DNA of 64,000 bases, from positions 310,001-374,000 of the forward strand of contig NZ_WUBR01000002.1 of assembly GCF_009807005.1 (NCBI RefSeq), in the 5' to 3' direction. Both the position numbers and the translations under genes were made by a program. Source of the stretch: Aurantiacibacter rhizosphaerae (GTDB lineage: Bacteria > Pseudomonadota > Alphaproteobacteria > Sphingomonadales > Sphingomonadaceae). The notes below the pieces were generated by a model, which saw only the letters and a program-made list of their open reading frames with translations, did no database searches and had not been told where the DNA came from. Positions 1 to 64,000 of this stretch are shown here, piece by piece; within the stretch, counting starts at the first letter, position 1; each line of letters opens with the position of its first letter.

Positions 1-133
1 TCTTCACCGGATTGGCGTTTTTCTTCAGCATCGTGATGTGACGCTGCGAGTGGCCTGTCACCCTCTCGACCTATCCGCTATTTAACATAATATATATTAT
101 CATCCTTTTATCATAGAGAAAGAGGTCTTGTCC

Positions 134-892
134 ATGTCCGACCAATTGACCCGCCTCCTCTCCATAATGGCGCGATTGCGTGATCCCGATTGCGGTTGCG
201 AATGGGATGTTGCGCAGACCTTTGAAACGATCGCGCCATATACGATCGAGGAAGCCTATGAAGTTGCCGACGCGATCGAGCGCGACGATATGGCAGACCT
301 TCGCGGTGAGCTTGGCGATTTGCTGCTGCAGGTCGTATTCCATGCCCGGATGGCTGAAGAAGCCGGCCACTTCGCGTTTGAGGACGTAGCGCGCGCCATA
401 TCGGACAAGATGGAAGCACGGCACCCGCACATATTCGGCGATGAAACCGGTGTGATGGATGGCAAACGCTGGGAAGACATCAAGGCTGCAGAGCGCAAGC
501 AAAGTGGATCGACCAGCACGATGGACGGCGTGGCCCGCGCCTTGCCCGCATTGCTGCGCGCTGAAAAGTTGCAAAAACGCGCCGCGCGCGATGGCTTCGA
601 TTGGCCGGATCACGATGGGCCTGCCGCAAAGCTGGCGGAAGAGATGCAGGAATTGCGCGAAGCGAACGATGCAGACCGCGCCGAAGAGGCTGGCGATCTC
701 CTGTTTGCGGCGGTCAATCTGGTGCGGTCATACGGCATCGGCGCAGAAGATGCGCTGAAAGCGGCTAACGCAAAGTTCGAACGTCGATATCGCGCAATGG
801 AAGCGCTGGCAGACGGCGATTTCGCAAGCCGCGATCTGGATGCGCAAGAAGCGCTGTGGCAGGATGTGAAACGAGCCGAGCGCGAAGGTTAG
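134..892 (+). CDS. mazG: Nucleoside triphosphate pyrophosphohydrolase MazG
   Basis: MazG hydrolyses (d)NTPs to the monophosphate and pyrophosphate and serves as a house-cleaning enzyme in the cytosol. The 252-residue product has the tandem all-alpha MazG layout, with the acidic metal-binding motif EEAYE near residue 39 followed by GELGDLLLQVVFHA, and a second copy (EEAGDLLFAAVNL) near residue 183. I chose the ATG at 134 over the TTG two codons upstream because an AGAGG Shine-Dalgarno lies 8 bases before it. It converges on hflX, whose stop lies 8 bases beyond its own, with no terminator visible between them. Family assignment is firm. Confidence 0.93.
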   Translation: MSDQLTRLLSIMARLRDPDCGCEWDVAQTFETIAPYTIEEAYEVADAIERDDMADLRGELGDLLLQVVFHARMAEEAGHFAFEDVARAISDKMEARHPHIFGDETGVMDGKRWEDIKAAERKQSGSTSTMDGVARALPALLRAEKLQKRAARDGFDWPDHDGPAAKLAEEMQELREANDADRAEEAGDLLFAAVNLVRSYGIGAEDALKAANAKFERRYRAMEALADGDFASRDLDAQEALWQDVKRAEREG

Positions 893-900
893 GAACGGGG

Positions 901-2223
901 CTAAAGCGCCTCGAAACGTCCCCATTCCTTTTCGGTCAGCCGCACTTCGATATGCCGCATCGGGCCATCGGGCCCCTCGCCGCCATCATTATCGGCCATC
1001 ACCTCCCCATGTGCATGGAGCCACGCAATGCGGGCGCCATCGGACGCCGGAATCATGAAAGAGTGACGGCGTGCGCCTTCTGTCAGCACCGCGCCCAGTT
1101 TTTCGCGTAGTTTCTCAATACCTTGGCCGGTGATTGCAGAAATGGTGATAACGTCGTCATCATGCGCGGCCACCTCTGCCAGTTCATCGCGCAAGTCATC
1201 ACCCAGCAGATCCCACTTGTTCCAAACTTCCAGGATCGGAGTGGGCTCCCCTTCCCCTTCCTCCTCGATCACGCCGAGATCGGTCAGCACTTGCAACACC
1301 TGCTTTTTCTGCGAAGCCGTATCGGGATTGGCGATATCGCGCACATGCAGCACGATGTCAGCTGCGGTCACTTCTTCCAGAGTTGCGCGAAAGGCCGCCA
1401 CAAGCTGCGTCGGCAGGTCCGAGATGAAGCCCACGGTATCTGACAGGATCGCCTTCTCCACACCGGGCAGCGTTATGGCGCGCATGGTGGGATCGAGCGT
1501 GGCGAAGAGCAGGTCTTCCGCCATAACCTCTGCGCCGGTCATGTGATTGAAAAGCGTCGATTTTCCCGCGTTAGTGTAGCCCACCAGAGCAACCACAGGC
1601 CAAGGCGCCCTGCCCCGCCGCTTCCGATGCAATTCGCGCGTTTTACGAACCTGTTCCAGCTCGCGGCGCAGCTTTGCCATGCGATCGCGGATCATGCGGC
1701 GGTCGGCCTCAATCTGGGTTTCGCCCGGCCCGCCTAGGAACCCGAAGCCACCGCGCTGACGTTCAAGGTGGGTCCAGCTGCGCACCAAGCGGCTCGCCTG
1801 ATAATCCAGATGCGCGAGCTCAACCTGCAAACGCCCTTCGGCGGTGGCGGCGCGCTCTCCGAAAATCTCAAGGATAAGGCCGGTGCGGTCGATCACCTTG
1901 CGGCCGATCTTGTCTTCCAGATTGCGCTGCTGGATCGGCGAGAGTGCGCCATCCACGATCACCAGTTCCGCCTCGTGCAGCTCGCAATCTGTGGCGATGC
2001 GTTGCACCTGCCCTTCACCAAACAGCGTGTTTGGCTTTACCTCACGAACGGGCAGGATGAATGCCTCTGCCACCACGATACCGATGGCCAGAGCCAAGCC
2101 CTTGGCCTCCTCCAGACGTGCATCGGGATCATCATCGCGGCGCTGGCTGCGGATGTCCGGGCAAACGACGAGAGCACGCGCACCGCGCGTGACCTCGCCT
2201 TCGATATCGTCATCAATGATCAG
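901..2223 (-). CDS. hflX: Ribosome-dissociating GTPase HflX, probable CTG start
   Basis: HflX binds 50S subunits and splits stalled or hibernating ribosomes. The GTPase motifs are clear: P-loop GYTNAGKST, switch region and DTVGF, preceded by the HflX N-terminal domain ([28 protein letters not shown]). The first ATG/GTG/TTG in frame is a TTG at 2097, but 42 upstream codons in the same open frame encode a typical HflX beginning ([12 protein letters not shown]). The only plausible initiator for that extension is CTG at 2223-2221, which overlaps the hfq stop as CTGA, in the same geometry as the common ATGA coupling. This gives 440 residues, close to family length. The identity is certain and the start is inferred. 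It is downstream of and coupled to hfq. Confidence 0.88.
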
Positions 2224-2810
2224 TCGTTGTCGCCCTGGCTGGGTTCATCATTCAGATCGTCATCGGTCAAATCGACCGGACGATCAGGCTGGATCGTTGA
2301 CACCGCGTGCTTGTAGGCAAGCTGAACGAAGCCGTCGCGTTCCAGCAGCATGCAGAACAGGTCAAAGCTGGCGATCCTGCCCTGCAGCATCACGCCATTC
2401 ACCAGGAACATGGTGACAGCCACGCCGGCATCACGCACGCGGGTGAGGAAGATATCCTGCAGCTGACGCATCTTGCGAGAGCCATTGGGTCCGGTGCCGA
2501 ACTGCTCTGCATCAACAGGTTGGCCCGGCATGATGGTGGAAATAGCGTGCTTGTACACAAGCTGCGATTGCCCATCACGGCGCAGCAGGATGGAGAAATT
2601 GTCAAACCAGGTCACGATGCCTTGCAGCTTCACGCCCTTCACCAGGAACATGGTGACGGGCGTCTTTTCGCGACGCAGATGATTGAGGAATACGTCCTGC
2701 AAATTGGCGTTCTTTGCGCCCGATGCAGGCGCAGGCTTCGCGGCGCGCGTTTCAGCAACTTCTTCTTCGGCTGCCGGTCTTGCGCGTGCGGTGAGTGTGC
2801 CCTTGGCCAT
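2220..2810 (-). CDS. hfq: Tandem (two Sm domain) RNA chaperone Hfq
   Basis: Hfq is the sRNA-mRNA matchmaker and normally a homohexamer of a protein of about 80-100 residues. This 196-residue protein contains two complete Hfq Sm folds: domain 1 at about residues 34-98 ([22 protein letters not shown]) and domain 2 at about 112-178 ([22 protein letters not shown]). Both keep the proximal-face Gln and Tyr-Lys-His. The rim arginine patch is RREK in domain 1 but RDAG in domain 2, and the distal-face Lys31 equivalent is Met in domain 2, so the two halves are not equivalent. An acidic tail follows. The ATG at 2810 has GGAG 7 bases upstream. A trimer forming a pseudo-hexamer is inferred. It is followed by hflX, as in many proteobacteria. 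Confidence 0.95.
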
Positions 2811-2956
2811 TGTTTGACTCCATCGTTCTTGGCGGGCGGTAACCCGCAATCTGGTGGCATTCAGTTACAAACCGAAGACTCACCGACTGCAATATTGTGC
2901 AATGCAGCGATATATTAGCAAAAAGCCGTAGAACGCAAATTGTTCCTTAAAGAAGC

Positions 2957-4348
2957 TCAGTCCGCGTCGCCGTCTTCACCGCCGTTGCGATCGTTCATGC
3001 CCAGCAGTTTCAGCTTTCTGTGCAGGGCAGAACGTTCCATCCCGATAAAGCCTGCCGTCTTAGAGATATTTCCGGAGAAACGGCGGATCTGGATGCGCAG
3101 ATACTCCCGCTCGAAACTCTCTCGCGCCTCTCGCAAAGGCACGCCCATCAGCGTGGACATGCCGCTGCCATCCGCGCCGGAGCCTCCGGTCAATTCAGAA
3201 GGCAGCATATCGGGCGAAATGGCTTTGAAGTTCTCTCGCGGCGCCAGGATCACCGTGCGCTCCACCACATTGCGCAACTGCCGCACATTGCCGGGCCAGT
3301 CATAGGCTTGCATCGCGGCGAGAGCTTCTGGCGCGATGCTGGGCGGCTCGACGCCCTGTTCACGCGCGTAGCGGGTGAAGAAATGGTCTGCCAGCGCAGG
3401 AATATCATCGCGGCGATCCGACAATGGCGGAATTTCTATCGGCACCACGTTGAGGCGATAGAACAGGTCTTCGCGGAACCGTTTTTCCTCGATTTCCACC
3501 AGCAGATCTTTCGCGGTGGACGATACCACGCGTACATCCACGCCAACTTGCCGATTGCCGCCAACGCGAACAAAGCTTTGATCGGTCAACACCCGCAGGA
3601 TGCGCGCCTGCGTGCTTGCGGGCATATCCGCCACTTCATCCAGATACAGCGTACCGCCATCTGCCAGCTCCAGCAAACCGGCGCGAACCAGCTTTCCGTC
3701 CGCCTCTTCTCCGAACAGCTCATGCTCGAACCGCTCCGGCGTGATGCGCGCGGAATTGACGGTGACGAATGCCTTGTCGGCGCGCGGGCTCCATGCGTGC
3801 AGCAGGCGGGCCGCAACCTCCTTGCCCGCACCTGCAGGGCCGCTCACCAGAACGCGGCTGCCGGTGTTGGCGACCCGTTTCAGCGTGGCGCGGACGGTGT
3901 TGATGACGCTGGAATTGCCAGTAAACTCGTCGAATGACGCCATGCCTTCGCGAAGCCGCTCGTTCTCCCGGCGCAGACGCTCCGTCTCTGTCGCGCGGGC
4001 AACAAGGTGCAGCAGCTTTTCCGCCTCGAACGGCTTTTCGATGAAATCCATCGCGCCGCGGCTGACGGCGGATACGGCGGTGTCGACATTGCCGTGGCCG
4101 GAAAAGATAATGACGGGGAGGTTCGGCTCTCGCGCCTTGATCGCGTCCAGCACTTCCAGCCCGTCCATCGGACTGCCATGCAGCCATACATCCAGCAGCA
4201 CCAGGCTGGGACGGCGTTCGTCGATCATGGCCAGCGCGCTGTCGCTGTCACCAGCGGTGCGGCAGTCATAACCCTCGTCACTCAGGACTCCGGCCACGAG
4301 ATCGCGGATATCGCGTTCGTCATCGACCACTAGGATATCGAGTGCCAT
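2957..4348 (-). CDS. ntrX: Response regulator NtrX, without GAFTGA loop
   Basis: NtrX is the partner regulator of the membrane kinase NtrY, linked in alphaproteobacteria to nitrogen, redox and envelope control. The 463-residue protein has a receiver domain (phospho-acceptor Asp53, Lys105), a coiled linker, an AAA+ domain (Walker A GPAGAGKE at 170-177, Walker B LYLDEVADM at about 234-242) and a C-terminal Fis-type HTH. After ELFGEE the sigma-54 contact loop GAFTGA is missing and the segment is about four residues shorter than in the NtrC encoded nearby, so this protein probably does not activate sigma-54 polymerase. Loss of this loop has been described for other alphaproteobacterial NtrX proteins. 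It lies 20 bases after ntrY in the dusB-ntrBCYX cluster. Confidence 0.93.
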   Translation of the reverse strand: MALDILVVDDERDIRDLVAGVLSDEGYDCRTAGDSDSALAMIDERRPSLVLLDVWLHGSPMDGLEVLDAIKAREPNLPVIIFSGHGNVDTAVSAVSRGAMDFIEKPFEAEKLLHLVARATETERLRRENERLREGMASFDEFTGNSSVINTVRATLKRVANTGSRVLVSGPAGAGKEVAARLLHAWSPRADKAFVTVNSARITPERFEHELFGEEADGKLVRAGLLELADGGTLYLDEVADMPASTQARILRVLTDQSFVRVGGNRQVGVDVRVVSSTAKDLLVEIEEKRFREDLFYRLNVVPIEIPPLSDRRDDIPALADHFFTRYAREQGVEPPSIAPEALAAMQAYDWPGNVRQLRNVVERTVILAPRENFKAISPDMLPSELTGGSGADGSGMSTLMGVPLREARESFEREYLRIQIRRFSGNISKTAGFIGMERSALHRKLKLLGMNDRNGGEDGDAD

Positions 4349-4368
4349 TCAGTGCTCTCCTGTCAAAA

Positions 4369-6597
4369 TCATTCGGCCGCCTCGCTGTTTTCATCCAGAT
4401 CGCCGGGGTGGATGGCAAAGCGCAATGTCGCGCGTGTGCCGCCTTCGGGTAGCGAGGCAAATTCCAGATCGCCGGCGTGCTCCTCGACGATCTTCTTCAC
4501 AATCGCCAGGCCAAGACCGGTGCCCTTCTCTCGCGTGGTGACATAGGGCTCGATCACGTTTTCGCCACCCTTGGGCAAGCCAACGCCATTGTCGCTGACG
4601 GTAATCTCGATCTGGTCCTGATGTCGCGACATCGCCACGTCGATCCGCCCACGCCAATCAGCCGGAGCATCAGGGAGGCAGGCCTCCACGGCTTCCGCGG
4701 CGTTCTTCAGCACATTGGTCATCGCCTGGCCCACCTGATGGCGGTCACACTCTATCGGCGGGATGTCCCTTGCGGCGCTGAAGGCATAGGTGATCTGCGG
4801 ATGCGCAACTTCCTGAAGGAACAGCGATTGGCGCACCAGATCGACTGCATCTTCCGTTCGAAACACGGGCTTTGGCAGACGGGCGAAGCTGGAGAATTCG
4901 TCCACCATCTTGCGCAGATCGCCCACCTGCCGGATGATAGTGCCGGTCAGTTCATCGAACAGTTCGCGATCCTGCAATATCTGCTTGGAATAGCGGCGCT
5001 GCAGCCGTTCTGTCGCCAGCTGGATCGGCGTGAGCGGGTTCTTGATTTCATGCGCGATGCGGCGTGCCACGTCAGACCATGCTGCCTGGCGTTGATCCAG
5101 CAACTGGCGGGTAATATCCTCGAACGTGATAACGTGCCCCTGCGTTGCCGGGGATAGCTGCACGGCCAGGGTCAGCAATTCTCCGCCCCGGCTGATCTGG
5201 ATGATCTCGCTGCGCGCATCATCCTTTATCAGCTGCGCCAGCTGCGGCGCGACATCGTCCAGCGGTTGATCCACCGGCATAGGGCCATCGCTATCCAACA
5301 GCAATTGCTGGGCCGAATTGTTCATCAGCAGGATGCGGCCATCGGCATCCAGCGAGATGATCCCCGCGCGGATCGATTGCAAAACCGCCTCGATAAAGGC
5401 GCGGCGTTCCGCCAGCTGGTGATTTGCGCCCAGCAAGGCGTCGGTCTGGCGACCGATCTGTTCACTCATGCGGTTGAAGGCGCGGTTCAGCAGACCGATC
5501 TCATCCTGCCCGGTGCGCCCTGTTACGCGCATGGCGTAATTGCCCGCCCCGATCTCCTGCGCGGCCTCGGCCAGTTCGGCCAGCGGCTTTACCTGACGAT
5601 CAGCAAAGCGCAGCGCGGCCCAGACCGCCAGCGCCACCAGCGCCAGCGAGACGCCAAACAAGGCGAAGTTGAACTGCAATTGCAATACGCGCGCCTGCTC
5701 TGTCAGCTCGGCATAGCTTTGCGCCACATTCTGCGCGCGGCGATATTGCGACAGCGCCCTCGCATCGGCACGGCGCGCGGCGTAAAGATAGATGCCCAGT
5801 TCCCGGTCCAGCGGAACCACGGCCTCCGTGCGCTCTTCGGTTACGCGCAGCACCACGGATTCGCCGCTGCGAAAACGCTCCAGCTCTTCCTGGCTGATGC
5901 GCTGGCGCTGGGTGTCCTCGTCCGGATCGACGATTGCGATCACGCGAAAACCGCCGTCCTGCGCCTCTTGCAGAATGGCGCTTTCACTCAGTTCGCGGTT
6001 GAGAACCTGGAGGGAATATTGCTGCTGGAAATCCAGGCTCGTCATGCTCATGATCGACAGGAAGAAGCGCAGATCGCTGGCCATGGCCTGCGTGTTATCG
6101 CCCACCGCGCGCTGGTTCTCATCATAGAAACCGCGCGCCAGTTCATTGGCATTATCCAGGATGCCGCGCGAATCGTCGCTGAACCAGAATTGCACGCCGG
6201 ACTGGAACAGGATCGATGCAAACACGGCGACGAACAGCGTCGGGATTGCCGCCAGCAGGGAGAAGAAGAACACCAGGTTCACATGCAGGCGTCCGGTGGT
6301 GCCCCCTGCCCTACGCTTGGCAATGCGCCGCCCCCACAGGACGACGAGGCCAAGAGCCGGCAGCAAGGTGCCAACCAGCAGCGCAGCTGCCTGCCATGAT
6401 GGCACGGGCTCCCCGAAATTGGGCCGACCGGACAAGGTTACCCACACCGTCGTCAGCATCACGACCAGCGCGGCGTAACAGGCGATTTCAAGCCAGAGGA
6501 ACAGATTCAACCGGCGCGAGGCGACCGCTGCCCGGCGCAAGAAGCGCAAGCGTTTCGAGATCGCGGCATCCGGTTCGGGGTGTGGCTCTTGTGTCAC
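4369..6597 (-). CDS. ntrY: Membrane sensor histidine kinase NtrY
   Basis: NtrY is the inner-membrane kinase for NtrX. Domains in order are: N-terminal membrane segments (LEIACYAALVVMLTTVW, a second around LLVGTLLPALGLVVLW, a third around VNLVFFFSLLAAIPTLF), a large extracytoplasmic sensor region, a further membrane segment (FALFGVSLALVALAVW), HAMP, PAS, HisKA with the phospho-site motif AHEIKNPLTPI, and HATPase_c with DNGVGLPKGG and GTGLGLAIV. Length is 742 residues from GTG 6597. A TTG 18 bases upstream is also in frame, and neither has a good Shine-Dalgarno, so the start is uncertain. The gene lies 20 bases before ntrX and follows ntrC, the standard cluster order. Confidence 0.92.
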   Translation of the reverse strand: MTQEPHPEPDAAISKRLRFLRRAAVASRRLNLFLWLEIACYAALVVMLTTVWVTLSGRPNFGEPVPSWQAAALLVGTLLPALGLVVLWGRRIAKRRAGGTTGRLHVNLVFFFSLLAAIPTLFVAVFASILFQSGVQFWFSDDSRGILDNANELARGFYDENQRAVGDNTQAMASDLRFFLSIMSMTSLDFQQQYSLQVLNRELSESAILQEAQDGGFRVIAIVDPDEDTQRQRISQEELERFRSGESVVLRVTEERTEAVVPLDRELGIYLYAARRADARALSQYRRAQNVAQSYAELTEQARVLQLQFNFALFGVSLALVALAVWAALRFADRQVKPLAELAEAAQEIGAGNYAMRVTGRTGQDEIGLLNRAFNRMSEQIGRQTDALLGANHQLAERRAFIEAVLQSIRAGIISLDADGRILLMNNSAQQLLLDSDGPMPVDQPLDDVAPQLAQLIKDDARSEIIQISRGGELLTLAVQLSPATQGHVITFEDITRQLLDQRQAAWSDVARRIAHEIKNPLTPIQLATERLQRRYSKQILQDRELFDELTGTIIRQVGDLRKMVDEFSSFARLPKPVFRTEDAVDLVRQSLFLQEVAHPQITYAFSAARDIPPIECDRHQVGQAMTNVLKNAAEAVEACLPDAPADWRGRIDVAMSRHQDQIEITVSDNGVGLPKGGENVIEPYVTTREKGTGLGLAIVKKIVEEHAGDLEFASLPEGGTRATLRFAIHPGDLDENSEAAE

Positions 6598-6654
6598 GTT
6601 GCAGGCATACAACAACGCTGTTGCAGCTTTGCAAGTTAAAAGCGTCGTAACCCT

Positions 6655-8064
6655 CTATCCGCGCGAGAACTTGTCCAGTTCGATTTCCAGATCGGACAGA
6701 CGCTTGCGCAAGGTGTTGCGATTGATACCAAGCATTTGCGCGGCCTTCAGCTGGTTTCCGCCGGTCTTGGCCAGGGCATGCCGGAACACGGGCCGTTCCA
6801 GTTCGGCAAGCGCTTCCTGATACAGCGTGCCGTCAGAAAAATCAGAACGCTCCAGCCATTCCCCGATTACCGCGCCGATATCGCGATTGCCGCCATCTGC
6901 GATATCGCGCGGTGAATCGTCCAGGATGGCCCTGATCGTCTCTGCATCGATGACGTCCTTGCGGGCCAGCAGGACGGCGCGATACACCAGGTTCTGCAAC
7001 TCGCGAACATTGCCGCGCCATGGCTGCTGCGACAGCAGATGCGCGGCCTCGTCACTCAGCGATTTCTGCGGCAGCCCCTCATTCGCCGCGCGGGTGAGGA
7101 AATGCATCGCCAGCGGCGCCACGTCATCCGCCCGGTCACGCAGGGGCGGCAGCTTTATCGGCACCACATTGAGGCGATAATACAGGTCCTCGCGGAAGCT
7201 GCCGTTCTCGATCAGCGGCAGCAGGTCGCGATTGGTGGCGGCAACGATGCGCACGTCCACGGCGATTTCCTCGCTGCCGCCCACGCGGCGAATGCGGCCC
7301 GATTGCAGCGCGCGCAGCAGGCGGGTCTGCGCTTCGGCAGGCATGTCGCCAATTTCATCCAGGAACAGCGTGCCGCCATGCGCCTGTTCAAACTTGCCGA
7401 TATTGCGGGCAATTGCACCTGTGAAAGCGCCTTTCTCATGCCCGAACAGCTCGCTTTCGATAAGTTCGCGCGGGATCGCGGCGGTGTTGACCGGTACGAA
7501 CGGCCCGGCCTTGCGCTCACCAAGGTTGTGAATAGCCTCCGCCACCAGTTCCTTGCCCGTGCCGCTTTCGCCCAGAATAAGCACGGTGAGATCGTTCTTC
7601 AGCACGCGGGTAATCAGGCGATAGACATCCTGCATCGCCTGGCTGCGACCGATCAGGGGCAAGCCGTCACCGGGGGCATCCACATTCGCCACAGAGGACT
7701 TGCGGCTTTCCACTGCCTGCCGCGTGGCGCGCACCAGCTCGTCCAGATCGAAGGGCTTGGGAAAATATTCAAACGCGCCGCGATCCGTGGCGCGCACCGC
7801 CGTATCCAGCGTGTTCTGGGCGGAAAGGATGATCACCGGCATATCCGGATAGGTTTCGCGCACTGCGCCAAGCGTTTCTATCCCGTCACCGTCCAGCAGC
7901 ATCACGTCCGTCAGCATGACGCCATACTGGTTGCGCGAAAGCGCGGCATCGCGGCCCGCCACGGTGTCGGAGGTATCGACGATAAATCCCTCGTCCTCCA
8001 GCGCGGTGCGGATTACCATCGCGATGGCGTTATCGTCTTCTACCAGCAAGGCGCGGTGTGCCAT
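6655..8064 (-). CDS. ntrC: Nitrogen regulation response regulator NtrC (sigma-54 activator)
   Basis: NtrC activates sigma-54 promoters for nitrogen assimilation when phosphorylated by NtrB. The 469-residue protein shows a receiver domain (Asp53, Lys103), an AAA+ domain with Walker A GESGTGKE, the intact sigma-54 contact loop GAFTGA inside ELFGHEKGAFTGA, Walker B LFLDEIGDMP, and a C-terminal Fis-type HTH (LKAAQMLGINRNTLRKRL). The intact GAFTGA contrasts with its absence in the neighbouring NtrX. The gene lies 27 bases after ntrB and is followed by ntrY, so it belongs to one leftward operon starting at dusB. Confidence 0.96.
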   Translation of the reverse strand: MAHRALLVEDDNAIAMVIRTALEDEGFIVDTSDTVAGRDAALSRNQYGVMLTDVMLLDGDGIETLGAVRETYPDMPVIILSAQNTLDTAVRATDRGAFEYFPKPFDLDELVRATRQAVESRKSSVANVDAPGDGLPLIGRSQAMQDVYRLITRVLKNDLTVLILGESGTGKELVAEAIHNLGERKAGPFVPVNTAAIPRELIESELFGHEKGAFTGAIARNIGKFEQAHGGTLFLDEIGDMPAEAQTRLLRALQSGRIRRVGGSEEIAVDVRIVAATNRDLLPLIENGSFREDLYYRLNVVPIKLPPLRDRADDVAPLAMHFLTRAANEGLPQKSLSDEAAHLLSQQPWRGNVRELQNLVYRAVLLARKDVIDAETIRAILDDSPRDIADGGNRDIGAVIGEWLERSDFSDGTLYQEALAELERPVFRHALAKTGGNQLKAAQMLGINRNTLRKRLSDLEIELDKFSRG

Positions 8065-8091
8065 GCATGTTCCCCCTAAAATTTGCCCGTC

Positions 8092-9156
8092 TCAGCGGGC
8101 CATCGGCAGGTGGATGCGGAAATGCGTCCACCCTCCGCTCTCATCGCGTTCATGGCTGACGCGTCCGTCCATGTCGCGCACCAGTTTCTGCACCAATGCG
8201 AGGCCCAGGCCCTGCCCATTGGTCTTGCTGGTGACGAATGGTTCGAAAATATCATCCCTGATGGCAGGATCGATGCCCGGCCCGTTGTCACTTATCTGAA
8301 TTTCGATGGGCAATTTCACCGGCCGCCCCAGCCGTATTACGTTCATTACGATCCCGCTGACGAAGCGCGTTCGCACGATCAGTTGCGGCGCAACCACAGT
8401 GCTGCAGGCATCGCGGGCATTCACCATCAGGTTCACCAGCACTTGCACCAGCGCCCCCTCATTGGCGAGGACGGGCGGCAGCGAAGGATCGAATTCCTCG
8501 CGCCAAGCGACGCTGGGGTCGCTGGAAATGCGCACCGTTTCAAAAGCGCGGTGAATGGCTGAATGCAGGTTGGTCGGGCCAACCGGCTCTGCCCGTTCAC
8601 GGCCCAGCCGCTGCATCCGGTCTATCAGTTGGGCAATCCGATCCACCTCGTCAGCGATCAGTCCGGTAAGGGCCTTCTCCCCCTCCCCCACCTTGCGCGC
8701 CAGCAATTGCGCCGCGCCGCGAATGGCGGCCAGCGGGTTCTTTATTTCATGCGACAGCACTGCCGGTCCGCGCAGCTGTCCGCGTCGTTCGTGATCCTCA
8801 AACCGTTCGCCCTGGCTGGCATCCGACAGCGTGGCCATGCGCCAGCCGGGATGGTTCGCCAGCGTGGAAAGCGTGATGTTGACGCGTAGGTCTCGGTTCC
8901 CAACACGCACATCTACGCCGCGCGCAATCAGCTGAGTCTCTGTATCGGCAAGGCGATCCGTCAGGTCCGGCCGGGCAAAATTGACGATATCCAGAAAGGA
9001 TTTGCCGGAAAGCCTGCTGCTGCTTCTGCCAAGCAGGCTTTCCGCCGCCGGATTGGCCTGCATGATGATATGATCGGGTGATAGCAACAGCATGCCAAAG
9101 CTCAGGCCGTTGATCTGTTCACGCGCGGCGGGCGGCGCGGGATCGCTCTCGCTCAC
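8092..9156 (-). CDS. ntrB: Nitrogen sensor histidine kinase NtrB
   Basis: NtrB is the cytosolic kinase/phosphatase for NtrC, normally controlled by PII. The 354-residue protein has a PAS domain (about residues 15-115), an H-box with His136 ([19 protein letters not shown]) and an HATPase_c domain with [14 protein letters not shown] and [10 protein letters not shown] motifs. There are no membrane segments, which separates it from NtrY. Its ATG overlaps the dusB stop codon by four bases (ATGA, 9153-9156), so translation is coupled to dusB as in the classic nifR3-ntrB-ntrC arrangement. Confidence 0.95.
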
Positions 9157-10175
9157 GCGGCGCGGCGCCGCAGGAACGGCTCGTAAAAACGCTCCAGCTC
9201 ACCCAGCACCTGCGCGCTGTCGTCGATGAAGTTCACCTTGTTGCGGAAATCGGCGCTGCCATGCATCCCCTTGGTATACCAGCCAAGATGCTTGCGCGCG
9301 ATTTTCACACCCACGTCATCGCCGTAATGCGCCAGCATGGCGTTGTAATGTTCGGTGACGTTTTCGTACTGTTCGTCAAACGATGGCGTTTCCAGCAGTT
9401 CGCCGGTCTGCCACCAGTGCATCACCTGGCCCAGCAGCCACGGCCTGCCATAGGCGCCGCGCCCAATCATCAGCCCGTCCGCGCCCGATTGTTCCAGCGC
9501 GGTGGCAGCATCGTGGACGGAGCATATATCGCCGTTCACGATCACCGGGATGGACACCGCATCCTTCACCGTGCGGATGAAGGACCAGTCCGCGCTGCCC
9601 TTGTACATCTGGTTGCGCGTGCGGCCGTGGACGGTGATCATCTTCACGCCCAGGTCTTCTGCAATGCGGCTGAGTTCCGGCGCGTTCAGGCTGGCATGAT
9701 CCCAGCCCATGCGCATCTTCACGGTCACCGGAACGGACACGGCCTTCACCGTGGCTTCCATCAGTTTCGTCGCCAGGCCCACTTCGCGCATCAGCGCGCT
9801 GCCGGCTAGCTGGCCCACCACCTTGCGAACGGGGCAACCGAAATTGATATCGATCACCGCCGCGCCGTTATCTTCCTGCATCCTGGCAGCCTCGGCCATG
9901 GAAGCAGGATCGCAGCCGACAAGCTGCATGGACACAGGATCCTCGATCGGGGCCCATGCTGCCTTCTGGATCGACTGGCGCGATTCGCGGATGGCGGCCT
10001 CGCTCGCGATCATTTCCGTTACGTTGAGGCCGGAGCCATAGCGGCGCACCAGCGTGCGGAACGGCAGGTCTGTCACCCCCGTCATCGGAGCGAGCACCAC
10101 GGGGCATTCGATCCGCACAGGGCCGATATCAATGGGCGTAACCGCCGGGGGGGAAGGTAGCTGTGTCTTGGTCAT
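9153..10175 (-). CDS. dusB: tRNA-dihydrouridine synthase DusB (NifR3)
   Basis: DusB is an FMN enzyme that reduces specific uridines in the tRNA D-loop with NADPH. The 340-residue protein has the TIM-barrel Dus signature: APMTGVTD near the N-terminus, the catalytic cysteine in [29 protein letters not shown] and the FMN-phosphate loop [17 protein letters not shown]. It is the first gene of the nitrogen regulatory operon, with its stop overlapping the ntrB start. It is divergent from ispDF across a 95-base region holding an inverted repeat. Confidence 0.95.
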
Positions 10176-10184
10176 CGTGGCAGT

Positions 10185-10201
10185 TGCCTAAAATATAGGC
10201 A
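10185..10201. promoter_or_regulatory. Inverted repeat TGCCTA-N5-TAGGCA upstream of dusB
   Basis: A perfect 6-bp inverted repeat with an AT-only spacer lies 10 bases upstream of the dusB ATG, in the dusB/ispDF intergenic region. It could be an operator or simply part of the AT-rich promoter core. It does not resemble the GCAC-type NtrC site I know. The position suggests a role in dusB-ntr transcription, but there is no direct evidence. Confidence 0.3.
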
Positions 10202-10270
10202 GTCGCATAGTGGATTGCGACCCAAGCCTCAAGCGGCTAGCGCGCCGCTGTGAATATGAGCGCTGCCTCT

Positions 10271-11422
10271 ATGTCCTACCCAGCCCGGCTGGCTGCCATC
10301 ATCGTGGCCGCTGGCAAGGGGCTGCGCGCTGGTCAGCCGGTGCCAAAGCAGTTTGCGCCCTATCGCGGCTCCAGCGTGCTGCGCCACGCGGCGATGGCTT
10401 TGATCGAGGGCGGCATTGCGCAATTGGCGGTGGTCATTCCGGAGGGCGCGGACGAGGTTGCGCGCGATTGCCTTGCCGGATTGGAAGGCGTGACCCTCGT
10501 AACGGGCGGACAAACGCGGCAGGAAAGCGTGGCGCGCGGATTGGAAGCGCTGACGGCAGAAGCACCGGACATCGTGCTGATCCACGATGCAGCCCGGCCC
10601 GATTGCCCGCCGCACGTCATCGCCAGCCTGTGCGATGCGCTGCAACATCATCCCGGTGCGATCCCGGTTCTGCCCGTCGTCGATTCCATGGTGGTGGCGG
10701 CCGATGGCCTGATGGCAGCGGATGCGAAAAGGGAAAGCCTGCGCCGCGTGCAAACGCCGCAGGCCTTTCGCTTTGACGCGATCCTTGCAGCCCATCACGA
10801 ATGGGCAGGCGCGCGCAATGCAGGTGACGATGCGCAGGTTCTGCGCGCCGCCGGCGGCGATATTGCGCTGGTGGCGGGGGACGAGCGGCTCAAAAAACTC
10901 ACCTTTTCGGAGGATTTCATGAACGACACTGCAACCGCGCTGCCCATCAGGGTAGGCTCCGGCTACGATGTTCACCGCCTAGTTGCGGGAGAGGAATTGT
11001 GGCTGTGCGGCATCAAGGTGGATCACGAGAAGGGCCTGTCCGGACATTCCGATGCCGATGTGGGCCTGCATGCCGTGGTGGATGCGATTCTGGGCGCAGT
11101 GGCGCAGGGCGATATCGGCCAGCACTTCCCGCCCAGCGATCCGCAATGGAAGGGCGCAACATCATCGCGGTTCGTGGAACACGCCGTAAAGCTGGCAGCG
11201 GCGGAGGGATACGGCGTGGGCAACATCGATCTCACCCTGATATGCGAGGCACCCAAAATCGGCCCCCACCGCGATGCGATGCGGGCGCGGCTGGCGGAAC
11301 TTCTGGGAGTGACGGAAGGTTGTGTGAGTGTGAAGGCAACAACGACAGAAAAGCTCGGCTTTACCGGGCGCGGTGAAGGCATTGCCGCGCAGGCCATCGC
11401 AACGATGGTGGCGCGCGCATGA
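10271..11422 (+). CDS. ispDF: Bifunctional IspD/IspF (MEP isoprenoid pathway)
   Basis: A fusion of 2-C-methyl-D-erythritol 4-phosphate cytidylyltransferase (IspD) and MECDP synthase (IspF), common in alphaproteobacteria. The N-terminal half shows the nucleotide-binding AAIIVAAGKGLRAG, PKQFAPYRG and IHDAARPD; the C-terminal half begins near IRVGSGYDVHRL and has SGHSDADVG, DIGQHFPPSD and KATTTEKLGFTGRGEG. I prefer the ATG at 10271, which gives the usual short lead-in to the AAIIVAAG motif. ATG 10256 and GTG 10250 are in frame, and none has a clear Shine-Dalgarno. It is followed by pncC with an ATGA overlap. Confidence 0.95.
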   Translation: MSYPARLAAIIVAAGKGLRAGQPVPKQFAPYRGSSVLRHAAMALIEGGIAQLAVVIPEGADEVARDCLAGLEGVTLVTGGQTRQESVARGLEALTAEAPDIVLIHDAARPDCPPHVIASLCDALQHHPGAIPVLPVVDSMVVAADGLMAADAKRESLRRVQTPQAFRFDAILAAHHEWAGARNAGDDAQVLRAAGGDIALVAGDERLKKLTFSEDFMNDTATALPIRVGSGYDVHRLVAGEELWLCGIKVDHEKGLSGHSDADVGLHAVVDAILGAVAQGDIGQHFPPSDPQWKGATSSRFVEHAVKLAAAEGYGVGNIDLTLICEAPKIGPHRDAMRARLAELLGVTEGCVSVKATTTEKLGFTGRGEGIAAQAIATMVARA

Positions 11423-11916
11423 CGGATTCGCTGCTCCCCAAGGAAATCGTCGATCTCGCCCGCCGGGTGGTGGAAGAGAACGCAGCGGCCGGACGCACGG
11501 TGGTGCTGGCAGAGAGCTGCACGGGCGGTCTTGTTGCCGCAGCCCTCACCGAAATTGCCGGCAGCTCTGCCGTGCTTGATCGCAGCTTCGTCACCTATTC
11601 CAACGCCGCGAAGCAGAGCGAACTGGGCGTTGCCAGCGACATTATAGAGGCGTTTGGCGCGGTGTCCGTCGCCTGCGTCTATGCGATGGCGCGTGGCGCA
11701 CTGGATCGAAGCGATGCGGATATCGCCGTCGCCGTCAGCGGGATCGCCGGGCCGGGCGGTGGAACCGATGGTAAGCCGGTGGGAACCGTGGTGTTCGCAC
11801 GGCTTGAAAAAGGGCAGGAGCAGCCCGAAGCGGAAGAGCGATTTTTCGAGGACACCGGACGATCCGGCGTGCGCTCTCAGGCTACGCTTTGTGCGCTGGA
11901 ATTGCTGCTACCGTAA
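11419..11916 (+). CDS. pncC: CinA C-terminal family nicotinamide-nucleotide amidohydrolase (PncC)
   Basis: PncC deamidates nicotinamide mononucleotide to nicotinate mononucleotide in NAD recycling. The 165-residue protein is a stand-alone CinA C-terminal domain with the signatures VVLAESCTGGLVAAALT, YSNAAKQSELGV and AVSGIAGPGGGTDGKPVGTV. Its start overlaps the ispDF stop (ATGA, 11419-11422), so it is co-translated. Its 3' end overlaps the convergent START-domain gene by 40 bases. Confidence 0.92.
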   Translation: MTDSLLPKEIVDLARRVVEENAAAGRTVVLAESCTGGLVAAALTEIAGSSAVLDRSFVTYSNAAKQSELGVASDIIEAFGAVSVACVYAMARGALDRSDADIAVAVSGIAGPGGGTDGKPVGTVVFARLEKGQEQPEAEERFFEDTGRSGVRSQATLCALELLLP

Positions 11917-12338
11917 AGCTCTGCCGCGCGCGCTTCGAACGCGGTCACCATCTTGCGAAAGGCGCGGTCGATATACTGGCCTGCCAGGGTTTCGAACATG
12001 ATGTTCTTGAAACTGAAATCCACGGCGAAGTCGATCTCGCAGCAGTTCTCTCCGCAGTTGCGGAACGTCCAGTTGTTATCCAGATCGCGCAACGGCCCGT
12101 CGACATAATGCACGTTGATGGTGTGCGGGCGATCCTTCACCACTTTGGAGGTGAACTTTTCGCGCAAGGCCTTGAAGCCCACCAGCATATCGGCGGTCAT
12201 CTCGGTATCGCTATCCTGTCGCACGCGGGTGGCCACCACCCAGGGCAGGAACTCCGGGTATTTGTCGACATCGGCGACAAGGTCGAACATCTGCTCTGCC
12301 GTGTAGGGCAGGCGGTGCGTCTCACGTATCGAAGGCAT
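11877..12338 (-). CDS. START-domain protein of the Coq10/RatA type
   Basis: This 153-residue single-domain protein belongs to the polyketide cyclase/START family: [30 protein letters not shown] and the C-terminal FETLAGQYIDRAFRKMVTAFEARA are typical. Bacterial members are annotated both as coenzyme Q-binding Coq10 homologues and as RatA, which interferes with ribosome subunit association. The sequence alone does not decide. It starts one base into the lipA stop (TGATG), so it is coupled to lipA, an arrangement I recall from many alphaproteobacteria. Confidence 0.88.
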   Translation of the reverse strand: MPSIRETHRLPYTAEQMFDLVADVDKYPEFLPWVVATRVRQDSDTEMTADMLVGFKALREKFTSKVVKDRPHTINVHYVDGPLRDLDNNWTFRNCGENCCEIDFAVDFSFKNIMFETLAGQYIDRAFRKMVTAFEARAAELYGSSNSSAQSVA

Positions 12339-13321
12339 CAGGCTTTACGCCCTTCTTTCGCCGCCTGCCTTCTCGCATTCTGGGCCAGCTTAGCCTCGCG
12401 CGCGGCGCGCATCTGGGCGAAATCGTCGCCCGCGTGATAGCTGGACCGTGTCAGCGGCGTTGCGGCCACCTGCAGGAAGCCCTTGGCCCGCGCGATGGAG
12501 CCGAAGGCGTCGAACGTCTTGGGCGGCACGAAATCCTCAACCTTGGCATGCTTTGGCGTGGGCTGAAGATACTGGCCTATAGTGATGAAATCGACGTCCG
12601 CACTGCGCATGTCGTCCATCACCTGGTGCACTTCCAGCCGCTGCTCTCCCAGGCCCAGCATGATACCGGACTTGGTGAAAATCATCGGATCGTGGCTCTT
12701 CACCTCTTCCAGCAATCTGAGCGAGGCATAATAGCGCGCGCCCGGGCGGATGGTGGGGTAAAGACGCGGCACGGTTTCCAGATTATGGTTATACACATCC
12801 GGCCCGGCCTCGCAGATCGCCTCCACCGCCGCGCGCATCTTGCCGCGGAAATCGGGCGTCAGAATTTCAATCGTCGTATTCGGCGTCTCGCGGCGCAGCG
12901 CCTTGATCACCTTAACGAACTGCCCTGCCCCGCCATCGGGCAGATCATCACGGTCCACGCTGGTGATTACGATATGCTCCAGCCCCATCTTGGCAGCTGC
13001 AATCGCCGTGTTGTCCGGCTCCATCGGATCAACCATGCGCGGCATGCCCGTCTTCACATTGCAGAAGGCGCAGGCGCGTGTGCACACATCGCCAAGGATC
13101 ATCACCGTGGCGTGCTTTTTCTCCCAGCATTCCCCGATGTTGGGGCACGCCGCTTCCTCACACACCGTGTTAAGGTTGAGGTCGCGCATCAGCTTGCGAG
13201 TTTCGTGAAAGCCCTTGCTGGTGGGTGCCTTTACGCGAATCCAGTCTGGCTTGCGCTGGCGGGCCGGGCGTTCACCTTCCGGCTCTGGTGCGGTGGAGAG
13301 ATCGTTCATATCGATGCTCAC
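12338..13321 (-). CDS. lipA: Lipoyl synthase LipA
   Basis: LipA is the radical-SAM enzyme that inserts two sulfurs into protein-bound octanoyl groups to form lipoate. The 327-residue protein has both cluster motifs: the auxiliary cluster cysteines 54, 59 and 65 ([12 protein letters not shown]) and the radical-SAM CxxxCxxC at 80, 84 and 87 (CTRACAFC). The C-terminal RSSYHAGD is also characteristic. The start is GTG 13321 or the ATG at 13309; I keep the longer form. The small START-domain gene follows with a one-base overlap. Confidence 0.96.
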
Positions 13322-13415
13322 TTAGGTGACAGCCCCCCTTGGGGCAACCCGGCATTGCGCCCTTCTCGATGCAGCCCTCTTGCCTAAACTGAAAAATCGC
13401 GGCAGCGGTGACGGC

Positions 13416-14051
13416 ATGAAAAGCTTTGACGAACTGCTCGACGGCTACAGCCGCTTCCGTGACGGCGATTGGCAAGTGCAACATGATCGCTGGGAACAGC
13501 TGAAAGTGGGCCAGGCGCCCAAGGTCATGGTGATCGCATGTTCGGACAGCCGCGTTGACCCCGCACAAATTTTCGACGTGTCACCCGGAGAGATCTTCGT
13601 CGTGCGCAACGTCGCGGCGCTGGTGCCACCTTTCGAGACCACGCCCGGCCAGCACGGTGTATCCGCCGCGCTGGAATTTGCGGTGCAGTTCCTGAAAATC
13701 AGTTCCGTCGTGGTGATGGGCCACGGCATGTGCGGGGGGTGCCAGGCGGCGCTGACGCAGGATTTGCATGGCAACCAGCTTGGCGAAGGGGGGTTTGTCG
13801 CCAACTGGATCAATATGCTGGACGATGTGCGCGAACCCATTGCCGCCGATCTTGGCACCACCGGCCGCGATGCCGAACGCGCGATGGAACTGGCGGCTGT
13901 GAAGGTGAGCATCAACAACCTGCGCACATTCCCATGCGTGAAGGAAAAGGAAGCCTCAGGCGAACTGACCGTGCGCGGCGCCTATTTCGCGATTTCGGAC
14001 GGCATCCTGCATCTGCTGGACGAGGAAAGCGGAGAGTTCCGCGCGGCCTGA
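13416..14051 (+). CDS. Beta-class carbonic anhydrase
   Basis: Interconverts CO2 and bicarbonate. The 211-residue protein shows the beta-class zinc ligands Cys42, His103 and Cys106 (motifs ACSDSRVDP and GHGMCGGC) with the Asp44/Arg46 dyad. I start at the ATG at 13416, which directly precedes the conserved MKSFDELLDGYSRF. The frame is open back to 13326, but that stretch has no family similarity I can see. It stands alone between divergent lipA and the NYN gene. Confidence 0.94.
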   Translation: MKSFDELLDGYSRFRDGDWQVQHDRWEQLKVGQAPKVMVIACSDSRVDPAQIFDVSPGEIFVVRNVAALVPPFETTPGQHGVSAALEFAVQFLKISSVVVMGHGMCGGCQAALTQDLHGNQLGEGGFVANWINMLDDVREPIAADLGTTGRDAERAMELAAVKVSINNLRTFPCVKEKEASGELTVRGAYFAISDGILHLLDEESGEFRAA

Positions 14052-14082
14052 CGCCCGGCGGGAATTGGGTCGGCAAAGTCGC

Positions 14083-14271
14083 TTATCGAAGAGAAGCGCG
14101 CCGCAGCACTGTAATTGCCAAGAAAGCGATTGGCATGGCGCCAATTGCGGCCAATTTTACTGTTGGCTTGGAGGAAAGAAAACCGCTGCGCGTCTCGCAC
14201 GCATACCAGTCTTCCAGATCATCGGGTTGTCCGTATGTCATGCAACACTGGTAGCGCTGACAGATTGCCAT
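14083..14271 (-). CDS. Possible small cysteine-rich membrane protein
   Basis: The 324-base gap between the carbonic anhydrase and NYN genes (14052-14375) holds little else. On the minus strand a 62-codon frame encodes a cysteine-containing N-terminus (CQRYQCC, later a lone Cys) and a single hydrophobic stretch (LAAIGAMPIAFLAITVL) ending in arginines, which would suit a one-pass membrane peptide. There is no convincing Shine-Dalgarno, and I recognise no family. It may be spurious. The rest of the gap is AT-rich and shows no other obvious structure. Confidence 0.3.
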   Translation of the reverse strand: MAICQRYQCCMTYGQPDDLEDWYACETRSGFLSSKPTVKLAAIGAMPIAFLAITVLRRASLR

Positions 14272-14375
14272 TTTATTGCAGAAATCAGGTTAATTTTCGA
14301 CCTTTGTACATCTGTTACACCAGCAGATATCGCCCGCTCTTGCCTTCCACCGCCCTCCCCTTCATGTAGCGCGCC

Positions 14376-15086
14376 ATGCCAGAAGCCGAACTCAAGAATA
14401 TCGCCCTGCTTATCGATGCCGATAATGCCAGCCATCACGGTATCGATCCGGTCCTCACCGTTCTGGCGGAGCTGGGGCAGGTCAACATTCGCCGCGCCTA
14501 TGGCAATTGGGCCAAGCCCGCGCTTTCCAACTGGAACAAGATTTCGCACCGCTTCGGCCTGCAGCCGGTGCAGCAATTTGACCTCACCAAGGGCAAAAAC
14601 GCCACCGATATCGCCATGACGATCGACGCCATCGATCTCCTGAACGCAGGTAAGGTGGATGGTTTTGGCATCATGAGCAGCGACAGCGATTTTACGCCGC
14701 TCGTCACCCGGCTGCGGCAGGATGGGCTGGTGGTCTATGGCTTCGGCAGCGAGAAGGCGCCGCAGGCATTCCGCACGGCCTGCACCCGATACATCGATAT
14801 CGATCAGTTGATCCGCACGAACTCCGCCGATGACAAGAACGGCTCTGCCACAGTGCTGGACAAGGATCTGGTGGACCTGCTGGGCGATGCGTGGAAAGCG
14901 GCCAGCCGCGATGATGAAGGATATGCACGCCTTCAGGAAGTGGGTCAGATTGCCGGCAACCGTTCCAGCTTCGATGTGCGCAACCACGGCTTCAAGCGCC
15001 TGTCGGACCTGATGCGGGCAGCCAGCGACAACTTCAAGATGGAACGCCGCGACGACAAGCAGCTGTATGTAAAGCGCCTGCGCTAA
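14376..15086 (+). CDS. NYN-domain ribonuclease-like protein with C-terminal OST-HTH/LOTUS domain
   Basis: The 236-residue protein begins with a PIN-like NYN domain: the acidic residues Asp14 and Asp16 (LLIDADNAS), then KNATDIAMTIDAIDLL and MSSDSDFTPLVTRLR. The C-terminal third (residues about 160-236) looks like an OST-HTH/LOTUS domain (LLGDAWKAASRDDEGYARLQEVGQ, then DVRNHGFKRLSDLM). NYN/LabA-like proteins with OST-HTH are widespread in bacteria and are thought to act on RNA, but the substrate is not known. It appears monocistronic. Confidence 0.9.
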   Translation: MPEAELKNIALLIDADNASHHGIDPVLTVLAELGQVNIRRAYGNWAKPALSNWNKISHRFGLQPVQQFDLTKGKNATDIAMTIDAIDLLNAGKVDGFGIMSSDSDFTPLVTRLRQDGLVVYGFGSEKAPQAFRTACTRYIDIDQLIRTNSADDKNGSATVLDKDLVDLLGDAWKAASRDDEGYARLQEVGQIAGNRSSFDVRNHGFKRLSDLMRAASDNFKMERRDDKQLYVKRLR

Positions 15087-15338
15087 ACCTGCGCCTGCAC
15101 TTTCCTACGCTGCCGGGCGGGTTGCATCGCGCGGCCCATGCTTATTACCTGCGCCATATCGCTGAACCGGCGGAAAACGGGGATCGCCACCCCTTTTGCA
15201 AGGCACGCCTGTCCCGGTAGCTTTTCTCGCTCAGGACCGTGTTCCATGCGTTCCACATTAACCCACGATTACCCATCTTGGCACGATTTCACGCTTCGTC
15301 CGTTGCTGGGGAAACATTATAATGGAGACACGAGGGAA

Positions 15339-16157
15339 ATGGTCGACAAATCCGAGAAGTTCAATTGGCTGGTGCGCGTTGGCTATTTCAGCCGCGCGAT
15401 CCTCTATTCGGTGCTGGGCCTGATCGCCCTCACCAGCGCGCAACAGATTGCACAGGGCACGAATGGCATTTTTCGCGCGATCGAGAACTATCCGGCAGGG
15501 ACTCTCATCCTGTGGATCATGGTGATCGGCCTCACGGCTTACGCTCTCTTCCGTTTCTGCTCGCTGCTGTTCGATATTGAGAACAACGGGTCAGACAAGA
15601 AGGGTTGGGCCAAGCGGATCGGCCACGCCGGTAGCGGCATCGGTCACCTTGCCCTCGCCTATTCTGCGTATAAATTCGCCAGCAATGACGGTTCCGGCTC
15701 CTCCTCCGGCGGAGGTTCCGGCGGCGGCGCGCAGGAAGCGGCCTCGGGTCTCCTTTCCATGGAATTCGGCGGCGGCGTGATCGGCATTCTTGGCCTGATC
15801 TTCTTCATCGTTGCCATTTTCCAGGCGAAAAAGGGCATCACGGGTGAGTTCATGCATCGCATCAGCGGACAGGCACCGTCAGCCACGCGCTGGCTGGGCG
15901 GCGCTGGCTTCCTGGCACGCGGCGTGGTTTATGCAGTGATCGGCTGGTCGCTGTTCAAGGCTGGCTTCATGTCGGCTGGTGCGGAGCAGATCAAGACGCT
16001 GGGCGATGCAGTTGCCAGCCTTGCTGGTGAAGGATTCATCTTCACGCTCACCGCAATCGGTCTTCTTCTCTTCGGCCTGTTCAGCCTTATCCTTGCCCGC
16101 TACCGGATCATTCCGGAACTGGACAAGAGCGCCGGAGTACCCAGCTTCCGGGCATGA
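15339..16157 (+). CDS. DUF1206 family integral membrane protein
   Basis: The 272-residue protein carries the repeated pair-of-helices units of DUF1206: VRVGYFSRAILYSVLGLIAL, a Gly/Ser-rich loop (about residues 120-140) and a second similar unit LGGAGFLARGVVYAVIGWSL. Function is unknown for the family. I place the start at the ATG at 15339, preceded by GAGGGA, and not at the upstream in-frame ATG at 15138, whose extension has no resemblance to the family. The stop overlaps the next gene as ATGA. Confidence 0.88.
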   Translation: MVDKSEKFNWLVRVGYFSRAILYSVLGLIALTSAQQIAQGTNGIFRAIENYPAGTLILWIMVIGLTAYALFRFCSLLFDIENNGSDKKGWAKRIGHAGSGIGHLALAYSAYKFASNDGSGSSSGGGSGGGAQEAASGLLSMEFGGGVIGILGLIFFIVAIFQAKKGITGEFMHRISGQAPSATRWLGGAGFLARGVVYAVIGWSLFKAGFMSAGAEQIKTLGDAVASLAGEGFIFTLTAIGLLLFGLFSLILARYRIIPELDKSAGVPSFRA

Positions 16158-16948
16158 TTTCAGGCATGAATTCCGAACACTCTTTCAGAGATACGAAGGC
16201 GCGCGGGTCCAAACTCGCGCGCCTTCATCGCATGGTGATGGACAAACACGTTTGCCCCTATGGCCTGAAAGCGAAATGGCTGTTGAAGCGCAATGGTTAC
16301 GAGGTTGAAGATCACCACCTGACAACGCGCGAGGAAACCGACGCGTTCAAGGCGAAATATGACGTCAAGACGACGCCGCAGGTCTTCATCGGTGAAGAGC
16401 GTATCGGCGGCTATGACGCTCTGCGCGCTCATTTCGGGAATGCTCCACGCGACAAGAGTGAGACGAGTTACACACCCGTTCTGGCGGTGTTCGCCGTGGG
16501 CCTTGGCCTCGCGCTATCATTGAGCTGGTGGAGCTTTGGAACGCCGCTCACCATCCGCGCAGGTGAGTGGTTCGTCGCGTTCTCAATGGCTATGCTGGCC
16601 ATGCTGAAATTGCAGGATGTGGAGCAGTTCTCCACCATGTTCCTCGGCTATGATCTGCTGGCAAAGCGCTGGCTGCCCTATGCCTATCTCTATCCGTTCC
16701 TGGAAGCGGGCACGGCCATTCTGATGGCAGGCAGATTGCTGCCGTGGCTATCCATACCGATCGCCCTGATCATCGGAACAATCGGCGCCGCAAGCGTGAT
16801 TTATGCGGTCTATATCCAGAAGCGGGACATCAAATGCGCGTGCGTCGGCGGCAGTGCCAATGTTCCGCTGGGCTTTGTCTCGCTGACGGAAAACCTTGCG
16901 ATGGTCGGCATGGGTATTTGGATGCTGTTGCGTCCTGCTGTGATGTGA
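16154..16948 (+). CDS. Glutaredoxin domain fused to MauE/DoxX-like membrane domain
   Basis: Residues about 20-95 form a glutaredoxin fold with a monothiol-type site Cys34-Pro-Tyr-Gly, TTPQVFIGEERIGGYDAL. The rest (110-264) is a four-helix membrane domain related to MauE/DoxX, ending with the conserved CACVGGSANVPLG loop. Such fusions are thought to shuttle reducing power across the inner membrane, but the client is unknown. The ATG at 16154 overlaps the DUF1206 stop by four bases; a second ATG at 16166 is an alternative. The two membrane proteins form an operon. Confidence 0.85.
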   Translation: MISGMNSEHSFRDTKARGSKLARLHRMVMDKHVCPYGLKAKWLLKRNGYEVEDHHLTTREETDAFKAKYDVKTTPQVFIGEERIGGYDALRAHFGNAPRDKSETSYTPVLAVFAVGLGLALSLSWWSFGTPLTIRAGEWFVAFSMAMLAMLKLQDVEQFSTMFLGYDLLAKRWLPYAYLYPFLEAGTAILMAGRLLPWLSIPIALIIGTIGAASVIYAVYIQKRDIKCACVGGSANVPLGFVSLTENLAMVGMGIWMLLRPAVM

Positions 16949-16951
16949 AGG

Positions 16952-17464
16952 TCAGGCCCCGCAGCTGACGGGGCCGGTGCCCTGATAGATCACCCGGTCC
17001 CAGCGATCGCGCAGCCATACCGTGCCTTCGTACATGACGGTTCCACCATCGCCGACCTGTTCGCCCGCTTTCTGATCATCGATCTCCAGCCGCATGGAAT
17101 ATTTGCGCCCGTTATAGAAGGACCGCGTATTGGCCGGTAGCTCCCGCGAACCGGGGTCTGCCGCAAAGCGCAGCAGGTCACCATCGACCTTCATATAGGC
17201 ATCCACCTCCCGCGCGATCACCCGCGCACCCATGCTGGTTCCCGGAGCATAGGAGCAGGAGAGGCCATAGAGATCATTCGCCTCTATATCGGGATAGAGG
17301 ATCGGTTCGGGCACGACCTCGATCACCGGCGGCGGAGTGTCGTTTGCACTGCGCACGCTCTCCACCACCGCGCGATCTTTCTCCTCCCGCTCGGCATCGC
17401 TAATTTCTTCTCCGCAGGATGCTATCGCAAATCCCGCCAGGATGACGACCATCAGCCTCATCAA
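16952..17464 (-). CDS. Putative lipoprotein of unknown function
   Basis: The 170-residue product starts with a short signal sequence and a lipobox (AIASC, lipidated Cys17), then a charged linker and a beta-rich C-terminal half with two cysteines that could pair (LSCSY and VSCGA). I do not recognise the family. Its ATG lies inside the mutL stop region (ATGA, 17461-17464), so it is the distal gene of a mutL operon. The gene content gives no functional hint beyond envelope location. Confidence 0.8.
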   Translation of the reverse strand: MMRLMVVILAGFAIASCGEEISDAEREEKDRAVVESVRSANDTPPPVIEVVPEPILYPDIEANDLYGLSCSYAPGTSMGARVIAREVDAYMKVDGDLLRFAADPGSRELPANTRSFYNGRKYSMRLEIDDQKAGEQVGDGGTVMYEGTVWLRDRWDRVIYQGTGPVSCGA

Positions 17465-19275
17465 TGCCTCCCGAACAATTTCTCTACGTCCTCCATGGAC
17501 AGTTTAATCCAGGTTGGACGGCCATGATTGCACTGCCCTGAACGCGGAGTTGCCTCCATCTCGCGCAGCAAGGCATTCATCTCTGCCACGTTCAACGTGC
17601 GCCCAGCGCGAACGGACCCGTGACAGGCCATTGTGGCAAGTACATGTTCAATTTTTTCGCCCAGCAACAATGATGCGCCGTGCTTGGCCAGATCATCGGC
17701 CAGATCAACCAGAAGTTTCGCAGGATCGGCGCGCTTCAGCGTGCCCGGCAGGGCGCGTACCAGCATTGCGCCCGGGCCGAACCGTTCAATCACCAGGCCA
17801 AGAGTGGCGAAATGATCGATCTGTTCTTCCAGCCTGTCGCAGGCAGGTTCGTCCATTTCCACCACTTCCGGCATCAACAGGGCCTGGCTGGCGGCGACCT
17901 TGTCCCCTGCCCCCGCCGCGCGCAGGCGTTCGAGCACGATCCGCTCATGCGCGGCATGCTGGTCCACCAGCACCAGCCCATCGGCTGATTCGGCAACGAT
18001 ATAGGTGTTGGCCACTTGTCCGCGCGCGATGCCAAGCGGGTACTGCTCGGCATTTTCCGGCAGGGCCTCTGCCGCCTCTGCCCGCCCGTACGGCGCTGCC
18101 ATCGTGTCAGCATCGTGGCCCCATGGCGCGCGCGGCTCTGCCACATGCGATGCGGAAGGCGCAGTCCAGTCGCGCCCTGCGAATATGGAACGCAGCGCCG
18201 GGGCCGCTTCCTCTTGCATGGGCTCTGCCTGCCAGCGCCCCATGGCGCCTGTATCCGGTGCCTGCGCACTCCGCCTGTCGCCCGTGGAAAGCGCCTGGCG
18301 CAGGCCGGACACGATGAAACCGCGCACCGCTGCTGCATCGCGAAAGCGCACTTCGGTCTTCGCCGGGTGGACGTTCACGTCGACTTCGCCAAAGGGAATG
18401 TCGAGGAACAGGGCCAGCACGGCATGGCGATCGCGCGCCAGCATATCCGCATAGGCCCCGCGCACCGCCCCTGTCAGCAGGCGATCCTTCACGGGCCGCC
18501 CGTTGACGAACAGATATTGATGATCGGCAATCCCGCGATTGTAGGTTGGCAGGCCGGCCACCCCGGTAAGGCGCATGATGCCTTCACCTGCCGGCCGTTC
18601 CAGCTCGATGGAAACCCCGTTATCGGCCAGTTCCCGCGCAACGATCTGCGCCACGCGCGATTCGGTGCTTTCGCCGGCCTGCACAGCGAAAATACGCCGT
18701 CCGCCGTGTTCAAACGTGAAGCCGATATCGGGCCGCGCCATGGCGAGGCGTTTCACCACGTCCTGACACGCGGCATATTCACTGCGCGGTGTGCGCAGAA
18801 ACTTGCGGCGTGCAGGGATCTTCGCGAAAAGGTTTTCCACCCGAACGCGGGTGCCGGGTGGCAAGGCCGCTGGCCCTTCCTCCACTATCACGCCGTGATC
18901 AACCACGCGGCGCCATCCCTGCTCTGCATCTTTCGGGCGGCTTTCCACGGTCAGGCGCGATACGCTGCCGATGGATGGCAGCGCCTCCCCCCTGAAACCC
19001 AGCGTGCTGACCTGCTCAATCGCTTCGTCCGGCAATTTCGATGTTGCGTGCCGTTCAAGCGCCAGCGTCATTTCATCCGGCGTCATCCCGCAACCATCAT
19101 CGGTGATCTGGACCGATTCGAGGCCGCCTTCGACAATCGAAACCAGAATCCGTGATGCGCCGGAATCTATGGCGTTCTCCAGCAATTCCTTGAGTGCGGA
19201 CGCCGGACGTTCTACAACTTCACCAGCAGCGATGCGGTTTACGAGCGTTTCAGGAAGTCGGCGAATTTTAGGCAT
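17461..19275 (-). CDS. mutL: DNA mismatch repair protein MutL (endonuclease type)
   Basis: MutL couples MutS mismatch recognition to strand incision. The 604-residue protein has the GHL ATPase motifs ENAIDSGAS (residues 33-41), DDGCGM and GFRGEALPSIGSVS, and a C-terminal domain with DQHAAHERIVLE near residue 438. That fits the metal-binding DQHAxxExxxxE endonuclease motif, expected in bacteria lacking MutH. It is divergent from mreB across a 186-base promoter region and overlaps the downstream lipoprotein gene. Confidence 0.96.
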   Translation of the reverse strand: MPKIRRLPETLVNRIAAGEVVERPASALKELLENAIDSGASRILVSIVEGGLESVQITDDGCGMTPDEMTLALERHATSKLPDEAIEQVSTLGFRGEALPSIGSVSRLTVESRPKDAEQGWRRVVDHGVIVEEGPAALPPGTRVRVENLFAKIPARRKFLRTPRSEYAACQDVVKRLAMARPDIGFTFEHGGRRIFAVQAGESTESRVAQIVARELADNGVSIELERPAGEGIMRLTGVAGLPTYNRGIADHQYLFVNGRPVKDRLLTGAVRGAYADMLARDRHAVLALFLDIPFGEVDVNVHPAKTEVRFRDAAAVRGFIVSGLRQALSTGDRRSAQAPDTGAMGRWQAEPMQEEAAPALRSIFAGRDWTAPSASHVAEPRAPWGHDADTMAAPYGRAEAAEALPENAEQYPLGIARGQVANTYIVAESADGLVLVDQHAAHERIVLERLRAAGAGDKVAASQALLMPEVVEMDEPACDRLEEQIDHFATLGLVIERFGPGAMLVRALPGTLKRADPAKLLVDLADDLAKHGASLLLGEKIEHVLATMACHGSVRAGRTLNVAEMNALLREMEATPRSGQCNHGRPTWIKLSMEDVEKLFGRH

Positions 19276-19431
19276 TTGGGCACCTTATCGGCCACTCGCC
19301 GCATTTTCGAGGCGAACCGCTACAAAACTGTGGCTTTGTCGACAAAATTTTTGGCCTTTGTGGTTACAAGGCGCTAAAGACGCGCCTCATTTTCGAACAC
19401 CAGATTGCCGACGTGCGGAATCCCTCCGTGA

Positions 19432-20508
<1,077 letters not shown>

Positions 20509-20539
20509 TCGGTAACGAATTCGGGAGGTAACGGCGGTT

Positions 20540-21469
20540 ATGGCGCCGCCATCGGCAAACAGATCGGGTTCTAACAAGAGAGCGCAGCTAGGGCTGTTCG
20601 CTGGCTATCTGGCTGCGGGCCTTGGCATGGCGCTGGGCATCCTGCTGCTGGCTATATCCCTTTGGCGGCCAGAGACGTTCAACGGCCTTCGTTCTATGGC
20701 CAGCGACGCTGCTGCACCTGTTGGTGAAGTGGGTGCCGCAGGCCGCGTGGGATCGCGCAATTTCTTCGAAGCTATCGCCGGATATTACGACGCTGGCAGC
20801 AAGAATGCGGAGCTGGAAGAAGAGATCAAGATCGCCCGCGTAAAACTGGCTGAGGCTCGCGCCCTCGCCCAGGAAAACGAGCGCCTGAAAGCTGTGCTCT
20901 CTCTTTCGGATGGCGATGTGTCGCCGATCACCACGGCCAGGTTGATCGGTTCGACGTCCACCAGCACGCGGCGCTTTGCCTATCTGTCGGCAGGCCGCCG
21001 GGAAGGTGTCGAACCCGGCATGCCGGTCACCTCGCCGCTCGGCCTTGTCGGCCGTGTGCTGGAAGCAGGTGCCAACACTTCACGCGTCCTTCTGCTCACA
21101 GATACGGACAGCGTCGTTCCCGTGCGCCGCGCCACCGATAACACGGTTGCGTTTGCAGAGGGGCGCGCGGACGGTTCGCTGCGCATCCGCCTGATCAACC
21201 TGGGCATCAACCCTCTGAAAGTTGGCGACATATTCGTCACGTCCGGCGCGGGCGGCATGTTCCATCCGGGTACGGCAGTCGCCATGGTCAGTGAAATCAC
21301 CGATGACGGAGCGATCGGGCAATTGCTCAGCAATCCGGCTGCCACCGATGTCGTGATCGTGAAGCCGGTGTGGCAGGGCGAACTGATCGATACGATGGGA
21401 GACCCCCTCGCCAATGATTCCGAAGGCGCGCCCGAACCTGAGGCCGAGCCGGATCAAGCTGAAGAATAA
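20540..21469 (+). CDS. mreC: Rod-shape determining protein MreC
   Basis: MreC is the periplasmic scaffold linking MreB to PBP2. The 309-residue protein has one N-terminal membrane segment (LFAGYLAAGLGMALGILLLAI), a coiled coil (about residues 85-125) and the paired beta-barrel domain containing GREGVEPGMPVTSPLGLVGRV and FVTSGAGGMFHPG. It ends in an acidic, Pro/Glu-rich tail. It lies 31 bases after mreB, and its stop overlaps the mreD start (TAATG). Confidence 0.96.
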   Translation: MAPPSANRSGSNKRAQLGLFAGYLAAGLGMALGILLLAISLWRPETFNGLRSMASDAAAPVGEVGAAGRVGSRNFFEAIAGYYDAGSKNAELEEEIKIARVKLAEARALAQENERLKAVLSLSDGDVSPITTARLIGSTSTSTRRFAYLSAGRREGVEPGMPVTSPLGLVGRVLEAGANTSRVLLLTDTDSVVPVRRATDNTVAFAEGRADGSLRIRLINLGINPLKVGDIFVTSGAGGMFHPGTAVAMVSEITDDGAIGQLLSNPAATDVVIVKPVWQGELIDTMGDPLANDSEGAPEPEAEPDQAEE

Positions 21470-22023
21470 TGGAAAGGCTGGCACCCAGCGCACGGCGTGA
21501 TGCCTATGGCAGCAAGATCAACCGGGCGCATTCCCCGGTGCTGGCCTATGGCGTGCCGTGGGTCACCACGATGCTTGGCTCGCTCACGCCAATGCTGCCG
21601 ATTATCGCGCCAGCGCCGATCCTTCCGCCCCTCGGCTATCTGATGCTGCTGGCCTGGCGCCTGGCACGGCCCGGCGTCCTGCCGATGTGGGCCGGTTTCC
21701 CTCTCGGCCTGTTCAATGATCTGTATTCCGGCCAACCCATCGGCAGCAGTATCTTACTGTTTTCACTCACGATGATCGCGCTGGAACTGATTGAGCTACG
21801 CTTCCCATGGCGCAGTTTCTGGCAGGACTGGCTGATCGCGGCGCTGTTTATTCCGCTCTACCTGATGGGTAGCGCGTTGTTTTCAGGGGCGGAAATCAGT
21901 CTGGACCGCTTGCCGCTTCTGATCCCGCAGATCTTGCTTTCCGTCATCGCGTTTCCAATTATAGCAAAGATGATCTCCTTGCTCGACAATTTGCGACTGA
22001 CGCGCGTTAGGCGGATACGCTGA
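21469..22023 (+). CDS. mreD: Rod-shape determining membrane protein MreD
   Basis: The 184-residue polytopic protein has about five hydrophobic segments and the MreD-like motif MWAGFPLGLFNDLYSGQPIGSS. MreD works with MreC in the elongasome. The start overlaps the mreC stop by one base, and mrdA follows after two bases, so translational coupling is likely. Assignment rests on context and on the weakly conserved family pattern. Confidence 0.92.
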   Translation: MERLAPSARRDAYGSKINRAHSPVLAYGVPWVTTMLGSLTPMLPIIAPAPILPPLGYLMLLAWRLARPGVLPMWAGFPLGLFNDLYSGQPIGSSILLFSLTMIALELIELRFPWRSFWQDWLIAALFIPLYLMGSALFSGAEISLDRLPLLIPQILLSVIAFPIIAKMISLLDNLRLTRVRRIR

Positions 22024-22025
22024 GT

Positions 22026-24047
22026 ATGGACCGCAAGCTCACCTCCAATTCGCTGAAGGAAACGTTCGACCGGCGCAGCTTTGTCGTCGGATCGGTACAG
22101 GGCGGGATCGGCCTGCTGCTGGCCGCGCGCATGGGCTATATCGCCGTGGCCGAGAACGAGAAGTACGAGATGGAGGCGGAGAGTAACCGCGTCAATCTCA
22201 GCCTGATCCCGCCACGCCGCGGGTGGATCCTTGATCGCAACGGCTCCCCCCTCGCCTCCAACCGCGCGGATTTTCGCGTCGACATCATACCCGAACGCCT
22301 GGAAGACCGCGATTTTACGGTAAATGTCCTTGGCGACCTCCTCGAATTTACCGAGGCGGAAAAGGCTGACCTTCACGACAGGCTGGAGGAATCCGCAGGA
22401 TTTGCAGCGGTGCCCGTGGCCAATGGCCTGGATTTCGAGAAATTCGCCGCGATCAGCGTGCGCATCCCGGAATTGCCCGGCGTCATTCCGCAGCGCGGTT
22501 TCTCTCGCTTCTATCCCACCGGGGCCTCCGTCGGCCACCTGATCGGCTACGTCGGCTCCCCCAGCCGCGAGGAATATGAGGAGGAGCCACAGCCGCTGCT
22601 GCTTACCCCCGGTTTCAAGCTCGGCAAAGACGGCATCGAAAAGCAGTTCGAGCAACGGCTGAGAGGTGAGCCGGGTGCTCGGCGCGTGGAGGTTACCGCA
22701 TCGGGCCGGATCGTGCGCGATCTGGAAACACGTGATGACGTTCAGGGTGATGCTGTGCAGCTCACCATCGATGGCCCCTTGCAGGATTACGCCGCGCGTC
22801 GGATTGGCCTGGAATCCGGTTCCGTCGTGGTGATGGATTGCCAAAGCGGCGATCTTTTGTGCATGGCATCCATGCCCAGCTTCGATCCTAACAGCTTCTC
22901 CGACGGTATTGGCCGGGTGGAATTCGGCATGTTGCAGGAGAACGATCGTGTTCCCTTGCGCAACAAGACGCTGAAAGGCCTTTATCCGCCCGGTTCCACC
23001 ATCAAACCCATGCATTCCATGGCCTTCATGCATGAAGGCGTCTCGCCTGATGAGGCGATCATCTGCGGTGGCGGACGGCGCATCGGCAACAGGTTCTTCA
23101 ACTGCTGGAGCAACCATGGCCGCGTGGACATGGCAAAGGCCATCTATCAAAGCTGCGACAGCTATTTCTATCACTTCGCCCAGCAGGTGGGTTTCGACAA
23201 GGTGGCCGATTACGCCCGCCAATTCGGGCTTGGGCAGCAGTTCGATCTTCCGGTCGCCAGCCAGTTCTACGGCACCGTCCCCGATCCTGCGTGGAAGCTG
23301 GAGAAATATGGCCAGGAGTGGCAGCCATATGACACGGTGAACGCCTCGATCGGGCAGGGCTATTATCTCGCCAGCCCGCTACAGCTGGCGGTAATGTCCG
23401 CCCGCATCGCCACTGGCCAGAAAATCACGCCCTCGCTTGCCAAGCTGGACAAGCGCGCACCGTTTCAATCCCTCGACTTCAAGCCTGACGAGATTGCCTA
23501 CATCCGCCAGGCGATGAGCGATGTGGTCAACGGCCCCGGCACCGCCGGTCGTGCGCGTTTGCCTATCGAAAACGTGCTGATGGCGGGCAAGACGGGAACT
23601 GCGCAGGTCGTCAGCCTCAGCGTGTCGAACGGCAAGACCGGTCCTTGGAAATATCGCGACCACGGCCTGTTCGTGTTCTTCGCTCCCTTTGACAATCCAC
23701 GCTACGCAGGTGCTGTGGTGATCGAGCATGGCGGCGGCTCCGGCGCGGCATATCCGGTGGCGCGCGATGTGATGACCTTCCTGCTGGACCCGCAGACTGC
23801 TCTCGATTCCCTGCACAAGCTGGAGGAACAGTGGGGCGGCACGGCGCAGCAGCGTCTTGATGCGCAATACAAAAGCTATGCAACGGCAGCCGGGGTGAAC
23901 CTTCCGCCCGCGCCGCCGCCCATGAAGCTTGCGGAACAGGTGGATGCCGAAGCGCGCGCCGCCTATTCTGCGCCGGAAGTTGCGGATGACCGGGTGTTCT
24001 CCCCCCGCGACGAAGCTAATCCGAGAGCCGATGAGACCAGCACATGA
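22026..24047 (+). CDS. mrdA: Penicillin-binding protein 2 (elongasome transpeptidase)
   Basis: PBP2 cross-links peptidoglycan during cylindrical growth. The 673-residue protein has an N-terminal membrane anchor (about residues 19-40), a pedestal/dimerisation region starting IPPRRGWILDRNG, and a transpeptidase domain with the active-site serine in GSTIKP (Ser324), the second motif in QSCDSYFY and the third KTGTAQ. The C-terminal tail past the catalytic domain is proline-rich and acidic. It overlaps rodA by four bases. Confidence 0.96.
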   Translation: MDRKLTSNSLKETFDRRSFVVGSVQGGIGLLLAARMGYIAVAENEKYEMEAESNRVNLSLIPPRRGWILDRNGSPLASNRADFRVDIIPERLEDRDFTVNVLGDLLEFTEAEKADLHDRLEESAGFAAVPVANGLDFEKFAAISVRIPELPGVIPQRGFSRFYPTGASVGHLIGYVGSPSREEYEEEPQPLLLTPGFKLGKDGIEKQFEQRLRGEPGARRVEVTASGRIVRDLETRDDVQGDAVQLTIDGPLQDYAARRIGLESGSVVVMDCQSGDLLCMASMPSFDPNSFSDGIGRVEFGMLQENDRVPLRNKTLKGLYPPGSTIKPMHSMAFMHEGVSPDEAIICGGGRRIGNRFFNCWSNHGRVDMAKAIYQSCDSYFYHFAQQVGFDKVADYARQFGLGQQFDLPVASQFYGTVPDPAWKLEKYGQEWQPYDTVNASIGQGYYLASPLQLAVMSARIATGQKITPSLAKLDKRAPFQSLDFKPDEIAYIRQAMSDVVNGPGTAGRARLPIENVLMAGKTGTAQVVSLSVSNGKTGPWKYRDHGLFVFFAPFDNPRYAGAVVIEHGGGSGAAYPVARDVMTFLLDPQTALDSLHKLEEQWGGTAQQRLDAQYKSYATAAGVNLPPAPPPMKLAEQVDAEARAAYSAPEVADDRVFSPRDEANPRADETST

Positions 24048-25150
24048 GGGGTGAGATCACCCTTCCCGCCCCTATTGCGGAATTTCCCTGGCGCGTCGTC
24101 ATTCCCCTTACGCTGCTCGTCGCCTTTGGAGCTGCGGTGCTGCACTCTGCTGCAGGCGGATCGATGGAACCCTATGCCGGTTCGCACCTCATCCGCTTCG
24201 GGGTCTTCCTGGTGGTGGCGCTGGTGATGTCCTATTTCCCGGAGGACTGGACGAAGCTTGTGGCGATACCGGCCTATGCGGTCACGCTGCTGCTTCTTGT
24301 TGCCGTGGAAACCGTCGGCCAGCTTGGCGGTGGTAGCCAGCGGTGGCTGGAACTTGGCTTTATGCGGCTGCAGCCCTCAGAAATCATGAAGCCGGGCATC
24401 GTCCTGATTATTGCTGCGTTTTATTCCACGCTACCTGTGGGCATGATTGGCAGTTGGCGCGCACTGCTGGTTCCCCTCGGCCTGATCCTGCTGCCCGTGG
24501 GGCTTGTGCTGCTGCAACCCGATCTTGGCACTTCGCTGGCAATTGCATTTGGCGGCATTGTGGTGATGTTCCTGGCGGCAATCCCGCAGAAATGGTTTAT
24601 CGGCGGCGGTATTGCCGGCATTATTGCCGCTCCGATCGCCTATTTCTTCGGGCTTCAGCCCTATCAGCAGCAACGGGTGCTGACCTTCCTTGATCCGGCC
24701 AGCGATCCGCAGGGCAGCGGCTATCATATCATCCAGTCCAAGATCGCCATCGGTTCCGGCGGACTTTCCGGCAAGGGATTCGGCGATGGTTCGCAAAGCC
24801 AGCTCGATTATCTGCCTGAACCGCATACAGACTTCGTTTTCGCTACCATGGCTGAGGAATGGGGCCTGATCGGCGGATTGTTCGTGCTGCTGGTCTTCGG
24901 CATCGTGCTGCGCTGGGGCCTGCTTGTCGCGCGCGAGGCGCAAACGCGCTTTGCTCGGTTGCTGGCAGGAGGCATGACCGCCACGATATTCTTCTATGTC
25001 GCGGTCAATCTGATGATGGTGATGGGCCTCGCGCCAGTGGTGGGTATTCCCCTGCCATTCATGAGCCACGGCGGGTCTTCGATGATGACCAACATGATCT
25101 GCGTTGGCGCGCTGATGATGGTGGAACGGTGGAACCGCCGCACGTCCTGA
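24044..25150 (+). CDS. rodA: Peptidoglycan glycosyltransferase RodA
   Basis: RodA is the SEDS-family polymerase partnered with PBP2. The 368-residue polytopic protein shows the conserved SEDS segments RWLELGFMRLQPSEIMKP, LQPDLGTSLAI, GSGLSGKGFGDG-like SGGLSGKGFGDGSQSQL, YLPEPHTDFVFATMAEEWG and LPFMSHGGSSM. Its ATG overlaps the mrdA stop (ATGA). It is the last gene of the operon; the tRNA-Lys follows 120 bases downstream. Confidence 0.97.
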   Translation: MRGEITLPAPIAEFPWRVVIPLTLLVAFGAAVLHSAAGGSMEPYAGSHLIRFGVFLVVALVMSYFPEDWTKLVAIPAYAVTLLLLVAVETVGQLGGGSQRWLELGFMRLQPSEIMKPGIVLIIAAFYSTLPVGMIGSWRALLVPLGLILLPVGLVLLQPDLGTSLAIAFGGIVVMFLAAIPQKWFIGGGIAGIIAAPIAYFFGLQPYQQQRVLTFLDPASDPQGSGYHIIQSKIAIGSGGLSGKGFGDGSQSQLDYLPEPHTDFVFATMAEEWGLIGGLFVLLVFGIVLRWGLLVAREAQTRFARLLAGGMTATIFFYVAVNLMMVMGLAPVVGIPLPFMSHGGSSMMTNMICVGALMMVERWNRRTS

Positions 25151-25270
25151 CGAATAAGTTTAGGCGATTGTGACGCAGCCCCTTTTCACAGCTGAAACAA
25201 CCGCTATATGAGCGCCTCCCAGCGATTCGCAGATGCGAATCAAAGGGCGCCAGCGACACATCGCCGGTAT

Positions 25271-25346
<76 letters not shown>

Positions 25347-25416
25347 TCCTCCTTCATTTGTTGACTTCGCCCTCATTCATTCGGCAACAGTCGATTGAAA
25401 TGGGAGAGAAACGACT

Positions 25417-26145
25417 ATGAGCATTTTGCAGGGCCGCGTCGCGGTGGTTACGGGCGCGAGTTCGGGAATTGGCGAAGCTTGCGCCATAGAATTCGTGAAC
25501 AAGGGCGCGAAGGTTGTGCTGGCCGCCCGGCGGCAGGAGCGGCTGGACACGCTGGTCAAGAAAATCGAGGGCATGGGCGGCGAAGCGATGGCTGTCGTCA
25601 CCGATGTGACTGACGAGGCCGATATCGAGAATTTGATGGCCAGCGGGGCAGAGCAATTCGGCTCTATCGACGTGCTGATCAACAATGCCGGGATTGCCGA
25701 AAACACGCCTGTCGCCGAAACTTCCCTGGAACATTGGCACAAGGTCATCGACACCAACCTGACCAGCGCATTCCTGTGCGCAAAGCACGCCTGGCCGCAC
25801 TTCATGAACGGTGGGCACGGGAGGATCGTGAACATCGGATCTATCTCCGCCAAGGTGCCGCGCAGCGAGTGTCCAAGCTACACCGCCAGCAAGTTTGGCC
25901 TTCAGGGGCTGACCCATGCGCTGGCCGTGGACGGGCGCGATCACAACATCGCGGTTTCGATCTTCCATCCGGGCATCGTCGCCACCGAAATCATGCCCGG
26001 ATCGGTGAAACTGCCCGACAATTTCGCCGCGTCCCCCGAAGAGATAGCTGAAGTGATCGTGCACATGTGCGACATGCCCGATTACCTGAATTTCTACGAG
26101 GCGCTGGTTGTGCAGAACAAACTCCCGTTTCTTGGTCGCGGATAG
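25417..26145 (+). CDS. Short-chain dehydrogenase/reductase
   Basis: Classical SDR of 242 residues: cofactor motif TGASSGIG near residue 13, NNAG near 91, the catalytic serine in IGSISAK and the YxxxK motif as YTASKFG. The residue pattern after the second strand (AARR) suggests NADP(H) preference, which is inference. The substrate cannot be told. An AGAGA precedes the ATG. The stop overlaps the next gene's GTG by one base (TAGTG), so the pair is likely co-expressed. Confidence 0.92.
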   Translation: MSILQGRVAVVTGASSGIGEACAIEFVNKGAKVVLAARRQERLDTLVKKIEGMGGEAMAVVTDVTDEADIENLMASGAEQFGSIDVLINNAGIAENTPVAETSLEHWHKVIDTNLTSAFLCAKHAWPHFMNGGHGRIVNIGSISAKVPRSECPSYTASKFGLQGLTHALAVDGRDHNIAVSIFHPGIVATEIMPGSVKLPDNFAASPEEIAEVIVHMCDMPDYLNFYEALVVQNKLPFLGRG

Positions 26146-27293
26146 TGACCGACACTTTGAATTGCTGGAATATTGCCGACCTAGCTGGACAGGCGCGGGC
26201 ACGCCTGCCGCGCGGGGTGTGGGAATATCTGGAACGCGGCGTGGAAGATGAAACGGGCATGTCGCGCAATCGGCAGGCTTTTGATCGGATAGCGTTCCGT
26301 CCACGCGTGCTGCGCAATGTCGATAAGATCGACCTCAGCACCACGATCCTGGGAAAGCCAAGCGCCCTGCCCTTCGCGATCGGCCCCACCGGCGCGGCAG
26401 GCATGATGTGGTATCGCGGTGACCTGGCCCTGGCGAACGCCGCCACCAAGGCTGGCATTCCCTTCTCCATCTCCAGCGCCAGCACGCTGAATGTGGAGGA
26501 GTTTGCCGAGATCGACGGGCGGAGGTGGTTCCAGCTTTACATGTGGCAGGACCGCGAACTGTCTTACAACGTGGTGCGCAGCGCCCATGCCACGGGGTGC
26601 GATACACTGCTGGTTACGCTGGATCTGCCCGTGCCGCCAAATCGCGAGTATCTGCAACGCAACGGCTTTGGAATGCCGTTTCAGCTCAACCGGCACAACA
26701 TCCCCGATATCCTCTCCCACCCGCGCTGGCTGACCGGCGTTATCGGGCGATATCTTCTGGACGGCGGCCTGCCCCAGCAGGCTAACCTGCCGAAAGGCCT
26801 TAAAAGCTCCATCGTTCGCGGATCGAAGCCGGGCGCGATTTTCAAGCAAAGCGATCTGGATTGGGACGGCGTGAAGAAGCTGCGCGACATCTGGCCCGGC
26901 AATTTCGTTCTCAAGGGCGTGCTGCACCCGGACGATGCGCGCTTGGCGATGGAGATGGGGGCCGATGGCGTAATTGTGTCCAACCACGGCGCACGCTCTC
27001 TCGATCACTCCATCGCCGCGATTGACGCCCTGCCCGATATCGTGGCCGCCGTGGGTGGCCGGATGTCGGTATTGCTGGACAGCGGCATCAGGCGCGGCAG
27101 TGATATCGTAAAGGCGCTGGCCCTGGGCGCGGATGGTACACTGATTGGCCGGGCCACGCTTTATGGCCTGTCCGCTGCGGGAGAACGAGGCGTGGCGCGC
27201 GCGATCGAGCTGCTGCAGAATGAGGTTTCAACCACCATGGCCATGCTGGGGCTGTCCTCGATTGACGAGATCGATGGCAGTGCGCTTGCCTGA
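26145..27293 (+). CDS. FMN-dependent alpha-hydroxy acid dehydrogenase (lactate/mandelate type)
   Basis: The 382-residue TIM-barrel protein belongs to the FMN alpha-hydroxy acid oxidase family: GPTGAAGMMWYRGDLALANAA-like N-terminal FMN region, FQLYMWQD, the catalytic His-Arg in VSNHGARSLD, and DSGIRRGSDIVKALALGAD. Members oxidise L-lactate, glycolate or (S)-mandelate and pass electrons to quinone or oxygen. The motifs do not fix the substrate. I choose GTG 26145, overlapping the SDR stop, instead of an ATG inside the SDR gene. Confidence 0.88.
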   Translation: MTDTLNCWNIADLAGQARARLPRGVWEYLERGVEDETGMSRNRQAFDRIAFRPRVLRNVDKIDLSTTILGKPSALPFAIGPTGAAGMMWYRGDLALANAATKAGIPFSISSASTLNVEEFAEIDGRRWFQLYMWQDRELSYNVVRSAHATGCDTLLVTLDLPVPPNREYLQRNGFGMPFQLNRHNIPDILSHPRWLTGVIGRYLLDGGLPQQANLPKGLKSSIVRGSKPGAIFKQSDLDWDGVKKLRDIWPGNFVLKGVLHPDDARLAMEMGADGVIVSNHGARSLDHSIAAIDALPDIVAAVGGRMSVLLDSGIRRGSDIVKALALGADGTLIGRATLYGLSAAGERGVARAIELLQNEVSTTMAMLGLSSIDEIDGSALA

Positions 27294-27312
27294 AATCTGC
27301 TAACGCCCAACC

Positions 27313-28290
27313 ATGCGTAAGCTGATCGCCCTTCTCTGCGCCATGATGTGGCTGGCGCTGGCAACGGGCGCCCAAGCGCAGAATGCTGATCTTGCTGCAC
27401 AAGATTTGCGCCTAGCGCGCATTGCCGATGCGATGTTGGTCTCGAATGTAAAACTCTGCCGGGAAACGATGCCTGTAACCGGCATGATACTGCACAGCGC
27501 GGATCAATACGGCAATGCAGCGCCGTCCCTGTTCCGCAACGGCTCGCTGGCGATTGCAGCCGTGGTGCCCGGCTCCACGGCGGAACGAGCCGGGCTGAAA
27601 AGTGGAGACGGTATCGCCGCCGTCAACGGCGTGTCAGTCAACAGCATGGTGCCAACGGGCAAGGATCATCTGCGAGAGGTCGCCTTCTTCCAGCTTGCGG
27701 GCTTAGCGCCGGAGGCTTCTGTCGAACTCACGATATTGCGCGATGGAGAGACGCGCTCGGTGGGGTTCGATGCTCCGCAGGGTTGTCAGTCTTTGGTCGA
27801 GGTTTTGCCATCGGGCGATTTCAGTGCGCGATCAAACGGGCGCGTGATCCAGGTGCAATATGATTTCCTTCTCAGCCTTTCAGACGATCAGCTTGCCGTG
27901 ATCCTTGCCCATGAACTGTCACACAGCGTGTTGGAGCACCGCCGCCGCAAGGTGGAGGCGGGCATCGATAATGCCAGCATCATGCGCCACCTTGGCCGCA
28001 ACCAGCAGGTGAACCGCCAGGCCGAGATCGAGGCGGACAGGCTTTCCGTGCACATCCTTGCCAATGCCGGATATGACGCGGCGATTGCCCCGGCCTTCTG
28101 GCGATCCGAGCAAGGACTGGTTGCCGGCGGCGGAGCCATTCCCAGCTTCATCTATCCCACGCAATCTGCACGGGCCGCGATGATCGAACAGGAAATCGCC
28201 CGCTATCTGCCCCTCGGCCACGGGCCCAGCTGGCCGGGGCATCTGCTGCGCTTGAGAGACGCGAGCTTTGCTGGCGATCAGGCCTTCTGA
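27313..28290 (+). CDS. Secreted M48-type metallopeptidase with PDZ domain
   Basis: The 325-residue protein has a cleavable signal peptide (MRKLIALLCAMMWLALATGA, probable cleavage after AQA), a PDZ domain (about residues 75-150, GSTAERAGLKSGDGIAAVNG) and an M48-like zinc site AHELSH near residue 199 with the downstream glutamate in EIEADRLSVHILANAGYD. It is probably periplasmic and involved in envelope quality control; that role is inferred. It overlaps the convergent flavin reductase gene by 13 bases. Confidence 0.88.
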   Translation: MRKLIALLCAMMWLALATGAQAQNADLAAQDLRLARIADAMLVSNVKLCRETMPVTGMILHSADQYGNAAPSLFRNGSLAIAAVVPGSTAERAGLKSGDGIAAVNGVSVNSMVPTGKDHLREVAFFQLAGLAPEASVELTILRDGETRSVGFDAPQGCQSLVEVLPSGDFSARSNGRVIQVQYDFLLSLSDDQLAVILAHELSHSVLEHRRRKVEAGIDNASIMRHLGRNQQVNRQAEIEADRLSVHILANAGYDAAIAPAFWRSEQGLVAGGGAIPSFIYPTQSARAAMIEQEIARYLPLGHGPSWPGHLLRLRDASFAGDQAF

Positions 28291-28799
28291 CCGGACCGCC
28301 GCGATGCCTCGCTGATGTCGATGTAATTGCGATCGAAATAGGTCAGCGGGGTAGCATCCTGACGATGCTTGGCTGCCAGCAATTCACCGATAAAGATCGT
28401 GTGCGTGCCAAATTCATGACGGTGGACCGTGCGGCAAACAAGGCTGGATTGCGCTGTGCTCAGAATTGGCGTGCCCTCCACTTCCAGCCAGTCCCCCACG
28501 GCAAAACGATCCGCATCGGGCCGCATGAAATGATTCGCAACATCCCGATTGCCAAGGCCGAGGATATTCACGCAAAACCTCTCCGCCCGTTCCAGCGGAT
28601 CATGCAGAGATGCCGTGCGATTGACGCACACCAGCAGGGATGGTGGCTCAAAACTCAGCGAACTCACGGCCGTTGCGAGGATGCCGTAACGCTGGCCATT
28701 GTCTATCGTGGTGACGGCGTAAACTGTCGCGGCCACGTGACGCATTGAATCGCGGAAAGCTTCAACCAGCGCTTCGTGGCTCTGTCCTACATCGCTCAT
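28278..28799 (-). CDS. Flavin reductase domain protein
   Basis: The 173-residue protein matches the flavin reductase (FMN-binding split barrel) fold: FRDSMRHVAATVYAVTT, GILATAVSSLSFEPPSLLVCVN, FCVNILG and HTIFIGELLA. Such proteins reduce FMN/FAD with NAD(P)H, often for a monooxygenase partner, but no monooxygenase is nearby. It is divergent from the ribB operon, sharing a 104-base promoter region that contains TGTGAT repeats, so it may be under the same flavin-linked control (inference). Confidence 0.88.
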   Translation of the reverse strand: MSDVGQSHEALVEAFRDSMRHVAATVYAVTTIDNGQRYGILATAVSSLSFEPPSLLVCVNRTASLHDPLERAERFCVNILGLGNRDVANHFMRPDADRFAVGDWLEVEGTPILSTAQSSLVCRTVHRHEFGTHTIFIGELLAAKHRQDATPLTYFDRNYIDISEASRRSGQKA

Positions 28800-28851
28800 T
28801 TATGCTCCTTGCGATTTCGCTGGTCGCGGCGCAAGTGCGAATATCCGCAGC

Positions 28852-28892
28852 CAATGTGATGCGTGAGACTTGCCATCACATTGCAATGTGAT
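28852..28892. promoter_or_regulatory. Putative operator: TGTGAT repeats with 18-bp perfect palindrome before ribB
   Basis: ATCACATTGCAATGTGAT at 28875-28892 is a perfect 18-bp palindrome ending 11 bases before the ribB ATG. A further half-site CAATGTGAT lies at 28852-28860, exactly 32 bases upstream of the right half of the palindrome, about three helical turns. The same motif recurs at 31549-31580 after the operon. The symmetry suits a dimeric HTH regulator; the HTH domain on RibB itself is the obvious candidate. No FMN riboswitch sequence is visible here. Confidence 0.6.
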
Positions 28893-28903
28893 AAGCGCAT
28901 GAT

Positions 28904-30172
28904 ATGAGCGACATTATCATAAACCGAGTCCGCGAGATTATCGCCGACGGAAAGATGACCCGCGCTGGCCTCGCCCGTGCTGCCGGTCTCCATGCAAACA
29001 CCCTGCGCGATTGCGGCGAAGACGGCTGGAACCCCACCACCGACACGCTGAACAAGCTCGACAATTTCCTCACCGATAATGACGAAACGCCCGTCCTTGT
29101 AGGGATCGAGGAGATTATCGAGGAAGCGCGCAACGGCAGGATGTATATTCTGGTGGATGACGAAGATCGCGAGAATGAGGGTGATCTGATCATTCCGGGC
29201 CAGATGGCCACGCCCAATGCCATCAACTTCATGGCCACCCATGGCCGCGGCCTGATCTGCCTTTCGCTTACCTCACGCCGCGGCAAGGAGCTGGGCCTGG
29301 AGATGATGAGCAACCGTAACCGCGAAAGCCAGCAGACTGCCTTCACCGTCGCCATCGAGGCGCGCGAGGGTGTCACCACCGGTATCAGCGCGGCAGACAG
29401 GGCGCGCACGGTTTCCGTCGCCATCGATTCCTCCAAAGGTCCGGACGATATCGTCACCCCCGGTCATGTTTTCCCGCTGATCGCCCGCGATGGCGGCGTG
29501 CTGGTGCGCGCCGGGCATACGGAAGCTGCGGTGGACATCTCGCGCCTTGCCGGCCTCAACCCCAGCGGCGTGATCTGCGAGATCATGAATGAAGATGGCA
29601 CCATGGCGAGGCTGGAAAACCTCATCGGCTTTGCCCGCAAGCACGGCATGAAGATCGGCACCATCCGCGATCTGATCGAATACCGGATGCGCAACGATCA
29701 TCTGGTCAAGCGCACCAACGAAAGCACCTTCAGCTCTGATTACGGTGGGGACTGGCGCGTGGCCAGCTATCGCAACACGGTGGATGGCTCTGTCAATCTG
29801 GTGCTGCAGAAAGGCCATGTCGTACCCGGCAAGCCGATCCTGACCCGCATGCACGCCATCTCCATCTTCGATGATGTGCTGGGCCGCAGCGGCGAACAAA
29901 AGCGCGTCCTGCAACGATCGATGGCCGCCATCGGGGAGGAAGGCGAAGGCGTGATCGTGGTGCTGATGCCATCGAAATCGGCGTCTCTGGAAAGCGAGAT
30001 CGGCACCGCCCCGCAAGCCAAGAGCGAGCTGCGCGAATATGGCATCGGGGCGCAGATCCTGGCCGATCTTGGCGTCACCGACATGATCCTGCTGTCCAAT
30101 TCGCACCATAATGTTGTTGGCCTTGAAGGCTATGGCATTACGGTGGCCGAGACCCGCCCTATTCCGGAGTAA
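28904..30172 (+). CDS. ribB: HTH-fused 3,4-dihydroxy-2-butanone-4-phosphate synthase (RibB with degenerate RibA domain)
   Basis: Three parts. Residues 1-60 form a helix-turn-helix-like domain (MTRAGLARAAGLHANTLRD, then WNPTTDTLNKLDNFL). Residues about 65-265 are the DHBP synthase, with DDEDRENEGDL at 85-95 and the VRAGHTEAAVD loop; it makes the four-carbon riboflavin precursor from ribulose 5-phosphate. Residues about 270-422 resemble GTP cyclohydrolase II but lack its zinc cysteines: the HSECLTGD-type motif reads HAISIFDD, so this half is probably inactive. Total 422 residues. It lies 3 bases before ribH. The HTH plus the palindrome at the start codon suggests autoregulation. Confidence 0.92.
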   Translation: MSDIIINRVREIIADGKMTRAGLARAAGLHANTLRDCGEDGWNPTTDTLNKLDNFLTDNDETPVLVGIEEIIEEARNGRMYILVDDEDRENEGDLIIPGQMATPNAINFMATHGRGLICLSLTSRRGKELGLEMMSNRNRESQQTAFTVAIEAREGVTTGISAADRARTVSVAIDSSKGPDDIVTPGHVFPLIARDGGVLVRAGHTEAAVDISRLAGLNPSGVICEIMNEDGTMARLENLIGFARKHGMKIGTIRDLIEYRMRNDHLVKRTNESTFSSDYGGDWRVASYRNTVDGSVNLVLQKGHVVPGKPILTRMHAISIFDDVLGRSGEQKRVLQRSMAAIGEEGEGVIVVLMPSKSASLESEIGTAPQAKSELREYGIGAQILADLGVTDMILLSNSHHNVVGLEGYGITVAETRPIPE

Positions 30173-30175
30173 TCA

Positions 30176-30595
30176 ATGGCCAAGTTCCTTATCGTCGAAG
30201 CGCGTTTTTACGCCCATCTCAATGACATGCTGATCGAAGGGGCGAAGGCTGCGCTGGAATCGGCCGGGCACGAGGCGCAGGTGATCACCGTGCCCGGCGC
30301 GCTGGAAGTTCCTGGCGCTATCGCGCTGGCGGCTGAAAGCGACCAGTACGATGGTTTTATCGCCATCGGCGTGGTTATCCGCGGGGAGACGTATCACTTC
30401 GAAATCGTGGCCGGGGAAAGCGCCCGCGCGATCATGGCGCTGACGATGGACGGCATCCCCATCGGCAATGGCATCCTGACCACGGAGAACGAGGAGCAGG
30501 CGCTGGTGCGCGCCGATCCCGCGCAGAAGAACAAGGGCGGTGAAGCGGCACAGGCTGCGATCCGCATGCTGGAACTGGCCGAGAAATTCTCTTGA
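30176..30595 (+). CDS. ribH: 6,7-dimethyl-8-ribityllumazine synthase
   Basis: RibH condenses the RibB product with the pyrimidine intermediate to give lumazine, the riboflavin precursor. The 139-residue protein shows the family motifs [49 protein letters not shown] and [19 protein letters not shown]. It starts 3 bases after ribB and its stop overlaps the following aldo/keto reductase start, so the three are one operon. Confidence 0.96.
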
Positions 30596-31548
30596 GCGGG
30601 CACCACGCCATCGCCGGCATTCCACTGGTTCTGGGCGGCAATGTGTTCGGCTGGACTGCGACTGGCGAGGAAGGTTTCGCCGTGCTCGATGCCTTTTACG
30701 AGGCGGGCGGCAGGATGATCGACACCGCCGATGTCTATTCAGCTTGGGTGCCGGGAAATTCCGGCGGCGATTCAGAGGCGTTTCTGGGGCAGTGGCTCAC
30801 CCGCAGCGGTGTGCGTGAAGAGATGCGCATCCACACCAAAACCGGCATGTGGAGTGACCGGCAGCAAAACTCTCCCGGCTCGATGGGCGATCCCGGCCTT
30901 TACGAGCCTCAGCGAGTGCTTGCCCACCTCGATGCAACACTGGAGCGGCTGCAGATCGACAAGATCGATTTGTACTATGCTCACCGCGATTTTGAGGAGC
31001 TGGAGGTTTCGCAAATCGTCGACGCGTTTGAGGGCGCGATGCAGACCGGCAAGATCGGTGAGCTTGGCGCGTCCAACTTCACGGCGGACCGTCTGAAGGC
31101 CGCACTGGATTATGCAGAGAGCGCGGGCGCCACGCCTTTCACGGTCTTGCAGAACCAGCACAATCTTGTGGCGCGAGACGATTATGGGCCGGACCTGCAG
31201 GCGCTTTGCACGCAGCGCGATATCGCGATGCTGCCGTTTTTCGGCCTTGCCGCGGGTTATCTGACAGGCAAATATCGCAAGCCAGAGGATTTCGAACAGG
31301 GCAGCCGCGCCTACCGTGTGAAGGATTACGCGGAGAGCGGCCCGCCCGTTCTTGCGGTAATGGATGACATCGCCGCCGAAACCGGCGCAAGCCTGCCGGC
31401 CATTGCGCTGGCGTGGCTGGTGAGCCAGCCCGGCATCCCTGCCCCCATCGCCAGCGCGCGGAATGTGGAGCAGCTGGAAACGCTGCTGGAATTTACCCGG
31501 CTTGAGCTGACGGATGAACAATTGGCCCGGCTGACGAACGCTCTGTGA
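30592..31548 (+). CDS. Aldo/keto reductase
   Basis: The 318-residue TIM-barrel protein has the AKR signatures [14 protein letters not shown], the catalytic region [34 protein letters not shown] and the C-terminal coenzyme segment [15 protein letters not shown]. It uses NADPH; the substrate is unknown. It starts at TTG 30592, overlapping the ribH stop (TTGA), which is the only start consistent with the conserved N-terminus. Its place in the riboflavin operon is unexplained. Confidence 0.9.
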
Positions 31549-31580
31549 GCATCACACCCGATCACATTGCAGTGTGATGC
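31549..31580. repeat. Second TGTGAT repeat cluster downstream of the ribB operon
   Basis: GCATCACA (31549-31556) and TGTGATGC (31573-31580) form a perfect 8-bp inverted repeat, and between them ATCACATTGCAGTGTGAT (31561-31578) repeats the ribB operator with one asymmetric position. It starts directly after the aldo/keto reductase stop codon. The rest of the 237-base gap to eno shows no gene or T-tailed terminator that I can see. A second operator for looping, or a hairpin at the end of the transcript, are both possible. Confidence 0.55.
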
Positions 31581-31785
31581 CGCCGAGAAACGCAGCATCA
31601 GGGGCCAAATTCGTCACCAGAAATTGGGTACAGCAAGGGACAGGGAACGGCCACTAACGGCCGCATCTCTCCCTGAGACGCTGGAAAAGCGGGATTTGTG
31701 GGAAGGGAGGCAATCGCAGTTGCGACACCGCCCTTTCCCAACACATCGTTACGATGATTTGCCGACCATCACAGCCGCGATCCCA

Positions 31786-33177
<1,392 letters not shown>

Positions 33178-33236
33178 TTATCCCCATAATACAATACTGA
33201 GGGACACCAGGCGTGTACCAAGGAAGGAAACCAACA

Positions 33237-33782
33237 ATGGCCAAGCAGCCCACCGCAAACACCTCCACAGTCGCCGCAACGCCCACAGCGACCGAGACCG
33301 TAGCAGCCCCCACGACCACGACGACCACCACCAACCCCAATACTGCCGAGGCAAAGTCGCGCTTCAATGCAGCGCTTGACGAAGCAAAGGCCGGTGCAGC
33401 CGCGCTGGGTGACGAAGCCAAGCTGCGCGCCAGCGGCTATCGTGAAGAAGCCAAGGCCCGCGGCGGCGAATGGTCCACTGATGCGAAATCCAAGGCTGGC
33501 GAACTCGCCGTTGAAGGAAAGCACAAGGCCAGCGAAGCACTGACCGGCCTTTCCCGTGTGATTGACGACAACGTCACCACGCTGGACGAAAAGCTCGGCC
33601 CGAAATACGGCGATTATGCGCGCTCCGCCTCGCAGACCCTGCAGGACAATGCACGCAAGCTGGACGAAAAGAGCCTGGACGAACTGGCCAACGAATCGCG
33701 TGAAGCCATCCGCAAGAGCCCGGCAACCGCTGTCGGCCTTGCCGCAGTCGTCGGCTTCTTCTTCGCCCGCCTGTTCCGCTAA
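33237..33782 (+). CDS. DUF883/YqjD-like membrane-anchored protein
   Basis: The 181-residue protein has a low-complexity Thr/Ala-rich N-terminus, a long helical region rich in Ala, Lys and Glu (about residues 45-155), and a C-terminal membrane anchor (TAVGLAAVVGFFFARLF). This resembles the ElaB/YqjD/DUF883 class, tail-anchored proteins that in E. coli bind ribosomes in stationary phase. The ATG at 33237 follows a GGAAGG Shine-Dalgarno. It is the first of four genes downstream of an EcfG-type promoter. Confidence 0.75.
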   Translation: MAKQPTANTSTVAATPTATETVAAPTTTTTTTNPNTAEAKSRFNAALDEAKAGAAALGDEAKLRASGYREEAKARGGEWSTDAKSKAGELAVEGKHKASEALTGLSRVIDDNVTTLDEKLGPKYGDYARSASQTLQDNARKLDEKSLDELANESREAIRKSPATAVGLAAVVGFFFARLFR

Positions 33783-33788
33783 GAGACT

Positions 33789-34247
33789 GTGCAGGTCAGA
33801 CACGACAGCGGCATCGAACCACTGCAACCCAGCGACGCCGCGCACGCAGCGAATTTTCCGCAGGACGGATTGGCGCACCCCGTCGATCCGCCTGCGGAAA
33901 CGCGCTCTCTTGCAGATGATCTAGGGGATCTTTTCGAGGACGCCCGAACCTATTTCGATGCCGAAATGTCTTATCAGAAGTCCCGCGCGGGCTTCGTTGC
34001 CAATCGGCTGAAAAAGACAATCGCGTTCGGTGCGGTCGCCGCCTATCTGGCGGTTCTCGCCACGATCGGTCTCACCGTGGGCCTGATCATCGCACTCACC
34101 CCGCTCATCACCGCGTGGGGCGCCACTGCATTGGTGGTACTGGTGATACTTCTGGTGGCCTATCTGCTGGTCCGCAAGGCTGCAAGCGCATGGGCAGACA
34201 TCAGGGCCGCTATGGCAAGTGACGAGGAGCCTGGCGACCATGACTGA
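33789..34247 (+). CDS. Phage-holin-superfamily (YqjE-like) membrane protein
   Basis: The 152-residue protein has two adjacent membrane helices (IAFGAVAAYLAVLATIGLTV and ATALVVLVILLVAYLLV) between an acidic N-terminus and a short charged tail, the layout of the YqjE/putative holin superfamily (DUF1469). The start is GTG 33789. Despite the family name nothing else here is phage-like. In E. coli yqjE follows yqjD, and the same order is seen here. It overlaps the next gene by eight bases. Confidence 0.75.
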   Translation: MQVRHDSGIEPLQPSDAAHAANFPQDGLAHPVDPPAETRSLADDLGDLFEDARTYFDAEMSYQKSRAGFVANRLKKTIAFGAVAAYLAVLATIGLTVGLIIALTPLITAWGATALVVLVILLVAYLLVRKAASAWADIRAAMASDEEPGDHD

Positions 34248-34605
34248 TCTGCAAACCCAGATGCATGAAGACCGCATGTTGCGAGACGCGGCAAAGCGTA
34301 TGGTTAAGTCCGACGTTGCCTATGTAAAAGGCGATATGTCATGCAAGGGCCTGGGTGGCCGCTTCGTCGACAGGATCAAGGACGGTGCATCGGAACTTTC
34401 CGATAACACGCACGAATATGCCGATACGCACCGCGCACAAGTGGGAACCGGCATCGCAGTCGCCGTGGCCGCCTTCTTTGGCTGGAAATACCGCGAGCAA
34501 CTGGCGGACGCCGTCTACGATCTTTTTCACGAGAAGACCCCGGTGGAAAAGGTGAGCGAGAAGGCGGAACAACTGGCGCGTGATGCCCGTTCCTATTTTG
34601 ATTGA
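34240..34605 (+). CDS. Small single-pass membrane protein of the stress operon
   Basis: The 121-residue product has a polar, charged N-terminus, one predicted membrane span (GTGIAVAVAAFFGW) and a C-terminal amphipathic helix (EKVSEKAEQLARDARSYF). I recognise no specific family; general layout is like DUF883 proteins. I use the ATG at 34240, which overlaps the preceding gene by 8 bases. An upstream in-frame ATG at 34219 is possible. Confidence 0.7.
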   Translation: MTDLQTQMHEDRMLRDAAKRMVKSDVAYVKGDMSCKGLGGRFVDRIKDGASELSDNTHEYADTHRAQVGTGIAVAVAAFFGWKYREQLADAVYDLFHEKTPVEKVSEKAEQLARDARSYFD

Positions 34606-34630
34606 AACATAATTTTCCCGGAGAATCCCG

Positions 34631-35122
34631 ATGAACGACCCGAAACGCGCCGAAATCAAGGCCCGCATCGCTGCCGCACAGGCACGCGAAGATGCAAAGG
34701 CACAGCAATCCACCACGCAGCGCATGGCTGACAAGGCCTCCGACGCCGGTGATGCGTTCACCAGCTTTGTGAAGGAACACCCCCTCGCCGCCGCAGCCGG
34801 CGGCGTTGCATTGGGCATACTGGTTGCCGGCATGTTCAAGGGCCCGCGCCGCGCAGCCGCCACCGGCGGTGCCAAGGCAGTTGGCCTGGCCGCTATCGGT
34901 GCCGAAATCGCCTCCGCATTCGCCAGCGAACTGCTGGACGATGCAAAGGATATCGGCCGCGCCGGTGCACGCCGTGCAGGCGATGTGGGCGATGCCATCG
35001 GCGATCGCGCCCGTTCCGTGCGCCGCGATGCGAGCTACAATGCCGATCGCGCCGGTGATGCAGCACGCATTTCCGCACGCGAAACCGGCAAGCGTATCGC
35101 CCGCGCATTCGGCCAGCGTTGA
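34631..35122 (+). CDS. Ala-rich helical membrane protein of the stress operon
   Basis: The 163-residue protein has a charged N-terminal helix, one or two hydrophobic segments (HPLAAAAGGVALGILVAGMF and a weaker Ala-rich one) and a long Arg/Asp/Ala-rich C-terminal helix (residues 105-163) with repeated GDA-like spacing. There is no recognised function. A GGAGAA Shine-Dalgarno precedes the ATG. It is the last gene before a strong terminator. Confidence 0.75.
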   Translation: MNDPKRAEIKARIAAAQAREDAKAQQSTTQRMADKASDAGDAFTSFVKEHPLAAAAGGVALGILVAGMFKGPRRAAATGGAKAVGLAAIGAEIASAFASELLDDAKDIGRAGARRAGDVGDAIGDRARSVRRDASYNADRAGDAARISARETGKRIARAFGQR

Positions 35123-35155
35123 TCACAACGCCGCATCTAATTTTTACAGTTCGAG

Positions 35156-35206
35156 TCCCCTTGCGCTCCGTGTCCTTTGGATTAGAGCGCGAGGGGATTT
35201 TTGTTT
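35156..35206 (+). terminator. Rho-independent terminator of the stress operon
   Basis: TCCCCTTGCGCTC (35156-35168) pairs with GAGCGCGAGGGGA (35185-35197), 13 bp with one wobble, followed by a T-rich run. It ends the four-gene operon. Confidence 0.85.
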
Positions 35207-35231
35207 TCAGCCGTAACTGAAGGGCCATCGC

Positions 35232-35471
35232 ATGTCAGAAGAGCACGACCACCAGCTTCTCCATCTCGTAATGGGTGGCCGCGTCACAGATCCACGCGGA
35301 GCGGAATTCCAGGATCTGAAGGATATTCACGTCGTCGGCTTCTTCGCCGATTTCGAAAGCGCGGAAGAGGCATGGCGCGGCTGGGCACAGCGCACTGTGG
35401 ACGATGCGGAAATGAAATACGTGATCGTCCACCTGCACAAGCTGCTGGAGCCGGACCTTCCCGGCAAATAA
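35232..35471 (+). CDS. DUF4170 domain protein
   Basis: The 79-residue protein matches the small alphaproteobacterial DUF4170 pattern: HLVMGGRVTDPRGAEFQDLKDIHVVG, a middle helix with EEAWRGWAQRTVDDAEM, and YVIVHLHKLLEPD. Function is unknown. It is the last host gene before the mobile element; its own terminator became the element's insertion site. Confidence 0.85.
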   Translation: MSEEHDHQLLHLVMGGRVTDPRGAEFQDLKDIHVVGFFADFESAEEAWRGWAQRTVDDAEMKYVIVHLHKLLEPDLPGK

Positions 35472-35481
35472 CCGCAGATGC

Positions 35482-35504
35482 AAAAAAGCCCCGCTTCGGC
35501 GGGG
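35482..35504 (+). terminator. DUF4170 terminator, left copy of the duplicated target site
   Basis: An A-run leads into CCCCGC-TTCG-GCGGGG (35489-35504), a UUCG-loop hairpin. The 16-bp hairpin core recurs in the same orientation at 47277-47292, just beyond the other end of the mobile element. It is therefore read here as the left target site duplication. The T-run expected after the hairpin is missing here and is found after the right copy. Confidence 0.85.
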
Positions 35505-35550
35505 GGATAAGGTGATTGTTCGGCCTGGTCCATCATTTGACCACACTCGG
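35505..35550 (+). repeat. Left terminal inverted repeat of the element
   Basis: Begins GGATAAGGTGAT and contains TTGACCACAC at positions 33-42. Aligned without gaps to the reverse complement of 47231-47276 it agrees at 33 of 46 positions, including the first 12 bases and the ten-base internal block. Confidence 0.85.
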
Positions 35551-35654
35551 TGATTTCACGTTTTCATTCGCCATAACCACAAGGCGAGCCGACTGGATGC
35601 TTTTGGCAGATTTGCCATGAACTCGGAACGTCCGAAAAGGGTGGGTAGCTGCCG

Positions 35655-35996
35655 TCAAGCTTCACCCCAATACGACTTAAAATCGGGGTGATCGCGAAAC
35701 AATTCTTCGAAGCTCGGCTCCTGAATACCGAGAATATGGACCTCTCGCTCATCGAGCCCAGGCCAATCCTGTATAGAGATTGCTTGGCTTATCAGAGCCA
35801 CCCCGTCCGCCAATTCCATCCGAAGGTTTTCACTGCGGTCCTCGATGTAATCGCCATCAACGACATTCGCGTGAAGATTCGGGCTGTATGTTGGAAAAGG
35901 TATGAATTTCGCCATGGCAACACCCATCGGCGGGTCTAGCGCGAATATGTCTGCTTCACCGATTGGCGAAGTCGCATCGTAAATAGTCACCTTCAT
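35655..35996 (-). CDS. Small hypothetical protein (element cargo)
   Basis: The 113-residue soluble protein runs from MKVTIYDATSPIGEADIF to a C-terminus with ILGIQEPSFEELFRDHPDF. It reads like a compact globular protein with no signal or membrane segment. I remember similar proteins from other sphingomonads but no function. The frame is open back to 36110, but that part lies in a repeated intergenic unit, so I start at the ATG at 35996. No clear Shine-Dalgarno. Confidence 0.65.
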   Translation of the reverse strand: MKVTIYDATSPIGEADIFALDPPMGVAMAKFIPFPTYSPNLHANVVDGDYIEDRSENLRMELADGVALISQAISIQDWPGLDEREVHILGIQEPSFEELFRDHPDFKSYWGEA

Positions 35997-36036
35997 TGTG
36001 GCTATGTGCACGAATTCACCAGTGTCCGCTATCGCG

Positions 36037-36146
36037 TCGTTAGCGGCTGGTCCGGTTTTCAGCCCGAACAGAGCGGAGCTGCCGGTCCGCTTGTGGAGTG
36101 ACCACCGCATGGCGTGAGCGTCTGCAATTGGGGTGGAAAGCGGAAA
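36037..36146 (+). repeat. Intergenic repeat unit A
   Basis: Starts TCGTTAGCGGCTGG and ends with TTGGGGTGGAAAGCGGA. It shares its beginning, the GAGCTGCC(G/A)GTCCGCT middle and its end with units B and C. It sits between two leftward small genes. Confidence 0.65.
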
Positions 36147-36434
36147 TCAATCTTTCGGTATAAGCGAGATGCCCAGTAGGCCGAGAATGAGGAAGACGCC
36201 GCCAATCGATAGGAAGAACCGAACGAGCTCCCAGACCTCTTCTTCTGTCAGATTGCGACCTTCATTTGTATAATGGATCGGCTCGCCTCCGAGGAAGTTC
36301 ATGGCGGCAACAAGAGCGACGAAACTGGCCACTAACAAGCCAAGGACGAGCCATCGCCAAGCGATCCAGCGAAGCAGTGCGGCGCTTGGCTTCGGTGGCT
36401 TCTCGAATAACCTGAAATCGGAAATGATGCGCAA
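36147..36434 (-). CDS. Small two-helix membrane protein (element cargo)
   Basis: The 95-residue product has two hydrophobic helices (WLVLGLLVASFVALVAAMNF and FFLSIGGVFLILGLLGISLI) separated by an acidic loop, with a basic N-terminus. Family unknown. It is one of four small genes in the left arm of the element, each bordered by the same repeat. Confidence 0.6.
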   Translation of the reverse strand: MRIISDFRLFEKPPKPSAALLRWIAWRWLVLGLLVASFVALVAAMNFLGGEPIHYTNEGRNLTEEEVWELVRFFLSIGGVFLILGLLGISLIPKD

Positions 36435-36490
36435 CCTGATACCTTCCTCTCAACTCCAGGATACCGATAGTTGGCATGTCCGCAATCAGG

Positions 36491-36604
36491 TCGTTAGCTG
36501 TCAGGCGGCTTTCGGCTCCGAACGTGGCAAAGCTGCCAGTCCGCTCCTAGGCGTGTCGTCCCCGTCATCGAACGGCTGTTTGTGGGGTGGGAAGTAGACT
36601 GTCC
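36491..36604 (+). repeat. Intergenic repeat unit B
   Basis: Starts TCGTTAGCTGTCAGG, contains GGCAAAGCTGCCAGTCCGCT and ends near TGGGGTGGGAAG. Clearly homologous to unit C, with which it shares the longest identical stretches. Confidence 0.7.
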
Positions 36605-36632
36605 GCTAGCCGCAGATTTCAGCACTAGCTGC

Positions 36633-37037
36633 CTAACGATTTCGCGGGTCAGCCAAGGCGATTGCCTCACCAGTTAGACACCCGTCCAACGCCTCCACTT
36701 CTCGTTGGCTGAAAGGCTCTCCGCGCCTTGAATACGCCCGCATCATGCGGGACGATCCATTATCGTGAACGTCAACCAGATAGTGTCGAACTGGATTGTC
36801 GAACCGGACAGCCTGATCCGACGGCGCTTTTCGATGCCGTAAAGTTAATCGCCCGCCCCAGTTTTGGCCGAGGCACATTCCGACCCAGTCGAGTGATTTA
36901 GCAGTCTTGCCTTGGAACGCGAGTCGGTCCGGAGATGGCTCATCTGTTTTGAATGGTAGGACAAAAAGGGCCACGAACAGCATAAGTCCAACTACGACTA
37001 GCCAAGGCATAGGTTGATTAAGCGAAACGCGTCGCAT
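36633..37037 (-). CDS. Small single-pass membrane or secreted protein (element cargo)
   Basis: From the ATG at 37037 (GGAAGG immediately upstream) the 134-residue product has one N-terminal hydrophobic helix (MPWLVVVGLMLFVALFVLPF) and a soluble remainder with two cysteines. The helix could be an uncleaved anchor. I recognise no family. The frame extends to 37145 but overlaps repeat unit C there. Confidence 0.6.
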   Translation of the reverse strand: MRRVSLNQPMPWLVVVGLMLFVALFVLPFKTDEPSPDRLAFQGKTAKSLDWVGMCLGQNWGGRLTLRHRKAPSDQAVRFDNPVRHYLVDVHDNGSSRMMRAYSRRGEPFSQREVEALDGCLTGEAIALADPRNR

Positions 37038-37105
37038 CCTTCCACTTATGCGATTTGGTTCGCTTTTGCGACCAGTAACATCAACTCGCTCGGTCCGATA
37101 TCGGG

Positions 37106-37217
37106 TCGTTAGCGGAAAGCCCGCTTTCGGCTCAAAGCGTGGCAAAGCTGCCAGTCCGCTGTTTGGCGGAAAACCCGCGCTATCGAATGTCTGCTATTGG
37201 GGTGGGAAGCGGACGTT
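37106..37217 (+). repeat. Intergenic repeat unit C
   Basis: Starts TCGTTAGCGGAAAGCCCG, contains GGCAAAGCTGCCAGTCCGCT and ends TTGGGGTGGGAAGCGGACGT. It has the same orientation as A and B although the flanking genes differ in direction. Confidence 0.7.
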
Positions 37218-37251
37218 GCATTCAGGTCGGAAAGACATCACACCGCAAGCC

Positions 37252-37545
37252 ATGTCCCTCTACAATAAATCATGGCTGTTCATGGCTTGGGTCCTCGTTG
37301 TCTTCTTCACGTTCCCAGTCTGGATGCCAGCACTTCATCGAACTTTGGGCGATCTTGGCATGCTGCTGGGACTAGCTTTCTGGCTCGGCCATGGAGTGGT
37401 GGCGCTGCTCGTATTCCGGTGTCCCGATTGCGGCCTCTCCCCATTCCAAAGCAACAAGGGCTTTTTCGCGTGGTCCACACCGTGGCCGAGGAAGACATGC
37501 GGTCACTGTGGTCGTAGCCATCGTGATGGATCTAATGACGGCTAA
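37252..37545 (+). CDS. Small membrane protein with zinc-ribbon-like cysteines (element cargo)
   Basis: The 97-residue protein has two membrane helices (FMAWVLVVFFTFPVWM and LLGLAFWLGHGVVALLVF) followed by CPDC and CGHC pairs about 30 residues apart, which could bind one metal. It looks like a small sphingomonad family of unknown function. The start at ATG 37252 leaves the upstream repeat unit C outside the gene. Confidence 0.65.
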   Translation: MSLYNKSWLFMAWVLVVFFTFPVWMPALHRTLGDLGMLLGLAFWLGHGVVALLVFRCPDCGLSPFQSNKGFFAWSTPWPRKTCGHCGRSHRDGSNDG

Positions 37546-37549
37546 GGGG

Positions 37550-37580
37550 TCGTTAGCCGACAGACTGCTTTTGGCCCAGA
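37550..37580 (+). repeat. Truncated intergenic repeat unit D
   Basis: TCGTTAGCCGACAGACTGC followed by TTTTGGCCC matches the first 30 or so bases of units A-C and then stops at the end of the cas1 gene. It may mark the junction between the cassette-like arm and the casposon core. Confidence 0.5.
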
Positions 37581-37585
37581 TTTGC

Positions 37586-38656
37586 CTATATCAGACCTGC
37601 CAGGTTTCGCGCCAATTGCGGCGATAGTCTGCAAACCCCATCTTTCCGCAATATAAAGTCCGCACCAGAGAACGTCTGTTTCCGGGCGAAAGCAAGAACG
37701 GCAGCATCGACCTTCGGCCTTTCCGGTTCAATAAGATCATATGCGAAAGCTGGAATTTCGCGGCGGTAATGATGCATTATTCCTCCAAAAGGATCGTAGC
37801 CATCACTCACCGCTTGAACCTGCAATTGCGCTAATCGCACGGTATAAGCGTAATTGAGCATGGCGTTGATTGGATGCGACGCTTTCCAATTTCGAGCTTT
37901 GCGACCGGTGAGAATTGAGCTGCGCGCCTGGTATTTCCGCCATGTGTCGGGAATTGGATAGCGGCTCTCTGCCTTCCACCTCAATTCAACTGCTTTCCAA
38001 GCCGCAAAATAGCGTGCTGCACATTCAGCTTCGACATTGCGAAGCTCATTCATTTCACCGAATTGCCGCTTTGGGAGATTGACCAACGTCTCATTGGCTT
38101 TGGCAATTGCCTTTTCCCGATATGAACTATCTGGGACATGCTTTCGCAGAGTTGTAAGGCTGTTACGGACTTTGTCGCAAATCAGCGTTCGGGCGAATTC
38201 CAAGCGCAATTGCTCATCGGATTGGGTCTTGTATTGCCATTGCAGATTTTCGGGATTGCCGATGAAGCCTGCGCCAGATGCATAGACTACCGGATCACCA
38301 CTCCATTGAACTCTGGCGAGTGCAACGCCTTGCTCGCCAAGCCAACCTAGCACATCGAATGAAATTGAGCCGCTTCCATCCAATAGCAGGATCAATCTCG
38401 GCAATTGCAAATCGCCTTTGAAATAGCGGAATTGTTCTGCCTTTTGCGGGTAATGGCTAAAGCCTTGCCTGATCAGCAATGATCCTTGTTCAATTCGCAA
38501 GGAAGAACCGTGTCCGGTTAGAATTAGAGGCTGGGAAGTGCGCTCTCGCCGTCGCCGTTTTCGTTTCGACTTCGCAATGTTGCGAACCCAGAATTCGGAT
38601 CTTTCGGCCCATTCGGAATGGTTTTCGATTGCGCGGAATTGCGAAGTTTCGAGCAT
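37586..38656 (-). CDS. Solo Cas1-like integrase (casposase)
   Basis: Cas1 joins DNA ends to target DNA; outside CRISPR systems it is the transposase (casposase) of casposons. The 356-residue protein has a very basic N-terminal patch (KSKRKRRRRER), a beta-strand N-domain (LILTGHGSSLRIEQGSLLI) and a helical C-domain with the catalytic triad in the right places: Glu209 (RNVEAECAARYF), His295 (GGIMHHYRREIP) and Asp307 with Glu310 (AYDLIEPERP). HPINAMLNYAYTV is also a standard Cas1 segment. No cas2, other cas gene or CRISPR array is visible. It is divergent from the HNH/PolB gene group. Confidence 0.9.
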   Translation of the reverse strand: MLETSQFRAIENHSEWAERSEFWVRNIAKSKRKRRRRERTSQPLILTGHGSSLRIEQGSLLIRQGFSHYPQKAEQFRYFKGDLQLPRLILLLDGSGSISFDVLGWLGEQGVALARVQWSGDPVVYASGAGFIGNPENLQWQYKTQSDEQLRLEFARTLICDKVRNSLTTLRKHVPDSSYREKAIAKANETLVNLPKRQFGEMNELRNVEAECAARYFAAWKAVELRWKAESRYPIPDTWRKYQARSSILTGRKARNWKASHPINAMLNYAYTVRLAQLQVQAVSDGYDPFGGIMHHYRREIPAFAYDLIEPERPKVDAAVLAFARKQTFSGADFILRKDGVCRLSPQLARNLAGLI

Positions 38657-38666
38657 TTACGGAAAC

Positions 38667-38683
38667 TAGCAGAATTGCTGCTA
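38667..38683. promoter_or_regulatory. Inverted repeat between cas1 and the divergent gene group
   Basis: TAGCAG-AATTG-CTGCTA lies 10 bases upstream of the cas1 start and 24 bases before the divergent gene. Its symmetry and position suit an operator shared by the two transcription units. This is suggestive only. Confidence 0.35.
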
Positions 38684-38706
38684 ATTGTCGTACAGATTAA
38701 CGGTTA

Positions 38707-39381
38707 ATGGCGGCTATTTTGGCATCGAATAGAGCAAGAGAGGCTTGGGAAAAAGGCACCGGGCTTGGCAACGCGTGGCTGCGCTTTGCTCCAGAGAATT
38801 TGGCGTCCGAATATGAGCGCGCTCCTGGCTTTTTTGAGAGCCTAGATCTCAATTCAAAGCCAGATAGCGGTTGGGAAATTCTGAAATCACTTTCGGATGG
38901 GCTATCTAAATCTCAATATCGGACAGAGCTCGAAAAGGAGATCAAGGAGCATCTCTTGGACGAGCTCTTCAACGACCAGCTCATCGCGACTGGATACCGC
39001 GAGCTTCCCTCTCCGGGTCAAAGCCCGGTTGTTATCAATCCAGCGAGATTTGAAACCGACGATCCTGATTGGCGTGAAGGAACTCTAGAGGCGCACGGAT
39101 TCCGCTACGGACGAATTAGGATTACCGATCCAGCAGTGATGATAAACGGACTAAATTCAAAACCGAAGGGCGGCTCGAATTCAGCAATCGACAATGCAAT
39201 CGCCCAATTGCTCAAAACCAATCCGGAATTTGCCGATTTACCTCGTAAAACGTCCTGTGATTTGGTTCGAAATTATCTCGGCGCTGCATATAAGCCAGGC
39301 AATGGCTTGAGTGATCAAAACATTTCAAAAGCAATTGTGCGCTTATGCAAACGAAAGCGAATTAATCGGAATTCCAATTAA
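38707..39381 (+). CDS. Unknown casposon protein
   Basis: The 224-residue protein is not recognisable. It is soluble, with an acidic middle containing many helices and a strongly basic C-terminus (IVRLCKRKRINRN) that follows a segment resembling a small helical DNA-binding domain (residues about 165-218). It is the first gene rightward of the cas1 divergent promoter, so a role in transposition or its control is plausible but inferred. Confidence 0.7.
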   Translation: MAAILASNRAREAWEKGTGLGNAWLRFAPENLASEYERAPGFFESLDLNSKPDSGWEILKSLSDGLSKSQYRTELEKEIKEHLLDELFNDQLIATGYRELPSPGQSPVVINPARFETDDPDWREGTLEAHGFRYGRIRITDPAVMINGLNSKPKGGSNSAIDNAIAQLLKTNPEFADLPRKTSCDLVRNYLGAAYKPGNGLSDQNISKAIVRLCKRKRINRNSN

Positions 39382-39487
39382 TTACCTCGGTACGTGAGCA
39401 TAAGAGGATTCGCTCGAATCACCGTCTCTAGAGATTCTTTGACCGGTCAGCAGCAATCCAGCTGCGGGCAAGTCAAAGGAAATCCAC

Positions 39488-40063
39488 GTGGCCCGCCAAC
39501 GCGACTACAAAGCTGAGTATCAGCGCCGGATCGCCAATGCTGCCAAACGCGGTCTAAGCAAGTCTCAGGCACGAGGTCACGCCCGGCCCGGTGAAAAGCC
39601 TATTCGTGGATCGAACGTTGCTCGTGGCGACACGAAGCTCGAAGCGGCTCTCACAGCCCTCAGACAGTCTGGAACGCAGGTTGCAGCGGCTAAAGAGGCT
39701 GGAGTGTCCGTCGAGCGCTTCCGGCGCTTTCTTCGCGAAAACCAGCTTGCCGAGAGGCAGGGCCGCACTTGGCTAATCGATGATCGCGCCCCTCGTGAAA
39801 TGCTTGTCCTGTCAAACGGCCAGGCGATGCAAATGCGGCTTGATGGATACGAACAAGCCTCGCTCAACGGGCGATATTTGTCAGCCTTCAAGAGTTTCAT
39901 AAGCACCAACGACAGTGAGTTTCTGTCTGACTTTGTCGGGCTGTCCGTTCGCGACGCCAAAGGCAAACTCCACCCCTTCGAAACAGACGAGAACGCTCTC
40001 TATCGCCTTGCCGCATCGGGCAGCGAGATTTTTGAAGACATTTACCGGCTCATCACAATCTGA
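39488..40063 (+). CDS. Probable DNA-binding casposon protein with HTH
   Basis: The 191-residue protein has a basic N-terminus (RDYKAEYQRRIANAAKRGLS, then KSQARGHARPGEKP) and a helix-turn-helix-like stretch (TQVAAAKEAGVSVERFRRFL, residues about 62-82). The N-terminal motif also occurs, as I remember it, in proteins encoded by phages and other mobile elements. The start is GTG 39488 preceded by AAAGGA. The upstream gap holds a TGACCGGTCA palindrome at 39440-39449. It could be the element's regulator or an end-binding protein. Confidence 0.7.
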   Translation: MARQRDYKAEYQRRIANAAKRGLSKSQARGHARPGEKPIRGSNVARGDTKLEAALTALRQSGTQVAAAKEAGVSVERFRRFLRENQLAERQGRTWLIDDRAPREMLVLSNGQAMQMRLDGYEQASLNGRYLSAFKSFISTNDSEFLSDFVGLSVRDAKGKLHPFETDENALYRLAASGSEIFEDIYRLITI

Positions 40064-40080
40064 AGAAAGGAAATTGAGCA

Positions 40081-40443
40081 ATGAAGCGCAACGATAAGGA
40101 GCGCCGCAAGCAGCAGCGGCTCGTAAAGCTTGGTAGCAATAATCCCATTTGCGGAATTTGCGGGGAAACGGATTGGCGGTGCTTGGACGCACATCACGTT
40201 GCGGATCATGGGCGCGATGATGTTACCGTCGCAATCTGCGCAAGCTGCCACCGGAAAGTCACCGATGATCAAAAGGATCATCCGGCCTTCGACGCAGGCG
40301 CTGATCCTACCTTGGACCGCATTGGCCATTTTCTAATTGGCCTTGCCGATTTGCTTTCAATCATTGTCGAAAAGCTTTTGGAATTTGCTCATATCCTCAT
40401 TGAACTGGCAAAGCCGAGCGCAATTGCCGGGGACGCGCAATGA
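40081..40443 (+). CDS. HNH nuclease-like zinc protein
   Basis: The 120-residue protein contains an HNH-type treble clef: CGICG (CxxC), AHH (DAHHVADHG) and the second pair in CASCHRKV (CxxCH), residues about 23-60, followed by a hydrophobic helical tail. HNH nucleases are standard casposon components. It sits 17 bases after the preceding gene, and its stop overlaps the PolB start (ATGA). The long helical C-terminus is unusual for a pure nuclease. Confidence 0.8.
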   Translation: MKRNDKERRKQQRLVKLGSNNPICGICGETDWRCLDAHHVADHGRDDVTVAICASCHRKVTDDQKDHPAFDAGADPTLDRIGHFLIGLADLLSIIVEKLLEFAHILIELAKPSAIAGDAQ

Positions 40444-43400
40444 GCTCGCCGCCCATCACAGACCGCTTGCCCATTTCCATCCGCGCTTTTGCCGTGCCCG
40501 ATGCCATTACGACTGGAAAAGCGAGAAAACGAACGCCCCGCTCAATTGCTTTGGCTGCGTCGAATTGGACTCTAATTTTCGACTGCGAGACATTTGCAGA
40601 TGAGACCCAGTCATTGCGGTTTGGCACTTACCAAACTCGCAATGAGGGCGCATTGATGGAAAGCGGCATCTTCTATTCGCCGGAAAATCTGAGTGATGAC
40701 GAGTTTGCGGTCTTGCGAAATTACGCTTCATCGCACGGCCTTGAATTGCTGACACATGGCGAGTTTGTCGAACACGTGTTTTTCCCCATCGGCTATGATT
40801 ATCGCGGCACGATTGTAGGCTTCAATCTCCCATTCGACATTGCCCGCATTGCTCTCAGTGCGGACTCAGCTCGTGGCAAAATGAAGGGTGGTTTTACTTT
40901 TGGCCTGACGGAAAACAAAAAGCGTCCACGCATCCAAATCAAACATCTGTCTGCCAGAGCAGCGTTCATACAATTCGCAGCTCCGGGGAAAAACCGGTCG
41001 AACCACAGCGTGCTCAAGCGCGGCAAAACCGAACCAATCCAGCGCGGTCACTTTGTCGATTGCAAGACGCTATCAAGCGCATTGTTGGCCAAATCATTTT
41101 CTCTTGCGAGCTTGTGCGATACTTTGGGTGTGCAAAGTGCAAAGTTGAAATTCGAAGATTTCAACGCCCCTATCACACCTGAGTTTGTCGAATACGCGGT
41201 GCGTGACACACAAGCCACGTGGGAATGCTACTGCGCCCTGATCGATAAGTTCGACAAGCTAGGATTAGACGGCACAAGGCCGGAAAAAATCTATAGCGAG
41301 GCGAGCCTGGGCAAAGCCTGCCTGAAAGCCATGGGCGTCAAACCATGGCGGGAATGCCAGCCTGATTTCGATCCAGAGACAATCGGTAAGATTATGTCGA
41401 CCTACTATGGCGGACGTGCTGAAATCGGCATCCGGCGCGAACAACGCCAAGTCATGCTTTGCGATTTCCTGTCAATGTATCCGACAGTCGGCACACTGAT
41501 GAACCTTTGGCGTTATGTGATCGCGACAGGCATCAGGACTAACGACGCCACGAAAGATGCGCAGTCGACCTTGGATGCAGTGACATTGGACAACCTTGGC
41601 TCAACACGCTTTTGGCGAAAGCTATCGATGCTGGTTCGCATCAAGCCCCATGCCGACATAGTGCCAGTCCGGGCGCATTACGCCGATGCAGTACAAGCTA
41701 CCATTGGCCTTAATTACTTCACCAACAAAAGTCCGCAATGGTTCACGCTTGCCGATTGCATTGCATCCAAATTGCTTACTGGAAAGGCGCCCGAGATTTT
41801 CGAGGCCATTGCGTTTGAACCGATGCGAAAACAGCGAGGATTGCGGGAATTTGAGATCAATGGCGAAGCTGACTTTGCAATCGACCCTGCCAATGATGAT
41901 TTCTACAAGCGGCTAATCGAACTCAGGCAAGCCACCAAGATTAAGCGCCAAAGTGCGAAGGGCGCAATAAGAGAAGCCTTAGATACGCAGCAGAATGCGA
42001 TTAAGATCATGGCCAGTGCGACGACCTACGGCATCTTTGTCGAGATGAATGTCGAGGATGTTATCACGGGCGCAATGGCCGAGCTTTTTGCAGGCCATGA
42101 CGACAGCTTCACCGTGAAGCCTTCGAAGACCGAAAAGCCGGGAAGTTTCTTTCATCCATTGCTCGCCACGCTCATCACAGGCGCTGCGCGATTGATGCTG
42201 GCGATAACCGAGAAACTGGCGAGCGACCGTGGGCTTGATTGGTCATTCTGCGATACAGACAGTTTCGCCCTGGCTAAGCCTGAATTGATGGATGGGTCTG
42301 AGTTTACCGTTCATGTGCAAAGCGTGATCGATTGGTTTGGTCAACTCAATCCATACGACTTTGAAGGCTCGATCTTGAAAGGCGAGGATGTGAATTTCTC
42401 GCAGTCAGGAAATGGAAAGCTGGAGCCGCTCTATTGCTTTGCCATTTCAGCTAAACGCTATGCGCTGTATAATCTGGACAATGGTGGCAGGCCGATAATC
42501 CGCAAAGCGTCGGCGCATGGCTTAGGACATTTGCGAGCGCCATATAACGCGAACAATCCAGCCCCTTCAATCCCAAAGCCGCAAATCGATTTGGCAAAAG
42601 CGGGTTTGGCACTTTGGCAGCATGATATTTGGCTCAAGATCATTGAGGCCAGTTACACCGACAAACCGCACATGGTTGATTTGAGCTATCCCCCGGCACT
42701 CCAATTGCCAGCTATCAGCAGATACACCGCGACTTCGCCTGATTTGCTGCGTTGGTTCAAGCAATACAATGAAGGCAAACCCTACGCTGATCAGGTAAAA
42801 CCCTTTGGCTTTCTGACCGGGCTAATGACCCACAGTATTGATTGCGAGCCTCGCGTAGTTGGCAGGCCGTCGATGCGTATAGGTTCGAGAAGCAATCTGA
42901 AGCCAATTTCTCCCTTTGAAACCGATCCGGCCAAGGCTGCGGAAAAAGCGTTTGATCGCAATACTGGATTGCCGGTGCCAATTGAAAAACTCAAAACATA
43001 CGCTCAGGCCATCGCGCAGTATCATCTACAGCCAGAAAACAAGTTTCTGAATGGCGAACATAGCGATACCGGGAAGACGCAACGGCGGCACGTCCTGGCC
43101 ACTTGCATGGCCCACATCGGCAAAGAGGCCAATGAACTGGATAAGCAGAGCACCTTAGGTTTTGATCCAGACGCTCAACCTTCATATGGCTACAGTCCAG
43201 CTGACATTGCAGAGCTGCAATCGGAACTGGCTAGACTATGCGAAGTTTTCAGCACTTATCAGATTGCTCGGCATGGCCGGATGAAATCGAAGCGGCTTTC
43301 CAATCTCCTCGGCGCGGACAGCAAATCGAACCTAGCCTCTATCGGCGCAGAGAAAATGCGAGCCCTTGTGAGGCACTTCGGTCACCGTGAACTTGCAGAG

Positions 43401-43532
43401 CGAGTTGAACTTGATGCGCTGGATCAGCTCGTTTCCGAAGGCGGATTGCGGATGACGGCGAGGGAATTAATGGTAGATCCTTCGAACTTGCGTAGAAGCA
43501 TCAGGAGACAGGAGCGAAGGCTGCGTTCTTAA
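40440..43532 (+). CDS. Family B DNA polymerase of the casposon
   Basis: A 1030-residue replicative-type PolB. The proofreading exonuclease is intact: Exo I FDCET (Asp48, Glu50), Exo II GFNLPFD (Asn129, Asp133), Exo III YAVRD (Tyr252, Asp256). The polymerase motifs are intact: A CDFLSMYPT (Asp342), B KIMASATTYG (Lys522-Gly531), C FCDTDSFA (Asp605, Asp607). The roughly 350-residue C-terminal region is unrecognised. In casposons PolB is thought to copy the element. It is translationally coupled to the HNH gene. Codon use is visibly AT-richer than the host genes. Confidence 0.92.
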   Translation: MSSPPITDRLPISIRAFAVPDAITTGKARKRTPRSIALAASNWTLIFDCETFADETQSLRFGTYQTRNEGALMESGIFYSPENLSDDEFAVLRNYASSHGLELLTHGEFVEHVFFPIGYDYRGTIVGFNLPFDIARIALSADSARGKMKGGFTFGLTENKKRPRIQIKHLSARAAFIQFAAPGKNRSNHSVLKRGKTEPIQRGHFVDCKTLSSALLAKSFSLASLCDTLGVQSAKLKFEDFNAPITPEFVEYAVRDTQATWECYCALIDKFDKLGLDGTRPEKIYSEASLGKACLKAMGVKPWRECQPDFDPETIGKIMSTYYGGRAEIGIRREQRQVMLCDFLSMYPTVGTLMNLWRYVIATGIRTNDATKDAQSTLDAVTLDNLGSTRFWRKLSMLVRIKPHADIVPVRAHYADAVQATIGLNYFTNKSPQWFTLADCIASKLLTGKAPEIFEAIAFEPMRKQRGLREFEINGEADFAIDPANDDFYKRLIELRQATKIKRQSAKGAIREALDTQQNAIKIMASATTYGIFVEMNVEDVITGAMAELFAGHDDSFTVKPSKTEKPGSFFHPLLATLITGAARLMLAITEKLASDRGLDWSFCDTDSFALAKPELMDGSEFTVHVQSVIDWFGQLNPYDFEGSILKGEDVNFSQSGNGKLEPLYCFAISAKRYALYNLDNGGRPIIRKASAHGLGHLRAPYNANNPAPSIPKPQIDLAKAGLALWQHDIWLKIIEASYTDKPHMVDLSYPPALQLPAISRYTATSPDLLRWFKQYNEGKPYADQVKPFGFLTGLMTHSIDCEPRVVGRPSMRIGSRSNLKPISPFETDPAKAAEKAFDRNTGLPVPIEKLKTYAQAIAQYHLQPENKFLNGEHSDTGKTQRRHVLATCMAHIGKEANELDKQSTLGFDPDAQPSYGYSPADIAELQSELARLCEVFSTYQIARHGRMKSKRLSNLLGADSKSNLASIGAEKMRALVRHFGHRELAERVELDALDQLVSEGGLRMTARELMVDPSNLRRSIRRQERRLRS

Positions 43533-43639
43533 AAAGGCTCTCAAAATCGCACATGATTTCAATTGAGCGAAATTGGTGAAAAATGACCCATTCAGCTTCA
43601 ATATCATGTCTTTAAGAAATCCCCGCTATTGACCCAGAA

Positions 43640-43727
43640 GCTACGTTAGGCTCTGCTATGAGAGCTCAACTGTAGCATGATGAACTCAGTTCTTAATAAT
43701 GACCTCATTAAAAGGTGGCCGGTCTTT
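43640..43727 (+). ncRNA. Possible structured leader or ncRNA upstream of the RT pair
   Basis: The 273-base gap between polB and the first RT gene contains a nested hairpin (GCTAC 43640-43644 with GTAGC 43672-43676, inside it GCTCT with AGAGC), then GAAC-TCA-GTTC (43682-43692) and AAAG-N9-CTTT (43711-43727). Two-RT defence systems are known to carry an ncRNA. Whether it is this segment or the one downstream cannot be decided by eye; boundaries are approximate. Confidence 0.35.
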
Positions 43728-43805
43728 AATAACGGACTAGCGAACAATACATTTGCTGGTAGCGATGGGCTTTTCAGACAGTAAAGGGCATTGATAATTT
43801 GAATT

Positions 43806-45041
43806 ATGTTTGATTCCACTTTGCACGCGAAGACACTCGCTAGGCAGATTCGCGCAACCGACTTTCACAGCCATCTTTGGTCTTTCTCGACGGCTGACCG
43901 AGAACCAATTGTTGATGCCGCCGTTCAACTCGTTAACAGCGGCTTCGCGCAAGTGGCATTACGACGTGAATTTCTAGGTGGTAAGTCCATCTATCAGCAG
44001 ACATCGCTTGCTGAGACGTTAATAATTCGACAAATTTCCGAGGGCATTCGGCGTGTGACTAATGTCAAACAATCCGATCGTCAGTCGATCGTTAAATCCA
44101 TCATCGCCCTTTCGCGTGAAGGAATACCATTTCACATTCTAAAATTCGACGTAAAATCTTTTTACGAAACTATAAACACGAACGCAATAATATCGACCTT
44201 GAGAGAGGACGCTGTGTTTTCTCGACAGTCAGTTAACGTGCTTAGCTCATTCTTCGACGCATTGCAGAATCAAGGAATTGATGGGTTGCCACGCGGGTTG
44301 GGGGTAAGCGCCACGTTGTCTGAATTTGCTATGCGCAATTATGATCGCCAGATGTCAAGCTTGTCAGGTGTTAGATTTTACAACCGCTTTGTAGACGACA
44401 TTATTGTCGTCGCATTGGATGGAGCGGATCTAGAAACGATCAGCTTGAAGGCACGGTCCTGGCTTCCCGATGGCCTTGATCTAAACCGTTCGAAATCAGT
44501 TGAGTTCAATTTCAAGGCTCACGAGCGTGGCGCAACGCACGCGACCGAGCACCAGCTGTCTTTCCTAGGATACAGGCTGGATATCGGTGTCGCAGTAAGA
44601 GCCGAGAACGCGATTGAACGGAAGGTGGTTGTCGATATTGCCGACAGGAAAGTCGCCCGCCTAAAGAGACGTATCGCGAAAGCGATAATACAATTTAACG
44701 CCGATGGAAACTTCGCGGATCTTCACGGACGGGTGAAGTTGCTCACAAGTAACTACGGTTTTGCTGACCCTTCTTCAGGTCAACAGCGGTACTCTGGCTT
44801 AAGATACAACTACAGCTTGATCAATTCAATCCTGGCAACATCGCTGGACGAGTTAGACAGATTTCTAGTCAACGCAATAACGTCTCGACATCCGCAAAAC
44901 AGACTGCGCCCAACTTTAACGACCGCTCAGCGGCGCAGTCTGCTCGGCTTTGGATTTCGAAGCGGGTTTGTCTCAAATCGCTTTTTTTCCTTTACGTACT
45001 CTGAGGTTCGCCACCTGACGAAATGCTGGTCACATGCGTAA
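43806..45041 (+). CDS. Reverse transcriptase, Drt3a-like
   Basis: The 411-residue protein has the RT palm motifs: A KFDVKSFYETI (Asp115), B GLPRGLGVSATLSEF (160-174), C NRFVDDIIVV with FVDD at 195-198, and a later LSFLGYRLDI typical of the primer-grip region. There are no maturase, endonuclease or integrase domains. It overlaps a second RT gene by eight bases. A tandem of a roughly 400-residue and a roughly 650-residue RT matches the published type 3 defence-associated RT system (UG3 plus UG8). Family placement is from size, motifs and pairing, not from a search. Confidence 0.82.
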   Translation: MFDSTLHAKTLARQIRATDFHSHLWSFSTADREPIVDAAVQLVNSGFAQVALRREFLGGKSIYQQTSLAETLIIRQISEGIRRVTNVKQSDRQSIVKSIIALSREGIPFHILKFDVKSFYETINTNAIISTLREDAVFSRQSVNVLSSFFDALQNQGIDGLPRGLGVSATLSEFAMRNYDRQMSSLSGVRFYNRFVDDIIVVALDGADLETISLKARSWLPDGLDLNRSKSVEFNFKAHERGATHATEHQLSFLGYRLDIGVAVRAENAIERKVVVDIADRKVARLKRRIAKAIIQFNADGNFADLHGRVKLLTSNYGFADPSSGQQRYSGLRYNYSLINSILATSLDELDRFLVNAITSRHPQNRLRPTLTTAQRRSLLGFGFRSGFVSNRFFSFTYSEVRHLTKCWSHA

Positions 45042-47010
45042 GAAGCTCGTTGCAAAAGGTAATGTTCGGCGCGGTGATTTCATTCGCGTAGTTTTAACTG
45101 AAACACTCCCAGAGGAAGTACCACTAATATTCTCCAACGACGGATTTTATAGAAATCAAGCTACGATCACCAACATGACGAGCCAAGCGTTAGAATTCTT
45201 TGAGGTGCTTCTAAGCTCAGAAAGGCGTTACACTAAACCATATCGATTTAGTGTTCTCCGAGATAATTTTACAGCCCGCCGCCTGAGCCTTGTCCATCCG
45301 TCGGCCCAGTTAGCGGTTGCCAAATTCTATAAGGATTATGACAGTTTAATATGTCATTTTTCTTCAAAATCCCCGGCATCTCTGCGTGCGCCTGTCAAAG
45401 TCGGGGCATCGTTTTTCGTCCGTGGGACCCAGAGTGAGGTTAACCGCTTCAAAGCCGCAGGTATTGATACAGTCACGCTAGAGACAACCACTTCCAACCC
45501 AGCCTCATATTTTGCATATAATATGATCAACAGAGCGCACGAATTCTTCAATTCAAACGATTACATTCACCTTGAGAAAAAATTCGAGCTCTTTCGCACT
45601 CTAGACGTTAGCAAATGTTTCAATAGTATCTACACCCATTCTCTCTTTTGGGCAGTCGCCGACGTGGAAACCGCGAAGGATAATACCCAAGCTGTCGGGT
45701 TTGCCAATGATTTTGATCGCTTGATGCAGTCAATGAATTACAACGAGACGAATGGAATTTGCATCGGGCCAGAAGTATCAAGAGTGTTCGCGGAAATAAT
45801 ATTTTCTGAGATAGATAAGCGTATTATAGACTGTCTTTCTGATAAAGGATTAGTTTTTAGGTCTGATTATGAGTTCCGTAGATATGTTGACGATTTCTAT
45901 ATATTCGCGAAGAATTACGTCATCTTGGATAAAGTTTCTTCAATCGTGCAGACTACCCTTGGAGATTTTAATCTACATCTGAACTCGGGGAAAGCAGTGA
46001 CAGTCGCCCGACCATTTGCGACATCGAAGTCGATAATAATCAAGGAAGTTAACGACGCCCTAAACGCGTTTCTGAAAAAAGTAATTTCCTATAGAGTTCA
46101 GGGTACTGATCGGCACGCAGTTTCACTACGTATTTGGCGCTCTGATGCAATAATTCGGTCTTTCATCAGCCAAGTGAAAGCGACGTGCACGATGCACAAT
46201 ACAGGTTACGAGACTGTATCTGACTATATTGTCTCTGCACTCAGCAAGCGGGTCGTGGAGCTTGCAGATGGCTATTCATCGGAAGGGGCCGAGCGCACCG
46301 AGGCCGCCCGAGAATGTATGATCGACGTCAATTTGGTTCTAATCGAACTCTGCTATTTCTTTTATACCGTGAACCCTACAGTCCGAGCTTCGCTACACGT
46401 TGCAAGAGCTGTGATCACCGCAACGCGGATTTTTAAAAACCATTTTCAGGATCGTTTGCCACATTTGTCGGAAAGCGTAATGCGCTGGACGCTAGACGTA
46501 GCTAAATCGGTTGCTCGTGGCGGCCGGCATCGTGAGTTAACTGCGGTACCCTTGGAGGTTTTGAACATACTAATTCCCATGAGTGAGGTCGTAGCAAACG
46601 AACCCCTCGTAGAGGACCTTATTGAGGAATCTTGCTGCGACGTAAGTAATTTCGAATACTTCGAAATTGTCACCTTCCTTTTTTTGACTGGCGGGCGACC
46701 AAGGCATCGCGATCTCATAGGCCGGTTGTTCACTCACGCTCGCAAGATCATCGACTCCGGTCCTGGTCTCTCTATCGATTCTCAATCGATCCATCTTTGT
46801 TCTGACCTATTGACCTGTCCCTTTTTGCCTCTGCCGAAGCGAGCCTCGTGGTTTAACCGGCTCAGAGGTAAAGTCGGCCTGCAGAAACTTTCTGTCGCTG
46901 ATTCACAAGCGGCCGTTCGATCAATGGAAAACTTCCCTTGGTTTATCAAATGGGATGGCGTCGACTTGCTCAAATTATTGCGGAAAAAAGAGTTGAGTGC
47001 CATTTATTAA
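45034..47010 (+). CDS. Reverse transcriptase, Drt3b-like
   Basis: The 658-residue protein also carries RT motifs: A TLDVSKCFNSIYTHSL (Asp191), B NGICIGPEVSRVFAEI (240-255) and C RRYVDDFYIF with YVDD at 284-287. It has about 180 residues before the palm and a long helical C-terminal domain (after about 380) with no known fold to my eye, as in the Abi-type RTs. It overlaps the first RT gene, so expression is coupled. AT-rich codon use differs sharply from the host. Probable antiphage cargo. Confidence 0.82.
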   Translation: MRKKLVAKGNVRRGDFIRVVLTETLPEEVPLIFSNDGFYRNQATITNMTSQALEFFEVLLSSERRYTKPYRFSVLRDNFTARRLSLVHPSAQLAVAKFYKDYDSLICHFSSKSPASLRAPVKVGASFFVRGTQSEVNRFKAAGIDTVTLETTTSNPASYFAYNMINRAHEFFNSNDYIHLEKKFELFRTLDVSKCFNSIYTHSLFWAVADVETAKDNTQAVGFANDFDRLMQSMNYNETNGICIGPEVSRVFAEIIFSEIDKRIIDCLSDKGLVFRSDYEFRRYVDDFYIFAKNYVILDKVSSIVQTTLGDFNLHLNSGKAVTVARPFATSKSIIIKEVNDALNAFLKKVISYRVQGTDRHAVSLRIWRSDAIIRSFISQVKATCTMHNTGYETVSDYIVSALSKRVVELADGYSSEGAERTEAARECMIDVNLVLIELCYFFYTVNPTVRASLHVARAVITATRIFKNHFQDRLPHLSESVMRWTLDVAKSVARGGRHRELTAVPLEVLNILIPMSEVVANEPLVEDLIEESCCDVSNFEYFEIVTFLFLTGGRPRHRDLIGRLFTHARKIIDSGPGLSIDSQSIHLCSDLLTCPFLPLPKRASWFNRLRGKVGLQKLSVADSQAAVRSMENFPWFIKWDGVDLLKLLRKKELSAIY

Positions 47011-47026
47011 GTGATTAGATGGCTTT

Positions 47027-47154
47027 GGGCATCGTTTGCGCACTTGACGGCCCTGCCGTTTATTCTCCCGCTCGAAGGCTACCCCTTAGCACGTGGTAGC
47101 TGGGCAGCGACGATGAGCCATTGCGCACACACCAAATGTGCGCCGACGATGCCC
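47027..47154 (+). ncRNA. Putative structured ncRNA downstream of the RT pair
   Basis: The 309 bases between the second RT gene and greA hold no credible gene but strong structure. The 17-mer at 47027-47043 is complementary to 47138-47154 with one wobble and one mismatch, enclosing 94 bases. Inside are GCTACC/GGTAGC (47078-47083 with 47095-47100). The hairpin GCGCACA-N7-TGTGCGC (47123-47143) competes with the long stem. A short ACACAC run sits at 47127-47132. Downstream of this come a small hairpin (47191-47207) and the right inverted repeat. An RT-associated ncRNA is the natural reading but is unproven. Confidence 0.5.
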
Positions 47155-47230
47155 ACCCCACGAACGTTACCCATTCTAGATTGGTTCCGTGCGCTGTTAG
47201 CTAGCGCCATACTGATACCCTGAGAGATAG

Positions 47231-47276
47231 CCAGGTGTGGTCAATCCATCGCTCCCGCAGACCTATCACCTTATCC
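47231..47276 (-). repeat. Right terminal inverted repeat of the element
   Basis: Read inward from 47276 on the minus strand it begins GGATAAGGTGAT and carries TTGACCACAC at the same offset as the left end. The ungapped match over 46 positions is 33. Only a few bases separate it from the RT module, so the RTs are inside the element. Confidence 0.85.
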
Positions 47277-47297
47277 CCCCGCTTCGGCGGGGCTTTT
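47277..47297 (-). terminator. greA terminator, right copy of the duplicated target site
   Basis: CCCCGCTTCGGCGGGG (47277-47292) followed by CTTTT. It is the same 16 bases, same orientation, as 35489-35504. Joined to the left flank's A-run, it reconstitutes a symmetrical terminator with an A-tract on one side and a T-tract on the other. Confidence 0.85.
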
Positions 47298-47319
47298 CGT
47301 ATCGGCTGTGGATGCGCGA

Positions 47320-47787
47320 TTATTTGAATTCGATCTTGTCGATCAGGTAGAACTTCTCACCAGAAGGCACGGTCACCTCCACCTCGTCACCCACGCTCTT
47401 GCCGATCAGCGCGCGCGCAAGCGGGCTTTCGTAGGATACGCGGCCGACTTTCGCGTCGCTCTCCGCCTGGCCAACGATCTGGTAGGTCAGCGGCTTGTCA
47501 TCCTCGTCCAACACGGTGACGGTTGCGCCGAACACCACCTTGTCTCCCGATAGCGTGGCGGGATCGATGATCTGGGCGCGGCTGGTCTTGTCCTCCAGAT
47601 CGGAAATCTGCGCTTCCACCTGGCCCTGCCGTTCCTTGGCAGCGTGGTATTCGGCATTCTCCGACAGATCGCCATGCGCACGCGCTTCCTCGATCGCGTC
47701 CACGATCTTCGGGCGTTCCTGGCGCAATGCCTTGAGATCTGCGGTCAGCTTTTCATAGCCCTCCGCGAGCATCGGCACTTTCTGCAT
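47320..47787 (-). CDS. greA: Transcription elongation factor GreA
   Basis: GreA rescues backtracked RNA polymerase by stimulating transcript cleavage. The 155-residue protein has the N-terminal coiled coil with the tip acidic residues ([20 protein letters not shown]) and the C-terminal FKBP-like domain ([21 protein letters not shown]). An AGGGA Shine-Dalgarno precedes the ATG. It lies downstream of carB on the same strand and is the first host gene right of the mobile element. Confidence 0.97.
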
Positions 47788-47886
47788 TGTAATCCCTGCT
47801 TTCTATGACTCTCGTCAATACGGATCTGACCCGCCCTTGTGGGCGGCTCCAGGAGCCGGATTGGAGGGAGAGCTGGTGTCTAGTTC

Positions 47887-51209
<3,323 letters not shown>

Positions 51210-51210
<1 letters not shown>

Positions 51211-52025
51211 TACAAATCTATACCAATCTGATCTTTGACGATGCGTTTTATAAGATCTACAATGAGCCCGACGCCCACCGCTTTTCCGATTTCACGAAAT
51301 GCTTCCTGTGTCTCTTCGAGCGCCTGAATCACGCCAACCTTTACTTGAATGACTTTCAATTCGGCGCTCTTCCAAAGCGCTTGCGCTGCTTCCAGAGAAT
51401 TTAGTAGCCGCTCTCTTTCTGCGGGAGTTGAACCAAATTCGTTGTCAGAGCGTGCAGTTTGAAATATCTCATCGAGCTTGCTGGAAACCTCCTTGTGCTC
51501 AGGCGAATTGTGATTGAGAGTGACTAAGCGATCAGCGGCTGGCACGATTTCTGCGACCACTTCATCGGACAAAATGCCAATAGCCGAGGGCCCTGAGCTC
51601 TCTTCTCTCGCGGCGCCTGCAGCATCCGGGTCGTCAACTTCGATACCCCTATGTATCGTCGCGAATACATCGGGATAATACCTGCGCCCAATCTCGCTGG
51701 CGATCCTGTGCGTTGGACTTTCATGAAGAAAAATAGGACGGAAATTCGCAAATTTTTTTTGATTGAATTTAAAGTAGTCCCCTGAAAGAGGCGTCTCTTT
51801 CTTCGTTATAACTCCCGATTCTTCTAACAAATCAAATATAAAATCCACAATTTCTTCGACATCTACTAAGTTTTCAGCCTTTTCCTTCGCCAAATTGCGA
51901 ACGACATAATCTTTTATACAAGAGAGCAATTCCTCCTGTCGGAGAAAACTTTCGGCAATCTTGGGTTCACCATCAGCGGCCAACACAAAATTCAATCCGT
52001 GCTCCTCTGCAGAGTGAAGCCTCAC
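51210..52025 (-). CDS. Unknown protein encoded between carA and carB
   Basis: The 271-residue protein is soluble, rich in Glu and Lys, with an N-terminal half resembling nothing I know and a long amphipathic C-terminal helix region ([20 protein letters not shown] onward) ending with a mildly hydrophobic stretch ([14 protein letters not shown]). It starts at GTG 52025, overlapping the carA stop as GTGA, and its TAA overlaps the carB ATG. Base composition is visibly AT-richer than carA and carB. It looks like a horizontally acquired gene seated precisely in the operon; function unknown. Confidence 0.85.
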
Positions 52026-53203
52026 CCCAACATCCCCACAAACTTCTCGAACAGATAGAAGCTATCCTGCGGGCCTGGCGATGCCTCGGGGTGATACTGC
52101 ACCCCAAACGCCTTCTTGCCGCTAACCGCGATGCCGCAGTTGGAGCCGTCGAACAGCGACACATGCGTTTGCTCCACGCCGTCCGGCAGGGTGTCGCCAT
52201 CCACTGCGAAGCCGTGGTTCATCGAGGTAATTTCCACGAGGTCGCGGGTTTCGCCCCAGCTTTCGCCTACGCGCTGAACCGGGTGGTTCGCGCCGCGGTG
52301 GCCCTGGTGCATCTTGGTGGTTTTCGCGCCTGCTGCCAGAGCCAGCATCTGGTGACCAAGGCAGATGCCGAACAGCGGCATGTCCTTCTCCAGCAGCGCC
52401 TTGATAACCGGCACCGCATATTCCCCCGTCGCCGCCGGATCGCCGGGGCCGTTGGAGAGGAACACGCCATCGGGGGCAAGCGCCATGATATCATCCAGCG
52501 AAGTCTTGGCGGGCACCACCGTGACGCGCGCACCGGCCTTCACCAGATTACGGAAGATGTTGTCCTTGCTGCCGAAATCCATCGCCACGACATGCGGTTT
52601 GCCCTCACGCTCCGCCGCGTCATAGCCATGGCCCAGCCGCCAATAGCCGCCGTCCCAGTCTTCCTGGTGTTCGCGGCTCACGCTCTGGGCAAGGTCCATG
52701 CCTTCCAGCCCCGGCCATTCCTGCGCGCGCCCAAGCAGCGCGTCCAAATCAAACTTGCCGCGCGGATCGTGCGCGATCACGGCGTTGGGCGCGCCTGTCA
52801 GGCGGATGCGGCGGGTCAGCGCGCGGGTGTCCACGCCGGAAATGCCGATCTTGCCCTGCTTTGCCATCCACTCGACGAATTCCGCCTGGCTGCGGAAGTT
52901 GGATTGCAGCGTCACGTCCTCGCGCACAACGCAGCCCACGGCTCCTTCCACGCGGCTTTCGAAATCCTCGTCATTCGTGCCGACATTGCCGATGTGGGGG
53001 AAGGTGAAGGTAACGATCTGCGCAGCGTAGCTGGGATCGGTCATCACCTCCTGATACCCCGTCATCGCGGTGTTGAAGCAGACTTCGCCAACCGCGCTGC
53101 CAGTGGCACCAAAGCCCCTGCCCCAGACGATGGTTCCATCGGCCAGGACGAGGACGCCCGTGGCCCCTTGAGGTTGCGCGCGCGAAGAGGCGAGAAAGGC
53201 CAT
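52022..53203 (-). CDS. carA: Carbamoyl phosphate synthase small subunit
   Basis: CarA is the glutaminase subunit that feeds ammonia to CarB. The 393-residue protein has the N-terminal CPSase domain (GEVCFNTAMTGYQEVMTDPS) and a class I amidotransferase domain with the catalytic cysteine in FGICLGHQ and the histidine in GVQYHPEASPGP. It heads the car operon, divergent from yqeY across 148 bases. An unrelated gene separates it from carB. Confidence 0.97.
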   Translation of the reverse strand: MAFLASSRAQPQGATGVLVLADGTIVWGRGFGATGSAVGEVCFNTAMTGYQEVMTDPSYAAQIVTFTFPHIGNVGTNDEDFESRVEGAVGCVVREDVTLQSNFRSQAEFVEWMAKQGKIGISGVDTRALTRRIRLTGAPNAVIAHDPRGKFDLDALLGRAQEWPGLEGMDLAQSVSREHQEDWDGGYWRLGHGYDAAEREGKPHVVAMDFGSKDNIFRNLVKAGARVTVVPAKTSLDDIMALAPDGVFLSNGPGDPAATGEYAVPVIKALLEKDMPLFGICLGHQMLALAAGAKTTKMHQGHRGANHPVQRVGESWGETRDLVEITSMNHGFAVDGDTLPDGVEQTHVSLFDGSNCGIAVSGKKAFGVQYHPEASPGPQDSFYLFEKFVGMLG

Positions 53204-53351
53204 GGTGGCTCCCGTTGGATAGTTGGACCGGCAATGTGTGCTAAGTCCCAGCGGCTAGAGACGGGCTTGCCTCCCGTCAAGCACAAGACTTGGCTTTATC
53301 GCGCTTCGCATTAGATGAGAGGCCATTGATCCACAGGAAAGAATTGATCCC

Positions 53352-53801
53352 ATGCTGAGAGACGACATCAAGGCCGAAACCATCACCGCCATGAAGGCAA
53401 AGGATAAAGAGCGCACCGCCGCCCTGCGCCTGATCTCTGCCAAGATAAAGGATCGTGATATCGAGATGCGCGGCAAGGATGCAGGCGATGATGATGCCAT
53501 GGTGATCGACGTGCTGCAAAAGATGGCAAAGCAGCGCCGCGAATCGATTACGATGTATGAAGAAGGCGGCCGCACCGAACTGGCAGAGCAGGAAAAGACC
53601 GAGCTGGCCGTGATCGAGGAATTCCTGCCGCAGCAGATGGACGAGGCCGAAACGAAGGCCGCCATCGAAAAGATCAAGGCCGAAACAGGCGCCGAGGGCA
53701 TGAAGGACATGGGCAAGGTGATGGGCGAGCTGAAGGCCCGCCACGGCACCCAGCTGGACATGGGCCGCGCAAGTGGCTGGGTGAAGGAGTCACTGTCGTG
53801 A
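53352..53801 (+). CDS. GatB/YqeY domain protein
   Basis: The 149-residue helical protein belongs to the YqeY family, related to the tail domain of the GatB amidotransferase subunit: MLRDDIKAETITAMKAKDK, RTAALRLISAKIKDRDIE, EEFLPQQMDEAETKAAI and MGKVMGELKARHG. Its cellular role is not settled; it has been proposed to bind tRNA. The stop overlaps the GTG start of the following lipoprotein gene. Confidence 0.92.
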   Translation: MLRDDIKAETITAMKAKDKERTAALRLISAKIKDRDIEMRGKDAGDDDAMVIDVLQKMAKQRRESITMYEEGGRTELAEQEKTELAVIEEFLPQQMDEAETKAAIEKIKAETGAEGMKDMGKVMGELKARHGTQLDMGRASGWVKESLS

Positions 53802-54505
53802 GGCGCATCGCCCTGCCCCTGCCGCTGATCATCGCGCCGTGCCTGGCGCTGGCGGCCTGCGGTTCCGAAACGACGCCCGCGCCCACGCCGACGCCCAGCG
53901 AAACCGTCGCTGGCCCTCGCACGCTGGTGGCGGCAGGCTTTGCCGACACTAAGCTGGGTCCCAGAATCGTCGGCCCGGAAGGGGACGAGGTTGCGGGAGA
54001 GCTGGTGCGCGAAGGGCAGAAAATCGCTGATATCGTCAGCTACGTCGCCTGTCCTGCCCCCAAGAAGGATGAGGTGGCCGCAGAGGAATGCGTGCCCGCC
54101 GATCAGCCAGAGGGCGCCGTCTACACCTATGTCCACCGGGTAACCCCGGTTGACCTGGCGGACGAGCTGGACACGCCGCTGCTGTTCCGCACCACCAAGG
54201 CCGCACATGGCTTTGCCAACAACATCGGGTTTGACCGCGATCAGGCGGAGGCCGTGCTGGGCGAAGGCTATTCCATCCGCGTGCAGGAAGATAACGGCGC
54301 ATTGCTGTGGCGCGTGGAGATCAGCAATGGCTGGCATTCAGGCGAGGAGCTCACCTTCTTCTGGCAATCCACCCTGCCGCCCGAAGGCCCGCAAAAGGCC
54401 TATGCCGTTGGCACCGAAAACGGGCGCGCCGAAGGTAATGGCCCCTTCCCAGCCGAAGAAGCGCCGGTGGATGAGGATGCAGCAGGCGCCGACCCCGCCG
54501 ACTGA
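53798..54505 (+). CDS. Putative lipoprotein, first of a paralogous pair
   Basis: A 235-residue protein with signal peptide and lipobox (LALAAC, Cys21), a Pro/Thr linker, then a globular domain with GFADTKLGPRIVGPEGDEV, a CPAPK region, TKAAHGFANNIGFD and ELTFFWQSTLPPEGP. The following gene has the same segments in the same order, so the two are tandem duplicates. Family unknown to me. It starts at GTG 53798, overlapping yqeY (GTGA). Confidence 0.82.
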   Translation: MRRIALPLPLIIAPCLALAACGSETTPAPTPTPSETVAGPRTLVAAGFADTKLGPRIVGPEGDEVAGELVREGQKIADIVSYVACPAPKKDEVAAEECVPADQPEGAVYTYVHRVTPVDLADELDTPLLFRTTKAAHGFANNIGFDRDQAEAVLGEGYSIRVQEDNGALLWRVEISNGWHSGEELTFFWQSTLPPEGPQKAYAVGTENGRAEGNGPFPAEEAPVDEDAAGADPAD

Positions 54506-54522
54506 TCGCGAAACGCAAAATC

Positions 54523-54557
54523 CTGCCACCGCATTAACTATCAAAATGTGGTGGCAG
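54523..54557. other. 12-bp hairpin between the two lipoprotein genes
   Basis: CTGCCACCGCAT (54523-54534) pairs with ATGTGGTGGCAG (54546-54557) with one wobble and an 11-base AT-rich loop. A second short hairpin (CCCGAA with TTCGGG) follows. Neither is followed by a classical T-run, so termination, mRNA stabilisation or a binding site are all possible. Confidence 0.55.
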
Positions 54558-54635
54558 CGGAACCTCCACCCGAATTTGTAAGTTTTTCGGGCCAAGAGAG
54601 GCGCACCCATGTCGCGTCTGCCAAGGAGGCCTTCG

Positions 54636-55394
54636 ATGCTGAAACACCATTTCGCCCTGCCCATCGCGCTTTTCGTCACCACCGCACTGTCCGCCTGCTC
54701 GGCAGAGCCGGAGGTCGATAATGACACCGATCTGGCAGCAGAAGACGAAGAAGCCGAGATCGCGCGCGAATCGCTGAACGCTGGCGATTTTGCTGATCTG
54801 CAACTTGGCGCGAAGATCGTCGGGCCGCAGGGCGAGGAGGTCAAAGGGCGACTGACGAACGAAACGGGTGCCTTTGCCGATATCACCTCCTTCGTCGCCT
54901 GCCCTGCCGGAATGGACGAATGCGACCCCGCCACCGCGCCCGAAGGCACGATCTACACCTATGTTCACACCGTCTATCCGGGGGAGGACAATGATCCCTC
55001 CACCGGCAGCGGCGATGGCAATGATGCCTCCAACGTGGAGACGACCGAAGCCTTCCGCATGACCATGCCGAGCCACGGCTTCACCGGATCTGCCGGATTT
55101 TCATACGCCGAGGCCGCCAATGCCATCACCGACCGGATGCTGATCGTGGCCACCTGCCATGAACAGGGCATCGCCTGGACCGTGGAAGAAGGTGACGGAG
55201 GTGACCAGTGGGGACAGGGCGAACCGATCACCTTTTACTGGCAGAGCACCCTTCCCCCCGCCGGTCCTGCCGATGCATATGAAGTGTTCGCCAATTACAC
55301 CGCTGCCAGCGGCCCCGGCCCCTACCCTGCGGCAAGCGACACGGCGACCAACGCCTGCGTCAATTCAGCCGTCACCAATGCGCAAGGCGGTTGA
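54636..55394 (+). CDS. Putative lipoprotein, second of a paralogous pair
   Basis: A 252-residue protein with lipobox (ALSAC, Cys21), acidic linker and a domain with DFADLQLGAKIVGPQGEEV, VACPAG, MPSHGFTGSAGFSY and ITFYWQSTLPPAGPADAYEV, parallel to the preceding gene. It has additional cysteines that could form disulfides. The start at ATG 54636 has a near-perfect AAGGAGG upstream; the in-frame ATG at 54609 is less likely. Confidence 0.85.
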   Translation: MLKHHFALPIALFVTTALSACSAEPEVDNDTDLAAEDEEAEIARESLNAGDFADLQLGAKIVGPQGEEVKGRLTNETGAFADITSFVACPAGMDECDPATAPEGTIYTYVHTVYPGEDNDPSTGSGDGNDASNVETTEAFRMTMPSHGFTGSAGFSYAEAANAITDRMLIVATCHEQGIAWTVEEGDGGDQWGQGEPITFYWQSTLPPAGPADAYEVFANYTAASGPGPYPAASDTATNACVNSAVTNAQGG

Positions 55395-55425
55395 ATTAAG
55401 GGCCATTGAGTCGCATTGGTGAGGC

Positions 55426-57318
55426 ATGGCGCTCTCACCTCAATGGCTGGATGAACTGAAAGGCCGGATCACGCTATCCGCGCTGATCCAGCGCACGGTG
55501 AAACTGACACGGGCAGGACGCGAATGGAAAGCGTGCTGCCCGTTCCATTCCGAGAAGACGCCCAGCTTCTACGTCAACGATCAAAAGGGCTTCTACCACT
55601 GCTTCGGCTGCCAGCAGCACGGCGGCGCCATCGACTGGATGATGGAGCAGCACGGGCTGGAATTCATGGACGCGGTGAAGGAGCTTGCCTCCGAAGCCGG
55701 GATGGACGTGCCCGCACCCGATCCGCGCGCCGCGCGGCAGGCGGAACAACGCGCCACCCTGCATGACGTGATGGCCGCCGCGCAGGAATGGTTCGTGGCG
55801 CAGTTACATGCCCCCGCCGGTGAACAGGCGCGCGGCTATCTTGAGCGGCGCGGACTGGATGAACACACCATCCGCCGCTTCGGCTTTGGCTGGGCCCCGG
55901 ATGACAAACAGTCCCTGAAAACGGCGCTTTCCTCTTTTGACGAGCGGCTGCTGATCGAGGCGGGCCTGCTTATCGAAGTCGAAGAGAAAATCCCCTATTC
56001 GCGCTTTAGGGGCCGCGTGATGCTGCCCATCCAGGACTCGCGCGAGCGGGTGATCGCCTTTGGCGGCCGCATCCTCGCCGATCGCGACGGCGTGGCGAAA
56101 TATCTCAACAGCCCGGACACACCGCTTTTCGACAAGGGCCGCACGCTTTACAACCTGCACCGCGCCGCCGCCGCATCGCGCAAGACGAACCGCGTGATCG
56201 TGGCCGAAGGCTATATGGATGTGATCGCGCTGGCGGCGGCTGGCATAGACGATGTCGTCGCCCCCATGGGCACTGCCGTTACCGAACAGCAGATCGAACT
56301 GCTGTGGCGCATGGCAGATAAGCCCGTGCTGTGCCTTGACGGAGACAGCGCAGGCAAGCGCGCCGCCATGCGCGCGGCGGAGCGTGCATTGCCATTGCTG
56401 CGCCCCGGCCATTCGCTGCAAGTCGTCCAACTGCCCGCCGGGCTGGACCCGGACGACCTGCTGAAACGCGACGGGCGCAAGGCCATGGACGCGCTGCTGG
56501 AACAACCAAAATCGCTGCTGGACCTGATCTGGGAGCATGAGCGCGATGCTTCCCCCCTCGCTTCCCCGGAAGACAAGGCAGGATTGAAGGCGCGCGTGCT
56601 GGAACAGGTGGACGCGATCCAGCATCCCGATATCCGATCACTCTACCGGCGCGAATTGATGGATCGCTACGGCGCATTCGCCTTCCCGCCGCGGGAATTC
56701 CAGAAAGGCGGCAGTTTCCGCAAGGATGGCCCCTACCGCAAGGACGCGCCAGCGCGCACATCGCCGCAGGTCACCCAGCGATTGCAGCGCGCCACCACGG
56801 GCGCGTTTCGCGATGCGCTTACCGCAGCGGTTCTCAACGGGTTTGCCCGGCATGCGGGCGAAATTCACCGCCATGCCGATGCCCTGCTCAGCCTGGAAAA
56901 AGGCGATGCACAATTGGCGCAGGCCGTAAATTTCCTGCTCGATCACGCAGAAGAGCTTGAAGCTTCGGTCAATTCGCCCATATCGGGTCAAGACATCTTG
57001 CCGCCTGCACCGGATAACACCCGATTTTCCTTCCTGATGGAAGGCTCCGATCCGGACGAGGCGAAGGAAGATTTGGCCGAAGCCGTTGCCCTGCTGGTCG
57101 AAAGACCTGCACTCGAGGCGGCAATTGTTGCGGCCACCCGTCGCTTCGATACAGATCCGGAAGGTGCGTTTGCTGAGCAACAACGCTTGCGCAAACGAAA
57201 ACTGGAAATCGACGTGCGACTCGGGCAAATGACCAGAAAGCGCGCCGCTTCGCAGGCGTTCGATAAACAAGCTCCGGAGGCCGCCAAAAGGCAGGTCGCC
57301 GAACAGGAAACGGACTGA
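55426..57318 (+). CDS. dnaG: DNA primase DnaG
   Basis: DnaG makes RNA primers at the replication fork. The 630-residue protein has the CHC2-type zinc site (Cys38, His41, Cys59, Cys62), the RNA polymerase domain with YGFGWAP-like RRFGFGWAPDD and RFRGRVMLPI, the TOPRIM motifs VAEGYMDVIAL and LDGDSAGKRAA, and a C-terminal helicase-binding region. It lies 9 bases upstream of rpoD in the familiar macromolecular-synthesis arrangement. Confidence 0.97.
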   Translation: MALSPQWLDELKGRITLSALIQRTVKLTRAGREWKACCPFHSEKTPSFYVNDQKGFYHCFGCQQHGGAIDWMMEQHGLEFMDAVKELASEAGMDVPAPDPRAARQAEQRATLHDVMAAAQEWFVAQLHAPAGEQARGYLERRGLDEHTIRRFGFGWAPDDKQSLKTALSSFDERLLIEAGLLIEVEEKIPYSRFRGRVMLPIQDSRERVIAFGGRILADRDGVAKYLNSPDTPLFDKGRTLYNLHRAAAASRKTNRVIVAEGYMDVIALAAAGIDDVVAPMGTAVTEQQIELLWRMADKPVLCLDGDSAGKRAAMRAAERALPLLRPGHSLQVVQLPAGLDPDDLLKRDGRKAMDALLEQPKSLLDLIWEHERDASPLASPEDKAGLKARVLEQVDAIQHPDIRSLYRRELMDRYGAFAFPPREFQKGGSFRKDGPYRKDAPARTSPQVTQRLQRATTGAFRDALTAAVLNGFARHAGEIHRHADALLSLEKGDAQLAQAVNFLLDHAEELEASVNSPISGQDILPPAPDNTRFSFLMEGSDPDEAKEDLAEAVALLVERPALEAAIVAATRRFDTDPEGAFAEQQRLRKRKLEIDVRLGQMTRKRAASQAFDKQAPEAAKRQVAEQETD

Positions 57319-57327
57319 CGCAACACT

Positions 57328-59337
57328 ATGGCATCCGACGCCAAGACAAAGCAGAATGACGACGCTCCTCTGATCGACCTCAACGAGGCGTCGCTCAAGA
57401 AGATGATCGCCAAGGCCAAGCGCAAGGGCTACATCACCTATGATGAGCTGAACGAGGCGCTGCCTTCGGGCGAGATGAGTTCTGACCAGATCGAGGATGT
57501 CCAGTCGGCATTGTCGGACATGGGCGTGCAGATCGTGGAAAGCGCGGAAGAGGCTGACGAGGACGAAGGTCCGGAAGAGATCGCCCCGACCGGCTCCGAA
57601 TCGCAGGCAGAGCCCAAGCAGAACGTTCCTGAAAAGAAGAAGTCCGTCGCCGGTGAAGGCCGCACGGATGACCCTGTGCGCATGTATCTGCGCGAGATGG
57701 GCGCGGTGGAACTGCTCAGCCGCGAGGGCGAAATCGCCATCGCCAAGCGCATCGAATCAGGCCGCGACACGATGATCATGGGCCTGTGCGAAAGCCCGAT
57801 CACCTTCCACGCCATCATCATGTGGTCCGAAGCCCTCAACAACGAGGAAATGCAGCTGCGCGAGATCCTCGATCTCGACGCCATGCTTTCCAAGGAACCT
57901 CCCGTCGACAAGATGGAAGAGGAAAATGAAGACGACGACGGCGAGATTTCGGAAGAAACCGCCGGCCCCACCATCCGCGACGACGATGAAGACGACGACG
58001 ATGATGAAGAGGGCGAAGACGGCGAGGACGGCGAAGGCCGCAAGCGTGACGATGAAGAGGAAGAGGACAACACCATGTCCCTCGCCCAGATGGAAGCGGC
58101 GCTGAAGCCCGATGCCATCGAACGCTTCGCGCGCATCACCGATCTGTTCAAGAAGTTCGAGAAGCTGCAGGCAGAGCGCGTCGATATCCTGGGCGCGGGC
58201 AATGAATTCCCGGCTGCCAAGGAAAACAAGTACGAGAAGCTGCGCGAAGAGCTGACCGCAGAGGTCGAGTCCGTGCAGTTCCACGCGACGAAGATCGAAT
58301 ATCTCGTCGACAATCTTTACGCCTTCAACCGCCGCCTCACCGCGCTGGGCGGCCAGATGCTGCGCCTTGCCGAACGCCACAAGGTGAAGCGTATCGACTT
58401 CCTCAATGTCTATGTCGGCAATGAACTGGACGATACCTGGCTGAAGGAAAAGGCGAAGAAGGACAAGAAATGGGCCGCCTTCGCCGAGAAGGAAGGCGAC
58501 GCTGTTGAGCGCATTCGCGCCGAAATCGCCGATATCGCCAGCGCCACGGGCATGAGCCTGGATGAATTCCGCCGCATCGTGAACATGGTGCAGAAGGGTG
58601 AGCGCGAGGCGCGTATCGCCAAGAAGGAAATGGTCGAGGCGAACCTGCGCCTGGTGATTTCCATCGCCAAGAAATACACCAACCGCGGCCTGCAATTCCT
58701 TGATCTTATTCAGGAAGGCAACATCGGTCTTATGAAGGCGGTCGACAAGTTCGAATACCGCCGTGGTTACAAGTTCAGCACCTATGCCACCTGGTGGATC
58801 AGGCAGGCGATCACGCGTTCCATCGCGGATCAAGCCCGGACGATCCGCATCCCGGTCCACATGATCGAAACGATCAACAAGCTGGTGCGCACCAGCCGCC
58901 AGTTCCTTCACGAGCAGGGCCGCGAACCCACGCCGGAGGAAATGGCAGAGCGCCTTTCCATGCCGCTGGAAAAGGTGCGCAAGGTGATGAAGATCGCCAA
59001 GGAGCCGATTTCTCTCGAAACGCCGATTGGCGACGAGGAAGATTCGCACCTGGGCGACTTTATCGAGGACAAGAACGCCATCATCCCCGTGGATGCGGCG
59101 ATTCAGGCAAACCTCAAGGAAACCGTCACCCGCGTGCTGGCATCGCTCACCCCGCGTGAGGAACGCGTGCTGCGCATGCGCTTTGGCATCGGCATGAACA
59201 CCGATCACACGCTGGAAGAAGTGGGCCAGCAGTTCAGCGTGACGCGCGAACGTATCCGCCAGATCGAGGCAAAGGCGCTGAGGAAGCTCAAGCACCCCAG
59301 CCGTTCACGCAAGATGCGCTCTTTCCTCGATCAGTAA
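57328..59337 (+). CDS. rpoD: Primary sigma factor RpoD (sigma-70)
   Basis: Housekeeping sigma subunit of RNA polymerase. The 669-residue protein has region 1.1 at the N-terminus, region 1.2 ([12 protein letters not shown]), a long non-conserved insert with an extremely acidic run of Asp/Glu (about residues 195-250), then regions 2-4: [32 protein letters not shown], the region 3 PEEMAERL and the C-terminal [21 protein letters not shown]. The acidic insert is common in proteobacterial RpoD. It follows dnaG directly. Confidence 0.98.
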
Positions 59338-59362
59338 GATCTCGTTTCAGTCTGGGGGTTTC

Positions 59363-59917
59363 ATGAAGGTTTTTACCGCTATTGCCGCTGCGGCAATCAC
59401 CTTTGCCATACCCTCTCAGGCTTTCGCGCAGGACACCGTGCCTCCGGCTGCCGAGATGCAGCTGGCGCGGGAGATCATCGACAACGGATACCCGCCGGAA
59501 ACCCGCATGGGCATGTTCGACGATGTAATCATCCAGCTTCTGGCGCAGATGAGAGCATCCTTGCCAGATGTCAGTGATAATCCCGAAATGGCGGTCGCGT
59601 TCGATCGGCACGTGGAGCGCGTCCGCGCAACCAGCATGGAAGTTCTGGCAGGCCATCTCGATTCGCTGATGGAGAGCATGGTTGTTGCCTATGCTGAACA
59701 GTTCACCATCGAAGAATTGCAGGGCCTGCACAGCTTCATCATGACGCCCGAAGGCCACGGCTTTCTTGCACGCATGTCCGAAGTGAACGGCCATCCCGCG
59801 TTTGCAAAGGCGAACCAGGCTTACATGCAGGATTATCTCGCGAAGATGCCGGGGCTGGTTGAACAGCTGCGCGCAGACGTGGAGAAGATAAACGGCGAGA
59901 AGATCGGCGGCGAATAG
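59363..59917 (+). CDS. Secreted DUF2059-type protein
   Basis: The 184-residue protein has a cleavable signal peptide (predicted cut after SQAFA) and a helical domain with the DUF2059 flavour: an aligned MESMVVAYAEQFTIEELQGL and FIMTPEGHGFLARM. Function is unknown for the family; it is probably periplasmic. It sits between rpoD and a pseudouridine synthase gene. Confidence 0.8.
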   Translation: MKVFTAIAAAAITFAIPSQAFAQDTVPPAAEMQLAREIIDNGYPPETRMGMFDDVIIQLLAQMRASLPDVSDNPEMAVAFDRHVERVRATSMEVLAGHLDSLMESMVVAYAEQFTIEELQGLHSFIMTPEGHGFLARMSEVNGHPAFAKANQAYMQDYLAKMPGLVEQLRADVEKINGEKIGGE

Positions 59918-59923
59918 CCCGCG

Positions 59924-60475
59924 ATGCCCCGCCTGATCCTCTTCAACAAGCCGATGAACGTGCTGTCGCAGTTTACCGACCGCGGCAGCATTACCGCGCG
60001 CGAGACATTGTCCGACTATATCGACGTGCCAAGAGTCTATCCCGCGGGCCGTCTGGACCGGGACAGCGAGGGCCTGTTGCTCTTGACCGATGACGGCAAG
60101 CTGCAGGCGCGCATTGCCGATCCCAAGTTCAAGCTGCCCAAGACCTATCTGGTGCAGGTGGAAGGCGAGCCGGACGACGCCGCCATTCAGAAACTGGCGC
60201 GCGGTGTGGAATTGAAGGACGGCCTCACCCGCCCTGCCCGCGCCGAAGCTATCGCCGATCCGCAGCTTTGGCCGCGCGATCCGCCCGTCCGTTTCCGCAA
60301 GAGCGTGCCCGATCATTGGCTGCGCATAACCATCACCGAAGGCCGCAACCGGCAGGTGCGCCGGATGACGGCGGCTGTCGGCCTTCCCACCCTGCGCCTC
60401 GTGCGCTGGAGCGTGGGCGAGTGGAGCCTTGATAGCCTGAAGCCGGGCGAATGGTGCAATGCAGCACACAAGTGA
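59924..60475 (+). CDS. rluE: 23S rRNA pseudouridine synthase, RluE-like
   Basis: The 183-residue protein belongs to the RsuA/RluB/RluE/RluF family: [14 protein letters not shown], the catalytic aspartate in [30 protein letters not shown] and [15 protein letters not shown]. Absence of an S4 domain and the short length point to the RluE type (23S U2457 in E. coli); the exact site here is inferred. It is 6 bases after the DUF2059 gene. Confidence 0.88.
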
Positions 60476-60554
60476 TGGACGGCTCGCTCACCGGGTGACA
60501 TAAGTGCAGCCAGGAGAGGAGAGCAGGATTCTCTTTTTGAAGGAGCGCTCTTTC

Positions 60555-61202
60555 GTGCCAGATCCCAAACCCACGGTTATCGCAATCGTCAGCCAGAAGG
60601 GCGGCTCCGGCAAAACCACGCTCGCGCTGCATCTTGCCACCATCGCTGTGCAGAAGAAGATGACGACCTGCGTGATCGACACCGATCCGCAGGCGACGGC
60701 AGCTGCATGGGGAGACTGGCGCGGCGATTTCCTGCCCGCCGTAGTCACCAGCCCGCCGGCCCGGCTTTCCCGCACCATAGAAAACGCGCGCAAGGAAGGC
60801 GTGGCGCTGATCGTGATCGACACGCCGCCCCACGCAGAGGCCGCCATGCGCGAAGCCATCAAGGCTGCAGACCTTGTGCTGATACCCACACGCCCGCGCG
60901 CCTTCGATCTGCATGCGCTCGAAGGGATTGCCGATCTCATCAGCTACACCGGCACGCCTGCGCATGTGGTGCTGAACGGCGTGCCCGCCCGCGCCACCAA
61001 GATGGTGGATGATGCAAAGGCCGTCGTCGCAGAACTCGGGCTGGAAACCTGCCCCGTTACTTTTGGAGAGCGCGCCGATTTCCACCGCTCCTCCTCCAGC
61101 GGCGAAGTGGCGAGCGAGGTGGACGCCAATGGCAAGGCCGCAGAGGAAGTAAAGGCGCTGTGGACCTGGGTGAAGAAAGCGCTGCCGAAACCCTCCGCCT
61201 GA
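60555..61202 (+). CDS. ParA/MinD-like ATPase
   Basis: The 215-residue protein has the deviant Walker A KGGSGKTT in AIVSQKGGSGKTTLALHLA, the switch I-like VIDTDPQATAAAWGDWR and Walker B LIVIDTPPH. There is no ParB or partition site next to it, so it is not an obvious segregation locus; orphan ParA proteins position various cellular cargos. I use GTG 60555 with AAGGAG 9 bases upstream and not the more upstream start at 60504. Confidence 0.88.
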   Translation: MPDPKPTVIAIVSQKGGSGKTTLALHLATIAVQKKMTTCVIDTDPQATAAAWGDWRGDFLPAVVTSPPARLSRTIENARKEGVALIVIDTPPHAEAAMREAIKAADLVLIPTRPRAFDLHALEGIADLISYTGTPAHVVLNGVPARATKMVDDAKAVVAELGLETCPVTFGERADFHRSSSSGEVASEVDANGKAAEEVKALWTWVKKALPKPSA

Positions 61203-61374
61203 CCGATCCGCCCATGGCCGGGCGCGATAATTTTGATTGATCAACCACTATAGGGCCGATTGCAGCGCAATTGCCGCGCTGCTGGCGCCACGACAGCCAC
61301 GCTTGTGGTGGAGAAAGGCTTTTTAGCCGCCTTTTCGGGTGGCGAAATCGGCCTCTCGCGCCTATGTGGGCGCC

Positions 61375-61809
61375 ATGAAGATTGCCATAGCCTCCGATCA
61401 TGCCGCGCTCGACCTGAAAGCCGAATTGCGCGAATGGCTTATCGAACAGGGTCACGAGGTTGCCGACCTTGGCCCGGACACCGGCGAATCGGTGGATTAT
61501 CCCGATTACGGATACAAGCTTGCCGGCGTCGTCGCCGATGGCACCGTGGATCGCGGCGTTGCGTTATGCGGTTCCGGAATTGGCATTTCCATGTCGGTGA
61601 ACCGCAACCCCGCCGTGCGCTGTGCACTGGTTTCCGAACCGCTTTCCGCCAGCCTGTGCCGCGAACACAATGATGCCAATGTCATTGCCATGGGCGCCCG
61701 CCTGATCGGGTCTGACATGGCCAAGGCCTGTATTACCGCTTTCCTCGAAACGGAGTTTGCAGGCGGGCGGCACCAGCGCCGCGTCGACAAACTGTCCAAT
61801 CCGTCCTGA
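61375..61809 (+). CDS. rpiB: Ribose 5-phosphate isomerase B
   Basis: RpiB interconverts ribose 5-phosphate and ribulose 5-phosphate. The 144-residue protein has the family residues: [14 protein letters not shown] at the N-terminus, [10 protein letters not shown], the active-site cysteine in [15 protein letters not shown], and [16 protein letters not shown]. The start is the ATG at 61375 just before the first strand. It lies 25 bases upstream of glyA, a common pairing in alphaproteobacteria. Confidence 0.95.
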
Positions 61810-61834
61810 ACGCCAATCCCTCCCGAAAGTCAGC

Positions 61835-63154
61835 ATGATGACCACCGCAACCCAATCCGCCGCCAACGCCTCCTGGCTTGATCGCTTCTGGAGCGATGAC
61901 CTGGAGGATGCCGATCCCGAAGTCGCCGCGATCATCCAGCGCGAACTGGGCCGCCAGCGGGACGGTATCGAGCTGATTGCCAGCGAGAACGTCGCCAGCC
62001 CGGCCGTGCTGGAAGCCTGCGGCAGCGTGTTCACCAACAAATATGCAGAGGGCTATCCCGGTCGCCGCTATTATGGCGGGTGCGAATATGCCGACCAGGT
62101 TGAAACCATCGCGATAGAGCGCGCCAAGCAATTGTTCGGCTGCGACTTCGCCAATGTGCAGCCCAATTCCGGCAGCCAGATGAACCAGGCGGTGTTCCTC
62201 GCCCTGCTGAATCCGGGCGATACCTTCATGGGTCTGGACCTTGCCAGCGGCGGGCACCTGACACACGGTTCTCCCGTCAACATGAGTGGCAAGTGGTTCA
62301 ACGTGGTGCCTTACGGCGTGCGCCGCGAGGACAGCCGCATCGACATGGAAGACGTGCGCCGCCTTGCGCATGAGCATAAGCCGAAGCTGATCATCAGCGG
62401 CGGCACCGCCTATCCGCGCACCTGGGATTTCGCGGAATTCCGCAAGATCGCAGACGAGGTTGGCGCTTATTTGCTGGCGGATATCTCGCATTTCTCCGGC
62501 CTGGTGGTGGGCGGGCAGCACCCTTCGCCCTTCCCCCACGCCCATGTCGTCACCAGCACCACGCACAAGAGCCTGCGCGGCCCGCGCTCCGGCATCATCC
62601 TGTGGAATGATGAGGAACTGACCAAGCCGATCAACATGGCCGTATTCCCCGGCATGCAGGGCGGCCCGCTGATGCACACCATCGCCGGCAAGGCCGTGGC
62701 ATTCGGAGAGGCGCTGCGCCCCGAATTCCGCGTCTATGCGCAGTCAGTTGCAGAAAATGCGAAGGCGCTGGCTTCCAGCCTCGCCGAAGGGGGCATAGAT
62801 ATCGTATCGGGCGGCACGGATAACCATCTGATGCTGGCCGATCTCACGCCCAAGGATGTGACCGGCAAGGCCGCTGAAAAGGGCCTGGATCGCGCCTTGA
62901 TGACTTGCAACAAGAACGCCATTCCCTTCGAACCGCGTTCGCCATTCGTCACCAGCGGCGTTCGCCTCGGCACGCCTGCGGGCACGACGCGCGGCTTTGG
63001 CCCTGCCGAATTCCGCAAGATCGGCACGCTGATGGCAGAAGTGATCGACGGCATGGCCCGCAATGGCGATGATGGCGATGCACAGGTGGAAGAACGCGTG
63101 CGCCGCGAAGTTGGCGAATTGTGCGCGGCCTTCCCCGTCTATCCGGGAAGATAA
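61835..63154 (+). CDS. glyA: Serine hydroxymethyltransferase
   Basis: PLP enzyme converting serine and tetrahydrofolate to glycine and methylene-tetrahydrofolate. The 439-residue protein has [16 protein letters not shown], the [15 protein letters not shown] segment, DISHFSGLV, and the PLP lysine in [14 protein letters not shown]. The ATG at 61835 (followed by another ATG) is chosen since the longer frame overlaps rpiB. Downstream a small membrane protein gene and nrdR follow closely. Confidence 0.97.
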
Positions 63155-63157
63155 GAC

Positions 63158-63388
63158 ATGACCGATCCGAACAAGCCGAACGACCCCATCGACAATCGCA
63201 TCCTGGTGGATGCCGTGGAAGAGGTGAAGGCAATGGGCAAGGACGGGCTTGATCACCCGTCGTCCAAGCCCGTGCTGACCGGCGCCGCCATCGGCGCGCT
63301 GGCGGGCGGCCTGCTGCCTGTGGTGACGTGGCCCGTTGGCCTGGTCGCCGGAGCAGGATACATGATCTACAAGCGGATCCGGCCCTGA
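63158..63388 (+). CDS. Small membrane protein between glyA and nrdR
   Basis: The 76-residue product has a polar acidic N-terminus and a glycine-rich hydrophobic C-terminal half (LTGAAIGALAGGLLPVVTWP, then VGLVAGAGYMIY) ending in basic residues. It begins 3 bases after glyA and ends 3 bases before nrdR, which supports it as a real operon member. There is no known function. Confidence 0.75.
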   Translation: MTDPNKPNDPIDNRILVDAVEEVKAMGKDGLDHPSSKPVLTGAAIGALAGGLLPVVTWPVGLVAGAGYMIYKRIRP

Positions 63389-63391
63389 TCC

Positions 63392-63877
63392 ATGCGCTGC
63401 CCATTCTGCGCGCATGACGACAGCCAGGTAAAGGATTCGCGCCCCACGGAAGACAACACCGCGATCCGCCGCCGTCGCCAGTGCGAAGGATGCGGTGCGC
63501 GCTTCACCACCTTTGAACGCGTGCAGTTGCGCGATGTGGCGGTGCTGAAATCCACAGGCGATGAAACCCCGCCCCGCCGCGAGAGTTTTGACCGATCCAA
63601 GATCGAGCAATCCGTGGCCCTGGCCTGCCGCAAACGAGGGATAGAGCAGGAGCGGATCGATCAGCTGGTATCCGGCATTCAGCGGCAGGTGGAAACCGCG
63701 GGGGACAGCGAAATCCCCTCCGCTCGCATTGGCGAGATGGTGATGGAAGGCCTGCGTCAGCTGGATACCGTGGCCTATATCCGCTTCGCCTCCGTCTACC
63801 GCGACTTTTCCGAAGCGCGCGATTTTGAGGAATTTGCCAGCACCGTGCAGCAGGTTGCGCCCGATGGCGACGGCTGA
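63392..63877 (+). CDS. nrdR: Ribonucleotide reductase repressor NrdR
   Basis: NrdR represses ribonucleotide reductase genes in response to ATP/dATP. The 161-residue protein shows the N-terminal zinc ribbon (CPFC at 3-6 and CEGCG near 31), the [19 protein letters not shown] segment and the ATP-cone ([20 protein letters not shown], then RFASVYRDF). Standard length. It overlaps the following methyltransferase gene by 14 bases. Confidence 0.96.
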
Positions 63878-64000
63878 AACTGCCCCATCCGGCAACGCTC
63901 CGCCCGTGATCGTGCTGGTGCGCCCGCAACTGGGCGAGAATATCGGCAAGGCGGCGCGTGCCATGCTGAACTTCGGCCTCAGCGAAATGCGTCTGGTGAA
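63864..64000 (+). CDS. SpoU/TrmJ-family RNA methyltransferase, 5' end only
   Basis: The first 45 codons are present; the gene runs off the window. After a short variable N-terminus it reads [20 protein letters not shown] and [11 protein letters not shown], the start of a SpoU-type SAM-binding trefoil-knot methyltransferase, most like TrmJ (tRNA 2'-O-methylation at position 32). The ATG at 63864 lies within the end of nrdR. Confidence 0.8.

What the first reader, a model, noticed from the sequence alone, without database searches (positions are those of the whole stretch)
35505..47276. Complete casposon-like element in an alphaproteobacterium
Solo Cas1 with intact Glu209/His295/Asp307, a family B DNA polymerase and an HNH protein are enclosed by 46-bp inverted repeats with a 16-bp target duplication. 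Casposons are best known from archaea, with few bacterial cases (I recall an alphaproteobacterial one, Henriciella). Here both ends, target duplication and all core genes appear intact, so it may be recent or active. Ends and gene motifs are seen; transposition is inferred.
Basis: partly seen in the sequence, partly recalled or inferred. Interest (0 to 1): 0.95.

Follow-up and report, generated by a model that had tools for sequence, protein, structure and literature searches.

The report
Casposon carrying a DRT3 defence system
A Cas1-driven jumping element sits inside a transcription terminator of a bacterium related to Sphingomonas and carries a complete-looking two-reverse-transcriptase antivirus system, and comparison with relatives suggests that such elements favour hairpin-shaped sites and often ferry antivirus genes.

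Summary
In detail: a complete casposon lies at 35505-47276, with imperfect terminal inverted repeats (33/46 identical) and a duplicated target. Genus relatives carry the uninterrupted DUF4170-terminator-greA site. Its Cas1 is the only Cas1 found in the genome and groups with casposases.

DRT3 also lies beside the casposon core in two other loci; the Drt3b tree separates the three.

Bacterial casposons are not rare (63 of 80 loci kept from a scan). Their targets are mostly palindromic hairpins (terminators, REP-like stems): 22 of 37 bacterial elements pair at 6 or more of 7 positions about the duplication centre, against 0.4% of control positions and 1 of 10 archaeal elements. Here the duplicated hairpin leaves a terminator-like site facing outward at each end. 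Large cargo proteins matched defence families in 22 of 37 bacterial elements, against 2 of 20 flanking proteins; one casposon holds a whole CRISPR-Cas9 locus. The casposon is a known kind; I saw no report of DRT3 cargo or hairpin targeting. Transposition and defence are inferred.

The parts
35489..35504 (.). left copy of the target-site duplication: hairpin of the DUF4170/greA bidirectional terminator; with its T-run it faces outward on the - strand
   Evidence: terminator-like site on - strand 35504-35489, 6 GC pairs
35505..35550 (+). left terminal inverted repeat
35655..37545 (.). left arm: small ORFs (151, 95, 170, 165 aa) with repeated 46-nt and 122-nt units; unknown
   Evidence: the 151- and 170-aa ORFs have no PADLOC match
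37586..38656 (-). casposase (solo Cas1), 356 aa, E209/H295/D307 present
38707..39381 (+). casposon-associated ORF, 224 aa, homologues in some casposons
39488..40063 (+). conserved casposon protein, 191 aa, predicted HTH
   Evidence: weak, partial fold matches only
40081..40443 (+). HNH-like zinc protein, 120 aa
40440..43532 (+). casposon family B DNA polymerase, 1030 aa
43806..45041 (+). Drt3a reverse transcriptase (RNA-templated RT of DRT3)
   Evidence: PADLOC 8.3e-122, NCBIfam NF041747 373 bits vs cut-off 200, PDB 9z6y_A 3.3e-51
45034..47010 (+). Drt3b reverse transcriptase (protein-templated RT of DRT3)
   Evidence: PADLOC 1.6e-198, NCBIfam NF041748 634 bits vs cut-off 350, PDB 9z6y_H 9.9e-110
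47026..47155 (+). DRT3 ncRNA (predicted; limits are those of the outer stem); template ACACAC at 47127-47132
47231..47276 (-). right terminal inverted repeat
47277..47292 (.). right copy of the target-site duplication; with its T-run it faces outward on the + strand
35232..35471 (+). host DUF4170 gene, left flank (name from the finding)
47320..47787 (-). host greA, right flank (name from the finding)

Best explanation
This is a bacterial (family-3-like) casposon that inserted into the bidirectional transcription terminator between the convergent genes DUF4170 and greA, and it carries a complete-looking DRT3 anti-phage system as cargo. Inferred integration: Cas1 joins the two 3'-OH ends of the element to the two edges of a roughly 14-bp palindromic hairpin core, one on each strand; repair duplicates the hairpin. 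Because the target is palindromic, Cas1 meets the same half-site on both strands. In this insertion each hairpin copy keeps its T-run only on the outward side, so transcripts leaving the element should stop, while host transcripts reading in have lost their T-run. Inferred defence, by homology to E. coli DRT3: on infection Drt3a copies the ACACAC template into poly(dTdG), Drt3b makes poly(dCdA) primed from its C-terminal tyrosine, and the resulting DNA stops the cell. Shown here: anatomy, ends, duplication, empty site in relatives, DRT3 genes, key residues and ncRNA motif. Inferred: transposition by this Cas1, terminator strength, defence.
For: Ends and TSD. Single hairpin between DUF4170 and greA in 18 of 29 examined genus relatives (by eye); no casposase relative in 39 other genus genomes. 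Cas1 inside starred sets of 5, 13 and 37 casposases; best PDB match of the Cas1 profile is 6opm, an entry code that the M. mazei casposase paper names. Core genes and order shared with other casposon loci. DRT3 by PADLOC, NCBIfam and PDB sequence; YVDD and the partners of E22, R71, R241 and the priming tyrosine of Drt3b are identical in the window. ACACAC within 400 nt downstream in 17 of 17 Drt3b loci, unpaired in the window's predicted fold (pairing probability up to 0.02), with a conserved core around it. Terminator-like sites with 6 GC pairs and a T-run at both exits; the scan lists none pointing inward at either end. Hairpin targets: 22 of 37 bacterial elements versus 0.38% of 3700 control positions.
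Against: One copy only and no near-identical copy seen, so no sign of current movement. TIRs are imperfect. No expression data. The RNA fold z-score is only -3.2, Rfam has no match, the four-sequence consensus fold has 13 pairs, 4 with double changes, and pairs part of the ACACAC motif. The terminator scan finds 19 sites where shuffles give 14.7 (sd 4.2), so a listed site alone proves little.
Confidence: 0.88

Rival explanations
1. The reverse transcriptases are not cargo but part of the casposon's own life cycle, for example copying an RNA form of the element or feeding cDNA to Cas1, as RT-Cas1 fusions do in CRISPR adaptation (recalled).
For: RTs and Cas1 lie together here and in L047 and L077; in L047 the Drt3a gene lies next to Cas1 on the same strand.
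Against: Only two (L047, L077) of the 56 other bacterial loci with Cas1 and PolB showed DRT3. Position and orientation differ in the three. On the Drt3b tree the casposon label needs three changes, and the window's nearest kin are on plasmids, where no casposon PolB was found. Other casposons carry unrelated cargo.
Confidence: 0.05
2. A degraded CRISPR adaptation locus or a defence island with a stray Cas1, not a transposon.
For: Cas1 plus RTs plus a nuclease can look like an adaptation module.
Against: No second Cas1 in the genome, exact ends with duplication and empty site, casposon core genes, Cas1 tree.
Confidence: 0.02
3. Casposases do not recognise hairpins; palindromic targets merely reflect survival of insertions between genes, where terminators and REP-like repeats are common. 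(This rivals the hairpin part only, not the identity of the element.)
For: Many targets lie between convergent genes (15 of 34 with callable neighbours). GC-rich intergenic DNA is full of such stems. Selection of insertions was not separated from choice of site, and my end search could favour palindromes.
Against: The symmetry is centred on the duplication itself: 29 of 37 within 1 bp of the centre, against 1.3% of 27273 flank positions. Of 109 CCC-N-GGG sites of the same spacing in the flanks 16.5% are palindromic inside, against 31 of 37 targets. Archaeal elements found by the same script are mostly not palindromic (1 of 10).
Confidence: 0.35

Closest known systems
Family 3 casposons (Henriciella marina HenMar-C1, Nitrosomonas sp. 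AL212, Streptomyces albulus), PMC4046053
   Same: PolB, TIRs, TSD, bacterial host; HNH and conserved HTH protein in three of four; Cas1 without extra domains in HenMar-C1 and StrAlb-C1
   Different: no DRT3 cargo and no hairpin or terminator targets described in the sections read (7 and 9); supplementary tables were not seen
Methanosarcina mazei and Aciduliprofundum boonei casposons (PMC6977970, PMC6614799; passages)
   Same: 14-15 bp duplication, Cas1 integrase; a symmetrised TSD worked as well as the natural one in vitro (PMC6977970, passage)
   Different: archaeal; natural targets are tRNA 3' ends with needed sequence upstream
E. coli DRT3 (PMC13174585); PDB 9z6y and 26cz found by sequence, their link to the paper not checked
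   Same: Drt3a, Drt3b, downstream ncRNA with ACACAC; YVDD, E22, R71, R241 and terminal priming Tyr have identical partners (that 26cz is the E. coli protein is inferred from its length and numbering)
   Different: distant in sequence; the word casposon does not occur in that paper; here the system lies inside a transposon beside greA
Insertion sequences that target REP elements or terminators (recalled, no call)
   Same: insertion into palindromes
   Different: other transposases

Membership tests
casposon | stand-alone Cas1 with catalytic E/H/D | tested here: met
casposon | Cas1 groups with casposases, not with a CRISPR subtype | tested here: met
   window inside starred sets made of casposases only; over the whole tree of 66 casposases and 26 others the labels need 2 changes, so some other row or rows fall on the wrong side; quick method, long CRISPR branches
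casposon | family B DNA polymerase | tested here: met
   homology to casposon PolBs over nearly the whole length; Pfam below cut-off
casposon | TIRs flanked by target-site duplication | tested here: met
   empty site
casposon | transposition catalysed by its Cas1 | not testable with these tools
   inferred from M. mazei and A. boonei enzymes
family 3 casposon | bacterial host; distinct Cas1 clade; HNH and conserved HTH protein in most (PMC4046053 section 9) | tested here: inconclusive
   host, HNH-like and HTH-like genes agree (labels rest on motif and weak fold matches); the four founding members were not in my set, other Henriciella and Nitrosomonas elements were (L073, L076, L081, L089, L047, L101)
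DRT type 3 | Drt3a and Drt3b adjacent | tested here: met
   both above NCBIfam equivalog cut-offs
DRT type 3 | ncRNA downstream of Drt3b with ACACAC template in a loop | tested here: met
   motif at 47127-47132, 116 nt after the Drt3b stop; 17 of 17 loci have it; unpaired in the single-sequence fold, partly paired in a four-sequence fold; no transcript data
DRT type 3 | phage defence requiring both RTs | not testable with these tools
   needs plaque assay

The most novel reading that the evidence does not exclude
Bacterial casposases recognise stem-loop palindromes (terminators, REP-like elements) as symmetric targets and duplicate them, the same outcome as Cas1-Cas2 duplicating a palindromic CRISPR repeat. 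Hairpin choice by a casposase could therefore be the source of the dyad symmetry of CRISPR repeats. These elements are at the same time regular carriers of immune systems: DRT3 in up to three lineages, restriction systems, Septu-, Lamassu- and PD-Lambda-4-like genes, and in one case a whole Cas9-Cas1-Cas2-array locus inside an element that has its own casposase.
Probability: 0.45. Interest if true: 0.87.

Novelty: new variant of a known kind. Interest (0 to 1): 0.74.

Why it matters
Casposons are regarded as the source of the CRISPR adaptation module. An element that is mobilised by a Cas1 and carries a complete-looking antiviral system shows the 'defence gene shuttle' step within one piece of DNA. 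A mesophilic bacterial casposase with a defined, symmetric hairpin target makes the question of why CRISPR repeats are palindromic testable in vitro. The element ends 43 bp from the 3' end of greA, and GreA is a host factor that E. coli DRT3 needs (passages of PMC13174585); this may be chance, since among the other casposon and DRT3 loci checked only one weak 27% GreA hit appeared, in an archaeal locus.

Tried and rejected
Rfam scan of 35000-48000 for the ncRNA: 0 matches at E <= 1. PolB relatives among viral contigs (none of 60 candidates) and plasmids (none), so no phage or plasmid form was seen; Drt3b in phages: none at E <= 1e-30. Other copies of the end in the genome: only the two ends themselves. 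A link between casposon site choice and greA: not supported outside the window. Left-arm repeats as host REP elements or integron cassettes: the 141-nt unit matches only inside the element at E <= 1e-5, and a 16-mer of it with up to 2 mismatches occurs 6 times in the genome against 4 for its reversed control. Fold search of the 191-aa protein: no match at E <= 0.001, partial winged-helix similarity only. DRT3 enrichment in casposons: 2 of 56 other loci against 1 of 397 other Pseudomonadota genomes gives p = 0.04, post hoc, and the order-level rate is already 8 of 396 including the window, so no enrichment is claimed. Ends were not found in 25 of 75 loci that hold Cas1 and PolB, among them L047 and L077, many on short contigs; those loci are left out of the hairpin and cargo tallies. 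Three duplicate loci (L034, L035, L036) were dropped before counts.

Scores unchanged.
Full report
OBSERVATION. The element claimed at 35505-47276 is real. A search over inverted-repeat pairs around the Cas1-PolB core that also demands a direct repeat outside returned exactly these ends and a 16-bp repeat CCCCGCTTCGGCGGGG. The repeats are imperfect: 33 of 46 identical, more than the best 46-mer pair in any of 60 shuffles (29). They hold two conserved blocks, GGGATAAGGTGAT at the tip and TTGACCACAC starting 34 bp inside. Since element ends are G-rich and the target is a palindrome, the duplication may be read as 14 bp, the length reported for the M. mazei and (14-15 bp) A. boonei enzymes (passages). 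Across the 47 distinct elements whose ends I could call, the longest exact repeat was 13 bp in one and 14 bp or more in the rest (the search accepted 11 or more).

EMPTY SITE. I searched greA in 40 genomes of the genus (30 loci returned, the own one included) and read the DNA between it and DUF4170 in 29 relatives. In 18 of the 29 (counted by eye) one hairpin flanked by an A-run and a T-run stands there, e.g. in L118, whose GreA is 98% identical: AAAAAAGCCCCGCTTTAGCGGGGCTTTTCGTATC. The window has this hairpin twice, once at each end of the casposon. Of the other 11, five have another short spacer (L122, L126, L128, L140, L145), four a longer gap (L129, L132, L134, L138) and two no DUF4170 in the stretch held (L130, L143). 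No casposase relative at E <= 1e-30 was found in the 39 other genus genomes, 7 of the 40 being under 90% complete. The insertion is therefore young on the scale of the genus, but I found one copy only and no evidence of current movement.

GENES. Cas1 (37586-38656, -) has the catalytic residues, is the only Cas_Cas1 match in the genome, has as best solved relative 6opm, and lies in a tree inside sets made only of casposases (quick method; over the whole tree the labels need two changes, not one). The core order (Cas1 divergent from a 191-aa HTH-like protein, HNH-like protein and PolB) recurs in most loci that hold all four. A scan of one genome per species with a PolB alignment gave 142 relatives, 80 kept, of which 63 carry bacterial and 17 archaeal titles (my reading of the titles; the query was alphaproteobacterial, which favours such hits). 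In 396 genomes of the order five, the window's included, have a strong Cas1 relative.

DRT3. The two genes between PolB and the right end are Drt3a and Drt3b. The DRT3 paper (PMC13174585; abstract and sections 5-7 read, other passages seen) reports an ncRNA downstream of Drt3b with a 5'-ACACAC-3' template loop, active-site residues E22, R71 and R241, the YVDD site and priming Tyr666. Against 26cz these fall on E28, R82, R250, YVDD 284-287 and the last residue, Y658, of the window protein (26cz taken as the E. coli protein from its length). ACACAC lies at 47127-47132 and is unpaired in the predicted fold of 47011-47215 (pairing probability up to 0.02), a region that folds better than shuffles at z = -3.2. 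All 17 Drt3b loci that I collected, the window's included, have ACACAC within 400 nt downstream, and a block around it (GATGAGCC..TGTGCACACACCAAATGTG by majority) is conserved among the window, two plasmid-borne systems and L157, less so in L077. Against this, a consensus fold of four shorter stretches has only 13 pairs, 4 with double changes, and pairs part of the motif, and Rfam has nothing. The whole system lies inside the element, the outer stem of the predicted ncRNA ending 75 bp before the right TIR.

REPEATED GAIN. DRT3 pairs also lie in L047 (Nitrosomonas MAG, left of Cas1, same strand as Cas1) and L077 (Hyphomicrobiales MAG, right of PolB, opposite strand). For L047 a casposon tip motif stands at position 56 of the contig, left of DRT3; for L077 no ends were found, so its DRT3 is next to the core but not proven to be inside. 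On the Drt3b tree the three do not group: the window's nearest kin are plasmid systems of Novosphingobium and Acetobacter (61 and 58%), and starred branches force three changes of the casposon label, which I read as gains; the program warns of long branches elsewhere in the tree. DRT3 itself is sparse: 2 of 398 Pseudomonadota genomes and 8 of 396 of the order at E <= 1e-60, the own genome counted in both.

TARGETS ARE HAIRPINS. I rebuilt the empty sites of 37 bacterial and 10 archaeal elements by joining their flanks and counted complementary pairs symmetric about the duplication centre (7 pairs, 4 or 5 central bases skipped). Bacterial: mean 5.49, 22 of 37 with 6 or more; control positions 20-70 bp away: mean 1.83, 0.38% of 3700. 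Archaeal: mean 2.20, 1 of 10, control mean 1.91. Allowing 1 bp of slippage gives 29 of 37 against 1.3% of 27273 flank positions. Edge bases alone do not explain it: among 109 CCC-N-GGG sites of the same spacing in the flanks 16.5% pair inside, among targets 31 of 37. The end search could favour palindromes, since a duplicated palindrome lengthens the inverted repeat; that the same script found mostly non-palindromic archaeal targets argues against this being the main cause, but a blind survey is needed, and 25 of 75 loci gave no ends. Six of 37 targets have T-runs of 4 or more on both outward sides, ten on at least one, none on an inward side; these look like terminators, many of the rest like REP-type stems (recalled label).

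CONSEQUENCE FOR THE WINDOW. A terminator scan lists 19 sites (shuffles 14.7, sd 4.2). The two with six GC pairs are + strand 47277-47292 and - strand 35504-35489, both pointing out of the element; none listed at either end points in. The casposon thus took over both halves of a bidirectional terminator: its own transcripts should end just outside, whereas DUF4170 and greA have lost the T-run of theirs. greA transcripts could then run antisense into the DRT3 ncRNA. This is inference from sequence. GreA is required for E. coli DRT3 defence (passages), but among the other casposon and DRT3 loci that I checked only one weak archaeal GreA hit appeared, so I treat the neighbourhood as probably chance.

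CARGO IN GENERAL. For all 37 bacterial elements with ends I scanned one or two of the largest cargo proteins against PADLOC at E <= 1e-5. One protein, the longest non-core ORF by my gene caller, was scanned in most; in L072 and L091 the second longest was taken instead; two were scanned in L033, L037, L044, L050 and L068; in the window all ten main ORFs, and in L061 Cas1 and Cas2 afterwards. 22 elements matched, 15 did not (L033, L038, L048, L056, L064, L066, L072, L073, L075, L080, L085, L086, L089, L091, L105). In L037 the longest did not match, the second did. As control, the longest flanking protein of 20 of the same loci (of 34 available, taken in list order with gaps, not at random): 2 matched; Fisher p = 0.0003. 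Some cargo hits are loose (helicase in L052, AAA-type ATPases in L037, L068 and L069, weak PDC-S50 in L057), as are the two control hits; clear ones include restriction systems of types I, IIG and III, a full-length PD-Lambda-4 protein (L060), PtuA (L065), LmuB (L079) and the window's DRT3. L061 (Hyphomonadaceae MAG) holds Cas9, Cas1, Cas2 and an array of about 18 repeats inside a casposon with its own casposase.

LITERATURE. PMC4046053: sections 7 and 9 read, other passages seen; it describes tRNA 3' ends, EF-2 and intergenic sites, lists methyltransferase and restriction endonuclease among abbreviations of its casposon maps, and says nothing of hairpin targets or DRT in what I read. PMC6614799 (passages) mentions methyltransferases, nucleases and helicases as casposon genes, so defence-like cargo as such is not new. 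PMC6977970 (passages) reports that a symmetrised TSD is as good a target as the natural one. PMC9939771, PMC11656645, PMC8987985: passages. Searches casposon + DRT (0 papers), casposon + terminator (7 papers, listing only), casposon + palindrom (46 papers, 15 listed), casposon + restriction-modification + cargo (2 papers), casposon + defense + reverse transcriptase (20 papers, 15 listed) and casposon + anti-phage + Lamassu, two of three terms (60 papers, 10 listed, none of these with casposon) gave no report of DRT3 in a casposon or of hairpin targeting in what I saw. The library holds open-licence papers only, and two casposon papers that I tried were not held, so priority is not established.

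VERDICT. The element is a casposon, a known kind; the DRT3 cargo, the terminator-hairpin target and the defence-rich cargo of its relatives make it a new variant worth following. Integration, termination and defence are inferred.

Noticed in passing
L061:5554-18825 (DHQO01000001.1, Hyphomonadaceae bacterium UBA5336, MAG): A casposon with a type II CRISPR-Cas locus inside (Cas9 15101-18514, Cas1 14212-15156, Cas2 13883-14317, about 18 repeats of period 66 at 12657-13810) next to its own casposase and PolB: two kinds of Cas1 in one mobile element.
   Followed up: partly
L100:14409-19408 (Methanolobus bombayensis): A CRISPR-like array of up to 69 repeats begins some 330 bp outside the right end of a casposon (end at 14081).
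   Followed up: no
L065 (= L035), L033, L038, L079: Several casposons carry a run of three genes of about 530, 295 and 298 aa; in L033 and L035 they read as a serine-recombinase-like and two ParB-like proteins (by eye), a second recombinase inside a Cas1 transposon.
   Followed up: no
window 36022-37580: Four copies of a 46-nt unit (two within 122-nt repeats) between small ORFs in the left arm of the element; the 141-nt unit matched nowhere else in the genome.
   Followed up: partly
window 47026-47320: greA has lost the T-run of its terminator on the element side, so its transcript may run antisense into the DRT3 ncRNA; E. coli DRT3 needs GreA.
   Followed up: partly
L059 and L060 (Marinicauda salina): Two different casposons in one genome, both with GGGGTATAG-type tips and palindromic or near-palindromic targets.
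   Followed up: no
window 33213-35122: Left of DUF4170: a run of small genes that by eye (recalled resemblance, no search) look like ElaB/DUF883- and holin-like membrane proteins; not part of the element.
   Followed up: no
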